Source: Lentimicrobium sp. (GTDB lineage: Bacteria > Bacteroidota > Bacteroidia > Bacteroidales > Lentimicrobiaceae). From it: a stretch of 51,020 nt of DNA. Positions 1 to 51,020 of this stretch are shown piece after piece; the stretch's first letter is position 1; each line of letters starts with the position of its first letter. The stretch lies in the NCBI GenBank assembly GCA_024709105.1, contig JANJXJ010000230.1:1-51020 (forward strand). The letters run 5' to 3'. The notes beneath the pieces are model-generated. The model worked only from the letters and a program-made list of their open reading frames with translations. It made no database searches and was not told the DNA's origin. A program made the position numbers and the translations under genes.

Positions 1-11
1 AACCTACGCTT

Positions 12-220
12 AGTGGAATTTGTAATTCCGCTCCTGCTATTAACCTTACGCTGAGCGGAATTTGTAATTCCGCTCACTGAAATTAACCTTTATTACTTCA
101 TCTTATTTGTGCCGGACTAAAATTTCTTTAAAACAAGAAGACCTAACAAGTTGGAAGAAAACTTGTTAGGTCAACCTTGATTAAAAGGAGGTTATTAAGC
201 GGAATTGCAAATTCCGCTTA
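12..220. repeat. Cluster of AT/GC palindromes built on AGCGGAATT..AATTCCGCT
   Basis: Three near-identical palindromes lie at 12-32, 54-74 and 196-220, with a half copy at 231-240. The one at 196-220 has perfect 11-base arms (TAAGCGGAATT / AATTCCGCTTA) around 3 bases. The first two share the core GGAATTTGTAATTCC and are 42 bases apart with similar flanks. A partial copy (AGCGGAATTTG) recurs near 49136. They lie downstream of the DPP III gene and could act as transcript ends or be a dispersed REP-like family. No gene is seen in 1-264. Confidence 0.7.
140..172. repeat. 11-bp perfect inverted repeat (stem-loop)
   Basis: GACCTAACAAG at 140-150 and CTTGTTAGGTC at 162-172 are exact reverse complements separated by 11 bases. 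There is no T-run on the minus-strand side, so this is not a classical terminator for the gene ending at 265. It may be a dispersed palindrome or a weak transcript end. Confidence 0.6.
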
Positions 221-264
221 GCCGGGAGCTAAATTCCGCTTTGCCGGGTTAATGTTTGTCTGTA

Positions 265-2319
265 TTAGTTGAAAGCAGGCAGGAAGGAATGGTTCTTTGA
301 ATAATCCATCATCTGTCCTGTGTAATCATCGGGATATTCTACTTTAACATCCACGATTTTGCCGTTTTGGGTAACAGGAACAAAAACAGGATTTATAAAA
401 CCACCGTATGGCGCCAGATTAAGTTTTGAGAATCTTGCAAGAATTTCACTATGCAGTTTCTGATCAACCTGAACTGCGTACTTTTCAATAAGATCGCGTC
501 CGGCAGTATAATCACCTTCTGACTTAATCCTTTGAATCTCTGAAAGCATTTTGCCGAACAATTCCCTGAGCGCCTCATAATCATTTACTTTAACGTATGT
601 TTTACCATCACGTTCAAATTTTTCAATTACATTTTTGTCTTTGCCCAGATCATAACTCCAGGCTGCAATCAACTGACGGCACCGCATATGAGCCTGTTCT
701 ATGGTTTTGCCGGGTTCAATACGGGTGAGCTGGGTAAGCATTCCGTTGCGGATGTAGCTGTTGTATTCGGCTTTGTAAACACCTTCGTTGTCATACAACC
801 CGAGTTCCATCATTTTCGGGTCAGCAATGTAATACAATGCAAAAAGATCGGCGCGGGCTTCTTCGAGCGGAGATCCATAGTTTTTGAGTTCGTCGCCCCG
901 GGTACCCGGCAACAGCTGGCCTGATCCGTGACCCAGACATTCATGCAAATCGGTATGCAGGTTGGAGGCCAGGCTGCCAAAATTCTTTGCGAGTTCAATT
1001 TCTTCGGGCGAAGCAGCAAATTCCTCAATCATTCCATTGCCAATCGCAGCCTGATCATAAGCATAGGTAATATTTTCAATGGTTACCGATTTTGAACCAT
1101 GTTCTTTTCTTATCCAGTCGGCATTGGGCAGATTAATACCAATGGGTGTTGAAGGATAACAATCGCCACCCAGCTGAGCAGCAGTGATTACCTTAGCCGA
1201 AACACCTTTTACTTCAGGCTTTTTAAATCGTGTATCAACAGGTGAATGATCTTCAAACCATTGAGCGTTGGCACTGATGGTTTCAGCTCTTTGTGTAGCC
1301 TTGATATCCTTAAAATTCACCACACTTTCCCAGGTGGCTTTTAAACCCATGGGATCTCCATAATTTTCAATAAAACCATTCACAAAATCAATGTGTGAAT
1401 CCAGATCCTGCACCCAGAGTACATTATATTCGTCCCAGATACTTAAATCTCCGGTTTCGTAATATTTTACCAAAGCTTCGATTACCGCTTTCTGATGACT
1501 GTTTTCGGCAACTCCGGCAGCCTTTTTCAGCCAGTAAACAACCTGTTCAATGGCCTGAGAATACAAACCACCAAGTTTGTAAACCTCCTCAGCAACAACA
1601 CCATTGCGCTTTACCAATTTGCTGTTCAGCCCGAAAGAAACCAGGGTATCAGCACCGGCTTTCACCGCCTGATCCTTTAGGTTTTTGTAAAACAACTCAG
1701 CTTCCTGCTCGGTGACTCCTTCATAAAAATTACACGCCGAATTGAGCAGCAGATCTTTTCCGGCCTCCTGACTTACTGCCTTGGGCGCAATATTGGGATC
1801 AAAAATTACAGGCACTATTTCTGCAATAAATGATTCCAGATCCTGTCCCTCGCGCAGAGGAAAACTGCCACCGGTTGTTTCGCGCATCAATGATTCAAAA
1901 TAGGCCGGGGTGATTTCAGGGAAAAATTTATCTTTGGAGTAATGGTGATGAATTCCGTTGCTGAACCACACCCTTTTGGTATAAACCATAAACTTCTTAA
2001 ATTCGTCACTCTCGCGGTTGCCCTTATAATTTTCGGCAATGTTCTCCAGCGTGCGGCGGATGGCAAGATTGTATTTGTAATTCTGGTCAAACAGAATGTC
2101 GCGCCCGGCCAGTGCAGCCTGACTCAGGTAATAAACCAATTCTTTTTGCTGAAGGGTTAATTCATCGAAGCCAGGCACCTGATATCGCATGATCTTAAGG
2201 TCGGCAAATTGTTCGAGCAGAAATTTGAATTCCTGCTGAGGTTCTGTTTTCTTTTGTTCCTGATTGCAGGATGCAGTAATTAAACCAATCATAATTAAAA
2301 GTAAGGCAAGTTGTTTCAT
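265..2319 (-). CDS. Dipeptidyl peptidase III (peptidase family M49), lipoprotein
   Basis: Zinc metallopeptidase that removes dipeptides from peptide N-termini. The M49 zinc motif HECLGH is at residues 459-464 and the second motif EEARAD is at about 486-491, the standard spacing for this family. Cys in the third position of HExxGH is also known from Bacteroides thetaiotaomicron DPP III. I chose the ATG at 2319 rather than the longer frame to 2376, because it gives a short positively charged N-terminus, a hydrophobic stretch and a lipobox (LITASC), so the protein is probably a periplasm-facing lipoprotein. At 684 residues it has normal length. It is followed only by palindromic repeats and is separated from the metal-efflux genes upstream by about 200 bases, so it is probably an independent unit. 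Confidence 0.93.
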   Translation of the reverse strand: MKQLALLLIMIGLITASCNQEQKKTEPQQEFKFLLEQFADLKIMRYQVPGFDELTLQQKELVYYLSQAALAGRDILFDQNYKYNLAIRRTLENIAENYKGNRESDEFKKFMVYTKRVWFSNGIHHHYSKDKFFPEITPAYFESLMRETTGGSFPLREGQDLESFIAEIVPVIFDPNIAPKAVSQEAGKDLLLNSACNFYEGVTEQEAELFYKNLKDQAVKAGADTLVSFGLNSKLVKRNGVVAEEVYKLGGLYSQAIEQVVYWLKKAAGVAENSHQKAVIEALVKYYETGDLSIWDEYNVLWVQDLDSHIDFVNGFIENYGDPMGLKATWESVVNFKDIKATQRAETISANAQWFEDHSPVDTRFKKPEVKGVSAKVITAAQLGGDCYPSTPIGINLPNADWIRKEHGSKSVTIENITYAYDQAAIGNGMIEEFAASPEEIELAKNFGSLASNLHTDLHECLGHGSGQLLPGTRGDELKNYGSPLEEARADLFALYYIADPKMMELGLYDNEGVYKAEYNSYIRNGMLTQLTRIEPGKTIEQAHMRCRQLIAAWSYDLGKDKNVIEKFERDGKTYVKVNDYEALRELFGKMLSEIQRIKSEGDYTAGRDLIEKYAVQVDQKLHSEILARFSKLNLAPYGGFINPVFVPVTQNGKIVDVKVEYPDDYTGQMMDYSKNHSFLPAFN

Positions 2320-2529
2320 AAACATTAAAAAGTTAAGTGGGTTCACTTGTAGTGGAAGAAGCCTGGGTTGATTCACATAAAATCAACTGCAATATTATGA
2401 AGTTTATGAAAAAACATAACCACAGATTTCAAAAAAATCTGCCAAGGCTCAGTGAATATTTCTCTATCGGAGAAACTCAGCTGAGCATTTCAAGAAGAAA
2501 AAGAAGGATTGTCAGTTTATTCAAAAAAG

Positions 2530-3684
2530 TTATTCTTCTTCCTTGATAAGCTGAAAAGCACCTTTGGTGAGAAATTTTGTTTCCCGCGGGAAGATATGAG
2601 CGTTCAGTATCTCAGTATATCCACCGGCAGTTTGCCCGGTCTGTACTTCAGTTTTTTGAAGAATAAATTTTGAAGAGTCTTTTTCAAGAAGACTCAAAAC
2701 ATAAAATTTTCCGTCAATTTCTACCAAAGAACTTTCAGGCAATGAATTTGCGCTGGATACATCAGACAATATGTCGGCGTTGACAAACATCCCGGGTAAA
2801 ATCTGAATCTCAGTGTTTTCGTCAAGCGAAGCAGTAATGAGTACAGTTCGTTTTTGAGGGTCAATCTGACTGCCCAGGTGAGTAATTTTCCCGGTAAAAA
2901 CTGCTTTTGGGTTGCCTGTCGGAGTGAATTTCACAGGCCGGCCGATTTTCAGCAAGGGAAAATCCTGTTCAAAAACCTCAATTCTGGCAATAAACGAGCC
3001 ATTTGCAATCAGCTCAACAGCCAGATCTTCCGGATTAACCCATTGGCCCGCCTGTATCATTATCTTTGAGATTTTACCGGAAAACGGGGCTTTTATTTCC
3101 AGCACTGAACTCATATTTGCTGCTGAGAGTTGTTCCGGACTCATCTTCATCAGCTTCAGTTTTTCGCTCAGGCTATTCAGAACTGCCTCAACTGCAAGAT
3201 AATCAGATTCAGCCTGCAACAGTTCACGCTGAGAGGCCGTATTATCGCCAGCCAGAGTTTTCATTCTTTCGTAAGCAGCTTTCAGGTTTTTGCTTTGGGC
3301 AGAAGTTTCAAGATACTCCCGCTGCAAATCAATAAAACCGGGATTGTGAAGCGTGAATAACACCTCGCCCTGCCTTACATTCTGACCTGTTATTATGTTT
3401 ATCTGATCTGCCCTTCCGCTGAAGTAAGTACCCACATAGGTCCTTTTTCCTTCGGGCACATCCAGGTATCCTGAAGCTCTTATATGATGATGAAACATGG
3501 AATTATTCATAGTATCCAGCTTCATTTCAGAAGAATTAAACTGCTCTGAACTAAGGATAATATAAGATGAAGAATCGGCCAGCGCTGATTCTGCTTCAGG
3601 AGTGGGCCCCTTGCAGGACGAATTAAATAGTACAAATCCAGCTGCTACAAGCGAAACAACCAATCTTTTAACACAAAACTTCAT
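2530..3684 (-). CDS. RND efflux periplasmic adaptor (HlyD/CusB family), lipoprotein
   Basis: Membrane fusion protein expected to bridge the inner-membrane RND pump to its outer-membrane channel. The N-terminus has a signal peptide and lipobox (LFNSSC). A first half-lipoyl/barrel segment with GRADQINIITGQNV, a coiled coil (QREYLETSAQSKNLKAAYER region), a second lipoyl half (IKAPFSGKISKIMIQAG) and a beta-barrel (VKFTPTGNPKAVFTGKI) follow in the usual order. The start at 3684 is preferred over 3726 because it leaves a normal signal peptide. It is the last gene of the metal-efflux run, 61 bases after the RND gene. No His-rich or Met-rich metal-binding tail is visible, so the adaptor itself does not show metal specificity. 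Confidence 0.92.
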   Translation of the reverse strand: MKFCVKRLVVSLVAAGFVLFNSSCKGPTPEAESALADSSSYIILSSEQFNSSEMKLDTMNNSMFHHHIRASGYLDVPEGKRTYVGTYFSGRADQINIITGQNVRQGEVLFTLHNPGFIDLQREYLETSAQSKNLKAAYERMKTLAGDNTASQRELLQAESDYLAVEAVLNSLSEKLKLMKMSPEQLSAANMSSVLEIKAPFSGKISKIMIQAGQWVNPEDLAVELIANGSFIARIEVFEQDFPLLKIGRPVKFTPTGNPKAVFTGKITHLGSQIDPQKRTVLITASLDENTEIQILPGMFVNADILSDVSSANSLPESSLVEIDGKFYVLSLLEKDSSKFILQKTEVQTGQTAGGYTEILNAHIFPRETKFLTKGAFQLIKEEE

Positions 3685-3745
3685 TAATTTTAAAATTATG
3701 GTTCCGGGGAACAAAAATATTTTCATAGTGCTGTTTTTTTATGAA

Positions 3746-6700
3746 CTACAAACTCAGGTGATTGATTTCAAGGATTAATAGACGGTACTGATGCTGAGCA
3801 TGCAGATGATCCTGCTGTATCTGTGCCGCCTGCGAAAGTGAATTCAGATATTGCATCATGCCAATTTCACCGGCTTTGAATGATTTTTCAGCAGCATCGG
3901 CAATTCCGCTTCCCAGGGCACTGCCTTCGGATTGATAATAGTCCAGCGACTGTCTGGCAGCGGCAATTTCTGTTATGAGACTTGTATACTTACTCTTCAG
4001 GTTTTTAAGCATGAGGCGGTTTTGCTCATCAGCCATCTGAATCTGAATTGACTTATATTTTACCGCAGCCGACCTGGCCGGAAACCAAACAGGAATACCA
4101 AGGCCTGCCTGAAAACCGTTGTAGCGCTGCTGATTCACTCCATTATCCCTGCCTGTAAAGTATTCCAGATGTATATCAGGGAATGCTGCTGAGCGCTCAG
4201 CCTTAAAACTTTGTCTGGCCTTGTCTGTTTGAAAACCGGCCAAATCCCTGTAGTTTCTGAAAGAAGTATCTGCATTCAATACAACGTACTTTTCAAAAGC
4301 CGCCCGATCGGGAATTTTATTTACAAGTGTGTCGCCCGTAATGATCTGCAGCTGCTGCAGCGCTTCATTCAACCGGGTTTTTGCATTTGCCAGACTCACA
4401 TTTACCTCTCTGTATCTCGCCCTGGCGGTAAGCTGATCGAGCGCTGCGGTTTCGCCGGAGGTAAACCTGCGTTCTGCCGATGAGGCCATTTGACCATACA
4501 AGCTGTCGAGCTTTGTATACAAGTCAACCAGCGAGAGTGCATACATCCATTCGGCATAAGCCCGCAGCACTGTGTGCTGAAGCTGATTTTTCCGGAAACC
4601 TGCCTCCCACTCCCTTATTTTCAATTCGGAACCTGCTTCGGCTCTTCTGGCAGCATAAACCCCGGGAAAACTAAGTGATTGCTGAATGCCCCAGATTTTA
4701 AGGGGTTGTCCGCTTTCAGCAATATTATTCTCGTCAAAGTTGTAATAAACTACAGTGTTTTCAGGATTAAATGCCTGCACTTTAAGTTTGCGGGCTGCTT
4801 CAGTTTCAAGTTCGGCCATCTTTACCGCAGGATCAGCCATCATAGCCCTGGTGATTAATGAATCGGGGCTGACTTTAACATGCTGAGCCTGAGCCTTAGA
4901 AACTGAAAATAGTACCAGAATTGGCAGTATCACAGAAATGATTGTACCTTTTTTACGCAGATTCCTGCGTATGCTGCGGGTCTCAAACACATAATAGAGC
5001 ACAGGAAGTACAATCATTGTAAGTAAAGTAGCAGTAATCAGTCCGCCCACCACCACGGTAGCCAGAGGCCTTTGAACCTCTGCACCCGCAGAAGATGAAA
5101 CAGCCATGGGTAAAAATCCCATAGCAGCGGCTGCGGCTGTAAGTAAAACAGGCCTTAATCTTTCTGAAGTGCCTCTCAAAATCAATTCTCTGATGTTTGT
5201 GATTCCCTGATGCCGCAATTCCTTAAAATGTTCGATCAGTACTATACCGTTAAGCACTGCAATTCCAAACAAAGCAATAAAACCGACACCAGCCGAAATG
5301 CTGAATGGCATTCCTCTGAGCCACAACAGCAAGATGCCACCTACTGCCGAAAGCGGAATGGCTGTGTATACCATAAATGCCTCGCGCAGCGATCCAAAGG
5401 CAAGATGCAGAAGTGTGAATATCAGCAGCAAAGCGATGGGAACGGCAATCATCAGACGGTTGCGGGCACTGCGCAGGTTTTGAAACTGACCTCCGTATTC
5501 GATATAGTATCCGGGAGGCAGGTCAATATTCGTTTCAATTATCTTTTTAACATCCCCAACTACCGATTCAAGGTCGCGGTTTCTCACATTTACCCCCACC
5601 ACTACCCTGCGGCGGGTATTGTCGCGCGATATCTTTGCCGGGCCCTTGCTGTAACTAATTTCAGCCAGCTCACTCAATGGGACCTGTCCTCCCTGAGGCA
5701 ATGAAACCCAGGCATTGCGGATGTGTTCTATTTCGCCCCTGAAGGCAGTATCGTACCTGATAACCAGATCGAAACGCTTTTCACCTTCAAAAATTTCACC
5801 TGCCTTAAAACCGGCAAATGCCATAGAAACCACCCGGTTCACCTCATCAACACTCAATCCGTAAACACCTAATTTCTCGCGGTTATACTTAATGTTCATT
5901 TCAGGAAGGCCTGCCGTTTTCTCAACAATAATATCCGATGCTCCGTCAACATTATCAATCAGTGACTTGATGCGCAAAGCCGTTTTATTGAGGTAATCCA
6001 GGTCTTCGCCAAAAATTTTAATAGCTACATCGGCTCTGGTTCCTGTTATCAATTCGTTGAAGCGCATTTCAATGGGTTGTGTAAACTCATAATCAATTCC
6101 GGGAATGATCAAAAGAGCTTCTTTAAACTTATCGGCCAGCTCGTCTTTCGTTTTTGCCGTTACCCATTCTTTTCTGGGTTTAAGTGTAATGATTATATCA
6201 CTTTCTTCCATTGACATGGGATCGGTCGGTACTTCGGCAGCGCCAATGCGGCTTACTACCTGATCTACTTCGGGAAATGTTTTGAGAATCTGTTCAATGC
6301 GGGTGGTTAGTTCAATGGTATTGCTCAGCGTTGTACCAGTTTTGAATACAGGTTGTATTACAAAATCGCCTTCATCGAGGGTGGGTACAAATTCGCCTCC
6401 CATTCTGGAAAAGATAAAAAGACTGCCACTGAGCAGCACAACAGCAATCAGGAGCACCATCTTTTTATGATCAAGTGCCCAGGTTATGGATGGGCGATAA
6501 GCCCGGTTAAGTAAATCAAGTAATCTGGTGCTGATGTTTTTCTTAGATTCAGCAGGCTTCAGAAAAAGGGAAGATACCACCGGAACATAAGTAAAGCCAA
6601 GAATCATGGTACCCAGCAATGCAAATGTAAATACCTGAGCCATCGGCCTGAACATCTTACCCTCAATCCCTGAAAGTGAAAGAATGGGAATAAATACAAT

Positions 6701-8083
6701 GATGATGATCAATTGCCCGAAAATGGCTGAACGGGTTAGTTTGCGGGTACCTTCCAAAGTTATCGCATCAATCCTGAGCTGCTTGTCTTTTCCCTGAAGC
6801 AGAGCCAGCTCTTTGCTGCTTTGCGAAATCTGATAAGCTATAAATTCAACTATGATCACCGCGCCATCTATAATAATTCCAAAGTCAATGGCGCCCAGGC
6901 TCATCAGGTTTGCATCTACATTAAAGAAATACATCATCGAAAGGGCAAACAGCAGGCTTAAAGGAATCACCGATGCAATAACAAGCCCTGAGCGCATATT
7001 TCCGAGCAACAGCACAACCACAAAAATCACGATCAAACAGCCGAGTATAAGGTTTTCGGCAATGGTAAAGGTGGTTTTTCCGATCAGCGCGCTGCGTTCG
7101 AGGAATCCATTAATATGTATTCCATCGGGCAAACTGCCTGAAACTTCTTCCACTCTTTTTTTAACATCGGCAATCACCTGGCTCGAATTGGCGCCTTTGA
7201 GCATCATTACCTGACCCAGCACCTTTTCGCCCTCTCCGTTAGCAGTGATTGACCCAAAGCGGGTGGCATATCCTTCCTGGACTGTTGCCACATCGCTGAT
7301 GCGGATATTTGCACTTCCGCGCCGGGCAACCACAACTGATGCCAGTTCGCTTGTATTTCCGATTAATCCTTCGCTGCGAATAAAATATGACTGGCTTGTT
7401 TTTTCAATGTATCCTCCACCTACAATGCTGTTGTTCATTTCCAGGGCACGGTATACCTCTTCAATGGTGAGATTCAGCGCCCTGAGCTTTTCAGGATTGA
7501 TGGCCACTTCAAATTGTCTTAAATAACCGCCCCAGGTATTTACTTCAACCACACCCGAAATACCCGACAATTGCCTTCTGACAATCCAATCCTGTATGGT
7601 GCGCAGGTCCATGGTGCTGTATTGCCCCTGGTGCGCAGAATCCACTTCGATGATGTACTGGTAAATCTCTCCCAGACCCGTAGAAATCGGCCCCATAAAA
7701 GGAGTGCCAAAACCTTCGGGAATATTTTCCATGGCCGATTGTATGCGCTCGGCAATCAGCTGACGCGGCAGATAGGTCCCCATGTTGTCTTCAAAAACAA
7801 TGGTAACTACCGAAAGTCCAAACTTTGAAACCGATCTTATTTCGACCAGACCGGGCAGATTTGCCATTTCGAGCTCCACCGGATAGGTAATAAATCGCTC
7901 AACATCAAGGGTTGATAAGTTGCGCGATGTTGTAATTACCTGCACCTGATTGTTGGTAACATCCGGCACTGCCCCGATGGGAATATTCAGCAGTGCAAAT
8001 ATTCCAAACCCCGCCATGGTGGCGGTGGCCAGAAGTACAATGAGCTTGTTTTTTAAACTGGATTCAACTATTTTATTTATCAT
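3746..8083 (-). CDS. CzcA-type heavy-metal RND pump fused to a TolC-like outer-membrane factor
   Basis: 1445 residues: a full HME-RND pump (about 1-1040) joined to an outer-membrane efflux domain (about 1068-1445). The fourth transmembrane segment carries D400-F-G-x3-D406-G-A with E413, the pattern of divalent-cation pumps (Zn/Co/Cd/Ni) rather than the Cu/Ag branch. The CusA methionine-site region also reads FVIQP instead of containing Met. The downstream part has the helical hairpins and GIPVWFPARSAAV motif of TolC-like factors. Between the two lies a hydrophobic segment ending AQAQ at about 1044-1067 that resembles a signal peptide. Such fusions are known in Bacteroidota. The gene follows the CDF transporter by 52 bases and precedes the adaptor, so pump, channel and adaptor come from two genes. 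Confidence 0.94.
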   Translation of the reverse strand: MINKIVESSLKNKLIVLLATATMAGFGIFALLNIPIGAVPDVTNNQVQVITTSRNLSTLDVERFITYPVELEMANLPGLVEIRSVSKFGLSVVTIVFEDNMGTYLPRQLIAERIQSAMENIPEGFGTPFMGPISTGLGEIYQYIIEVDSAHQGQYSTMDLRTIQDWIVRRQLSGISGVVEVNTWGGYLRQFEVAINPEKLRALNLTIEEVYRALEMNNSIVGGGYIEKTSQSYFIRSEGLIGNTSELASVVVARRGSANIRISDVATVQEGYATRFGSITANGEGEKVLGQVMMLKGANSSQVIADVKKRVEEVSGSLPDGIHINGFLERSALIGKTTFTIAENLILGCLIVIFVVVLLLGNMRSGLVIASVIPLSLLFALSMMYFFNVDANLMSLGAIDFGIIIDGAVIIVEFIAYQISQSSKELALLQGKDKQLRIDAITLEGTRKLTRSAIFGQLIIIIVFIPILSLSGIEGKMFRPMAQVFTFALLGTMILGFTYVPVVSSLFLKPAESKKNISTRLLDLLNRAYRPSITWALDHKKMVLLIAVVLLSGSLFIFSRMGGEFVPTLDEGDFVIQPVFKTGTTLSNTIELTTRIEQILKTFPEVDQVVSRIGAAEVPTDPMSMEESDIIITLKPRKEWVTAKTKDELADKFKEALLIIPGIDYEFTQPIEMRFNELITGTRADVAIKIFGEDLDYLNKTALRIKSLIDNVDGASDIIVEKTAGLPEMNIKYNREKLGVYGLSVDEVNRVVSMAFAGFKAGEIFEGEKRFDLVIRYDTAFRGEIEHIRNAWVSLPQGGQVPLSELAEISYSKGPAKISRDNTRRRVVVGVNVRNRDLESVVGDVKKIIETNIDLPPGYYIEYGGQFQNLRSARNRLMIAVPIALLLIFTLLHLAFGSLREAFMVYTAIPLSAVGGILLLWLRGMPFSISAGVGFIALFGIAVLNGIVLIEHFKELRHQGITNIRELILRGTSERLRPVLLTAAAAAMGFLPMAVSSSAGAEVQRPLATVVVGGLITATLLTMIVLPVLYYVFETRSIRRNLRKKGTIISVILPILVLFSVSKAQAQHVKVSPDSLITRAMMADPAVKMAELETEAARKLKVQAFNPENTVVYYNFDENNIAESGQPLKIWGIQQSLSFPGVYAARRAEAGSELKIREWEAGFRKNQLQHTVLRAYAEWMYALSLVDLYTKLDSLYGQMASSAERRFTSGETAALDQLTARARYREVNVSLANAKTRLNEALQQLQIITGDTLVNKIPDRAAFEKYVVLNADTSFRNYRDLAGFQTDKARQSFKAERSAAFPDIHLEYFTGRDNGVNQQRYNGFQAGLGIPVWFPARSAAVKYKSIQIQMADEQNRLMLKNLKSKYTSLITEIAAARQSLDYYQSEGSALGSGIADAAEKSFKAGEIGMMQYLNSLSQAAQIQQDHLHAQHQYRLLILEINHLSL

Positions 8084-8135
8084 ATTTGAACGGTTAAAGA
8101 ACTAAAATTACGCTTTTTCTTTTGCTGGAATTCGG

Positions 8136-9062
8136 TTAATTCTGCATTTTTGAAGGAGACGACTGTTCATTAAATGGCTCAATATGGATACCAGTATGTG
8201 TTTGAGCTCCAAAAGCTACCCTTAATGCCTCTTCAATTCTTGATGCAATCTGGTGTGAATCTTCAACATTTAACTCCTTGTCTACCTTCACATGAACCTC
8301 TATTGCAACTATATTACCGATTTTTCGTGTTTTCAGTTTATGGAAACCCATTACTCCAACGGTATTGGTAATGATGTTAATAATTTCATTTTCTGTTTTT
8401 TCGGGCAGCGAGGTCTCGAGCAGTTCACTTATACTGGGTTTTGCAATTTCCCAGGCAACTTTAGCTATAAAAAAGCTAACTACTATACCTGCAATCGGAT
8501 CCAGAATGCGCCATTTTTCGCCCAGGAATATTGCTCCAGAAATACCAAGTGCTGTCCCAATTGACGAAAATGCATCAGAACGATGATGCCAGGCATTGGC
8601 AACTACAGCCTGACTATCAACCTTTTTACCCACGCCAACTGTATACCAGTATAAAATTTCTTTAACAACAATCGAAACAATTGCAGCAAAAAGCGCAGCT
8701 TTGCCAGGCTGTACCAGTATTTCGCCATTTATTGAACTCAAAATTTTCTGAAATCCTGACCAAAAAATACCGGCAGCTACAATCACCAGCGCAAAGCTTA
8801 TTAGCATAGTCGCGAAGGTTTCATATTTCCCATGACCATATTTATGGTCAGAATCAACCCCTCTGCCTGAGATTCTTATAAATGCCAAAACAATAATATC
8901 TGTTGCAAAATCAGAAAGAGAGTGGACCCCGTCTGCAACCATTGCACCGCTTTTGCTGGTAATCCCGGCAATTATTTTAAAAATAGTTAAGAACAGGTTT
9001 ACAAAAAAACCAACCCAGGTCACCTTTTTGATTTCTCTTGTTCGGGACAATGTTTGTTCCAT
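8136..9062 (-). CDS. Cation diffusion facilitator (CDF) family transporter
   Basis: Proton-coupled exporter of divalent metal ions from the cytoplasm. Six hydrophobic segments are followed by a C-terminal cytoplasmic domain (ETSLPEKTENEI onward) of the FieF/YiiP type. Metal-site residues are visible in TM2 (H47-x3-D51 in ADGVHSLSD) and TM5 (H159-x3-D163 in AWHHRSD). The HKYGHGKYET signature is at about 73-82. A His/Asp site of this kind favours zinc-like ions, though selectivity cannot be fixed from sequence alone. It sits between the b561 cytochrome and the RND pump and would feed periplasmic metal to the RND system. Confidence 0.94.
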   Translation of the reverse strand: MEQTLSRTREIKKVTWVGFFVNLFLTIFKIIAGITSKSGAMVADGVHSLSDFATDIIVLAFIRISGRGVDSDHKYGHGKYETFATMLISFALVIVAAGIFWSGFQKILSSINGEILVQPGKAALFAAIVSIVVKEILYWYTVGVGKKVDSQAVVANAWHHRSDAFSSIGTALGISGAIFLGEKWRILDPIAGIVVSFFIAKVAWEIAKPSISELLETSLPEKTENEIINIITNTVGVMGFHKLKTRKIGNIVAIEVHVKVDKELNVEDSHQIASRIEEALRVAFGAQTHTGIHIEPFNEQSSPSKMQN

Positions 9063-9133
9063 AATGCTTTTCAGGTTTGATTTATCTGGAAATCAGAAAC
9101 TGGTATAAGAAGTATAAAATGCAGGATGATCTT

Positions 9134-9847
9134 TTAATCATCATCATTTTCGGATTGTTCGTGTCCGGTTTTTTCGTTGTGTCTGTCACTGTTACCACTC
9201 AATGGAGGCAGCGAAAATGCCAGAAAAAAAACTATAACTGCCAGGCTTATCCATAAAACACCATAAGTTTTTTGAACAAGATTTGGCCGGGCATCTTCAG
9301 TATCAACTGCTTTATAACCGTTAAAAATTGAGAAAAACGAACCAGATTTGCCATGAATCAATAAATCAGTAAATATCCCGGCCAGGTGAAAAATAACAAG
9401 AACCAGAAAAATATTGGCAAAAACTTCGTGTGCTTCTTCAGGGAAATAAAAACCAGCAGATGTTGTATTTTGTGATTCATTCAAATAAAGTATATAACCG
9501 GATGCCGCAGTTAAAAAACCAACAATCATTATTGCCAGCATTACAACAGATGCCAGAGGATTATGACCAGCATAAATGTTCTGCTTTGAAAAAATTGACT
9601 TTACAAACGCTGTCTGGTTTCTGAGAGAAATCGGGAAATCTCTGAAACGAGAGTACCTTGGACCGATAATACCGTAAAATATTCTCATCACAGCCAGGAC
9701 ACCCACCAGAGCTCCGAATGCAAAATGAAACTGCCTGAAATTATCATTCTCACCCAGCAGATATGCACTAATAAACCCTAAAGCGAGCAGCCAGTGGAAA
9801 GCTCTTGTCGGCCAGGCCCAGATCATTTTCTTTTGTGTGGTAGTCAT
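9134..9847 (-). CDS. Cytochrome b561-type membrane protein
   Basis: Di-haem membrane cytochrome b of the bacterial b561 / hydrogenase-cytb fold. Four to five hydrophobic segments hold candidate haem ligands in TRAFHW, FRQFHFAFG and VIFHLAG. The C-terminal tail (DRHNEKTGHEQSENDDD) is rich in acidic residues and His and probably faces the cytoplasm. It starts 12 bases after the sensor kinase and lies upstream of the CDF gene, so it seems to be part of the metal-response unit. Its role there is not obvious: it could move electrons from the quinone pool to a periplasmic partner. No other redox partner is encoded in this unit. Confidence 0.85.
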   Translation of the reverse strand: MTTTQKKMIWAWPTRAFHWLLALGFISAYLLGENDNFRQFHFAFGALVGVLAVMRIFYGIIGPRYSRFRDFPISLRNQTAFVKSIFSKQNIYAGHNPLASVVMLAIMIVGFLTAASGYILYLNESQNTTSAGFYFPEEAHEVFANIFLVLVIFHLAGIFTDLLIHGKSGSFFSIFNGYKAVDTEDARPNLVQKTYGVLWISLAVIVFFLAFSLPPLSGNSDRHNEKTGHEQSENDDD

Positions 9848-9859
9848 ATATTTTTGTGT

Positions 9860-11248
9860 TTATGGTTTGACACTGAACTGAAGCAAAACCTTTGTTCCCG
9901 CCCCTTGCTTGCTTTGAATTACAGGCTGTATTGAGAGCAAACGGCAGGCTCTTCTTACAATTGACAACCCAAGTCCATCACCTTTTACTGCAGGATGACC
10001 GAAAGGTTCTGATCTGTAAAACGGGTCAAATATCCGTTCCAGATCCGGTTCTGCTATTCCAATTCCCTCATCGGCAATCGAAAGCAATGGCCCTTCAGGC
10101 TGCTGAATGATTTTAATCTCAATTTCGCCGCTTTCAAATGAGTATTTAATGGCATTTGAAATCAGATTTTCCAGGACAATGTCCATGAGAAACGGATCAG
10201 TAGTAGTCACAAAATCTGTTTCGGGCTCAAAACGGATGCGCATGCCCCGTTGCTGAATTTTCCGCGAGAAGCGTTGTATAACATTATCAATCATTTCGAT
10301 CAGGGAAACTTCTGCAAGGTTTACCTGATGTTGCTTTCCGTCAACACGGGCCAGCATAAGCAGCTGCTCAACGGTCAGCCACATGCGGTCAATTTCCTCA
10401 ACCGATTCAACAATTTTTTGCTGGTATTCCTCATTCCCGCGAGGCTTTCTGAGCAAGACCTCCAAAGATCCCTTAAGCACAGCCAGCGGGGTTTTAAGCT
10501 GATGGGCAGCATCTGCCGTAAACTGCTTTTCGCGAAGGAAACCCTGCTCAATCCTGTTAAGCAAAGCATTGATTGAAGATGAAAGCTGTTGCAGCTCGTC
10601 GTTGGTTTCCGGCTCTATGATTCGCAGGTTCAAGGTATCCTGCCTTATTGAACTCATCTGAAGGATGATATCGCGAATCGGCTGTATACTTTTTCCGGCA
10701 AGGTACCTGGCCAAAAAAAACAGGATAAGCAAAGTGAGCGGATAGCTTATGATAAGGATCTGAAGCAAACTTCTCAGCACCATCAGATATCCTTCGGTTG
10801 ACATGGCTGCAGCCAGATAACCTGCCGTTTGTCCGTTGTATTTCACCGGCACCTGTACCTGGCGAATGGCCTGCTGATTAAAAACTGTATTGTAATACAA
10901 AGGCAATTCCTGCATTTGCCGCAATTTCAGGTGCTCTTGTTTCAGGTTGGGGGATTTGTCGGCCACCTCACCTGTGCTGTCATAAAGGGTTATAAAAACC
11001 GGATTAACATCGGCAACCTGATGTTCTCTTTCTTCCCATTCAGCTTTGTTGTAAAATGAAAGTATTTCTTTATCAGGAGCTACTTCATTCAGGTGTTTCA
11101 ACGCAACGGCATCGAGCTGATGATCAATGTATTTGTACACCCTGGCACTTACCAAAAAGTATATAAATACAAAAAGCAGCAACAGTAACAGTGCAGTTAC
11201 CAGCATATAGCTCAGGGCTATCCGGTCGCGGTACATCATTTTTTTCAT
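9860..11248 (-). CDS. Sensor histidine kinase (CusS/HAMP type)
   Basis: Inner-membrane sensor of an OmpR-class two-component system. It has two transmembrane segments (about 11-33 and 160-181) flanking a periplasmic sensor domain of about 125 residues, a HAMP segment, a dimerisation domain with phospho-acceptor H249 (AAHQLKTP), and an ATPase domain with NLISNAIKYS, DEGIGI and GDGLGLSIVRR boxes. The start overlaps the stop of the response regulator by ATGA, indicating translational coupling. Heavy-metal sensing is inferred from the downstream efflux genes. The sensor domain has no obvious Cys/His metal cluster. Confidence 0.95.
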   Translation of the reverse strand: MKKMMYRDRIALSYMLVTALLLLLLFVFIYFLVSARVYKYIDHQLDAVALKHLNEVAPDKEILSFYNKAEWEEREHQVADVNPVFITLYDSTGEVADKSPNLKQEHLKLRQMQELPLYYNTVFNQQAIRQVQVPVKYNGQTAGYLAAAMSTEGYLMVLRSLLQILIISYPLTLLILFFLARYLAGKSIQPIRDIILQMSSIRQDTLNLRIIEPETNDELQQLSSSINALLNRIEQGFLREKQFTADAAHQLKTPLAVLKGSLEVLLRKPRGNEEYQQKIVESVEEIDRMWLTVEQLLMLARVDGKQHQVNLAEVSLIEMIDNVIQRFSRKIQQRGMRIRFEPETDFVTTTDPFLMDIVLENLISNAIKYSFESGEIEIKIIQQPEGPLLSIADEGIGIAEPDLERIFDPFYRSEPFGHPAVKGDGLGLSIVRRACRLLSIQPVIQSKQGAGTKVLLQFSVKP

Positions 11249-11913
11249 TTCTCGCGTGCTATGTAACCTATGCCTCTGATGGTTTGAATAAGATCATCGC
11301 TTTTCTCCAAACCAAGTTTTCTGCGGAGTGAATTTATAAAAACATCAAGCACCGAAGTACTGTAATCAAAATGAATATCCCACACATGTTCAATAATGCG
11401 GTTTCGGCGGCAAACCACACCTTTGTGTCTTACAAGATACTCAAGCAGGGCAAATTCCTTTTGTGTAAGCTGAATCTCTTCATCATTCCTGAAAACCTGG
11501 TGAGTTGAAAGATTCATTTGGATTTCGCCCAGTTGCAGCATATTCAGTTCACCACCTTTGGGCCTGAGCTGCACTCTGATGCGTTCGAGCAGCTCCTCAA
11601 AATGAAAAGGCTTTTTGATGTAGTCGCTGCCTCCTGATTTTAATCCCTGAATCACATCGTCGAGCGTATCCCGTGCCGTGAGGAAGATGATGGGCATGGT
11701 CTTCTGCTGTGAACGAAGGCGTTTGCAAACCTCAATTCCCGTTAATCCGGGAATCATCCAGTCGAGCAGAATCAGATCAAACTCCTGCTCCATAACCAGA
11801 TCAAGCGCCTGTGTGCCGCTTGCTGCAAGCTCTATTGCAAACCCTTCTTCCTCAAGCCCCTGCTTGAGAAACTTTTGAATACCGGGCTCATCTTCCACTA
11901 TCAGAATTTTCAT
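11245..11913 (-). CDS. OmpR-family response regulator (heavy-metal response type)
   Basis: A receiver domain (about 1-115) with phospho-acceptor D51 (LLDWMIPG) and the conserved Lys in DYIKKP is followed by a winged-helix DNA-binding domain (about 125-222) with LTQKEFALLEYL and the C-terminal IRGIGY hairpin. It is the first gene of the metal-efflux run and is coupled to the kinase. A promoter-like TACTTTTG lies only four bases before the ATG, so the transcript may be almost leaderless. Repeated TTAAG boxes take the place of the upstream promoter element, consistent with self-activation. Confidence 0.95.
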   Translation of the reverse strand: MKILIVEDEPGIQKFLKQGLEEEGFAIELAASGTQALDLVMEQEFDLILLDWMIPGLTGIEVCKRLRSQQKTMPIIFLTARDTLDDVIQGLKSGGSDYIKKPFHFEELLERIRVQLRPKGGELNMLQLGEIQMNLSTHQVFRNDEEIQLTQKEFALLEYLVRHKGVVCRRNRIIEHVWDIHFDYSTSVLDVFINSLRRKLGLEKSDDLIQTIRGIGYIAREK

Positions 11914-11917
11914 GCCA

Positions 11918-11973
11918 CAAAAGTATGGGGTGAAACTTAAGAAAGGCTTTTATGATTCTTAAGATTGTCTTAA
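11918..11973 (-). promoter_or_regulatory. Promoter with OmpR-type direct repeats for the two-component/efflux unit
   Basis: On the minus strand a -7-like element TACTTTTG occupies 11918-11925. No TTG is found at the usual upstream distance. Instead three TTAAG sites lie at 11936-11941, 11958-11963 and 11969-11973, spaced 22 and 11 bases, that is whole helical turns. This is the geometry expected for tandem binding of an OmpR-class dimer. The regulator it would bind is encoded immediately downstream. Confidence 0.5.
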
Positions 11974-12037
11974 AACCTAATTACAAAGTTAAAATTTAAA
12001 CACTGGGGGAGAAAAGGAAAAACCGGTTTCTCTAATT

Positions 12038-13666
12038 TCAGATTGCTTTCGAAATCTGTGCAAATACCCTGTGATTCAAGAATCTGTAATCGTACAATGC
12101 TTCGTAGAAAATCGAAAGCGATATCTTTCGGGCAAAGCGATATTGAGCCGACAATTCTCCTGAATGCTGCATTTGAGTAAAGTCGGTACCAGAAAAGTTG
12201 TAATTACTGAATTTATATGATAAAGATGTGTTGAGTTTTCCCTTCAGAAATAATTTTGACAAACCGGCATATGCGGAAGCGCCTTGCAGATAAGGTGTTA
12301 CAATGTACAAACCACCTGCAGATACTGACACTTTTACAAAAGGTATCTCACTGTAATTTAAATAGATATTAATATTTTCGGAAGGCTTGATATCATTTGT
12401 TCTGTTCCTGTACCCACCTTGCAAGCCAACAGTAAACCTTTTCAGAGGCATTAAATTTATATTCAGAAGGAAACCCTGACTGGTTTCCTGATCAAGCAAC
12501 TGATCGAGGAAATTCTTGTAGGTTTCGTAATAGATTATATTTTTACGGCTGCTGTAGGCCAAAGATGCTGACCCGAGTGACTTATAACGGTATCTCAGGG
12601 AAAGATAGAGATTAGTAAATTCAGGTGAAAGGCTATTTTCCTGAGAGTCTATCCTGTAAAGATCAAATTCTGCCGAACCAAAAAAACCAAAATCCCGTGA
12701 AATTTGCTGATTATGCTGCAAGTAAGTAAACCTACGGTCAACCTTGCCGGCATTATTTTGCTGCACAAACGCAATGCTTGTATTCTGCCTGCTCTTTGAT
12801 CTGACTGGAGAATAGTTTAAAAATGCTCCATATTGAAATAACTCAGCATTAAAACTATAATCTGTGTAATCTGGCCGTGAGCCTGCAAGAATGCCTGTTG
12901 TAAACGATCCGAACTTATATTCTGCCTGTATTCCATCAACTGCACCAAGGTTTGCAACTTTAGGATTTATTTTCCTGCCGATTTTAATGGTTAGATTATT
13001 CCCGGGTTCATATACAGCTGCAAGTGAATAAATTTTCAATCCATTAAAAATATTATCCTGTATATCGTTCCATTGACCGTTTCTGTGAGAAAAGCTCAAT
13101 TGTGTTTCGGCCGAGAACTTAGAATCAGCAATATTTTTTACAGAAAGACTAAAATTATACTTCATTCGCTGAGCGTTCAACCCTTCAGCGCCTGTAATTA
13201 CAGAGTAAGAAGTAATGGAAACCCGTCCTTTAACAACCTGTCCAGTCTTGTTTCTGGCAGCTGTAAGTCCGGTGGTATCATTCAAAATCACCTTTTCCGT
13301 ATTATTGACTTCCATAGGTTTTTCAGCTGGTATTTCAGCTTTTTCCGGTTTTTTGTTTGAAATGGCATTCCCGTTCTTGCTCTTTACTGAGAATTTCATA
13401 CCCACCGTTGCCTGGTATCCCTTAACTGGTGTGCAACTGCAGGAAACGCTTGATAAACTTTTTACCACACAAACGGGTATAACTTTTCCATTTTCGCTGG
13501 TATACAAGGTATCACCCGGTGATATTCCAAGAGTATTATCAAAACGAACATATACATGCTGAGAAGTAATATAAGTAACCGATCCGGTTTTTTCAAATTG
13601 CGCCTGCACAACCATTTGAAAAACCAGTAAAAAGAAAATTACACTTACCCATTGTTTTTTAAGCAT
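12038..13666 (-). CDS. Outer-membrane beta-barrel protein of the 48-haem cytochrome operon
   Basis: A signal peptide (to about residue 23, ending VQAQ) is followed by a small domain (about 24-95) with TLGISPGDTLY and a CSC motif, a charged Lys/Glu/Pro linker (about 97-125), and about 390 residues of alternating beta strands typical of an outer-membrane barrel. I do not recognise a named family. It starts 2 bases after the 28-haem cytochrome stop codon, with a strong AGGAGG ribosome site, and is the last gene of the run. By analogy with MtrB/PioB-type conduits it could be the porin sheath of an electron conduit. That role is inferred from context and not from sequence similarity. The C-terminus (ISKAI) lacks the usual terminal aromatic residue. 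Confidence 0.8.
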   Translation of the reverse strand: MLKKQWVSVIFFLLVFQMVVQAQFEKTGSVTYITSQHVYVRFDNTLGISPGDTLYTSENGKVIPVCVVKSLSSVSCSCTPVKGYQATVGMKFSVKSKNGNAISNKKPEKAEIPAEKPMEVNNTEKVILNDTTGLTAARNKTGQVVKGRVSITSYSVITGAEGLNAQRMKYNFSLSVKNIADSKFSAETQLSFSHRNGQWNDIQDNIFNGLKIYSLAAVYEPGNNLTIKIGRKINPKVANLGAVDGIQAEYKFGSFTTGILAGSRPDYTDYSFNAELFQYGAFLNYSPVRSKSRQNTSIAFVQQNNAGKVDRRFTYLQHNQQISRDFGFFGSAEFDLYRIDSQENSLSPEFTNLYLSLRYRYKSLGSASLAYSSRKNIIYYETYKNFLDQLLDQETSQGFLLNINLMPLKRFTVGLQGGYRNRTNDIKPSENINIYLNYSEIPFVKVSVSAGGLYIVTPYLQGASAYAGLSKLFLKGKLNTSLSYKFSNYNFSGTDFTQMQHSGELSAQYRFARKISLSIFYEALYDYRFLNHRVFAQISKAI

Positions 13667-13668
13667 AA

Positions 13669-15852
13669 CTACCTCCTGCTGTTGAATTTTACCCCGGACC
13701 TCATTCTCTGCATAGAATTACCATTGGGATGACAACTGAGGCAGGCCTGATTGTTATAGCTGTACCCTGATATTCCGTTATGTTCATCGTCCATGTCACC
13801 TTGTTCATGACATCCAAAACAAGAAAAAACTGCATAATTTGAAGGATTTGCATGACAATCGGCGCAGGTATTCCATTCTCCTCTGTGCTCCCCTGAATAA
13901 ATCGGGAAGTATTGTGCATCATGATTAAATGTAGAAGGCAGCCAGCTGTTCTCTGTGTGGCAGATCGTACATTCTGTCGGAAACTGTGCCTGCTGATGAG
14001 AGGGATTGGTGGTTTGGTTATAATTACTGATATGGCATCCTGCACAGGTATTGGGTGTTGTGTTGTAGTTGCCATTATGACAACCTGAGCAGTTATTGGC
14101 TATGATTGCATGAGCCCCGTTAAGCACATAATAATTGTTATGAACAGGAAATGCTGCCGGTGACCAACCCGCTTCGGTGGTATGACAACTTGCACAGGTA
14201 TTTGGAAGAGACAATGCTGTATGGCTGGGATTGGCGGCTTGCTGATAATCAACAGTATGACAATCGCTGCAAACTGTTGTTGTTCCGGAGTATCCCGCTG
14301 AATGGCAGCTGATACAATCTGCTCCCGTGTGGGCTCCTGTCAATGGAAAGGCTGTATTGTTGTGGTTGAATCCTCCTGTAGCATCTCCTGTTGGATGGCA
14401 GGCTTTACATGCTTCGCTCTGATATAGATAGCCCCCAATGCCCTGATGTTCATCATCTGTATCTGCCTGATTATGTTCATGACAATTTATACAACTGAAT
14501 ATTTTATAGTCAGAAGGATTGGTGTGACAATCAGCACAATTATTCCATTCACCGAGATGCTTACCTGAGTAGATCGGGAAATATGCGCCATCATGGTCAA
14601 ATGTTGCAGGTTGCCATGCCACTTCGGTATGGCAGGTGATGCATTCCGTTGAAAATTGTGCCTGCTGATGCGATGGTGAAGTAGTTTGGTTGTAATCATT
14701 AATGTGACAACCAGCACATGTATTGGGAGTATTATTGTAGTTTCCATTGTGGCATGTGTTGCACTGCGATGCTTGTGAGGCATGCGCTCCTTTAAGTTCA
14801 TAATATTGGTTATGAATACTAAAAGTCGCAGGAGCCCAGCCCGGTTGGGTTGTATGACAATCCTGACAAGTGTTCGGGATATTCAGCACGCGATGGTCCG
14901 GATTAACCGAGTTGTTAAAATCAGGCTCATGGCAACTAAAACAATCTGAAGAAGTATTGCCTGTCCCATTTTTATGGCAATCAACACAAGTAGCTGTGGA
15001 ATGAGCACCGGTTAATGAAAAACCTGTGGAATTATGATTAAAACTACCTTCTCCCGATCCATTCGGATGGCAACCGTAACAGGCTATACTTTCATAAACA
15101 TACCCCTGAACTCCTGTGTGTTCATCGTTCATATCGCCCATATTGTGCTCATGGCAAGTGGTACATGAAAATATGGTATAATCCGATGCGTTGGTATGGC
15201 AATCTGCACAGTCGTTCCAAACTCCGTTGTGTTCACCTGAGTAAATAGGAAAATAGAGCTGATCGTGCGAACTGAATTCTTTCCATGAATATCCGTTATA
15301 GAAATGGCAATCGGTACATTGGGTTGAATACCCTGCTGCTGCGTGATTGGGACTTGTGGTTGAATTATAATCATCCAAATGACAGTCGGAACAGTTTATG
15401 CCCAATGGCTCAAATAAAAGATCAGATCCCGATGGGTGACAATCCTGACAAGCGGCCACTGTATGGGCACCCATAAGCGGAAAACGGGTTTTATTGTGTA
15501 ATCCGATTATATCAGCAACAAGCCACGATTCAGGAGAATGGCATCGTCCGCAATCTGTTCCGGTTGTGTTTTGATGGATATCGGTATGGCAATCAAAACA
15601 ATCTGAACTGGTTCCCGCAAAAATCAGTGAAACATGGCAGGATCTGCAATTTACACGCTGATGTTCACCTGCCAATACAAAACGGGTTGTATCATGGTCA
15701 AATGAGATACTATCAGGATTCACGCTCCATCCTTCGGTGTTATGGCAATCGTCGCATGAAGTTTTAAAATTTTCGCCATGCGGATTACTTGCGATAAACC
15801 TTAAAGAAGCGAACAAGATGGCTAAGCCGATCATTAGTGACAATCTTCGCAT
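13669..15852 (-). CDS. 28-haem c-type cytochrome with tandem nine-haem modules
   Basis: 727 residues with an N-terminal signal sequence and 28 CxxCH haem c attachment motifs. No lipobox or membrane anchor follows, so it is probably soluble in the periplasm or exported. From about residue 180 the chain is built of repeats of about 221-224 residues. Each contains FPIYSGEHxGxWNxCADCH, then FSCxxCHEH, a DDEHxGIxGY segment, ACxxCHPxG, FxLTGAH, and later TCAGCHIxxYNQTT. Distal His residues in GAH, FNHN and SxH are candidate sixth ligands. Its start overlaps the last 19 bases of the 20-haem gene and has an AGGGAGGA ribosome site. Expected role: long-range electron wire next to the barrel protein. 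Acceptor unknown. Confidence 0.93.
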   Translation of the reverse strand: MRRLSLMIGLAILFASLRFIASNPHGENFKTSCDDCHNTEGWSVNPDSISFDHDTTRFVLAGEHQRVNCRSCHVSLIFAGTSSDCFDCHTDIHQNTTGTDCGRCHSPESWLVADIIGLHNKTRFPLMGAHTVAACQDCHPSGSDLLFEPLGINCSDCHLDDYNSTTSPNHAAAGYSTQCTDCHFYNGYSWKEFSSHDQLYFPIYSGEHNGVWNDCADCHTNASDYTIFSCTTCHEHNMGDMNDEHTGVQGYVYESIACYGCHPNGSGEGSFNHNSTGFSLTGAHSTATCVDCHKNGTGNTSSDCFSCHEPDFNNSVNPDHRVLNIPNTCQDCHTTQPGWAPATFSIHNQYYELKGAHASQASQCNTCHNGNYNNTPNTCAGCHINDYNQTTSPSHQQAQFSTECITCHTEVAWQPATFDHDGAYFPIYSGKHLGEWNNCADCHTNPSDYKIFSCINCHEHNQADTDDEHQGIGGYLYQSEACKACHPTGDATGGFNHNNTAFPLTGAHTGADCISCHSAGYSGTTTVCSDCHTVDYQQAANPSHTALSLPNTCASCHTTEAGWSPAAFPVHNNYYVLNGAHAIIANNCSGCHNGNYNTTPNTCAGCHISNYNQTTNPSHQQAQFPTECTICHTENSWLPSTFNHDAQYFPIYSGEHRGEWNTCADCHANPSNYAVFSCFGCHEQGDMDDEHNGISGYSYNNQACLSCHPNGNSMQRMRSGVKFNSRR
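13671..13677 (-). promoter_or_regulatory. Strong Shine-Dalgarno site for the barrel gene
   Basis: AGGAGGT on the minus strand, with the AGG core 5 bases before the ATG at 13666 and overlapping the TAG stop of the 28-haem cytochrome. Bacteroidota genes usually lack such sites, so it supports this start and points to coupled, high translation. Confidence 0.65.
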
Positions 15853-17435
15853 CTGATCCTCCCTGTTTTATATAAAACAAAATAGTTGTTATTTTTTAAT
15901 TCAACCGGATGGCATTTGCTGCAGCTTACCTTGCTGTGTTTGCCGTCAAGTTTGAAACGCGCCGTATTATGATCAAACAGTAAAGTTTTCCAGCCGTCGG
16001 GTGAATGACATTTGGAACATTCACTTTTTTCGTTCTCCTGAAACTGCCCCAAATGGATATCGGTATGACAAGCCTGGCAAGTTGAATCCGGAATTTTGAA
16101 CAGAACCTGTGTTCCACTTTCCTGTTGTTTTGGATGACAACCTGAACATTGTACAGAAAGATGTTTTCCTGTCAATTTAAAACTAGTTTCGTTATGATCA
16201 AAACCAATCTTTGCCCAGGATGAAACATTATGACATTTTGTGCAGGTTTTTCCCGGATAAAATCGTGAATCGAGATCGTTAGCATGTATATCCTGATGAC
16301 AATCGGAACATGCCTGCATCGGGATTTTAAACTGCCATCTGTCCGATTTTTTATGACATGCAAAACAAGGCGTTGCCTCATGTGCGCCTTCCAGCCTGAA
16401 TGGCAACTCATTATGCCTTTCTATTGTGAAAGTTGAATTATCAAACCCATCCTCATGATGACAATCTTTACAATCAGGTGCTGGTTGATCTGGCTTTATA
16501 AAATCACCTTTATGATAGTCGGAGTGGCAGTCAGCACAGCGATTATGCTTTAATTGGGCTGTAATACTGGTTTTATGACAGGATTTGCAATCTGTATTTA
16601 TGTGTTTGCCTTTGAGCGGAAAACCGGTTTGATTGTGGTCAAAGCCAGCCAACGATTTTACATTTCTGAAAGATGTTTCAACATGGCATTTTGAACAATC
16701 TGAGCCAAACTTGTTATCGTGCGGATCGGTATGGCAATTTTTGCAGGATTCAAATTTAATCCCTTTAAATTGTGTGAATTCTTTGTTGTTCTGAATCTTA
16801 TTTGGGTGACATTTGGCACAATCTGCATCCTGATGTTTTCCTTTGAGCGGAAATTTGGTTTTATTATGTTCAAAACCTGAAGCTGGTTTAAATTTTTCAT
16901 TATTGTGGCAATTGGCACAATCGTTTGATAAAGTTCCCTGATGAATATCTTCATGGCAACTCAGGCACCTGGTATCCAAACCCATGTAAGTCTGCTTCTT
17001 CTTCCTTATGGCAGGATCTTTTATGTTGGATGGCTTATGACAATCGGAACACTCAGCCAATTTGTGTGCACCTTCAAGGGTGTAACCAGTTTCGGAATGA
17101 TTAAATTTCGACTTATCAAAACGTACAATCTGATATTTTCTACCATGATGATCGCTGTGACATAAAACACAACTCTTCCTGTAAATACGGGCGGAAGCAT
17201 GGTAGCCCTTTTTCGCATCAATCCTCAATTTTAAATCTTTATGGCAATCAAGACACTTGTCATTTGAAACCTTTGCCCCGGCAGTATGGCATTTTGTACA
17301 GTTTGACAATCCTTCAAGAAATGCGTGAACTTCAGCAAGCTCACCAGGCGAAAGCTGTGCACTTACCCCAACAGGGAAAGCAATAAGGATTAACAGGTAC
17401 AACAAGTATTTGAAGGTCTTCATAAGACAAATCAT
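15834..17435 (-). CDS. 20-haem c-type cytochrome
   Basis: 533 residues with a cleavable signal peptide (ending GVSAQ) and 20 CxxCH motifs, the last (CEDCH) being the final five residues of the protein. Recurrent FxHNxTxFPLKGKH and DxHxGxF segments before CxxCH pairs are typical of cytochrome c3/c7-like multihaem chains. A longer start at 17435 overlaps the stop of the oxidoreductase gene (TAATG). The ATG at 17423 would give the same signal peptide, so either is possible. The 3' end overlaps the 28-haem gene by 19 bases. It probably carries electrons from the membrane flavoprotein/cytochrome b to the 28-haem protein. Confidence 0.93.
   Translation of the reverse strand: MICLMKTFKYLLYLLILIAFPVGVSAQLSPGELAEVHAFLEGLSNCTKCHTAGAKVSNDKCLDCHKDLKLRIDAKKGYHASARIYRKSCVLCHSDHHGRKYQIVRFDKSKFNHSETGYTLEGAHKLAECSDCHKPSNIKDPAIRKKKQTYMGLDTRCLSCHEDIHQGTLSNDCANCHNNEKFKPASGFEHNKTKFPLKGKHQDADCAKCHPNKIQNNKEFTQFKGIKFESCKNCHTDPHDNKFGSDCSKCHVETSFRNVKSLAGFDHNQTGFPLKGKHINTDCKSCHKTSITAQLKHNRCADCHSDYHKGDFIKPDQPAPDCKDCHHEDGFDNSTFTIERHNELPFRLEGAHEATPCFACHKKSDRWQFKIPMQACSDCHQDIHANDLDSRFYPGKTCTKCHNVSSWAKIGFDHNETSFKLTGKHLSVQCSGCHPKQQESGTQVLFKIPDSTCQACHTDIHLGQFQENEKSECSKCHSPDGWKTLLFDHNTARFKLDGKHSKVSCSKCHPVELKNNNYFVLYKTGRIRCEDCH
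15857..15864 (-). promoter_or_regulatory. Shine-Dalgarno site inside the 20-haem gene for the 28-haem gene
   Basis: AGGGAGGA on the minus strand ends 4 bases before the ATG at 15852, within the last codons of the 20-haem gene. It fixes the start of the 28-haem cytochrome and fits translational coupling across the 19-base overlap. Confidence 0.6.
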
Positions 17436-18766
17436 TAATGTTTCATTACAGCTTCACCAAACTTTTTGGTTATCTGAATGCCAGATTTTAGCAGGAATTG
17501 AGTTGGAAGTTCACCCCCGGCAAAAATAAAAACCAGGTCATTGGACATTTCGAAAGTTTTCCCTTCTCTGGAATCAGAAACCGTTACAAATTCTTTCTCT
17601 ATGCTCAGCAGTTGGGTATTTAGGCGGAGATCAACTTTACCTGCACTGGCAGCAGAGAGAATTGCTTCACTGTTCCGGGGCTTCAGGCGACTGAAAGCCT
17701 CTCCGCGATATGACAGCATTACATTATTTTTTTCTGAAAGCAACAGTGCTGCTTCAATTGCGGAATCGCCCCCTCCTACTACAACTATATTTCTATTGTT
17801 AATCAATTCCGGTTCAAGCAAACGATATGCAACTTTTTCGCTCAACTCACCAGGTATTCCCAACTTACGGGGTGTGCCCCGCCTACCTATTGCCAACAGT
17901 ACTTTGCAGGAACTATAAGTTCTTCCATCAGCCGTTTCAACTTGAAACCAGGATTCTTTTTTTTCAATGCTTTCTACCTTGCAATGTTCCTGAACCGCCA
18001 GATCATTTTTCGAAAGAACATCTGTCCAGAGTTTCAGTAACTCTGCTTTACTGGTTTCAAACATCTTTACTTTGCCATAAAGAGGCAACTCAACCGAGGA
18101 TGTCATTACCACCTTCGACCTGGGAAAAGTAAACACAGTACCTCCCAGTGATTCCTGTTCAAGTGCAATGGCCTTTAAGCGCAGTTTTTTAGCTGTGAGC
18201 AATGCCGATATTCCAGCAGGCCCTGCTCCCACAATAATCAGATCATAGTCTGCATTATGTTGAACGGGCAGATTTTTTGCCAGATTTTCTACTGCCTGCC
18301 TGCCCTGTTCAATAGCATTTTTAATAAGCCCCATTCCGCCTAGCTCACCAGCAATAAAAATTCCAGGCACATTGGTTTCAAAATTCTGGCTTACATGTGG
18401 CAATTCAACCCCCCTTTTCTCGGTTCCCATGCACAAGGTTATGGCCTGGGTGGGGCAGGCATGAAAACATGCACCATGTCCGACACACTGCGATGCATTG
18501 ATGGTTTTGGCTTTGCCATTAACAATTCCAATGATGTCTTTTTCGGGACATGCAGCAATGCAAGCCCCTGTTCGAATACAACTGTTTTCATCTATTACCG
18601 GATAAAGCGAAACCGGTTCATACAGACCCTCGAGTTTGGCCTTTTCGATTTTTGCAAGAGTTTTACCCGACTTCTTTTTCTGACTTAAGAAATACCATAC
18701 AATAATAACGGCGCAGATTAAAGCCGTTATTCCATAAATAATAATATTTTCAAGGAGAGTTTCCAT
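17435..18766 (-). CDS. Membrane-anchored Fe-S / FAD-dependent NAD(P) oxidoreductase with permuted domain order
   Basis: A single N-terminal membrane helix (about 6-26) is followed by a ferredoxin-like domain with CIRTGACIAACP and CVGHGACFHACP, then a segment NVPGIFIAGELGGMG..NAIEQGRQA, then the FAD Rossmann motif VGAGPAG and the NAD(P) Rossmann motif VGGGDSA. In ordinary thioredoxin-reductase-like proteins the VPGIFxAGE segment is at the C-terminus. Here it precedes the first Rossmann fold and the C-terminus stops after the sheet that normally leads to it. Each ferredoxin motif lacks the second Cys (Thr or His instead). I chose the ATG at 18766, one base after the cytochrome b stop, over the longer frame to 18790. 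Likely role: moves electrons between NAD(P)H and the cytochrome chain. Confidence 0.88.
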   Translation of the reverse strand: METLLENIIIYGITALICAVIIVWYFLSQKKKSGKTLAKIEKAKLEGLYEPVSLYPVIDENSCIRTGACIAACPEKDIIGIVNGKAKTINASQCVGHGACFHACPTQAITLCMGTEKRGVELPHVSQNFETNVPGIFIAGELGGMGLIKNAIEQGRQAVENLAKNLPVQHNADYDLIIVGAGPAGISALLTAKKLRLKAIALEQESLGGTVFTFPRSKVVMTSSVELPLYGKVKMFETSKAELLKLWTDVLSKNDLAVQEHCKVESIEKKESWFQVETADGRTYSSCKVLLAIGRRGTPRKLGIPGELSEKVAYRLLEPELINNRNIVVVGGGDSAIEAALLLSEKNNVMLSYRGEAFSRLKPRNSEAILSAASAGKVDLRLNTQLLSIEKEFVTVSDSREGKTFEMSNDLVFIFAGGELPTQFLLKSGIQITKKFGEAVMKH

Positions 18767-18767
18767 A

Positions 18768-19628
18768 TTATAAAATCCAGCGGTAACCAAAATACAATGT
18801 AACTGCCACGTGAATGATCATTATCACCAGCATAATGATTGCAAACGGCAGATGCGCAACATGCCAGTAGCGAAATAAATCCTGCATCAGCTGCAGGCGG
18901 TTTATTTTTCGGTTCAAGGAAAATTCGTTCTTAATAAGACGAAATACCTCTGATAATTCTTTTCGGGTAAGCCCTGAATTTCTCAGCTTTTGTTTTAATT
19001 TATTCAAAATCTTCCGGTCGTGAAACCAGGAGGTAAAGATGTTCCCTGCTTTATCAGAAATTTTTCCACTCTGTAATTGAACAGAGTCAAAAACCATTTG
19101 ATATTCTGCCTCATCAAGAGAGTATGAAGTTCCAATTATTTCTGCCAGATTTTGCCTTAAGTCCCTTACTTCTGTAAGTGTAAGTTCCCGGCCCTCTATG
19201 GTGCGCGGGATCTGCAGGTAAATAAATCTGCCTACTATTCCACTTAAAAATACTGCAACCATACTCCAAAAACTAATGGACACCAGCCCTCCAAATTTGA
19301 ATGAAGTATGAAAAAGCACTAAAAAAGGGCCCAAAGTGCAAAGAAAGATGTGTATCTCGAGCCAGTGCTTTACTTGTCCCAGCCTGTGCAGAGAGCGCAT
19401 GCGCTTCCTCATCATATAGCCCGAAACACCCATCAGCATAAATAAAGAACCGATAACACCATATCCATGCCCCAGGTCCCCGCCGGGTTTTAGCAACTGG
19501 TAAGCATGATGAAAAAAACGCTCCTCAATGGGTGTTATGTAATAGCTGTAGCCATAATAAGCTATGTAAGCTACCGGTAGTATTACAAGAATTCCCAGCA
19601 GCAGGAAATAGAGTTTTCTTAAAAGCAT
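18768..19628 (-). CDS. Membrane cytochrome b-like protein
   Basis: 286 residues with about five hydrophobic segments. His residues sit in pairs suited to two b-haems: HHAYQLL, GHGYG, HWLEIHIF, LFHTSFKFGG and, near the C-terminus, YWHVAHL and MIIHVAV. A long cytoplasmic or periplasmic loop of mostly charged helices (about 150-240) separates the helix bundle. No named family is recognised with certainty. It is first in the cytochrome operon and ends one base before the flavoprotein start, so the two probably form a membrane complex linking the quinone pool or NAD(P)H to the haem chain. Confidence 0.8.
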   Translation of the reverse strand: MLLRKLYFLLLGILVILPVAYIAYYGYSYYITPIEERFFHHAYQLLKPGGDLGHGYGVIGSLFMLMGVSGYMMRKRMRSLHRLGQVKHWLEIHIFLCTLGPFLVLFHTSFKFGGLVSISFWSMVAVFLSGIVGRFIYLQIPRTIEGRELTLTEVRDLRQNLAEIIGTSYSLDEAEYQMVFDSVQLQSGKISDKAGNIFTSWFHDRKILNKLKQKLRNSGLTRKELSEVFRLIKNEFSLNRKINRLQLMQDLFRYWHVAHLPFAIIMLVIMIIHVAVTLYFGYRWIL

Positions 19629-19674
19629 AAAGAGATTTTACAGCAAAAACATCTTTTTTTGCCTGCGGAATATA

Positions 19675-19682
19675 CAAAGATA
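19675..19682 (-). promoter_or_regulatory. Candidate -7 element for the multihaem operon
   Basis: TATCTTTG on the minus strand fits the Bacteroidota TAnnTTTG consensus and lies 46 bases before the cytochrome b start. A matching TTG at the -33 distance is not evident, so regulation by an activator is possible. The rest of 19629-19990 (362 bases) shows no convincing gene or repeat. Confidence 0.45.
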
Positions 19683-19990
19683 ATGTACAATTTTTAAAAA
19701 TGTTTCTGTAACCCTCTATTTAAAAGGATTCCAGATAAGAATGATAAAGAAATCAGCTGGTAAAATAAAACCAACAGGAAAGATCAACTGCGTTTATTTT
19801 TATCAGTAAATTAAATGAGCGCTAGATTTGAATGTTATATAAAACGAGCATTATCTGAAAATTTCATAAAGCCATCAGGGACAAAAAGTAATTTATGGAT
19901 TATGGATAACCCTATTTTTCGCCTGGTAAACCAAAGCAAAAGCCTGAAGATGTTTAAAACAAAAACACCTGTTATTGCCGTAAGGTTTTT

Positions 19991-20692
19991 TTATTGCTTT
20001 TGCACCTCTGCACCGGTTATTATTACTTCATAAGTATAGCCTGCGCCATAATCGGCATTGGTTTCAACTTTGCCTTTTACAACAACAACATCTCCTACCT
20101 TAACTTCCTGATTTGTTGTTACAGTAAGGTCATATTTTCCTTCAAATTCAGTACCATCCTGAATATGCAGCCAGTTTCTGTCCATGATACCGGGATTATA
20201 ATGTACCACTTTGCCTGTTACCGTTACTTCTTTATCCCTTAAATTTTGTGAATTACTGTAAACGGTTTGGATTGAAACACTCCCTTCAACCGGCTCTATA
20301 TTAAGTTCGTACTTCCTTACCGATGCCTTTGCCGGCGTGCCGCCTGAGAATTCATCACGGTTCATGGAAAAGGTTTCAGGCGAATCAGATATCTGGTCAA
20401 CAAAATAAATTACATCAAAAACTTTTCCCAATTCAGGACTCTTAAACTGATCCATACGGTAGGGATTGATATAAAAGAGATTTTCTCCGTCCTTAACTTC
20501 CATTTTGGCAACAGCAAGCCACTTCAGCTCATTGTTTTCCAACACCTTCAGATATGTATATTTGGATGTTTGAACAGATTCAACAACAGTAACAGCAAAC
20601 ACACCGGGTTGAAGGTTTGTGTTAGAATTTTGATTGTTACGGTTACACGAAAGAGCAACAACAGTCAAAATCAAGAGGAAAAGATTTTTCAT
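19991..20692 (-). CDS. Lipoprotein with NrfJ-like domain and OB-fold
   Basis: The start at 20692 gives a signal peptide and lipobox (VVALSC). The first half has the pattern SKYTYLKVLENNELKWLAV..VKDGE, seen in small NrfJ-like domains found near c-type cytochromes. The second half (RDKEVTVTGKVV onward, with NWLHIQDGT and GAGYTYEV) is an OB-fold like those annotated as tRNA-anticodon/nucleic-acid-binding-like. Its location outside the cytoplasm makes nucleic-acid binding unlikely. It lies upstream of the multihaem operon in the same orientation, but its own promoter and a 362-base gap suggest separate transcription. A role in cytochrome assembly or haem protein interaction is inferred only from family context. 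Confidence 0.75.
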   Translation of the reverse strand: MKNLFLLILTVVALSCNRNNQNSNTNLQPGVFAVTVVESVQTSKYTYLKVLENNELKWLAVAKMEVKDGENLFYINPYRMDQFKSPELGKVFDVIYFVDQISDSPETFSMNRDEFSGGTPAKASVRKYELNIEPVEGSVSIQTVYSNSQNLRDKEVTVTGKVVHYNPGIMDRNWLHIQDGTEFEGKYDLTVTTNQEVKVGDVVVVKGKVETNADYGAGYTYEVIITGAEVQKQ

Positions 20693-20712
20693 TTTATTAA
20701 GAAAGGTTTCCG

Positions 20713-20742
20713 CAAAGGTAAATATTACTTTAGCAGAATCAA
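20713..20742 (-). promoter_or_regulatory. Bacteroidota-type promoter of the NrfJ/OB-fold lipoprotein
   Basis: Minus-strand TACCTTTG at 20713-20720 with TTG at 20740-20742, spacer 19 bases. This matches the TTG-N19-TAnnTTTG architecture closely and lies about 20 bases before the chosen start codon, supporting that start. Confidence 0.6.
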
Positions 20743-21140
20743 CAAAGGCAATATAGCTGAAATGTATTCTAAACCACTTCCGGTTCTTCAAACCATTACT
20801 TAATTTTCTTAAGATTAATATCATTAATATCCAACGACCTCTATCGTAATCTCCACGAGCTTCCGGGACAAGCGATTTCTGGTCTCAAATGCACAGGCCC
20901 CAGGGCTGGCAATTGCGAATTTGCGATTTGCGATTTCAGATTTAAGCCCGATCTTAAATTATTAACACGATAAGCTGATCGCAAACCCAACCTTAGAAGG
21001 CTGCTTATGCAGATGCTGGAAAGGGCTGAACACTGCCCAGCTGAGGGAGAAACGCCACAAGTTCTGCTGTAATTCACTAAAGCAGGTGCAGCGCACCCCA
21101 TAGCCTCCGCCGTTGGCATGGTAGCGCTAACATGGCAAAA

Positions 21141-21177
21141 AGCCCCGCCCAGTAGGGGCGGAAGGTCGGTAAAAGTT
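21141..21177. repeat. Dispersed GC-rich repeat, copy A
   Basis: Bases 21156-21177 are the exact reverse complement of 50301-50322 (22 bases: AACTTTTACCGACCTTCCGCCC). A related copy is at 32583-32613. The inner part CCCGCCC..GGGGCGG is a near palindrome. Confidence 0.7.
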
Positions 21178-21359
21178 CTGCAACTTAGTAAGAAAAACCG
21201 CGCCGTAGGCATACCTTCTACCGATGAAGGGCTGGGGTGGATGTGATTAGCCCGCTAAAACCAGTCCACCCATTCCGGAGCAAACCAGCCCACCCCTGCT
21301 ATATAAACGGTTTTAAAACCCTTTAAAAAGGCATTTTAATGATGTTTATAAAGAAATGT

Positions 21360-21367
21360 TACATTTG
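21360..21367 (+). promoter_or_regulatory. Candidate -7 element for the propeller gene
   Basis: TACATTTG fits TAnnTTTG and lies about 125 bases before the ATG at 21493. No good TTG is present at -33, so the call is tentative. Confidence 0.35.
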
Positions 21368-21492
21368 TGGTAAAAATCTGGTTTGCAGGAGCAACTGTAC
21401 TGGACTTAAACATTCCGGAGATACGCGCAGTGGTGCATAGTTGCATTCCTGAGCAACAAAAATAAACCAGCAATTTGACAAAAAATGGTAGT

Positions 21493-22581
21493 ATGACAAT
21501 TATTAAAACAAGAAATTTTCTTTTTATACTTCTTTCACTTCAAATCTCTGTCAGCACAGCACAAGAGAAAGAAAAATCTAATCCTGATGTAAAAGAAAAT
21601 GAATTAAGCTCCCAGCCCGTAATTGTAAATCAAAGCAATACATTCCCTCAAATTCACACCAATTTAAATGGAATGGTAAGAGAATTTGTAAGGACAATGT
21701 ATCAGGACAGAAAAGGAAACTATTGGTTTGGAACCAATGGTGATGGAATTATACGCTATGATGGACAAGCACTTGAAAAAATGACAATAGCAGGAATCAG
21801 TCCATACTTCAGGGTTTTAGAGATTGCAGAAGATAAAGCAGGTAATTTATGGTTTGCTACCTCCGAAGGATTGATAAAATACAATGGTCAAAAGTTTACA
21901 ACATTTTCTAATGAAGATGGAATGCAGGATGAAGAAATCTGGGGTTTAACAATAGACAAAAAAGGACTTATATGGGTTGGGTCAACAGGAGGAGTTAGTC
22001 AATTTGACGGTGAGAAGTTTATACCTTTTTCTTTGCCGGATTCTAAAGTTGAAAATCCGAAGCCTATGCTGTCATCTGAATTGGTTTTTAAAATTCTGGA
22101 AGACAACAATGGAACTATGTGGTTTGCCACTGATGGAAATGGTATTTTTAAATACAATAACGGCAAGTTTACACATTTAACAACCAAAAACGGACTTACC
22201 GACAACAATACTGCTGATATTTTTGAAGACAAACAAGGAAATATCTGGATTGGAACTTTTTATGGTGGTGTCAGTAAATTTGACGGAAAGTCATTTCATA
22301 ACTTCACAAAAGATGGAATAATTGAAGGAGAAGAAGCTTATAACTTTTATCAGGATAGCAAAGGAAATATTTGGTTTACAGCAGAAGGCTATAGTGTTTA
22401 TCGGTACGATGGCAAGAATTTCAAACAATTTACAACTGAGGATGGCTTAACCTCCAATGTAACGCTAAGTATTGTTGAAGACAATAAAGGTCACGTTTGG
22501 TTTGGTAGCTGGCAAGGACTGTGCGTTTTTGATGGAGAAAAATTTGTAGACGCTAAACACAAAGAACCCTGGACTAACTAA
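21493..22581 (+). CDS. Stand-alone seven-bladed regulator-propeller protein
   Basis: After a signal peptide (ending VSTAQ) seven repeats of the two-component-regulator-propeller type follow, each with a core such as GNYWFGTNGDG, NLWFATSEG, LIWVGSTGG, TMWFATDGNG, NIWIGTFYGG, NIWFTAEGY or HVWFGSWQG. Seven repeats would close one propeller. In hybrid two-component systems this module is the periplasmic sensor, but here no membrane helix, Y_Y_Y domain or kinase follows. The protein is therefore probably a secreted or periplasmic ligand-binding protein. The ATG at 21493 is preferred over an in-frame TTG at 21475. The GNAT gene begins 7 bases later. Confidence 0.85.
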   Translation: MTIIKTRNFLFILLSLQISVSTAQEKEKSNPDVKENELSSQPVIVNQSNTFPQIHTNLNGMVREFVRTMYQDRKGNYWFGTNGDGIIRYDGQALEKMTIAGISPYFRVLEIAEDKAGNLWFATSEGLIKYNGQKFTTFSNEDGMQDEEIWGLTIDKKGLIWVGSTGGVSQFDGEKFIPFSLPDSKVENPKPMLSSELVFKILEDNNGTMWFATDGNGIFKYNNGKFTHLTTKNGLTDNNTADIFEDKQGNIWIGTFYGGVSKFDGKSFHNFTKDGIIEGEEAYNFYQDSKGNIWFTAEGYSVYRYDGKNFKQFTTEDGLTSNVTLSIVEDNKGHVWFGSWQGLCVFDGEKFVDAKHKEPWTN

Positions 22582-22588
22582 AAAAAAG

Positions 22589-23074
22589 ATGATTCAACTA
22601 AAACCCTTTGAAGCAGACGATTGGATCTATCTGTCTGCCTGGATTTCCAATGAGAGGGAATTGATACAATTTGCCGGTAAGATTTTTACTTTTCCACTGG
22701 ATAAAAATCAGATTGAAGTCTATTTGTCGGATCCACTGCGAACCGTATTTAAAATAGCAGATGAAAATGAACTTATCATCGGAATGGCAGAGATAAGCAT
22801 TGAGCAGGATAACACTGCCAAACTTGCCAGAATACTAATCGGTGAAAAGTCGATGCGTGGAAAGGGAATCGGAGCAGCGCTGATGAGAATACTTATTGAT
22901 TATGCTTTCAATACTCTAAAAAAGGAACAAATCATCCTGAACGTATACACCTGGAATACAGCTGCTATCAAATGCTATGAGAACGCCGGATTTGTCAGAA
23001 CCAGCAAACCCATTAAATATGTAAAGGCCGGCGACGAGGAATGGGAAAGTATGGAGATGAAGTTGCATTTGTGA
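22589..23074 (+). CDS. GNAT-family N-acetyltransferase
   Basis: 161 residues with the acetyl-CoA binding motif RGKGIG (about residues 91-96) and the C-terminal NTAAIKCYENAGF signature of the RimI/RimJ-like branch. Cytoplasmic transfer of acetyl groups to an amine. The substrate cannot be told. It follows the propeller gene by 7 bases and could share its transcript without a functional link. Confidence 0.9.
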   Translation: MIQLKPFEADDWIYLSAWISNERELIQFAGKIFTFPLDKNQIEVYLSDPLRTVFKIADENELIIGMAEISIEQDNTAKLARILIGEKSMRGKGIGAALMRILIDYAFNTLKKEQIILNVYTWNTAAIKCYENAGFVRTSKPIKYVKAGDEEWESMEMKLHL

Positions 23075-23452
23075 TGGATTTTATTCCAGCCTAAACAACA
23101 CTTAATCCGTGAAGGGGGGATATAAACCCGTTATGTGAATATGGATTTGCCTTTGTTTATCTTTCTTCTTTCCCAAATCAGAGCATCAACATCTTTTAAA
23201 TCCAACCTGAAGAGGGTTGAAATAGAAAAAAAATCAATTTCAGGATGGAGCAATGAATTTAAAATTAACAGATGAAACGATTTTGCTCAATGGCCCGAAA
23301 GTTATTGGATTTGTTGCTATTTTTGGAAAAGGTAACTGCTCTGTTTGTCCTTACACAAATGATGCCGGCAAATCAGTCATCTTGACCATGTTCATTGCTG
23401 TAATACTTTGTTCATTAAGGCTATACCAGCGAATAAAACAACACCCCCTTTT
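23075..23452 (+). other. Intergenic region with a doubtful small frame
   Basis: A 67-codon plus-strand frame (23253-23456) starts MNLKLTDETILLNG and contains NCSVCPYTND followed by a hydrophobic stretch. It resembles nothing I recognise and overlaps the next gene by 4 bases. It may be a small membrane peptide or a gene remnant. Otherwise nothing distinct is seen. Confidence 0.25.
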
Positions 23453-23908
23453 ATGAAAACAAATTTACTTATCGGCAGTGCCAAAAAAATTGCCAGATTC
23501 GTAGTTCCATATTTAATTGCCGGGCTTACGGCCAATATTCTTTATCCAGGCTTTTTTAAAGTAGGTGGTCCCTCAGATTTATTACAATGGGTTTCGGTTT
23601 TCTTATTATTTACCGGTGTAATCAATTGGGTATGGTCTGCAAAACTCATATTAGCCAAAGTCCCGCAGCAGGAACTCATCACCGCGGGTCCTTTTGCTAT
23701 TGTAAAACACCCATTGTATACAGGTGTAGCATTCTTAATATTTCCATGGATCGGCATTCTGTTGAATTCCTGGCTCGGAATAGTGCTTGGCATTGTGCTT
23801 TATATTGGATCAAGACTTTATTCACAAGAGGAAGAAAAAACTCTCGCCCTGCAATTTGGCAGGGAATGGGATGACTATTGCAAAAAAGTACTTCTCCCAT
23901 GGCTGTAA
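23453..23908 (+). CDS. Isoprenylcysteine-methyltransferase-like (ICMT/PEMT-type) membrane protein
   Basis: 151 residues, about four membrane segments, with the family signature AGPFAIVKHPLYTG and, after the last helix, a conserved EEEKTL..FGREWDDYCKKV tail. Bacterial members are probable S-adenosylmethionine-dependent methyltransferases of unknown substrate. The ATG at 23453 gives a clean N-terminus, while the longer frame begins with TTG. The downstream gene starts 5 bases after the stop. Confidence 0.82.
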   Translation: MKTNLLIGSAKKIARFVVPYLIAGLTANILYPGFFKVGGPSDLLQWVSVFLLFTGVINWVWSAKLILAKVPQQELITAGPFAIVKHPLYTGVAFLIFPWIGILLNSWLGIVLGIVLYIGSRLYSQEEEKTLALQFGREWDDYCKKVLLPWL

Positions 23909-23913
23909 GGAAT

Positions 23914-24549
23914 ATGAAAAAAGTTGTAAAATCATGGGCACTAAAATCTGGAATGGCAGCAGTGCTTATTTATCTGTTGCATGTAATACTGGGCGGTTTG
24001 CTGTGGAAAGAATACAGCCATCTGCATGAACCCATCAGCACACTTACTGCAAGTGGTGCACCCAACAGAAGTATGTTGCTGTTGCTAACCAATTTGTATG
24101 GCATTTCAGCACTTGTTTTCGCAGTTTCTTTTGTAATTTTTGAAAGTAGAAAATACAATACCCTGGTTCTTCTGGGCGGTATTTCTTTAATTCTTTTGCA
24201 TATTCTGTCAATATCATATGGCTTTTTCCCTCAGGATTTACCGGGAGCTGAACTCAGTTTCAAAGGAAGAATGCATCTGCTGGTTACAATTTTTATTGTA
24301 CCAGTTACCATTCTCACACCTTTTTTGATTGGTTTTGGTCTGAAGAATATAAAAGGCTGGAATACGTTTGGCAGATTTTCTTTGATTTGCGGATTACTCA
24401 TTCTTGTCTTCGGCGGAGTAACGGGCTTTTTCTTCGCAAAACAATTGCCTTACTTTGGCCTGGTGGAAAGACTGAACATAGGAACATTACAAATCTGGAC
24501 ATTTATTTTTTCATACAAATTGGTTAAATCAAATGATGATAAAGGCTAA
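23914..24549 (+). CDS. DUF998-like membrane protein
   Basis: About 211 residues with six hydrophobic segments and the FPQDLPG..H pattern in the middle (after the third helix) typical of DUF998. Function unknown. The ATG at 23914 follows an AAGGA sequence and the stop of the methyltransferase-like gene. Upstream in-frame starts would overlap that gene. It overlaps the following barrel gene by 17 bases. Confidence 0.78.
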   Translation: MKKVVKSWALKSGMAAVLIYLLHVILGGLLWKEYSHLHEPISTLTASGAPNRSMLLLLTNLYGISALVFAVSFVIFESRKYNTLVLLGGISLILLHILSISYGFFPQDLPGAELSFKGRMHLLVTIFIVPVTILTPFLIGFGLKNIKGWNTFGRFSLICGLLILVFGGVTGFFFAKQLPYFGLVERLNIGTLQIWTFIFSYKLVKSNDDKG

Positions 24550-25138
24550 AATACTGGTCGTTATTCTTTTTATAATCAAAGGGATACCGATAACCAACGC
24601 ACAGGAAATCATTGAACCGGATTCAGAAAAACCTCACCCAAAAATATTCGCAACTTTATACCACCAGCACCACGATTTTTTCGGCGAAGCTTTTTCTTTT
24701 CAGGGTATAGAAGGAGGTGTAATTGTAAAACAAAACTTGTATCTGGGTGTATATGGAGCTTTTTTTATTTCAAATCTGCAGGCAGAACTGCAAAATGATG
24801 TAAAATACATCTGGATCGGACAGGGAGGTGTTTCCGGTGCCTTCTCTTTGATGACCCACAAACGCTTTCATCCGGGCATACAAATGAATCTGGGATTGTT
24901 TTCATTGCGGCACGATGACAAAAATTTCAGCATTTTCAAAGCAAATTCAGATTCTTTCAAACTTAAAGGTTTCGTTTTTGCTCCTCAATTGTTCGGCGAA
25001 TTTGAATTTACAGAATGGTTTCTTATAAGAACGGGATTATCTTACAATTTTTATGGATTCGGGAAAAGTGATTCCATCAGCAAATCAGATATTAACAATA
25101 TGTCTTTTACGTTTGGACTGGTTTTCAGGTTCAGATAA
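24533..25138 (+). CDS. Small outer-membrane beta-barrel protein
   Basis: 201 residues with a signal peptide (to about residue 23, ending ITNAQ) and about eight amphipathic strands with a C-terminal FTFGLVFRFR strand, a usual barrel end. No family name can be given. It overlaps the DUF998 gene by 17 bases, so the three genes from 23453 are probably co-transcribed. Confidence 0.7.
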   Translation: MMIKAKILVVILFIIKGIPITNAQEIIEPDSEKPHPKIFATLYHQHHDFFGEAFSFQGIEGGVIVKQNLYLGVYGAFFISNLQAELQNDVKYIWIGQGGVSGAFSLMTHKRFHPGIQMNLGLFSLRHDDKNFSIFKANSDSFKLKGFVFAPQLFGEFEFTEWFLIRTGLSYNFYGFGKSDSISKSDINNMSFTFGLVFRFR

Positions 25139-25606
25139 CTGAAGATGGTTTACCTTTTATTGCTTGTTCTTCAATCTGTACAGGCTTTATGTAAATTTAA
25201 AATTAAGCCAGAATTCAAACAACTGAAGAAATAAATGACAAACAATGGTCTCCGCTATTACTTTTAATGGATCACTAGAAATGGCCATTGCAAATTTTCA
25301 GGGGTTATCCGGAAAATAGCAATCGTCTGATAAATAACTTAAAACCTTAATACTAAGTTGAAAGCCAATTATGAAACAGCTTAATGAATGAATCGCATCA
25401 ACTAAGTTTGAATTAACCGCCATTTTAGAACATCATTCAAACAATAGAAACATAAAAGCCTGACAAACCATTTATAAATTGAGTTAAGATGTTGATTCTT
25501 AAAAGTATCCTTTCGGGTCTTACTGTATATGCCATTATCAATAATTTTATTGACACCAAAAGTCTTGACGTTAAAGCACTCATATAAAATTCACTAGTTT
25601 TAGGGA

Positions 25607-25637
25607 TTGCCTGCCTCAAACAGCCGGTTTAGTTTTG
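25607..25637 (+). promoter_or_regulatory. Bacteroidota-type promoter of the porin/FMN-protein pair
   Basis: TTG at 25607-25609 and TAGTTTTG at 25630-25637 with a 20-base spacer, 36 bases before the porin ATG. The rest of the 25139-25649 gap (about 510 bases) is AT-rich with no convincing gene. Confidence 0.55.
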
Positions 25638-25673
25638 TAGTCTGATTTTTTGCAAACCAAACCCACTTACTCA

Positions 25674-26882
25674 ATGAAAAAACTTTTCTTTTTAATCTTG
25701 CTTTTAACGGCAGGTCTTGCTGCCTTTGCACAGCAAACCGATAGTCTTTCAAATCAATATTCCAATACCGCCGAAAATATGCTCAGCAGCAAACCCGGGC
25801 TTGTTATCGGGGGCTATGGCGAAATCCATTACAATCAGCCTTTAAAGGAAAACAAATTCGATCTGGGTACCCTCGATGCCCACCGTTTAGTTATGTTCCT
25901 GGGCTATAACTTCTCCGGTAAAACACAATTTGTTTCTGAAATTGAATTTGAATACGCCAATGAAATCTGGATAGAGCAAATGTTTATCCAGCATAAACTC
26001 AATAATTACATTAATTTCAGGGCTGGTATTTTGCTGATTCCCATGGGCATCATCAACGAATACCACGAACCAACCACCTTTAACGGAGTGGAACGGCCAA
26101 TTATTGACAACAGGATTGCCCCGGCTACCTGGCGGGAAATCGGGCTGGGATTTCAGGGCAATATTCTACAGGCCAAAACCAGATACCAACTTTACATAGT
26201 GAATGGATTTAATGGTTACGATGGCAGCAAGGCCATGTTCTCGGGCAGCAAAGCCCTGCGCGAAGGCCGTCAGAAAGGTTCGAAGGCTTATATTCAGAAA
26301 CCTGCGGTAACCGGAAAGCTTGAGTTTTACGGTATTAAAAATCTGAATCTGGGGCTGTCGGGCTATGTTGGTGATTCTCACAGCCGCCTGTATTCAGGGC
26401 TGGACAAAGGCGATGAAAGTCTTGTGCAACGTGCCGACTCTTCGGTGGTGGGCATTTCCATGCTCGGTGCCGATGCCCGCTACAACCTGGCCGGCTTCAG
26501 ATTTACCGGTCAGTTGTATTACGTTGGCATCTCCAATACCGCACAGTACAATCAATTTACAGCCATCAACGGAAAAAACAACGATCTGGGCAGTGCCATG
26601 ATTGGCTATTATGCCGAAATAGGATACAATGTTTTTAAGCCTTTTGCAGGAATTAAAACAGAGCTGATGCCTTTTGTGAGGTACGAAGCCTACAACACAC
26701 ATCAAAAAACTGAGGGCAATCTGGCAGCCAATAACTCCTATCAGAATACCATCATCACCACCGGCCTCACTTACTCAATCACCAAAGGTGCAGTGCTTAA
26801 GGCCGACCTTCAGTTTTTAAAATCTGAAGCCGAAACCAAATACAATAAAGTCTTCAATGCCGGATTTGGCATCATGTTCTGA
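25674..26882 (+). CDS. Outer-membrane porin (OprO/OprP-like)
   Basis: 402 residues with a signal peptide (ending AAFAQ) and a barrel with the features of phosphate-selective-type porins of Bacteroidota: GGYGEIHYN at the mature N-terminus, AHRLVMFLGYNFSGKTQF, IEFEYANEIWIEQMFIQH and a C-terminal FNAGFGIMF strand. Substrate unknown. The ATG at 25674 is preferred over an in-frame TTG at 25650. It is followed after 11 bases by the FMN-binding protein gene, suggesting that the pore and the periplasmic flavoprotein work together. Confidence 0.88.
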   Translation: MKKLFFLILLLTAGLAAFAQQTDSLSNQYSNTAENMLSSKPGLVIGGYGEIHYNQPLKENKFDLGTLDAHRLVMFLGYNFSGKTQFVSEIEFEYANEIWIEQMFIQHKLNNYINFRAGILLIPMGIINEYHEPTTFNGVERPIIDNRIAPATWREIGLGFQGNILQAKTRYQLYIVNGFNGYDGSKAMFSGSKALREGRQKGSKAYIQKPAVTGKLEFYGIKNLNLGLSGYVGDSHSRLYSGLDKGDESLVQRADSSVVGISMLGADARYNLAGFRFTGQLYYVGISNTAQYNQFTAINGKNNDLGSAMIGYYAEIGYNVFKPFAGIKTELMPFVRYEAYNTHQKTEGNLAANNSYQNTIITTGLTYSITKGAVLKADLQFLKSEAETKYNKVFNAGFGIMF

Positions 26883-26893
26883 TGATTTAACCC

Positions 26894-27460
26894 ATGAACC
26901 TCCGAGTTGTAATATTTTCCTTTTTCATGCTGCTGGCAACAGGGTTTGCTCCTGTAAGCGAATCCATCAACTATCAGCCCAAAGTACTGACAAATGAACT
27001 GCAGAAAGCTGGCGTGGCTGATATTTCTGACATTACCGAAATAAAACTGCCCGATTCAGTACTGAAGTCAAACCGCATAAACGGGAAATATTTTTTGATA
27101 GAAGGGCATGAAGAAAGTCATTTCAAATACATTTATATCGGAAGGGTGAACAGCTGCCGCGCAGGTGGCTGTTCGCTGTCCGGTAATCCCGGCATGGATG
27201 TTGAATCGGAATATTTTGACTACTACATGCTCTTTGACAAGAACAAAACGGTACAGTCCATCAGAGTTTTTAACTACCAGGCTACTCACGGTCAGGAAAT
27301 TACAGCCAGAGGCTGGCTCAGGCAATTCATCGGGCATAAAAAAAATGAACCATTGCAGGTTGATAAAAACATTGATGCCATTTCAGGCGCAACCATTTCG
27401 GTTTATGCCATTACTGCTGATGTTGAACATAAGACATCGTTGCTTGGGTATGTGAACTGA
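26894..27460 (+). CDS. Periplasmic FMN-binding-domain protein, probably covalently flavinylated
   Basis: 188 residues with an N-terminal signal peptide and a C-terminal FMN-binding domain ending in D161-AISGATIS. In NqrC/RnfG-type domains the Thr of SGAT (here T167) carries FMN attached by ApbE. A GCRAGG-like segment, SCRAGGCS (C88 and C93), is a possible redox or metal site. The NYQATHGQEI stretch is also typical of these small proteins. Related single-domain proteins take part in extracytosolic electron transfer. No ApbE gene is in the window. Confidence 0.85.
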   Translation: MNLRVVIFSFFMLLATGFAPVSESINYQPKVLTNELQKAGVADISDITEIKLPDSVLKSNRINGKYFLIEGHEESHFKYIYIGRVNSCRAGGCSLSGNPGMDVESEYFDYYMLFDKNKTVQSIRVFNYQATHGQEITARGWLRQFIGHKKNEPLQVDKNIDAISGATISVYAITADVEHKTSLLGYVN

Positions 27461-27794
27461 AAGCATATGCTACACAGAAGGCTGTGGTTCCATACCTGTC
27501 AGCCTGATGAATTAGTAAGTAAAAAATTCTGAAAACAACTCAGCGGCCAATGACCAGGGTTTACATTTCTTTACACAACTTCAAAAAAACCGGGAATGAT
27601 CAGTTCAAATAACACTAACGAAGGGGATCAGAAATTTTTAAGAAATATTAAATTGGGAAGAGCTACACTTTGGCTCTTGATTCCCATTTTTCAAGTTGTT
27701 TGTATTGTACAGTCCTACCAGACTGATTGTTTATCAACCGGTTTGCTACAAATAGACCAGTGGACCAAAAAAGTTGCAATGAGCTTTGCTTAAA

Positions 27795-27826
27795 TTGGGT
27801 TCTATTAACTTTTTTAAGTATTTTTG
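27795..27826 (+). promoter_or_regulatory. Bacteroidota-type promoter of the Ig-repeat lipoprotein operon
   Basis: TTG at 27795-27797 and TATTTTTG at 27819-27826 with a 21-base spacer, 21 bases before the ATG at 27848. The rest of the 27461-27847 gap holds a doubtful 65-codon frame (27596-27793) without recognisable features. Confidence 0.6.
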
Positions 27827-27847
27827 TACATTACGTTGTAAACCAAA

Positions 27848-28717
27848 ATGATAAAGATGTTCCGCACAGTTTTCGCAATAATTCTTTTAATAGCTTTTGT
27901 TGCCCTGCAAGGGTGCTATAAAGAAATTATTTATGATGAAAACCCTTTTCTGGTAAGAAAACAGGCCTTAGACTTTAAGGGTCTGGAAACTTCGGGGTCA
28001 AGTCTTTTCCCGGGCGACACTTTGTTTATCACTGCTGTTGCTATTGGCGATGAGTTGAATTACAATTGGCATTCAGACAGTGGAATATTAACATACGATG
28101 GAAATAAAGCGTTTTTTATTTCAGACGTAGCAGGTGAATATCAGGTATATTGCGACATCACCGATAAATATGGCAATCACTCTTCAAAAACGGTTTTGGT
28201 TAATGTTGCCGTGGAGCTGATCTTTGAAACGATTAATACCAGCGATACCCTTATCCCGTTAAATCATACCACACAGCTGAATGCACTTGCATCAGGTGAT
28301 GGCTTAAGCTATAACTGGACAAGTAGTGGAGGAAACCTTATTTTTGACAAAGAAGTTGCACTTTTTTATGCAAGCACAACAGGCAAATATGTTTTAACCT
28401 GTGTTGTTACGGATAAAAATGGAAATCAAATCACCAGATCGCTCATAGTTGAAGTAGCTCCTTCTTTTATATATAAAAGCCTTACAGCTGCTCAGGATAG
28501 CATTGTAGCCGGAAATTATACTGAGATTACCGCTGATGTACTTGGTGCTAACCTAAAATATGATTGGAAATCAAACCCACCTGCAAATATTGTTGGCGAG
28601 GGTAATGTTGTACTGTTCACCATTTGTCATGCCGATATATTTGAGGTATCCTGCAAAGTTTCAGATCAGTTTGGAAACTACGAAATTAAAAGTATCCTGA
28701 TCAAAGTTACAAACTGA
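27848..28717 (+). CDS. Lipoprotein with three Ig/PKD-like repeats
   Basis: 289 residues. The signal peptide ends in a lipobox (VALQGC). Three repeats of about 83 residues follow, each with a GDxLxYNW or LKYDW strand, a G-x-x-x-F/Y-x-S/T central strand and a CxVTDKYGNxxxK last strand. The fold is like that of PKD or immunoglobulin domains. Such proteins usually bind surface partners or polysaccharide, but no specific role is visible. Its TGA overlaps the ATG of the barrel gene (TGATG), so the pair is translationally coupled. Confidence 0.78.
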   Translation: MIKMFRTVFAIILLIAFVALQGCYKEIIYDENPFLVRKQALDFKGLETSGSSLFPGDTLFITAVAIGDELNYNWHSDSGILTYDGNKAFFISDVAGEYQVYCDITDKYGNHSSKTVLVNVAVELIFETINTSDTLIPLNHTTQLNALASGDGLSYNWTSSGGNLIFDKEVALFYASTTGKYVLTCVVTDKNGNQITRSLIVEVAPSFIYKSLTAAQDSIVAGNYTEITADVLGANLKYDWKSNPPANIVGEGNVVLFTICHADIFEVSCKVSDQFGNYEIKSILIKVTN

Positions 28718-29640
28718 TGAAATATATAGCCATTATCCTTCTGATTGCAAGCTGCAGCATTAAGTTAACTTCAGCTCAATGCTGCTCAATGGGTAATCCT
28801 TCTTCCAGTTTTTCTGCAGCAGACAAAGCAACAGAGCCCGGACAGCTGGTAGTAAATTACTTTTTCAAGTACGGTTATAATGAAACCTACTTCAGAAAGA
28901 ATGTGAAACTCATTAATTATGGAATGTACAATTTCTCAGAGTATGATTTCTCAGGACTTACTGCGTATTATAGAATCAATAAGCGGTATCAGGCAGGAAT
29001 TGAAACAGGATATTATTTTAATAAATCTGTTGATTTTGCAGATCCGGTTCTGGAAGCCAGATCAAAAAACGGATTTGGATTGAGTAATTCCAATGTATCA
29101 GTTTTATACGATTTGATACGAATAACAGATTCAACGCCCGGTATAATTATTTCAGCAGGCTTCAAATTTCCTTTCAGTTTTAACCATCAAAACATTTCCA
29201 ATGTTGAGCTACCAATTGAACTTCAACCTTCTACCAATGCATTTGGTTTCAACGGATCAATTGTGTTGCAAAAAAAGGTCTTCAAAAAATATATGCTGTC
29301 TTTAATGCACAAAAGCGAATTCAATTTAAGGAATAAATATAATTATCTTTATGGAAGCATGCATATTTCCAGTATTTCAATCACCGGCCCCATCTCAAAA
29401 AAAATACATGCTGGTATTGCCTTTAGAAACGAACTAAAGATGAGTGATAAAACGCCAACAGGAGCGCTTCTGGCTTCACAGGGAAGTAATTTACTACTCA
29501 TCAGCCCCAGGCTGGAATACTATTTATTTAAAAAACTCAGTATTTATGTTAATGCTGACCTGCCAGTTTACAAATATTATTTTGGCGAACAAATCAGCAT
29601 CAAATACGCTGTGAGCAGCGGAATAATGGCAAGGTTTTAA
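28717..29640 (+). CDS. Outer-membrane beta-barrel protein, partner of the Ig-repeat lipoprotein
   Basis: 307 residues with a signal peptide followed by a mature N-terminus QCCSMGNP and then alternating beta strands to the end (SSGIMARF). The double Cys just after the cleavage site is unusual for a barrel and could be a metal or disulfide site. No family name is certain. It overlaps the lipoprotein gene by one base. Confidence 0.75.
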   Translation: MKYIAIILLIASCSIKLTSAQCCSMGNPSSSFSAADKATEPGQLVVNYFFKYGYNETYFRKNVKLINYGMYNFSEYDFSGLTAYYRINKRYQAGIETGYYFNKSVDFADPVLEARSKNGFGLSNSNVSVLYDLIRITDSTPGIIISAGFKFPFSFNHQNISNVELPIELQPSTNAFGFNGSIVLQKKVFKKYMLSLMHKSEFNLRNKYNYLYGSMHISSISITGPISKKIHAGIAFRNELKMSDKTPTGALLASQGSNLLLISPRLEYYLFKKLSIYVNADLPVYKYYFGEQISIKYAVSSGIMARF

Positions 29641-29964
29641 GTGAAATTCTTTTAGGATAAGAGCTTATCTGCTGAATAAAACGGTTGATCCTCTCATGCA
29701 TAAAATCTGACCCGCAGCGAATTTTTTGTTTCCATGACAGGATAACAAAAAATGACAATTTAAGGCTGAGGCAAAGTTCTAAAAAGTTTGCCGGTCAACA
29801 ATCATTCACGCCTTGAACAGCAAAAGGCAAAATAGCATTAAAAAGTCCATGACTTTAAGAGGACAAAAAACCTGCAAATGTTAACAAAATTCCAAATTTC
29901 GCGATAACTAATGGCCAGCTTAAAAAGATGTTCCAGGCGAAAAAATCACCTGCAAAAATCAGGA
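29641..29964. other. Convergent intergenic region
   Basis: About 324 bases between two converging genes. No gene, strong terminator or repeat was recognised. Both transcripts must end here. Confidence 0.4.
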
Positions 29965-32313
29965 TCATGGATAAACCACCACTTTGCTTGTTGCGAAGCC
30001 TGAAGTACCGCTCAGATTTAAAATGTAGGTTCCGGGTTCCACCTTGTTGCCATGCTGATTAGTCAAATCCCAAACCACCTTAATAATATCATCGGTTGTT
30101 CCATATAGTGACCAGGACATGATTTTCTGTCCGAAAACATTACAAATCTCCAGTTTCATTTCATCGGCTTCATCAGGCAGCAGTTCAATATTCAGCATAT
30201 TGTCTGCCGGGTTTGGATATGCATTAATTTGCCAGTTACCGGGCTTTTTTATTTCATAATTTACATCAGCCGTTGAGGATGTTGCACTCATCACAGCTAT
30301 TCCACGGCTCAGGCAACTGATCCAAAGTTCATAACCGCCGGGGATTGGTTTTACTTCTATGTCTTTGATTTGTCCATGAGGTACGGTTTGATCAGAAACC
30401 GGGTAAATGCCGAAATTCTGCCCGTCAAACCAGCATAATCCCGACTCTGGGTACTGTTCGCTCTGAAAATTGGCAAACCATATTTTTCCATCGGGCGAAA
30501 CGGCGAGCGGAGTAATCAACTCACCCGGAATTTCGCTGTTTGACGGACTGTAAAAGTTATAATTACCTGTATTGGGATTAATTTTGAACAATCCTTTGCC
30601 TGAACCTACCCAGATGTTACCGTTCAAATCAGTTACCGCAGCTGAGAAGGCATCACTTTGAGGGTCAAGTTCGGGAAAATCATCCACCACCCTGCTGAAT
30701 TGTTGTATTCCATTGGTTCTTAATACCTGATAGTTACTGCAGGCAAGTATAGTACCGGGTAACAAAGGATCGGGGTGAATGCTGTAACCCAATCCCAAAA
30801 ACTCAACACTAGTCCAGTTCGCGGTATTATCAGAGTAATATTCAAGATGATAATACTCGCCCAAACTCCAAAGCCTGCCCTGCGAGTCTTCGGTAAGGCC
30901 GGCAGATCTGTCATAACCATAGTTTAACGATGAATAAGAGCTTCCATCCCATTGATGCAGGAAGTTAAACATGGGATTAAGCACCACATTGCCATTGGAA
31001 GGACGACAGAAAATGGCTTCAACATTATCGGTTGGGAAGGGAAAGGAATATCCCATACCATAATTAAATTCATTAAAACCTGTCCAGCTCTGTCCATCAA
31101 ATTTCTGAAATCCACCTGTCCCGGGACCTGCATTACCTGTCAACCAAACATTGCCGTCCTGGTCAATTGATATATCATCTACCCAATAATCAATTTGCGA
31201 GGAGTTGGTGATTCTGAATCTTTGCCAGTTTCCGGTTACAGCATCTCTTCTTGCAGCGCCTTCAATTCCATTTACCCAGATGTTTCCTTCTGAATCCATA
31301 ATCATATCGCTGGTATAGGCTCCCTGTCGCCAGATTCCCTTACTTACCCATTGAGATCCGTTAAAGTGAAAAATTTCGCTGCTCAAGCCTGTGAGCAGGG
31401 CTTCGCCATCGCCAAAAGCTCTGAAAGCCCAGGTATCAGACGAAACCGGATTTTGTGCTGGTGTTACCCAGGCTCCCGCCGGGGTTAGGTAATCGAGCGA
31501 AAACGGCTGGCCTGGTTCGGTCATTCTGAAAGCCCAGAGGTTTCCTGCATCATCAACACAATCTTTTCCAGGCAAGGCCACAACTTCACCCGGATTTCCG
31601 TTTTGCGGAAGTTTTGTAAACAACTGGGTATCGCTGTCAAATTGAATCATTTCATTCCATCCTGCAGCGTCAATCCAAACTTTATAACCTCCGTTGGCTT
31701 TGGATTGTATGGCAACATTCTCGCAAAATGAGGTTAATGAAGGCCAGTTATTGGCGGTAGTGCCATAGCCCCAGTATTGCATCTGATTATTGGCAGGATT
31801 GTATCTGATGAGCCCTCCATCACCCCAGACTACTGATAATACGGCAGCCCAGATGGTACCATCAGGAGCAACTTCAAGATTAATTGTACGCCCACCGGGA
31901 TGCAATGAGTTTTCTGCATCCAATAATGTGATTGAACTTCCTCCTTCTGCCGGATCGAAACTAAGTAAACCCCGCCAGGTGGCCATCCATAATACGCCTG
32001 ATTCATCTTCGGTGATTTCCGAAATACGGGCTGACCCAACATCATAAATGCTTCCAATAGCCGGGTAATTGATATTTGAAAAATTCTCCCAGGTGTTTGA
32101 TGTAAAGTTGTATTTTGAAAACCCACCCTCTTCCCAACCGGGGACATAAGCAGCTATATAGGGATTATTATCAGGCGAAAGCCACAAAGCATCTGAATAA
32201 TCACCCATAATACCAGTATTGCCGGGAGTATAATGTCTCCAGCTGATCTGGGTTTGTGAACTTGCAGAGAGGACCAGGAAAAGAAAGGCCAGGATGCCAA
32301 AATATTTTGTCAT
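29965..32313 (-). CDS. Secreted propeller protein with T9SS C-terminal sorting domain
   Basis: 782 residues with an N-terminal signal peptide (to about residue 20) and many repeats of the SGVLWMATWRGL, GTIWAAV and GNIWVNGIEGA type forming one or two propellers (about 40-690). The C-terminal about 85 residues (from NAYPNPADNMLNI, with NVFGQK, PGTYILNL and KVVVYP) form a type A sorting domain of the type IX secretion system. The protein is thus exported to the cell surface and the tail removed. No catalytic motif is visible, so it may be a surface binding protein. Start at 32313 chosen for the signal peptide. Confidence 0.9.
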   Translation of the reverse strand: MTKYFGILAFLFLVLSASSQTQISWRHYTPGNTGIMGDYSDALWLSPDNNPYIAAYVPGWEEGGFSKYNFTSNTWENFSNINYPAIGSIYDVGSARISEITEDESGVLWMATWRGLLSFDPAEGGSSITLLDAENSLHPGGRTINLEVAPDGTIWAAVLSVVWGDGGLIRYNPANNQMQYWGYGTTANNWPSLTSFCENVAIQSKANGGYKVWIDAAGWNEMIQFDSDTQLFTKLPQNGNPGEVVALPGKDCVDDAGNLWAFRMTEPGQPFSLDYLTPAGAWVTPAQNPVSSDTWAFRAFGDGEALLTGLSSEIFHFNGSQWVSKGIWRQGAYTSDMIMDSEGNIWVNGIEGAARRDAVTGNWQRFRITNSSQIDYWVDDISIDQDGNVWLTGNAGPGTGGFQKFDGQSWTGFNEFNYGMGYSFPFPTDNVEAIFCRPSNGNVVLNPMFNFLHQWDGSSYSSLNYGYDRSAGLTEDSQGRLWSLGEYYHLEYYSDNTANWTSVEFLGLGYSIHPDPLLPGTILACSNYQVLRTNGIQQFSRVVDDFPELDPQSDAFSAAVTDLNGNIWVGSGKGLFKINPNTGNYNFYSPSNSEIPGELITPLAVSPDGKIWFANFQSEQYPESGLCWFDGQNFGIYPVSDQTVPHGQIKDIEVKPIPGGYELWISCLSRGIAVMSATSSTADVNYEIKKPGNWQINAYPNPADNMLNIELLPDEADEMKLEICNVFGQKIMSWSLYGTTDDIIKVVWDLTNQHGNKVEPGTYILNLSGTSGFATSKVVVYP

Positions 32314-32320
32314 AAAGAAT

Positions 32321-32340
32321 TTTAACAACATTTAACAACA
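32321..32340. repeat. Tandem repeat of TTTAACAACA (2 copies)
   Basis: Two exact 10-base units immediately upstream of the start of the T9SS protein. Could be regulatory or chance. Confidence 0.6.
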
Positions 32341-32582
32341 TATGTAATTATTTGTTTTCGTAAACCATAGCTTGTAATAAAATATAATGCAGATGAAGAT
32401 AATTCTGTCTGACACGATAAAGACCTTACAGGAAAATTGTTCTTTTCAACGCCGGAGCAATCATTCCTGTATATTTTTGCTGCATACATAGCAGCAATTC
32501 CTGCCTTACTTTTGTTTTTTGGCTTTTATATCAGTTTACTTTAAACAATTTAAAGGAGCGGGTGACGTTTCGCTTCAAAAAG

Positions 32583-32832
32583 TTTTAAACGATCTTCCGC
32601 CCCTACAGGGCGGAAATTTTTCTTAGTCTTCTTTTTTACCGGCCTTTCGCTCCTACGGAGCGGTAGCCTTTTCTATTGTCACAGTTTTCTTAACAACTTC
32701 CCGCTCATACGGAGCATTCAAATTTACAGTAATACATTGCCCCGTTAGGGGCAAAAGCCCGGTAAAATGATATGTGTGGAACGTATGTTCCGCCCCAGCG
32801 GCATGCCCCCCGCCGATGGCGGGGTGGGGCGG
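32583..32832. repeat. Cluster of GC-rich palindromic repeats
   Basis: At least four hairpins: TTCCGCCC/GGGCGGAA (32595-32615), CGCTCC/GGAGCG (32648-32662), TTGCCCC/GGGGCAA (32737-32754) and nested CCCCGCC/GGCGGGG inside CCGCCCC/GGGGCGG (32790-32832). The first two are preceded by variants of TTTTACCGGCC. The 32332-32923 gap has no credible gene. A 76-codon frame (32653-32883) crosses the palindromes and is unlikely to be real. Confidence 0.7.
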
Positions 32833-32923
32833 GAGATAACCTTTAAGTTCACTATGTATGCTAACTTCCCCCCTATCTCCCATGTAGCTTTTAAACCAGA
32901 TTTAAACCCTGTTTAAACCAACT

Positions 32924-33655
32924 TTAAAAACCCTGAACATCAGCCAATCTGATTACCCCATCCCTGTATACCGGCACTAAGGAATACAAATCCAAAGTCA
33001 ACAACAAATCCAGATTTGGATCAACGCCCAGTCCAATCAGTCTTTTGTAATGAGCGGTCTGCATGATGGCATCTTTGAGCCCATGTTCATTTTTCAGCCA
33101 CAGATCAGCAGCCAGAGTACATTCATCCCCTTGCTGCTGAAAACCCTGCTTTATTAGTGGGTGATTCAACAAAGCGCCGGCACATAATGTATCTTCAATG
33201 CTCAGCAGGTTTTTCCATCCTGAGCAAAGGATCACTGCATTAAAATCCTGTTTTGCAACAAATTCAGCCACCGAACTCATATTTGTAAAAGCCATGGCAA
33301 CTACAATTCCGCTGTCAGCACCCATATTCATGGCAACTGTACCATTGGTGGTGCAATAAACCAGGCTTTTCCCGATGATGGCAGGAGTATCAAAACCTGA
33401 CATGGAATTGCCAAAATCAGCAAACGGCAGTTTTAAGCCATCGCGCTCAGCAGCCACCGGAAATCCTTTCCTTTTGTATTCTTCAGCCACGGCTATGTGT
33501 GTAACCGGAATCACTTCGCTGATGCCGTAATGAAAAGCAGCTGTAAGCGAGCTGGTAAATCTGAGCACATCCACCACCACTGTGATTTGATTTTCGCGGG
33601 TTAAGCGGTGCTGATAAAGTGCAGGGCTGAGGATTACTTCTATGGTTTTAGTCAT
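32924..33655 (-). CDS. 2-phosphosulfolactate phosphatase family protein (ComB)
   Basis: 243 residues with the ComB family signatures VVVDVLRFTSSLTAA, AERDGLK..FADFGNSM, YCTTNGTVAM, and ILCSGWKN followed by EDTLCAGAL. In methanogens the enzyme removes phosphate from 2-phosphosulfolactate in coenzyme M synthesis. Bacterial members are widespread but their substrate is mostly not shown. No other sulfolactate gene is near. It is transcribed alone on the minus strand, downstream of gcvT but beyond a terminator. Confidence 0.9.
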   Translation of the reverse strand: MTKTIEVILSPALYQHRLTRENQITVVVDVLRFTSSLTAAFHYGISEVIPVTHIAVAEEYKRKGFPVAAERDGLKLPFADFGNSMSGFDTPAIIGKSLVYCTTNGTVAMNMGADSGIVVAMAFTNMSSVAEFVAKQDFNAVILCSGWKNLLSIEDTLCAGALLNHPLIKQGFQQQGDECTLAADLWLKNEHGLKDAIMQTAHYKRLIGLGVDPNLDLLLTLDLYSLVPVYRDGVIRLADVQGF

Positions 33656-33660
33656 AAATA

Positions 33661-33668
33661 CAAACTTA
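33661..33668 (-). promoter_or_regulatory. Candidate -7 element for the ComB-family gene
   Basis: Minus-strand TAAGTTTG fits TAnnTTTG and lies 5 bases before the ATG, suggesting a very short leader. No clear -33 TTG. Confidence 0.35.
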
Positions 33669-33670
33669 AC

Positions 33671-33701
33671 AAAAAACCAAATGCTCCCGGAAGGAGCATT
33701 T
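33671..33701 (-). terminator. Rho-independent terminator of gcvT
   Basis: On the minus strand AAATGCTCC and GGAGCATTT form a perfect 9-base stem with a 5-base loop, followed after two bases by a run of six T. It lies 23 bases after the gcvT stop and separates it from the ComB-family gene. Confidence 0.75.
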
Positions 33702-33723
33702 GTAAAAAGACAGATGTTTAATA

Positions 33724-34812
33724 TTATCCCTTATAAAAAGGCAGCTTTACCACTTTGGCTTTGAGTGCTTTATCGCGGATGCTGATAAAAATTTCGGTGT
33801 CGGCTTTGGCAAATGCAGCAGGAACATAACCCATACCGATGGCCATTTTTAACGAGGGAGACTGTGTACCTGAAGTGACTTCGCCAATGGTATTGCCTTC
33901 TGCATCCAGAATGGGATAGTGCTGGCGGGGAATTCCCTTGTCAATCATCTCAAAACCAACCAATTTACTGGCAACCCCTTCGGTTTTTTGTTTGAGCAAT
34001 GCAGCTTTGTTGATAAAATCCTTTTCATCGGTAAATTTGGTAATCCAGCCAAGTCCGGCTTCGATGGGCGAAGTGGAATCGTTGATGTCGTTGCCATAGA
34101 GGCAGAAGCCCATTTCCAGGCGCAGGGTATCTCGGGCTCCCAGTCCGATAGGTTTGATACCAAATTCAGCTCCTGCTTCAAAAACAGCTTTCCAGATTAC
34201 CGGGGCGTCTTCGTTGGCAAAATATATTTCGCAGCCACCGGCACCGGTATAACCAGTTGTAGAGAGGATAACGTCTTTAATACCGGCAAAATTCACTTTC
34301 TTGAAGGTGTAATACTCCATATCGGTAATAGGAGTATCGGTAAGCTTTTGCATGGCTTTAAGTGCGAGCGGGCCTTGAATAGCGAGCTGCGAAATTTCGT
34401 CGGAAGCATTGTAAAGGGTGGCTCCCATTTTGTTCTGACTGTTGCACCAGGCCCAGTCTTTATCAATATTGGCGGCATTTACCACAAGCAGGAAGGTTTC
34501 TGCATTGATGCGATACACCAGCAGGTCATCAACAATTCCTCCCTTATCGTTGGGGAAACAGCTGTACTGCACCTTACCATCGGTGAGTTTTGAAGCATCA
34601 TTTGACGTAACCCACTGCACAAAATCGAGGGCTTTGGGGCCTTTTACCCAGAACTCGCCCATATGTGAAACATCAAAAACGCCGAGAGCCTTGCGTACGG
34701 TTTCGTGTTCGATATTTAAGCCTTCGTATTGAACAGGCATGTAAAATCCGGCAAAAGGAACCATTTTGGCGCCAGCAGCCTCGTGAAATGCAGTAAAAGC
34801 TGTATGTTTCAT
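33724..34812 (-). CDS. gcvT: Glycine cleavage system T protein (aminomethyltransferase)
   Basis: Transfers the methylene group from the aminomethyl-lipoyl H protein to tetrahydrofolate, releasing ammonia. 362 residues, typical length. Family motifs visible: [15 protein letters not shown] at the N-terminus, [26 protein letters not shown], and the C-terminal [12 protein letters not shown]. The ATG at 34812 fits the family start. The longer frame to 34884 adds an unrelated sequence. The genes for the P, H and L proteins are not in the window. Confidence 0.96.
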
Positions 34813-34841
34813 AATCAGATTTTGTTTATTGAATTGTGATG

Positions 34842-34849
34842 CAAACCTA
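34842..34849 (-). promoter_or_regulatory. Candidate -7 element of gcvT
   Basis: Minus-strand TAGGTTTG, about 30 bases before the start codon. The nearest upstream TTG (34873-34875) gives a 23-base spacer, slightly long. Confidence 0.45.
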
Positions 34850-34913
34850 CTCATATTTTGGAATTTTATGTCCAATATCATCAAAAAATAACACCAGAAA
34901 GAAAAAAACTTTG

Positions 34914-34948
34914 TTTTGCAATTATGTAAATAAAATGGCGTATATTTG
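34914..34948 (+). promoter_or_regulatory. Promoter of rho with a long leader
   Basis: TTTTG at 34914-34918 and TATATTTG at 34941-34948 fit the Bacteroidota consensus. The leader to the ATG at 35106 is about 150 bases and holds a small stem GAGCA/TGCTC at 35020-35037 around TTCCGGGG. A long leader would allow autoregulation by Rho, as known in other bacteria. Confidence 0.55.
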
Positions 34949-35105
34949 CAGTCTCAAAACAATTTCAATCCGGCACTAACTTTCTCTTTCATTTCCAGGC
35001 AGGTTTGACAGATAAACCGGAGCATTCCGGGGTGCTCTACTTTCAACACAAATTTAATCACACTTTTTTCTCTGGATTACAGCATTAAAAATCTATTTAA
35101 TTTTT

Positions 35106-37019
35106 ATGTACGATATTATTGAGCTTAACAGCAAGCTACTCGAAGACCTTAAAGAGATAGCAAAAAAATTGAACGTTCCCAAAATTGACAGCCTTAATAA
35201 ACAGGATTTGATTTATCAGATCTTAGATTATCAGGCATTAAACCCAACCAAAGAAATGCTTGATAAAGAAAAGGAAGCAAGGGAGAACAAACACAAGCGG
35301 CAGCGCATACCCAGCGAAAGGCCGGGCAAAGGCGATCCCAGAGACCGCAAACCAGCTCAGGGAGCACCGGTTGCATCTTCAAACAAGGACAGGCCCAAAG
35401 AAAACCCAAGGCCCGAAGCCGTAAACCCCAAACCTGCTGCTGAAGTTCCGGCACCCGCTCCCGCCGAGCCAAAACCTGCACCCGAAACTGCAGCAAACAC
35501 GCGGCAGGCAAAGCCTGAGCAACCCGGCAAACCCCGCAGAGGCAGGCCCAAACGCGAGCCCTTCGAAAACAGGCCAGTGAGAGTTTCTGAGTCAAAATCG
35601 GATCATATTGATGAAGAAGCCCTGCTATTAAGCAGCGAACCCATCATCGAAGAGGTGATAGACGAACCCATTGTTGCTCCGGTAGTTGAACCAGAAGCTC
35701 CTGTTGCCGAAGAGGAAAATCCGATGCCAGTGGTAGTTGAAAAACCCGGGCTCCCCTCAGTGCTGCCTCCTCCTCCGCCTCCTGTGGAAAGATTCCCGGA
35801 AATTGACCCGGTAAGAGGCAACAACGACCGCTACTCCCGCGACTTTAATCCCAGACAACCACGTTATCCTGAACGCAGACGCGAAGAATATACCTGGGAG
35901 TTTGATGGTTTTATCTCAACGGATGGAGTACTGGAAATTATGTCTGATGGTTACGGATTTTTAAGATCTTCAGATTATAACTACCTGAACTCTCCCGACG
36001 ATGTGTATGTTTCACAATCGCAGATCAAGCTCTTCGGACTAAAAACGGGCGATACCGTTCGCGGAACCATCCGGCCTCCGAAAGAAGGAGAAAAATACTT
36101 CCCGCTGATCAAAGTTGAACTGATCAACGGCCGCACTCCCGACGAAGTGCGCGACAGGATTCCTTTCGACTACCTGACTCCGCTCTTCCCTGAAAAGAAA
36201 TTCAAACTTACCGGACACCCGGGAGCCTCACTTTCTACCCGCATCATTGACCTGTTTGCCCCCATTGGCAAAGGCCAGCGCGGACTGATTGTTGCTCAGC
36301 CCAAAACCGGTAAAACCGTTTTGCTGAAAGAAATAGCCAACGCCATAGCAGCCAATCATCCTGAAGCTTACCTGATTGTACTTCTGATTGATGAAAGGCC
36401 TGAGGAAGTTACCGATATGGCACGCAGCGTTAGGGCAGAGGTTATTGCTTCTACTTTTGACGAACCAGCCGACAGACATGTTAAAATTGCCAACATTGTA
36501 CTCGAAAAGGCCAAACGCCTCACCGAATGCGGACACGATGTTGTAATTCTGCTCGACTCCATCACCCGCCTGGCAAGAGCTTACAATACCGTTTCTCCTG
36601 CTTCGGGAAAAGTACTTTCAGGAGGTGTGGAAGCCAACGCACTGCAAAAACCCAAACGTTTCTTTGGTGCTGCCCGTCAGATTGAAAACGGAGGTTCACT
36701 TACCATCATTGCCACCGCCCTTACCGAAACCGGTTCAAAAATGGACGAGGTGATCTTTGAAGAGTTTAAAGGCACCGGCAATATGGAGCTTCAGCTTGAC
36801 CGCAAACTATCAAACAAAAGGATTTACCCTGCTGTGGATATCGTTGCTTCCAGTACCCGCCGCGAAGATCTGCTGCTCGATAAGGAAACGCTGCAACGCA
36901 TCTGGATTCTGAGAAACCACCTGGCCGATATGAATCCGCTGGAAGCTATGGAATTCCTGAAAGACAGAATGAAATACACCCAAACCAACGAGGAATTTCT
37001 GATTTCGATGAATGGTTAA
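35106..37019 (+). CDS. rho: Transcription termination factor Rho with extended N-terminal insertion
   Basis: 637 residues, RNA-dependent ATPase/helicase. An N-terminal SAP-like helix pair (about 1-45) is followed by about 210 residues of Lys/Arg/Pro/Glu-rich low-complexity sequence, the primary RNA-binding OB domain ([11 protein letters not shown], about 283 onward), and the RecA-like motor with Walker A QPKTGKT (398-404), Walker [17 protein letters not shown] and the Q/R-loop region [20 protein letters not shown]. Long insertions of this kind are common in Bacteroidota Rho. A strong hairpin terminator follows directly. Confidence 0.97.
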
Positions 37020-37039
37020 AAGGGTGTTTAAATTATGCG

Positions 37040-37066
37040 AAAGTCCGCTTATGGCGGACTTTTTTT
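37040..37066 (+). terminator. Rho-independent terminator after rho
   Basis: AAAGTCCGC and GCGGACTTT form a perfect 9-base stem around TTATG (37040-37062) followed by T residues to 37066. It overlaps the stop codon of the converging gene by 2 bases. Confidence 0.85.
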
Positions 37067-37769
37067 ATTCTTCAGAATTGAGCCGCATGGTCAGTTTTAA
37101 AGCAAAATTAAAAACAGATACTGTTCTCTTGTCGGTTCTTTCTCCGGTAAGAGATTCAAACCTGAATTTTGCATTTGAATGAAGATAGTCAGCACACAGT
37201 CCGATTTTATACCAGGGTTTTAAGCGGTATGCAAGCTCAGCACCTCCACCCCACATAAAAGCATAATCGTTTGAAGAAGTAATTTCGTAGTAAGTAAGCT
37301 CACCAAGCAACTGATATTCGGGCTTATACAACTGGTAAGGGGTAGTAGCCAGCATCACTCCTGCCGACAAATGAGCATTGGTTTCCCAAGATTTCCCTAA
37401 TGTAAGCCGGTATTCAGGTCCGGCAACGATAAAAATGGTTCTGAAGGCTTCACTTCTGATGTAAAGGTCTTTCAGAAAGGGGTCTGCATTTACTTTTTCA
37501 TAACCCAGCGTTCCAACATCAATAGGATTAAGCAGCAGGCCGGCTTTAGCAAAAGCTCCGTAATTCTTTTCGGGAAGATAAAGGTGGAATTCAGCACCGC
37601 CATAAAATCCTGGGAGGGTAAAACTACCCTCAGCCAGATTTTTTGATGCAAATTTTCCAGCTGGCAGAGCAATTCCTGAGGCGAAACCAAGATGATATTC
37701 AGGTTTCTGTGCAAAACTGAATCCGCTGAACAACAGCAGCAAAAGTGCGCTAATATATGGTTTCATCAT
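37065..37769 (-). CDS. Outer-membrane beta-barrel protein, hypothetical
   Basis: 234 residues with a signal peptide (ending FSFAQ) and regularly alternating strands ending FNFALKLTMRLNSEE. The pattern is that of small OmpA-like or PorT-like barrels without further domains. The substrate or role is unknown. Two adjacent Met codons (37769 and 37766) are equally likely starts. A good promoter lies upstream. Confidence 0.72.
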   Translation of the reverse strand: MMKPYISALLLLLFSGFSFAQKPEYHLGFASGIALPAGKFASKNLAEGSFTLPGFYGGAEFHLYLPEKNYGAFAKAGLLLNPIDVGTLGYEKVNADPFLKDLYIRSEAFRTIFIVAGPEYRLTLGKSWETNAHLSAGVMLATTPYQLYKPEYQLLGELTYYEITSSNDYAFMWGGGAELAYRLKPWYKIGLCADYLHSNAKFRFESLTGERTDKRTVSVFNFALKLTMRLNSEE

Positions 37770-37789
37770 TTAAATCGGCTAATCAGGAA

Positions 37790-37818
37790 CAAAAGTACAA
37801 ACATGCCATTCACTGCAA
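37790..37818 (-). promoter_or_regulatory. Bacteroidota-type promoter of the hypothetical barrel gene
   Basis: Minus-strand TTG at 37816-37818, TACTTTTG at 37790-37797, spacer 18 bases, about 20 bases before the start codon. Confidence 0.6.
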
Positions 37819-37952
37819 GGGTTTTGACAATAATTTTTAACCACAGTGTAAAAAAGCGCTGCACAATTAAGCACAGCGCTTTCAATAACCAAATCACAAC
37901 TATCAGGCGAAGTTTGCAAAAAGAAATAATCGCCCAAATTCAAAAAAAAGAT

Positions 37953-39296
37953 TTATACTCCTTTGGTACCATTTACTGCAGCCAATGAATTCTGCAGCAG
38001 AGCCATGGAATATTTGTAATTGTGAATTCCCTGGCTGTAATCCCTGAGTACCAGCTGGAAATTGATAATTGCGCCCATCTGAGCATTGGTAAGGGTAATT
38101 TTGGGTAACGTCAGATTGTAATCTTTCTGGGCCTGTGTCCATGAGTTGGCCGGGGCAGGATTTTGGAAAACTCCGTTGGTGTTGTAGGTTGGTCCATCAG
38201 GATTATTGATGGGGTCGTAGATATTCAGGTATCCATCATATTTGTTTGTGGTATTGGCAATCCAAAGGTTTGATGCAGCATCGGGATTGCGGTTGAGGAT
38301 ATCCAAACCATTGATTTGAAGAGCGGCGGCCAAAGCATCAAGAGCAGCTTTAACATTGGCACGCGGAGTTGTCCACAGAAAATCAGAACTTGCTGAAGCA
38401 TCGGAATGGCAGCCATCGGCATTGCAACCATTAAAGTTGCCTTTAGCGAAGAAAGTATGTCCACCGGCTTTTCCCTGCATCGGGCTCATGTGGCAATCCT
38501 GGCATGAAGCAATGGCAGTGTGGGCTGAATTTGTGTATGCTGTGCCGGCAAACTCTACTCCTCCTACTCCTGCAAAAATTGCACCTGCTGAACCGTAATG
38601 AACGTGGCTGCGGTAAGCCGGCCTCATTTTGTTACCTGTTCCGTCTGGATCATAGAAAATTGCTGAAGGATTGGCAGCGATTCCAGCGTAATCCAGTACA
38701 TTTCCATCAGCTGCAGAGGCTGTAAGCGGGCGGGGCTGATGACATTTTACGCAAAGATTGCTTCTGCCACCATCGGCCTGCAGATTGATGGTTTTTTGTC
38801 CACCCCACATGTTCATAGATACCGGGGCAACAGTAGTTAGAGCCAGGTCGCCGGGGCCATAAGTGGAGTGAATGCTGCTGTGGCAGGTACCGCAATTGAT
38901 TTCGCCATAAGCAACATTGGCCGGAACTACATAATCGTTGACATATTTATTGGTAGAAGTGTTTAGTGAGAATGTAGCAGGAGTGTTGTTCTGACATACA
39001 TACTTAAATGCTTCTGAGAGATGGCAGGCTCCGCAACCTGCATTTCCAGCCAAAGAAAATGCCTCTTCCCCATAAGAGTGTTTTGAAAGTTCGTACTGAA
39101 CTGCTGCCAGTTCAATACCATCAGGAGCATGGCAGGTGATGCAGGATGCTGTGCCATCCATTCCGTCGGCACCATCGGCACCGTCTTTGCCATCTTTACC
39201 GGCAGGACCTTCTTTGGTACAACTGCTGATCATGACCATACCAAGCACAAAAAGTGCGGTTGTCGCAAGTGTGAGTAGTGAAAATTGTCGTTTCAT
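37953..39296 (-). CDS. Six-haem cytochrome c lipoprotein with collagen-like linker
   Basis: 447 residues. A lipobox (MISSC) is followed by about six Gly-x-y triplets (GPAGKDGKDGADGADGMDG, residues about 31-49), a stiff spacer that would hold the haem domain off the membrane. Five CxxCH motifs (CITCH, CGACH, CGTCH, CVKCH, CQDCH) and one wider CNADGCH motif follow. The C-terminal third is haem-free, with a GIHNYKYSMALL helix like the end of pentahaem NrfA-like folds. It is the last gene of cytochrome locus 2. Probably an outer-membrane or surface electron carrier or reductase. Substrate unknown. Confidence 0.9.
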   Translation of the reverse strand: MKRQFSLLTLATTALFVLGMVMISSCTKEGPAGKDGKDGADGADGMDGTASCITCHAPDGIELAAVQYELSKHSYGEEAFSLAGNAGCGACHLSEAFKYVCQNNTPATFSLNTSTNKYVNDYVVPANVAYGEINCGTCHSSIHSTYGPGDLALTTVAPVSMNMWGGQKTINLQADGGRSNLCVKCHQPRPLTASAADGNVLDYAGIAANPSAIFYDPDGTGNKMRPAYRSHVHYGSAGAIFAGVGGVEFAGTAYTNSAHTAIASCQDCHMSPMQGKAGGHTFFAKGNFNGCNADGCHSDASASSDFLWTTPRANVKAALDALAAALQINGLDILNRNPDAASNLWIANTTNKYDGYLNIYDPINNPDGPTYNTNGVFQNPAPANSWTQAQKDYNLTLPKITLTNAQMGAIINFQLVLRDYSQGIHNYKYSMALLQNSLAAVNGTKGV

Positions 39297-39329
39297 GTTG
39301 TGCGTATTTATTTGTTGTTGTTGTGTGTT

Positions 39330-40010
39330 CTATTTTTCAGGCTTTTCAGCCAATTTGTTTTCCTCTGGCTCTTGAGCTGCTTCGTCCTCAACGTGTATTT
39401 CGTGATAACCGGTAACCATACTTTTTAAATTACTGGTAACTGAATGTCCAACTGTTATAAAGTACAGATGTATCACCAGAAATATTGAGATGAAAAATCC
39501 GGCTGTTACGTGCAGCAAGCTGGTAAGCATGATTCCGCTGAAACCAAAAACGTTGAGAATGATTGACTCGGGATACAGCAGCGCCCATCCGGTAATAAAT
39601 GTAACCGGAGTAATGGCATGTTGTATCACATTGTAGGTAATCTGCTGAATGGGATTAAACTTCCGCTCTTCATTTACAGGAAACGGACTGGGTTCTCCCC
39701 TGAAAATACCAAACATATAGTATCGCGCCTGCAGATAAAATGATTTAAAGAAACCCTGCGAGCGCATTACGTAGTACCTTCCGATGGAGGTAAACAATAT
39801 ACCCAGAAAGAAATAGAAGTAAGACAATGTGAGCAGTATCCCTGAAATGTTATGCAGGCTAACCGCAATATCAAACCTGATCAGTGGATAATCGGGATTT
39901 GAATACTGCATACTTACACCTGTAAGGATCAGCGAAAGCATCAGAACCGCATTTACATGATGCCAGATTCTGAGCCACAAAGGGTAAAGGTAAATTTTCT
40001 TAGTTGCCAT
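39330..40010 (-). CDS. Cytochrome b561 / formate-dehydrogenase-gamma-like membrane subunit
   Basis: 226 residues with four or five membrane helices and His residues suitable for two b-haems: WLRIWHHVN in helix 1, AVSLHNISG in helix 2, IQHAITP in helix 3 and LHVTAGF / VIHLYFITVGH in helix 4. An acidic tail (EDEAAQEPEENK) is cytoplasmic. It overlaps the seven-haem gene by 11 bases, so the two are coupled and likely form a quinol-oxidising or quinone-reducing complex with it. Confidence 0.88.
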   Translation of the reverse strand: MATKKIYLYPLWLRIWHHVNAVLMLSLILTGVSMQYSNPDYPLIRFDIAVSLHNISGILLTLSYFYFFLGILFTSIGRYYVMRSQGFFKSFYLQARYYMFGIFRGEPSPFPVNEERKFNPIQQITYNVIQHAITPVTFITGWALLYPESIILNVFGFSGIMLTSLLHVTAGFFISIFLVIHLYFITVGHSVTSNLKSMVTGYHEIHVEDEAAQEPEENKLAEKPEK

Positions 40011-40992
40011 ACTTCCTGTGCCTGTGAATGTATCTGAGTGTTGCGTGAATTGCGATTCCGATGAGAACCATAATGAATATGACTATACTGGCCACATTCA
40101 GGTAATAGTTACGATTGGCTCCGATCAGGTACGCTTCGTTCATGATTACTCCATTGTAGAATCCAAGTTCATTGCGCTTTTCAACTACCTGGTGTTTGTA
40201 AAGTGAGCCCATAAGAATAGAGTTGGTTGAATGACACTCCACACAGTTTCTAACTGATTGTTCTGCGGGCATTACCAGGTGCGCCACCATGATGCTGTCG
40301 TTGGTAGCGGCATGGCAATCAATACATCTTACCTTTCTGAAGTGCAGGCTTTGACTGGGCAACCAGTCGTGGCTCTTGATCAGGTCGGGCAGTTCCTTTT
40401 CGATAAGCACTGCATAATTGTTGATGTTTCCATGACAATTCAAACAGGCTGAGTTGTTCTGCGCTACCCGGTTGATGAGGGTTCCGGGTTGTTTGTCTGA
40501 CAGTTTATAGGTATGCGGATTGTGACAACTCCAGCAGGTAAATTCCTCTCCCAGCTCTGTGGCGTGTACGCTCTTCAGATACTCTTCCTCAATGGTTTCG
40601 AAGTGGAATGAAGCATAGGTTTCATCACCACCGTGACAATCCATACAGGAGTAATTGGCCTCAAACTTAGTGCTTACCGGATGCGGATGAATCTCATAAT
40701 CCATGGAATGGCAATCGGTACATTTAAAGGAACCATGGGTTGCCTTGCTGTATTCCACAGGATCAATCTGCAGCTCATCGTGCATTTTCATGGTAACGGT
40801 TTCGCCTGTGGCAGTGTCGGTGAGCTGATACCTGTGCGAACCATGACACTTCAAACATTGCTGACTCTCTTCGTCAATTGTATTCTCCGGCAGGTCGGCC
40901 GACACGCTGAAGAAAAGAGCAAAAGCAAGCGGCAACAAACCTGCAAGCAGGAATAACCTGGAAGCCCAACCTTTACTTAACCATTTTTTCAT
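40000..40992 (-). CDS. Seven-haem membrane-anchored cytochrome c
   Basis: 330 residues with an N-terminal signal/anchor (about 10-33), seven CxxCH motifs (CLKCH, CTDCH, CMDCH, CWSCH, CLNCH, CIDCH, CVECH) and a C-terminal membrane helix (about 297-317) followed by HRHRK. It resembles cytochrome c3-family subunits that pair with cytochrome b561. It is coupled to the cytochrome b gene by an 11-base overlap and would pass electrons between the membrane b-haems and the lipoprotein cytochromes of the same locus. Confidence 0.9.
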   Translation of the reverse strand: MKKWLSKGWASRLFLLAGLLPLAFALFFSVSADLPENTIDEESQQCLKCHGSHRYQLTDTATGETVTMKMHDELQIDPVEYSKATHGSFKCTDCHSMDYEIHPHPVSTKFEANYSCMDCHGGDETYASFHFETIEEEYLKSVHATELGEEFTCWSCHNPHTYKLSDKQPGTLINRVAQNNSACLNCHGNINNYAVLIEKELPDLIKSHDWLPSQSLHFRKVRCIDCHAATNDSIMVAHLVMPAEQSVRNCVECHSTNSILMGSLYKHQVVEKRNELGFYNGVIMNEAYLIGANRNYYLNVASIVIFIMVLIGIAIHATLRYIHRHRKYGN

Positions 40993-41047
40993 TGCTTTCC
41001 TGAATTAACTGGTGTTGTCACAATTTTATTCCCATTTTTCAAAAGAA

Positions 41048-41089
41048 CAGAACCCCGGAAGTCAGTCATTTTTAACTTGCAGGGTTCTG
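41048..41089 (-). terminator. Possible partial terminator inside cytochrome locus 2
   Basis: CAGAACCC and GGGTTCTG form an 8-base stem with a 26-base loop, and on the minus strand TTCTTTT follows. It lies just after the monohaem cytochrome gene and could lower expression of the three downstream genes. The long loop makes the call weak. Confidence 0.35.
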
Positions 41090-41094
41090 AAGAA

Positions 41095-41511
41095 CTATTT
41101 CTTCAAAGTTCTCATGTAATAAACTACAGCCCAGCGATCTCCTTCGTCGGTAATTTTCTTCTCGAAGTTGGGCATTTCGTCGCGGCCAACAAATGACTGA
41201 TAATAGATTACGCCATCTGCCTGATCCTGGAATGCCTTTGATGAAAAATCACCACAGCTGGTTTTCAGGTTTTTTGCTTTTGGTCCGTCACCAAGTCCTT
41301 TTGTTCCGTGGCACGACCTGCAATGCTGGTTGTACAACTCTTTACCTACTGTATTAATGGAGGGATCACCGGCTTTGATGGTGCTTTTCATTGTCTTGTA
41401 TTTTGCCGGAATATCCCAGGGTTCGTTGGCTTTCTGAATCATGGCTACATTCAGGGCAACAAATGCCATGGCTGCAATCAGGATGCTGAGGGTTTTAAGT
41501 TTGTTTTTCAT
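41095..41511 (-). CDS. Class I monohaem cytochrome c
   Basis: 138 residues. A signal or anchor segment (about 5-26) precedes a single CRSCH motif with a GxGxGPKAKNL loop and a distal Met in GRDEMPNF, the ligands of class I cytochrome c. Probably a small mobile carrier in the periplasm. It lies between the DUF5777 barrel and the seven-haem cytochrome. Confidence 0.93.
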   Translation of the reverse strand: MKNKLKTLSILIAAMAFVALNVAMIQKANEPWDIPAKYKTMKSTIKAGDPSINTVGKELYNQHCRSCHGTKGLGDGPKAKNLKTSCGDFSSKAFQDQADGVIYYQSFVGRDEMPNFEKKITDEGDRWAVVYYMRTLKK

Positions 41512-41555
41512 TTTTTTGAGTTTTTCGGGTTAGTAAAGTATTAATTAACTGTTTT

Positions 41556-42458
41556 TCAGAAATTCCAGAGCCGGGTTACATTGAGCCCCAGAATGATGTT
41601 TCCTTTAAAAAAGTCGTTGGTATTATACATGATGTTCTCCTGTGGAAGAATACCCTGCGATGATCCCAGATACACATGGAAAGCATGGGTGCTGGTTGCT
41701 ACTTCGAGACCGATGCAGATGTTGGCTTTGGGAGGCAGATCCTGCATATCGTTTACATCTTTGCGATATTCAGAAATTCCCTGAATCTGAAGCGGGAAAT
41801 CACCTGAAACAATCAGGCTGCTCTGAGGCGAAAACTTGAACCTTCCGGCTACTGAAATTGCAATGCGGTCGTGGTCAACCAAAGAATCGGTGGAATTGTA
41901 GTGGGTAAACGAAGGAGCTACCTGCAACGAAATTTTATCATTGAACCTTCTGGAAACCACAATCTGAGTAAAGTAGGAAAAACGATTGGTAAATTTGTAG
42001 TTAACTCCAAATTTTGAATCTGCACTTCCGTCAATTCCGATTACTTCGTAAACAGAAACGGTAACCGGAATTTTATTTGACCTGGTTTGCTGCAGTACAT
42101 TGTATTTGATCTGAATGTCCTGCATTTTGTTAAACTTGGTGGTTCCGATTCCGACCATAAGATTATTCATGATGCTGTAATTCAATCCCAGCCTTATGTT
42201 TGACGGAGCCCAGATACCATATAAATCGGTAATTCCGTTTTCGATGCTGCCAAACCTGTGCTGAATAATCATCTCCAGTGTTTTGGCCGACTGTAAGGTT
42301 GTAGTGGCCCCATCAAAAAGTAAACCGCTTTCAAAAGCCGGCCTCGCCGGGCGCTCTTTTTGTTTTTCAGTTGTTTCTTCTTCCTGAGCTGTTACTGAGA
42401 AATTGGTCAATGCCAGCGTAATCAGCAACAAAATCATCCCTTTGGTATAGTTTCTCAT
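41556..42458 (-). CDS. DUF5777 family outer-membrane beta-barrel protein
   Basis: 300 residues with a signal peptide and a barrel of the DUF5777 type. Recognisable stretches are TTLQSAKTLEMIIQHRFG, WAPSNIRLGLNYSI and HVYLGSSQGILPQ. Members often lie beside small cytochromes in Bacteroidota. Role unknown; it could be the outer-membrane channel or partner of the lipoprotein cytochromes here. Confidence 0.85.
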   Translation of the reverse strand: MRNYTKGMILLLITLALTNFSVTAQEEETTEKQKERPARPAFESGLLFDGATTTLQSAKTLEMIIQHRFGSIENGITDLYGIWAPSNIRLGLNYSIMNNLMVGIGTTKFNKMQDIQIKYNVLQQTRSNKIPVTVSVYEVIGIDGSADSKFGVNYKFTNRFSYFTQIVVSRRFNDKISLQVAPSFTHYNSTDSLVDHDRIAISVAGRFKFSPQSSLIVSGDFPLQIQGISEYRKDVNDMQDLPPKANICIGLEVATSTHAFHVYLGSSQGILPQENIMYNTNDFFKGNIILGLNVTRLWNF

Positions 42459-42482
42459 ATTAACTTGGTTTCAGGTCGGTTA

Positions 42483-42869
42483 TTAATTGTTTTTGGCACC
42501 CTGTTCAATCCATGCAAGAATAAGTTTTGCCTGTTCGGCAGTTGAAAAACTTTTCATGCTTCCGGTGGTTACACTTATATATAAGGCACTGCTTGCCGGA
42601 TTTTCGGTGTTGATCTGATTTTCGCTGATCAAACTTGCATAGGCATTGGCTGGTGAAAGATCTGGTGGAAAAGCACCTGCTGCATGGCAACCTGAATTGT
42701 TGCAACTCGCATTGAAAATGGGAATAATCTTTTCTGAGAATTTAATCTCTTCGGTTACCGGTGTGCGGTCGGGCTCCACGACTTCATACTCGCAGCCGGT
42801 CATAATTGCTAAAAATGAGGCTGTTAGCATGGTGAGTAACAGGCTTTTCTTGTGCAGGTAGGTTTTCAT
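42483..42869 (-). CDS. Monohaem cytochrome c lipoprotein with CX4CH motif
   Basis: 128 residues. The ATG at 42869 gives a signal peptide with lipobox (IMTGC). One haem-binding motif of the wider type, CNNSGCH, follows a KIIPIFNASC segment. This arrangement is common in small Bacteroidota cytochrome lipoproteins. First gene of locus 2, 25 bases ahead of the barrel gene. Probably an outer-membrane-attached electron carrier. Confidence 0.87.
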   Translation of the reverse strand: MKTYLHKKSLLLTMLTASFLAIMTGCEYEVVEPDRTPVTEEIKFSEKIIPIFNASCNNSGCHAAGAFPPDLSPANAYASLISENQINTENPASSALYISVTTGSMKSFSTAEQAKLILAWIEQGAKNN

Positions 42870-42938
42870 ATTCTTATGTTGAAATTGACATATCAAAGAA
42901 AGTATTTATATAGTTAGTAAAATCTAAACTATTAATGA

Positions 42939-43007
42939 TATATTTGCGTCATAAAGAATGATTTATGTCTCAGTTTTGATGACATAGATCATCTGATTTG
43001 CTGACAT
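42939..43007 (+). promoter_or_regulatory. Divergent regulatory region between cytochrome locus 2 and the Crp/Fnr gene
   Basis: TATATTTG at 42939-42946 fits the -7 consensus toward the regulator. Downstream are TATGTC (42964-42969) and GACATA (42981-42986), an 11-base-spaced inverted repeat; an overlapping inverted repeat GATGA-N6-TCATC (42978-42993); and a second GACATA (43002-43007). Such dyads resemble Crp/Fnr operators, but the true site cannot be fixed from one copy. Confidence 0.4.
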
Positions 43008-43083
43008 ACGTTAATGTAGCTGCACCAAGCCTTGTATGCCAGAACGACAAAACCAAACCAGTCTTACAAACCAAAATAATTAT

Positions 43084-43776
43084 ATGGCTAATTTATTGGA
43101 AGCCAATTGCCTGTTGTGCCGCCAAAAGTCAGATGTATTTAACCACCTGAACGATAATGAACTCGACAGAGTAAATGGTTGCAGGGTGAGCATTAAGTAC
43201 CATCAGGGTGAAGTTATCTTTAAGCAGGGTTCCCCCTGTCATGAGTTTGTTTGCGTTACTTCAGGGCTTGTAAAGATTTACCTTGAAGGCGAAGGCGACC
43301 GCAAAATCATTATTGGTTTTGCACGGCCGGTGGATTATATTTTCGTTCCCGGCGCATTCAGCGACAAAAGGCATCATTTTACCGCCGTTGCCTGCGAAGA
43401 AACTACAGCCTGCCTCGTTGAAGTAGATATTATTCAGGAGCTTTTGCGGAGCAACCAGCAATTTGCTTCGGGTTTCCTTACCAAAATCAGTGAACAATCC
43501 ATTCGTTTATTTGACCAGCTGACCAGTTTTACCCACAAACAAATGCCCGGAAGAATGGCCGATGTGCTGATTTGCCTGGCTCAGAAAATCTACCAGTCCA
43601 ATCCGTTTCACACCTCGCTATCGCGGCAGGACCTGGCCGATATGTCGGGCATGACCAAGGAGAGCGCCATCAGAATACTTAAAACTTTTAAGGACGACCA
43701 ATTGATCAACACCGAAGGCAATACCATTGAAATACTGAACATGGCCATGCTCGAAACAATCAGCAGAAACGGCTGA
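43084..43776 (+). CDS. Crp/Fnr-family transcriptional regulator
   Basis: About 230 residues: cyclic-nucleotide-binding-like domain (HQGEVIFKQGSP..GLVKIY) and C-terminal winged helix with LSRQDLADMSGMTKESAIRILKTFKDD, the Crp/Fnr recognition helix. The N-terminus has NCLLC and a further Cys (NGC), which could hold an Fe-S cluster as in Fnr, though the spacing differs from E. coli. Start at 43084 is preferred (A-rich upstream), with 43036 as an alternative. It is divergent from cytochrome locus 2, whose expression it probably controls in response to oxygen, NO or redox state. Confidence 0.9.
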   Translation: MANLLEANCLLCRQKSDVFNHLNDNELDRVNGCRVSIKYHQGEVIFKQGSPCHEFVCVTSGLVKIYLEGEGDRKIIIGFARPVDYIFVPGAFSDKRHHFTAVACEETTACLVEVDIIQELLRSNQQFASGFLTKISEQSIRLFDQLTSFTHKQMPGRMADVLICLAQKIYQSNPFHTSLSRQDLADMSGMTKESAIRILKTFKDDQLINTEGNTIEILNMAMLETISRNG

Positions 43777-43801
43777 TGAACCAATGGAGTCATTGACCGG
43801 G

Positions 43802-45178
43802 TTAATAAGAGAAGAGATTTACATTGCTGGTACCGCCGGGATAGACAGTAAAGTGATTTTCGATGGTGTACATGGAACGTTCGGCATTTTTTGAGCGGTA
43901 CACCACCCGGTAATTGCCAGGCTGAAGCACCAGCGTTTCCTGCAGGATATTCTCGCGCAGATCGTAAATCCATTCCAGGGCTTCACCCCTTTCAACATAA
44001 AGGCTGCCAAAGCCATTCACGCTTTTTCGTATTACCACAATGCCCGGCAGTGGAATATCTATGGTGGTGGTTTTCCCCTGGTTTATGCGCACATCATTCA
44101 TATAAATGCGGGGCAGGGTGAGTATTTCAAGATCATAACTACCGCACAGGTACTTTTTGTTGTCGCCGAAATTCTGAACGTTGAGCGTAGCAGCTTTGCC
44201 ATTTTGCCTGACAATGGCAAACAGATTCTTGATAATTCTGTCATTTGATCCCACCCTCAGGTCAAGGTAGCCCTGTGGTGCATTGACCGAGGCAGTATAA
44301 TGTTCACCGGGAACCAGCACCAGATTTTCAATATTTACTGCAGGAAGAGTGTGGATCACCACATCATAGGTCAGCATGGGGTCCACTACCAGCGTATCGG
44401 GCAAACCCTTGTTGTTGAGGGTGTGAATAAAATTATATTTTGCTTTTCCAGAAGAATGATCGTAAAACGTCATATTTACATTCGTTTCGGAGGGTTTGCC
44501 CGACATATCGAGCAGATTCACCTGCATGGTGGTAGAATTGAGCGCCTGAGAAATTACAGTGTTCAGCGCTTTCTGAAAAGCAAATTCACTGGATGCATCA
44601 AAATAGGTTCCCACACAACCAAAAGCCTCCTTAAAATCACGGCCAATTCCAATAATAAAAGGTTTCATGGTGACACCGTGTTTCTGGAGCGAGGCAGACA
44701 CAGCACAGGGATCACCGCCACATTCCTCAATTCCGTCGGTGATGAGTATTATAATATTGCGGCAATTGTCGCATGGCGGAAAATCATTTACCACCTGTTC
44801 AAGTGCGTATGCAATGGGCGTGGTACCTCTGGGCACCAGATCCTGAATTTTGGCTTTGATTTTTGGAATATTTCCGGGGGCAAAAGGCACTTCCAGCCTG
44901 GTATCGTAACAATCAGCCGGAGGATAATTTTTCTGATGCCCGTAAACCCTTAAACCCAGCTGCAGGTTCTCATAACCCGACAAACTATCAAGCAGGTTGA
45001 TCATCAGCTTTTTGGCAATGGTAATGCGCATGTCGCTCTGCCATCGGGCATACATACTCTGCGATGCATCAAAAACAAATAAAATCCTGCTCAGGGGCTC
45101 CTCCCCTTTTGTAGTTCCATTCTTCTGGGCAAACAAACCCAGGGGAAGAAAAAATAAAATGAGCAGAAATTGTTTCAT
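43802..45178 (-). CDS. Secreted von Willebrand factor A domain protein
   Basis: 458 residues with a signal peptide (ending LGLFAQ). The VWA domain (about 31-205) has an intact metal-ion-dependent adhesion site: DASQS (37-41), a conserved Thr in PRGTTPIAYAL, and LITDGIEECGGDPC. The rest (about 215-458) is beta-rich with Ig-like strands. CDNC and CGGDPC Cys could form disulfides. Surface or periplasmic protein interaction is likely. No partner gene is clear: it converges with the Crp/Fnr gene. Confidence 0.87.
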   Translation of the reverse strand: MKQFLLILFFLPLGLFAQKNGTTKGEEPLSRILFVFDASQSMYARWQSDMRITIAKKLMINLLDSLSGYENLQLGLRVYGHQKNYPPADCYDTRLEVPFAPGNIPKIKAKIQDLVPRGTTPIAYALEQVVNDFPPCDNCRNIIILITDGIEECGGDPCAVSASLQKHGVTMKPFIIGIGRDFKEAFGCVGTYFDASSEFAFQKALNTVISQALNSTTMQVNLLDMSGKPSETNVNMTFYDHSSGKAKYNFIHTLNNKGLPDTLVVDPMLTYDVVIHTLPAVNIENLVLVPGEHYTASVNAPQGYLDLRVGSNDRIIKNLFAIVRQNGKAATLNVQNFGDNKKYLCGSYDLEILTLPRIYMNDVRINQGKTTTIDIPLPGIVVIRKSVNGFGSLYVERGEALEWIYDLRENILQETLVLQPGNYRVVYRSKNAERSMYTIENHFTVYPGGTSNVNLFSY

Positions 45179-45331
45179 TCAGTTTTTGGTGATAACAATA
45201 TAAAGCGGTTTACAGGCTTTATTATTGTATGTTAACCGGATTTTTGTCAGACCGGAATGCGAAAATAGCCCTTTTTGTGAATTGAACCAACAAAATATTG
45301 AAAATCTAAAAAACATTTAATCATAAGAGTG

Positions 45332-45339
45332 TATTTTTG
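45332..45339 (+). promoter_or_regulatory. Candidate -7 element of the GH3 fusion gene
   Basis: TATTTTTG fits TAnnTTTG. It is about 137 bases before the ATG and lacks a clear TTG at -33. Gap 45179-45475 has no gene. Confidence 0.35.
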
Positions 45340-45475
45340 GCGTTTGCAAATAATCCTGAGTGAAAATTACGATTCAGAAAATATCCGGTTTGGGATGGCA
45401 CATATTAAATCTGAAATCTTTCACTCCTGAGGTAAAAACTGTGCATGAAAATACATCTCTTGTAAACTTCTGTAA

Positions 45476-48409
45476 ATGAAACAAATACTTCTCCTTATCC
45501 TAACATTGGCCAGTCTCGCACTTGCATCGCAAAACCAGTTAAAAAACGGAAATAAGATATCAGCTTCCGAACAATGGGCCGATTCAGTATTCAGCACTCT
45601 GAGTCCCGACGAACGTATTGCCCAGCTTCTTATGCTCAGAGCCTATTCCAATAAGGATGAAAAATATTATCAGGAACTGATCAGCACAGTACAAACGCTC
45701 AATCTGGGTGGTGTGTGCTTTTTTCAGGGAGGGCCTGCCCGGCAGATACAGGTAACCAACCGGCTGCAAAAGGCGACCAAAACTCCGCTTTTTGTTGCAA
45801 TAGATGCCGAGTGGGGACTTGGTATGAGGCTCGACAGCACCATTAATTTCCCCAAACAAATGACTTTGGGCGCGGTGTCTGACAATTCCTATATATATGG
45901 TATGGGGAGGCAGGTTGCCGAACAGCTGAAAAGAATTGGAGTGCATATCAACTTTGCACCGGTGGCCGATGTTAATAATAATCCGCTGAACCCGGTGATT
46001 AATGCCCGGTCGTTTGGCGAAAAACGTGAACTGGTAGCCGAAAAAGCCTTCTGGTACATGAAGGGAATGCAGGACAACGGAATTATTGCTGTTGGCAAAC
46101 ACTTTCCCGGGCACGGCGATACCGGCAACGATTCGCACTACACCCTTCCGGTGATTGAAAAAAGCAGGGCATCCATGGATTCTCTCGAACTTTATCCATT
46201 CCGTTATCTGGTTGACCGCGGCATTAAAGGCATGATGATTGCCCACCTTAGGGTTCCGTCCATGGATACAGCAGCCCGCTCTATTTCTTCACTTTCAAAA
46301 CCCATAATCACCGGAGTTTTGCGCAACGAAATGGGATTTACCGGCATGGTTATCACCGATGGCATGGATATGAAAGGCCTCACTGATTTTGCCGATCCCA
46401 AACTCGCAGAAGTTATGGCCATTGATGCCGGAAACGACATACTTCTGCTTCCGGTTGATGCTTTTGTGGCGATAAAAAATGTAAGAGCCGCCATTGACAG
46501 CGGATTAATTTCTCAGTCTTTGATTGATGAGAAATGCAAAAGGGTGCTCAGGTGGAAACATGAATCGGGTCTGAACAAATTTAAAGAAATACCTTTGAAT
46601 AACCTGAGCCGCGATCTTGCTTCACATGAAAGCGAAGACATTATCTATGAAGCAAATGCACGTGCTATAACACTGGTAAGCGATCCCGCAGGCACTATTC
46701 CTGTAAAAGGCCTTGATCAGTTACAAATTGCTGCGCTGGCAATTGGTGATAAAAAAATTACCCCTTTTCAGAGAAGGCTGGCCGATTACGCACCGGTTAC
46801 ATTTGTTAATATGAGCCGCGACCCATCCCGGGCCGAACGCGATTCGGTGATGAATATTCTGCTGTCGTACAATATGGTTATTGCAGGTTTTGTGCAAACC
46901 AGCGACCTGCCGCAGAAGAATTTTGGCATTGGCCGGCAGGCCGCTTATTTTATTGATTCGCTTGCGGGTATAAAACCAACCATTGCAGCTCTCTTCACCA
47001 GCCCTTACAGCCTCAACAGCTTCTTTAATACTGATAAGATGGCAGCTGTTCTTGTATCGTATCAGGACAATGCGATGATGCAGGATTTGACCGCACAGGC
47101 CATTTTCGGCGGTATTCCTGTACAGGGAACACTGCCTGTGAGTGCCGGGAAAAACTATACTGCCGGGTGGGGCATTAAAAGAACCGATGTCATCAGGCTT
47201 GCTTTTGCGCCGCCGGCTCTGGCTGGGTTCGATCCGGATAAGCTCAGCCGGGTGGATGCACTGGTAGAAAGCGGCTTGCGTGCCCAGGCATTCCCCGGAG
47301 CACAAGTGCTGGTGGTTAAGGACGGAAAAGTTGCCTTGCGGAAGTCATATGGCTATCAGGATTATACCTCAGGACAGACAGTAAGAAACAGCGACATCTA
47401 CGATCTGGCCTCACTCACAAAGATTTTAGGCACCACCCTGGCAGCCATGAAACTCACCGGCGACAAGTTGCTTGATCCCGACAAAAAGCTGAGTTATTAT
47501 TTCCCTTTGCTCAGGAACTCAAACAAAAATCATCTGATCATCAGGGAAATCATGGCACATCAGGCCCGGCTGCAACCCTACATTCCTTTCTACAAAACCA
47601 GTATGAATGGCAATGAGTTAAAGGATGAACTATACGGAGCCCATTACAGCATGGAGTATTCGCACCGGGTTGCCGACGGCGTCTACCTTCGGGATGATTA
47701 TCCTGAAAAAATCATTGATTCCATCATAAAATCACCTTTATTGCCAAAAACCGAATACAAATACAGCGATCTGGGTTTTATTCTGCTGGCAAAGGCATTT
47801 GAACAAATTACCGAGAAACCTTTCTCATCGTATCTTGAGCGAAATTTCTATGATAAACTTGGGTTGAGAACCATGGGCTTTAATCCCCGCGACCGCTTCA
47901 GCCTCAGCCGCATAGCCCCCACCGAAATGGATACTATTTACAGAAAGCAGCTGGTGCACGGCGATGTGCACGATCCGGCTGCTGCCATGCTGGGAGGCAT
48001 TGCCGGCCATGCCGGGTTGTTTTCAGATGCGCTCGATGTGGCGGTACTCATGCAAATGCTGCTGGATGATGGCAGATATGGCGGCGAAACGTTCTTAGAT
48101 TCCGATGTTATCAATGACTTCACTTCAGTGCAGTTCAGCCTCGATAAAAACAGGCGAGGTGCGGGCTTCGACAAACCTGCCCTTATTCCCGGACAAGCTT
48201 CGCCATCCTGTAAGAATGCATCGGCCAAAAGTTACGGGCACAGCGGTTTTACCGGCACTTACGTTTGGAGCGACCCCGAAAACAACCTGATTTATGTTTT
48301 CCTCAGCAACAGGGTAAACCCCGATGCAGGCAATAACAAAATCACTACCATGAACCTGAGAACCGAAATACATCAGGCCATCTATGAGGCGATTCTGCCG
48401 GTGGAATAA
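45476..48409 (+). CDS. Glycoside hydrolase family 3 / beta-lactamase-like serine hydrolase fusion
   Basis: 977 residues with a signal peptide. The N-terminal half (about 25-400) is a family 3 glycosidase of the NagZ branch with KHFPGHGDT (208-216) followed by the DSHY motif, and the catalytic Asp in ITDGMDM (D295). The C-terminal half (about 590-975) is a class C beta-lactamase/esterase fold with S646-L-T-K649, a YSD motif and HSG (922-924). This fusion is known in Bacteroidota and is expected to cleave amino sugars from cell-wall fragments and act on peptide or ester substrates. Both active sites look intact. Confidence 0.93.
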   Translation: MKQILLLILTLASLALASQNQLKNGNKISASEQWADSVFSTLSPDERIAQLLMLRAYSNKDEKYYQELISTVQTLNLGGVCFFQGGPARQIQVTNRLQKATKTPLFVAIDAEWGLGMRLDSTINFPKQMTLGAVSDNSYIYGMGRQVAEQLKRIGVHINFAPVADVNNNPLNPVINARSFGEKRELVAEKAFWYMKGMQDNGIIAVGKHFPGHGDTGNDSHYTLPVIEKSRASMDSLELYPFRYLVDRGIKGMMIAHLRVPSMDTAARSISSLSKPIITGVLRNEMGFTGMVITDGMDMKGLTDFADPKLAEVMAIDAGNDILLLPVDAFVAIKNVRAAIDSGLISQSLIDEKCKRVLRWKHESGLNKFKEIPLNNLSRDLASHESEDIIYEANARAITLVSDPAGTIPVKGLDQLQIAALAIGDKKITPFQRRLADYAPVTFVNMSRDPSRAERDSVMNILLSYNMVIAGFVQTSDLPQKNFGIGRQAAYFIDSLAGIKPTIAALFTSPYSLNSFFNTDKMAAVLVSYQDNAMMQDLTAQAIFGGIPVQGTLPVSAGKNYTAGWGIKRTDVIRLAFAPPALAGFDPDKLSRVDALVESGLRAQAFPGAQVLVVKDGKVALRKSYGYQDYTSGQTVRNSDIYDLASLTKILGTTLAAMKLTGDKLLDPDKKLSYYFPLLRNSNKNHLIIREIMAHQARLQPYIPFYKTSMNGNELKDELYGAHYSMEYSHRVADGVYLRDDYPEKIIDSIIKSPLLPKTEYKYSDLGFILLAKAFEQITEKPFSSYLERNFYDKLGLRTMGFNPRDRFSLSRIAPTEMDTIYRKQLVHGDVHDPAAAMLGGIAGHAGLFSDALDVAVLMQMLLDDGRYGGETFLDSDVINDFTSVQFSLDKNRRGAGFDKPALIPGQASPSCKNASAKSYGHSGFTGTYVWSDPENNLIYVFLSNRVNPDAGNNKITTMNLRTEIHQAIYEAILPVE

Positions 48410-48546
48410 ACCACATAGTTCTTGCCATGTAAAAAGCCTTGGGTGCAGTTCATTTATTAAAAAATGATAAATATTCGGCGAGGCTTTGAACCAGCAGGCC
48501 GTTGGGTTGTTTCACACACACGAAATCCATTACAAACAACATAATT

Positions 48547-49044
48547 ATGGCAAAAATCACCTTAAAAGGAAACGAAATCAACACCACAGGCAACCTGCCC
48601 GCAACTGGAAGCAAAGCTCCTGATTTTAAACTTGTTAAATCAGACCTCAGCATTGCATCACTTGATGAGTTCAAAGGCAAAAAGTTGGTTATCAACATCT
48701 TTCCAAGTCTCGACACCAGTGTTTGTGCAGCTTCTGTGAGACATTTCAATGCAGCCGCATCAAAACTCGAAAACACTGTAGTACTTTGTGTTTCAAAAGA
48801 TTTGCCGTTTGCACACAGCCGTTTCTGCTCAACCGAAGGCCTCAACAATGTAGTCACCGCTTCTGATTTCCGCGAAGGAAGTTTCGGGCAGGATTACGGA
48901 GTAACCATTGCCGATGGCCCCCTGGCTGGTCTTCACTCACGCGCGGTAGTAGTGCTTGATGAAAACGGAGTTGTAAAATACACCGAACAGGTTCCCGAAA
49001 TTGTTCAGGAACCCGATTATGAAGCTGCTTTAAAAGCAATTTAA
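48547..49044 (+). CDS. tpx: Thiol peroxidase (atypical 2-Cys peroxiredoxin)
   Basis: 165 residues, normal for Tpx. Peroxidatic Cys60 is in SLDTSVC and resolving Cys94 in FCSTEGL, the atypical 2-Cys arrangement. Reduces peroxides with thioredoxin. The ATG at 48547 matches the family N-terminus; the longer frame to 48502 does not. A strong terminator follows. The gene appears to stand alone. Confidence 0.96.
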
Positions 49045-49072
49045 TTGACGTAAGTTGACGTTTTATGTTGAA

Positions 49073-49099
49073 AGGCCCGCGATAAGCGGGTCTTTTTTT
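49073..49099 (+). terminator. Rho-independent terminator of tpx
   Basis: AGGCCCGC and GCGGGTCT pair as an 8-base stem (one G-U) around GATAA, followed by a run of T to 49099. Confidence 0.85.
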
Positions 49100-49507
49100 A
49101 TTCAGGTTGAGCGGGGCTATACGAAACCTTACTTAGCGGAATTTGACTTCAGACTTCTATGGTATAACCTGCGGGGGGGCTTTAGGTCTGCAAATATACA
49201 TGTACCAGACTTAAAATCAGTCACACAAGGCCGGGGTAAAGTCGTTTTCATGCATAACTCTTAACCGGGATTTTGTAATATTTGGAGTGACTCAAAAAAA
49301 TTGGCACAGTCCAAAAATCATATATATGGTTTCCTTAAACTTATGCTTGATTTTATTCAATGGTCATGAACTTTGTTGTTGTAGACCTTTCATAGCTATA
49401 AGGACAGAAAAATAGTCTTACAAAATGCTTTTCGATTGAATAAAAGTATAAAAATTGAGTTTCTGCAATATACCTGCATTGCAAAAAATAGCTTCCGGAA
49501 ACCGGGC
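49100..49507. other. Gene-free region
   Basis: No gene is recognised. It contains a partial AGCGGAATTTG repeat at about 49136 and a run of seven G near 49173. A 69-codon frame that begins upstream at 49055 crosses the terminator and is unlikely to be real. Confidence 0.5.
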
Positions 49508-49900
49508 TTATTTATTGGCAACCAGCTTCTCTATTTCTGCAATCAGCTTTTCTACTGGTTCAAAATAAGGCAGTACTTTATCTTTCTGAAAGTCGAATAA
49601 ATCATCGTAATCACCTTTTTGCCTCCATGTAAATAGCTGGGAGAATATCAGGCCAAACTTCTTATCTAGCTTTCCTGACTTAATAAAATACTCAGAAAAG
49701 TTTGATTTTGCCCCGTTATGAGTAGTCGGTTTAAGGCCAGAATCAAGTAAAAGAGCTATAACTGCATAATAGGCTGCATAATAAAGACGATTAATTGCAG
49801 AGTTCCACTTTTCGCTATTCGCCAGAATCCTGGCATCATCAAAAGTATCTTTTGCTCTCGCGATTCTATACTTAATCAAATCTTCCTATGTTCCGCTCAT
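49508..49900 (-). pseudogene. HEPN-domain protein with in-frame amber codon near its start
   Basis: From the ATG at 49900 the frame reads Met-Ser-Gly-Thr, then TAG (49886-49888), then EDLIKYRIARAKDTF and a complete HEPN domain to 49508. The EDLIKYR start is what HEPN partners of minimal nucleotidyltransferases normally have right after the first few residues, so the ATG (overlapping the upstream stop as ATGA) is the ancestral start. A TTG at 49879 could still give a 123-residue protein. The RLYYAAYYA and THNGAKSNFSEYF features of HEPN antitoxin/toxin partners are visible. Confidence 0.75.
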
Positions 49901-50217
49901 TTCAGCCTGATCCCTTCATTTTTAATATTTTCAAAAAGAGGAGTAATGGAGTATTTGTTATTCCAGTCATTCCTGGAATAAATGAGCGGTGTTATGACTT
50001 CTCCTGTTTCAAGTTCCAGATCATAAAACTCATTCATAAACTTAGTTTCTATGTCGAATGACACACCCGGGAGATTGAGCAATATCAGCAGATCCCAGTC
50101 CGAAAGTTTCTTTGCATTTCCCCTGGCCTGCGAACCATATAAATATACTTCGGAGTCCGGGGCGTTCTTATCAACGACCCTGATGATCTTTTGAAGTATA
50201 ATTTCTTTTCTGCTTAT
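49897..50217 (-). pseudogene. Minimal nucleotidyltransferase (MNT) missing a normal start codon
   Basis: The coding frame runs 106 codons from an ATA at 50217 (reading I-S-R-K-E-I-I-L-Q-K) to TGA at 49897. The catalytic motif is complete: LYGSQARGNAKKLSDWDLL, with G28-S29 and D40-x-D42 counted from the ATA. No ATG, GTG or TTG lies before this motif in frame, and a TAA is 6 codons further up. The ATA sits where family members have Met, so a start-codon mutation is likely. It couples to the HEPN gene by ATGA. Confidence 0.7.
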
Positions 50218-50300
50218 AAGGCAAAGATAAGTATTTTAATTGATTCAAAGTTATGCTGAGGTTGATGGGTGGGTGACTTTGAGTTTTTGCTATCAAGTAA

Positions 50301-50322
50301 AACTTTTACCGACCTTCCGCCC
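50301..50322. repeat. Dispersed GC-rich repeat, copy C
   Basis: Exact reverse-complement match to 21156-21177. The surrounding gap (50225-50568) has further GC-rich pieces (CCGCCCCGCC, CCGCCCGGGGAGG) but no gene. Confidence 0.7.
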
Positions 50323-50568
50323 TTATGAATCTGATGTTTAGTTAGGTTACAGAGTTTTCCCCAACCGTCCGCCCCGCCAAAACGGCAGATCGCTATGTTA
50401 TCCGCCCGGGGAGGTGCGGTCGCAGTCCGGCTTTAATGGCAACCAGTTACCCGGCTAAGCTGAATTTTTTGTTTCCTGACGCAACCGGCTGGGCAAATAA
50501 TAATTACCGGTAATGCATATAACTATTATGATAACGTGCTATTTAACCAATTATCAGACTTACTTGTT

Positions 50569-50871
50569 TCAGACTATCTCAATTCCATTTCGTTGAATTT
50601 CAATAAGGAATCCACTCAGGTCATTGTCCTTTTCAATTAATATTGGCTCAATTCTATCGTCAATCTGTCGTCTTAATTTCCATAATAATGGTTGAATGGC
50701 AAAGAAATCGCCTTTAATTTTCTTAACAACAATAGCTACATCAATATCGCTATCAGCATGGTTTGTGTTTTTTGCGTATGACCCAAAAAGATATACATGC
50801 TCAAAAGGCAGGTGCTTACTGAGCAAAATACTGTATTCTTTAACCTTGCTTATAGCCTCTGCTTTATCCAT
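50569..50871 (-). CDS. Minimal nucleotidyltransferase (MNT) domain protein
   Basis: 100 residues with an intact nucleotidyltransferase motif YLFGSYAKNTNHADSDIDVAIV (G30-S31 and D42-x-D44). In HEPN-MNT toxin-antitoxin pairs such a protein AMPylates and silences the HEPN RNase. The upstream HEPN gene overlaps its start by 22 bases but is frameshifted. This copy differs in sequence from the MNT at 49897. Confidence 0.88.
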   Translation of the reverse strand: MDKAEAISKVKEYSILLSKHLPFEHVYLFGSYAKNTNHADSDIDVAIVVKKIKGDFFAIQPLLWKLRRQIDDRIEPILIEKDNDLSGFLIEIQRNGIEIV

Positions 50872-51020
50872 TGCTGCATCTCCTTTGTTTTTTCAATAAT
50901 CTCTACTTGTTTTCTGTTAAACTTTTCAGAAGTCTTTCCTTATGTGAAGGATAACGGGCTTCAATGTTCAAAGGTTCAATCTGGTCAATAAAGTCTTTCT
51001 GAAGTTCTGAAAAAATTCAT
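50850..51020 (-). pseudogene. C-terminal part of a second HEPN protein with two homopolymer frameshifts
   Basis: Partial at the window edge. The minus strand encodes SELQKDFIDQIEPLN, IEARYPSHKERLLKSLTE and then, in another frame, KQVEIIEKTKEMQQWIKQRL, which together form the usual HEPN C-terminus. The frame is broken by a run of six T (51006-51011 region; five would restore it) and by a run of four A near 50911-50915 (five would restore it). Either a decaying gene or sequence errors in homopolymers. Confidence 0.6.

Follow-up and report, generated by a model that had tools for sequence, protein, structure and literature searches.

The locus studied here lies in a 51,020-nt stretch of DNA (hereafter the window) from contig JANJXJ010000230.1 of the Lentimicrobium sp. 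assembly GCA_024709105.1. On its minus strand, five genes form an operon running from 19628 down to 12038, and they encode in this order a cytochrome b-like protein (18768-19628, an ORF of 286 aa), a membrane-anchored Fe-S/FAD/NAD(P) oxidoreductase (17435-18790, 451 aa; below, the flavoprotein), a 20-haem c-type cytochrome (15834-17435, 533 aa), a 28-haem c-type cytochrome (13669-15852, 727 aa) and an outer-membrane barrel protein (12038-13666, 542 aa). Neighbouring genes overlap or sit 2 bases apart. A sequence-only reading had described five overlapping or nearly touching genes here and proposed that they build an electron conduit; the arrangement is seen in the ORF list, all on the minus strand and with gaps of at most 2 bases. 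The fixed 20-haem partner, the rule in the haem counts of the second cytochrome and the Fe-S motifs of the flavoprotein, all described below, go beyond that reading.

The flavoprotein has ferredoxin and FAD/NAD(P) domains by Pfam and a single N-terminal hydrophobic helix (aa 16-34), in agreement with the Fe-S/FAD oxidoreductase with a membrane anchor named earlier. Its annotated TTG is probably wrong as a start, since 89% of 101 copies conserve M9, and the true start probably lies near 18766. In the alignment of the 101 copies, two ferredoxin-type motifs, CxxTxxCxxxCP and CxxHxxCxxxCP (18455-18580, minus strand), are found, both without the second Cys and hence with three Cys each; their six Cys and H105 are conserved at 100%, while T74 is not conserved. 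They are followed by a GAGPAG FAD-binding motif (18212-18229, minus strand) and by a GGGDSA NAD(P)-binding stretch with R362, R368 and K370 behind it (17681-17776, minus strand); these three residues and the FAD and NAD(P) glycines are also at 100%. The protein resembles YpdA and thioredoxin reductase in the domains for FAD and NAD(P)H (PDB 7a76, E 4e-25), but it adds to them the membrane helix and the two-motif ferredoxin domain, its score of 153.6 bits for the YpdA family TIGR04018 stays below the cut-off of 339.9, and the Cys of the YpdA motif GGGPCG is replaced by Ala in the window and in 96% of the 101 copies. These motifs suggest NAD(P)H as the electron donor, and quinol could be the donor instead.

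Four hydrophobic stretches of the cytochrome b-like protein exceed the threshold, and one more, at about aa 57-73, is seen by eye. The Pfam matches of this protein stay below their cut-offs, with 23.9 of the required 26.7 bits for DUF4405 (E 6e-5) and 16.0 of 30.1 bits for Ni_hydr_CYTB (E 0.01), and DUF4405 is matched at E<=0.01 by four of 16 members. The label of cytochrome b given in the sequence-only reading is a weaker one, and the purely sub-threshold family scores count against a conduit; it is favoured by six histidines (H54, H93, H107, H256, H259 and H273), which 97-100% of the 92 aligned copies share.

The two multihaem cytochromes hold 20 and 28 CxxCH motifs, respectively, compared with a mean of 0.24 (maximum 3) and 0.33 (maximum 4) in 2000 shuffles, so that the 48 c-haem sites counted earlier are confirmed. 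Every Cys of the 28-haem protein lies inside a CxxCH, the only Cys of the 20-haem protein outside one is C3, and neither protein has a CxxCK. Both begin with a signal-peptide-like segment with one hydrophobic stretch, and neither has a lipobox by eye, as had been noted; for the second cytochrome, no lipid anchor or secretion signal that might hold it at the surface is seen either, which counts against a conduit. PDB sequence searches with both cytochromes gave nothing at E 1e-3, and a structure model of the 28-haem protein was discarded (pLDDT 53.7, pTM 0.24).

Comparison with relatives shows that the first cytochrome has a constant length, while the second varies in triheme steps. Taking as first cytochrome the first ORF that is uncut, lies on the same strand as the flavoprotein and has >=8 CxxCH, the count is 20 in 80 of 90 copies, 23 in six, and 17, 16, 11 and 10 in one each; at least L024 and L087 among the deviating copies stem from broken or N-containing sequence. 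The second cytochromes span 10 to 73 haems, with 24.9 aa per haem. The set has 73 of them, which are the window's own and 72 of the 73 extracted rows (L087 is left out for its N runs, and copies cut at contig ends are excluded); three rows each repeat a genome listed under another handle (L025/L131, L026/L132, L054/L134) and further rows are related, so that a binomial p for the fit given next would not be a fair measure. With CX3CH and CX4CH counted, 72 of the 73 fit 10+3n haems, the exception being L056 with 30; with CxxCH alone the fit is 57 of 73. This series shows that the second cytochrome grows by triheme modules. One member of this family has a CxxCK, which we count against a conduit. 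In the window, all on the minus strand, the 28-haem protein consists of a head with the signal peptide and the first 7 haems (15247-15852), a 9-haem unit of 224 aa corresponding to three triheme modules (14575-15246), a second 9-haem unit (13903-14574), and a last triheme module with the C-terminus (13669-13902). The first six haem spacings of the head (36, 16, 16, 34, 19, 25) are identical in 42 of 72 relatives. The two 9-haem units share 62% protein and 63% DNA identity, and no DNA-level tandem repeats are reported in 13600-17500.

The barrel protein has no family match in domain profile searches. Its structure model (pLDDT 84.0, pTM 0.68) comprises an N-terminal beta domain (aa 25-95), a low-confidence linker (aa 99-140) and a barrel (aa 144-541) with 22 strands, counted by hand from the listed elements; the protein is thus predicted to be a 22-strand outer-membrane pore with a small beta domain. 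The 50 fold matches listed are solved outer-membrane pores (porins, channels and pilus ushers), and none of them is named as an Mtr protein. The best TM-scores among the matches listed belong to the FimD usher pore (0.44/0.50); the fold matches are weak, with about 10% identity, and ordinary porins are alike by E-value. Two PDB sequence matches of the barrel profile (E 0.25 and 0.79) were taken as chance.

All five genes are present on 42 of the 43 named Bacteroidota loci whose flanks are long enough to judge, with >1 kb upstream and >=9.5 kb downstream of the flavoprotein. Among all 80 named loci, 53 have the five genes and 26 of the remaining 27 are on stretches too short to tell; the stretch of L036 holds the cytochrome b and flavoprotein genes but neither a barrel nor a multihaem gene, which counts against a conduit. 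Searches of 60 relatives with barrel and flavoprotein matched an identical set of 11 genomes; in nine of them one contig carries both genes, and in G015 and G017 the two are on separate contigs. Across 296 genomes sampled from the phylum, both are matched in 26, the flavoprotein alone in two, the barrel alone in one and neither in 267 (Fisher p 7e-34, ignoring relatedness). In G199, the sole genome with only the barrel, the match is a fragment of 130 aa; the cytochrome b next to it is interrupted by stops where it matches, and the 16 kb examined contain neither a flavoprotein nor a multihaem gene. The cytochrome b profile at E<=1e-60 matches all 28 flavoprotein genomes and G199. These searches scored the best 4, 5 or 8 candidates per genome and may have missed some: in G278 the barrel profile found nothing, but a barrel is seen with BLAST. 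In G353, cytochrome b is about 15 kb away from the other parts, again counted against a conduit. In 11 of 12 more distant loci (flavoprotein 37-48% identical) the barrel directly precedes the flavoprotein, which comes last, and at least two multihaem genes precede the barrel; all five genes are in the stretch in seven of the 11, and in the other four cytochrome b is at or just beyond the edge. The parts thus remain clustered even where their order differs. Counted against a conduit, the set is patchy, occurring in six of 18 other genomes of the same genus, with a cytochrome b match in only four of 295 genomes of the class, which indicates that it is dispensable. On the whole, the barrel does not occur mostly without its partners, and a barrel fold is predicted for it; because both tests failed to refute the electron-conduit interpretation of the operon, we regard it as supported.

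Other genes near the operon were considered as further parts and rejected. The OB-fold lipoprotein gene (19991-20824) has relatives on 20 of the 80 named loci, and its family is in 25 of the 60 relatives, many of them without the cassette, so it is a frequent neighbour only. Homologues (E<1e-10) of the neighbouring HK, RR and cytb561 are on 6, 3 and 4 of the 80 loci. In the window, metal-efflux-like genes (named by eye) and two-component genes adjoin the operon. Elsewhere, the genome has CcsA-type cytochrome c assembly genes, no match to ResB, and one match to PF03264.

An outer-membrane barrel gene adjoining multihaem c-cytochrome genes is the mark of porin-cytochrome systems, and the best reading of the sequences is that the operon would be a conduit of this kind, outside the known families tested. 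It is like the Pcc of Geobacter (OmbB-OmaB-OmcB) in having a barrel gene beside two multihaem cytochrome genes and a proposed outer-membrane crossing. Pcc has an 8-haem periplasmic and a 12-haem outer-membrane cytochrome, according to the available text of its report (PMC4245776); by that description it is set apart from the present operon, where there are 20 and 10+3n haems, no lipobox by eye, and in addition the Fe-S/FAD/NAD(P) protein and cytochrome b. With MtrCAB of Shewanella, it shares a barrel, multihaem cytochromes and the same supposed task. However, 54 barrels do not match the MtrB_PioB family of MtrCAB/PioAB (PF11854) at E 0.01, and 22 strands are predicted here, while MtrB has 26; a PF11854 search of the 60 relatives' genomes gave 0 of 60 with equally silent controls and is uninformative. 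For the DmsE/MtrA decahaem family TIGR03508, whose cut-off is 192.2 bits, the cytochromes reach 42.2 and 25.7, and, unlike for CymA/NapC, PF03264 is not among the Pfam matches (E<=0.1) of the five proteins. The triheme 'nanowire' cytochromes, of the GSU1996 type, also have c7-like triheme modules in a row, but the present cytochromes, with 15.9 and 18.7 bits, stay under the 40-bit cut-off of TIGR04257; they lie within a conserved operon, and the haem number ranges from 10 to 73.

The porin-cytochrome kind is not new in Bacteroidetes, since the available text of two papers reports undescribed clusters of barrel and multihaem cytochromes without homology to known conduits, from Trout Bog (PMC6344600) and from a bioanode bin (PMC8258643), the latter with six multihaem cytochromes and one barrel. 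As far as these descriptions go, on which our comparison is based, no flavoprotein partner is named there, and these clusters could be the same system as this operon, or its kin. The view that the five-part system is undescribed must be narrowed to this extent, although our literature search, within the source text available, contained nothing to contradict it and did not find this five-part make-up described. Nor did it find a characterised outer-membrane electron conduit of Bacteroidota.

We consider it probable that the five genes together provide a dedicated route for electrons, of the porin-cytochrome kind, fed by NAD(P)H and leading from the cytoplasm to the cell surface. With cofactors and haems loaded, the membrane-anchored flavoprotein would take electrons from NAD(P)H (probably NADPH) to FAD and on to two Fe-S clusters, which would reduce cytochrome b; the latter would carry electrons across the inner membrane, its haems passing them to the outer face. 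The 20-haem cytochrome, with its fixed length, would span the periplasm, and the 22-strand barrel would insulate the outer-membrane passage for the second cytochrome, a modular wire of 10 to 73 haems that may pass them on to acceptors beyond the cell, for example Fe(III), humic matter, electrodes or other cells. A bolder version, which we hold only tentatively and think somewhat less probable than its opposite, is a self-contained NAD(P)H-to-outside conduit bypassing the quinone pool, in which a length-locked 20-haem periplasmic wire is combined with a surface wire evolving fast in triheme steps, whose 10 to 73 haems set the outside reach.

The strongest competitor is that menaquinol feeds the conduit at cytochrome b, as with CymA, ImcH or CbcL, with the flavoprotein as a side entry or regulator. 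The conserved histidines lie near both helix ends, as they do in quinol-linked b cytochromes, and known conduits use quinol oxidases. Five CbcL-type and one ImcH-type homologues are reported for Bacteroidetes in the available text of PMC6295460. We nevertheless think this unlikely. Of the 29 genomes in which cytochrome b is matched strongly, all but the decayed G199 also have the flavoprotein; the FAD and NAD(P) glycines, R362, R368 and K370 of this protein are invariant in the 101 copies, and no NapC/NrfH domain is matched by the five proteins. Electrons might also flow inward, from Fe(II), partner cells or a cathode to NAD(P)H, and such pathways can be bidirectional, as the available text of PMC8258643 states. 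This direction seems improbable, because electrons from typical external donors would have to go uphill to NAD(P)+ and none of the five genes looks like a coupling module; the named carriers, moreover, are heterotrophs.

Two other explanations give the barrel a different role. The barrel might serve to export the long cytochrome, which would then be a free extracellular wire; this agrees with the freely varying length of this cytochrome and with FimD having the best listed TM-scores, but the weakness of these matches, shared by E-value with ordinary porins, and the lack of a plug- or chaperone-like gene among the five leave it little chance. The adjoining metal-efflux-like and two-component genes would fit a periplasmic redox or detoxification device with an ordinary substrate porin; we find this hardly probable, with 48 haem sites and no CxxCK in the operon, and with the neighbours that were counted (HK, RR and cytb561) rarely kept.

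Bacteroidota are major polymer degraders. If the NAD(P)H-fed path to the surface is true, they could discharge electrons from NAD(P)H straight to the exterior, and the modelling of their metabolism in anoxic sediments and lakes would change. The 10+3n series would offer a natural length ladder of molecular wires, on which conduction and reach may be compared with haem number. Three of the 80 named loci bear a strain name and are not labelled as metagenomic, namely Labilibaculum euxinus A4, Labilibaculum sp. K2S and Mangrovibacterium lignilyticum BM_7, so that experimental tests look possible.

The five-gene cassette of the window is a real, conserved, conduit-like system, undescribed as far as we have searched. 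It spans 19628 down to 12038 on the minus strand and encodes a cytochrome b-like membrane protein (gene 1, 286 aa), a flavoprotein (gene 2, 451 aa), a first cytochrome with 20 CxxCH motifs (gene 3, 533 aa), a second with 28 (gene 4, 727 aa) and an outer-membrane protein, the barrel (gene 5, 542 aa). As the sequence-only reading had claimed, neighbours in the ORF listing overlap or sit 2 bases apart; its 48 c-haem sites are also recovered (20 plus 28) and are far from chance, since shuffled sequences of the two cytochromes reach at most 3 and 4 motifs, respectively. The 80 named loci are the best 80 of 391 relatives, and in the 53 of these carrying all five genes the median intergenic gaps are -13, 13, -22 and 9 bases, as in one operon. 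The region 5' of the cassette (19629-19760) holds on the minus strand TATCTTTG, which resembles TAnnTTTG, a promoter element of Bacteroidota. At 19991-20824 lies a gene whose lipoprotein-like product matches an OB-fold weakly; its relatives occur on 20 of the 80 named loci, in both orientations and on both sides of the cassette.

The claim that the five genes form a set is borne out by their neighbourhoods in Bacteroidota: 43 of the 80 named loci have flank enough to judge (>1 kb upstream and at least 9.5 kb downstream of the flavoprotein), and all five genes are present in 42 of them, the exception being L036. In separate searches the flavoprotein and the barrel match the same 11 of 60 relatives, on one contig in 9, and a barrel occurring mostly without its partners is not what is seen. 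Within the genus Lentimicrobium the cassette is patchy (6 of 18 other genomes), and at class level cytochrome b is found in only 4 of 295 genomes, the source genome included. Among 296 Bacteroidota genomes, the flavoprotein matches 28, the barrel profile 27, the cytochrome b profile 30, and all three together 26. As to the exceptions, in G278 the barrel is detected by BLAST; in G349 a truncated frame that by eye looks like a barrel stands at the contig start, immediately upstream, and cytochrome b is on another contig; in G188 the cytochrome b match is weak and partial (E 2.6e-9). In G199 (locus L158, G199:C56:38000-54000, at 8017-9136) a C-terminal barrel fragment of 130 aa adjoins a truncated cytochrome b, matched over 2-258 of 289 with two stops within the match, and there is no flavoprotein or multihaem frame within 16 kb; the entire locus appears to be decayed. 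Wherever a record title among the 80 named loci gives a group, it is Bacteroidota or one of its subgroups. Because the genomes were sampled within this phylum and the loci are the best 80 of 391 relatives, the cassette may occur elsewhere.

The gene order differs in 11 of 12 more distant loci (L136-L146 and L150, flavoprotein 37-48% identical), where the flavoprotein gene immediately follows that of the barrel and is no longer second. Seven of the 11 have all five genes within the stretch, two have cytochrome b cut by its edge (L146, L150) and two have it just past the edge (L138, L140); the twelfth, L136 from G349, starts at a contig end. Another frame of ~200 aa separates cytochrome b from the flavoprotein in L147 and L148, and in G353 cytochrome b lies ~15 kb from the rest. 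An additional 13-haem gene is seen 3' of the barrel in L035, L089 and L095, and a third multihaem gene inside the operon, before the barrel, in L041 and L047.

Of 90 extracted first cytochromes, 80 have 20 CxxCH motifs and six have 23; the second cytochrome has 10 to 73 haems. By CxxCH alone, 57 of 73 second cytochromes fit a series of 10+3n; the misfits mostly carry CX3CH or CX4CH motifs, with which 72 of 73 fit, and CxxCK occurs in a single second cytochrome of the family. Protein length scales with haem number (24.9 aa per haem, r 0.999, n=72 rows), the triheme module being ~75 aa, and the six spacings between the initial haems (36, 16, 16, 34, 19, 25) recur exactly in 42 of 72. Flavoproteins 88-89% identical go with second cytochromes of 28 vs 40 and 61 vs 73 haems, so the module number changes fast; the four pairs above 90% have equal haem numbers, but in three of them both members come from one genome. 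Barrel lengths have a coefficient of variation of 0.022 and flavoprotein lengths one of 0.038, against 0.446 for the second cytochrome. The 28-haem protein of the window, for which no usable predicted structure was obtained, contains a 224-aa nine-haem unit twice (62% identical) and one further module. A part with a set span should keep its length and one with a free end need not, and we thus infer that the 20-haem cytochrome bridges the periplasm and the second reaches outward. Haem wires extend ~1 nm per haem, at which a wire of 73 haems would be longer than a normal periplasm is wide.

The barrel has no Pfam or NCBIfam family (two stray single-member matches among 54 members) and no credible PDB relative by sequence. 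The AlphaFold2 model, made with 54 sequences as input (pLDDT 84.0, pTM 0.68), has a beta domain (aa 25-95), a low-confidence linker (aa 99-140) and 22 strands (aa 144-541), in agreement with the outer-membrane barrel first proposed. Foldseek gives 318 matches at E<=0.001, and the 50 listed are all outer-membrane pores, none named as an Mtr protein; the best TM-scores among them belong to the FimD translocation pore (0.44/0.50). By the predicted strands and these matches, the product is a wide barrel of no recognised family.

In the flavoprotein, a single N-terminal hydrophobic helix is combined with ferredoxin motifs and a domain for FAD and NAD(P). Among solved structures, YpdA-type reductases are nearest to it (7a76, E 4e-25), and GAGPAG stands at the place of the YpdA motif GGGPCG, whose Cys is the residue of the thiol reaction; this Cys is replaced by Ala in 96% of 101 copies, making YpdA-like thiol chemistry unlikely. 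R362, R368 and K370 after GGGDSA, resembling the NADPH-phosphate site of thioredoxin reductases, are kept in all 101 copies, as are His105 and the six Cys of the Fe-S motifs (CxxTxxCxxxCP and CxxHxxCxxxCP); Thr74 of the first motif is not conserved among them. Neither motif has the usual second Cys, and the cluster would be [3Fe-4S] or a [4Fe-4S] with different ligands. The family matches of cytochrome b all stay below threshold; four of its hydrophobic stretches exceed the hydropathy threshold, a fifth being assigned by eye, and six His near the ends of such stretches are kept at 97-100% in 92 copies, a pattern compatible with two membrane-spanning haems b. Most likely, electrons would pass from NAD(P)H to the FAD of the flavoprotein, on to its Fe-S clusters, the haems b of cytochrome b and the 20-haem wire, and then through the second cytochrome, seated in the barrel, to an acceptor outside the cell. 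The parts, their linkage, the conserved residues, the barrel prediction and the length rules are directly supported. The source genome has two matches to CcsA-type cytochrome c assembly genes and none to ResB, and with the former the haem sites could be filled.

Compared with porin-cytochrome systems, the cassette is of the same kind, with two additions: a putative entry for NAD(P)H electrons encoded in the operon, and a wire that varies in length. In the portions of the literature covered, PMC4245776 describes porin-cytochrome clusters, among them Ignavibacterium, and Bacteroidetes do not occur in that text; PMC6344600 reports 'a number of Bacteroidetes' with putative clusters of no homology to known ones, and an unbinned contig whose putative cluster includes a 51-haem protein. 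PMC8258643 gives a Bacteroidetes bin 39-fold enriched on an anode, in which six multihaem cytochromes and one barrel have only hypothetical proteins as matches, and PMC10504345 a Prolixibacteraceae bin with 'several possible pathways for EET'. PMC7399161 treats porin families, and PMC6295460 quinol oxidases, whose Bacteroidetes homologues are five CbcL-type and one ImcH-type. The main text of the survey PMC11475568 has no word beginning 'Bacteroid', and the covered portions of PMC12545173 and PMC13374861 do not mention such a system. The five-part set, the 20-haem constant and the 10+3n rule are absent from these portions, though they may have been described before.

A second haem-containing cluster at 37953-43776 may be a separate electron-transfer system. 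It comprises a 5-CxxCH protein, a cytochrome b561 (PF01292), a 7-CxxCH protein whose C-terminal part, by eye, has a hydrophobic stretch, a small cytochrome c and a DUF5777 barrel (PF19089, E 1.4e-71); a Crp-type regulator is encoded on the opposite strand. At 25650-27460 a 410-aa protein, porin-like by eye and without a Pfam match, adjoins a small FMN_bind protein (PF04205, E 1.5e-6), in which SGAT is read by eye and which may be a flavinylated carrier. A single 1445-aa ORF at 3746-8083 resembles, by eye, a CusA/CzcA efflux pump with a TolC-like part after it.
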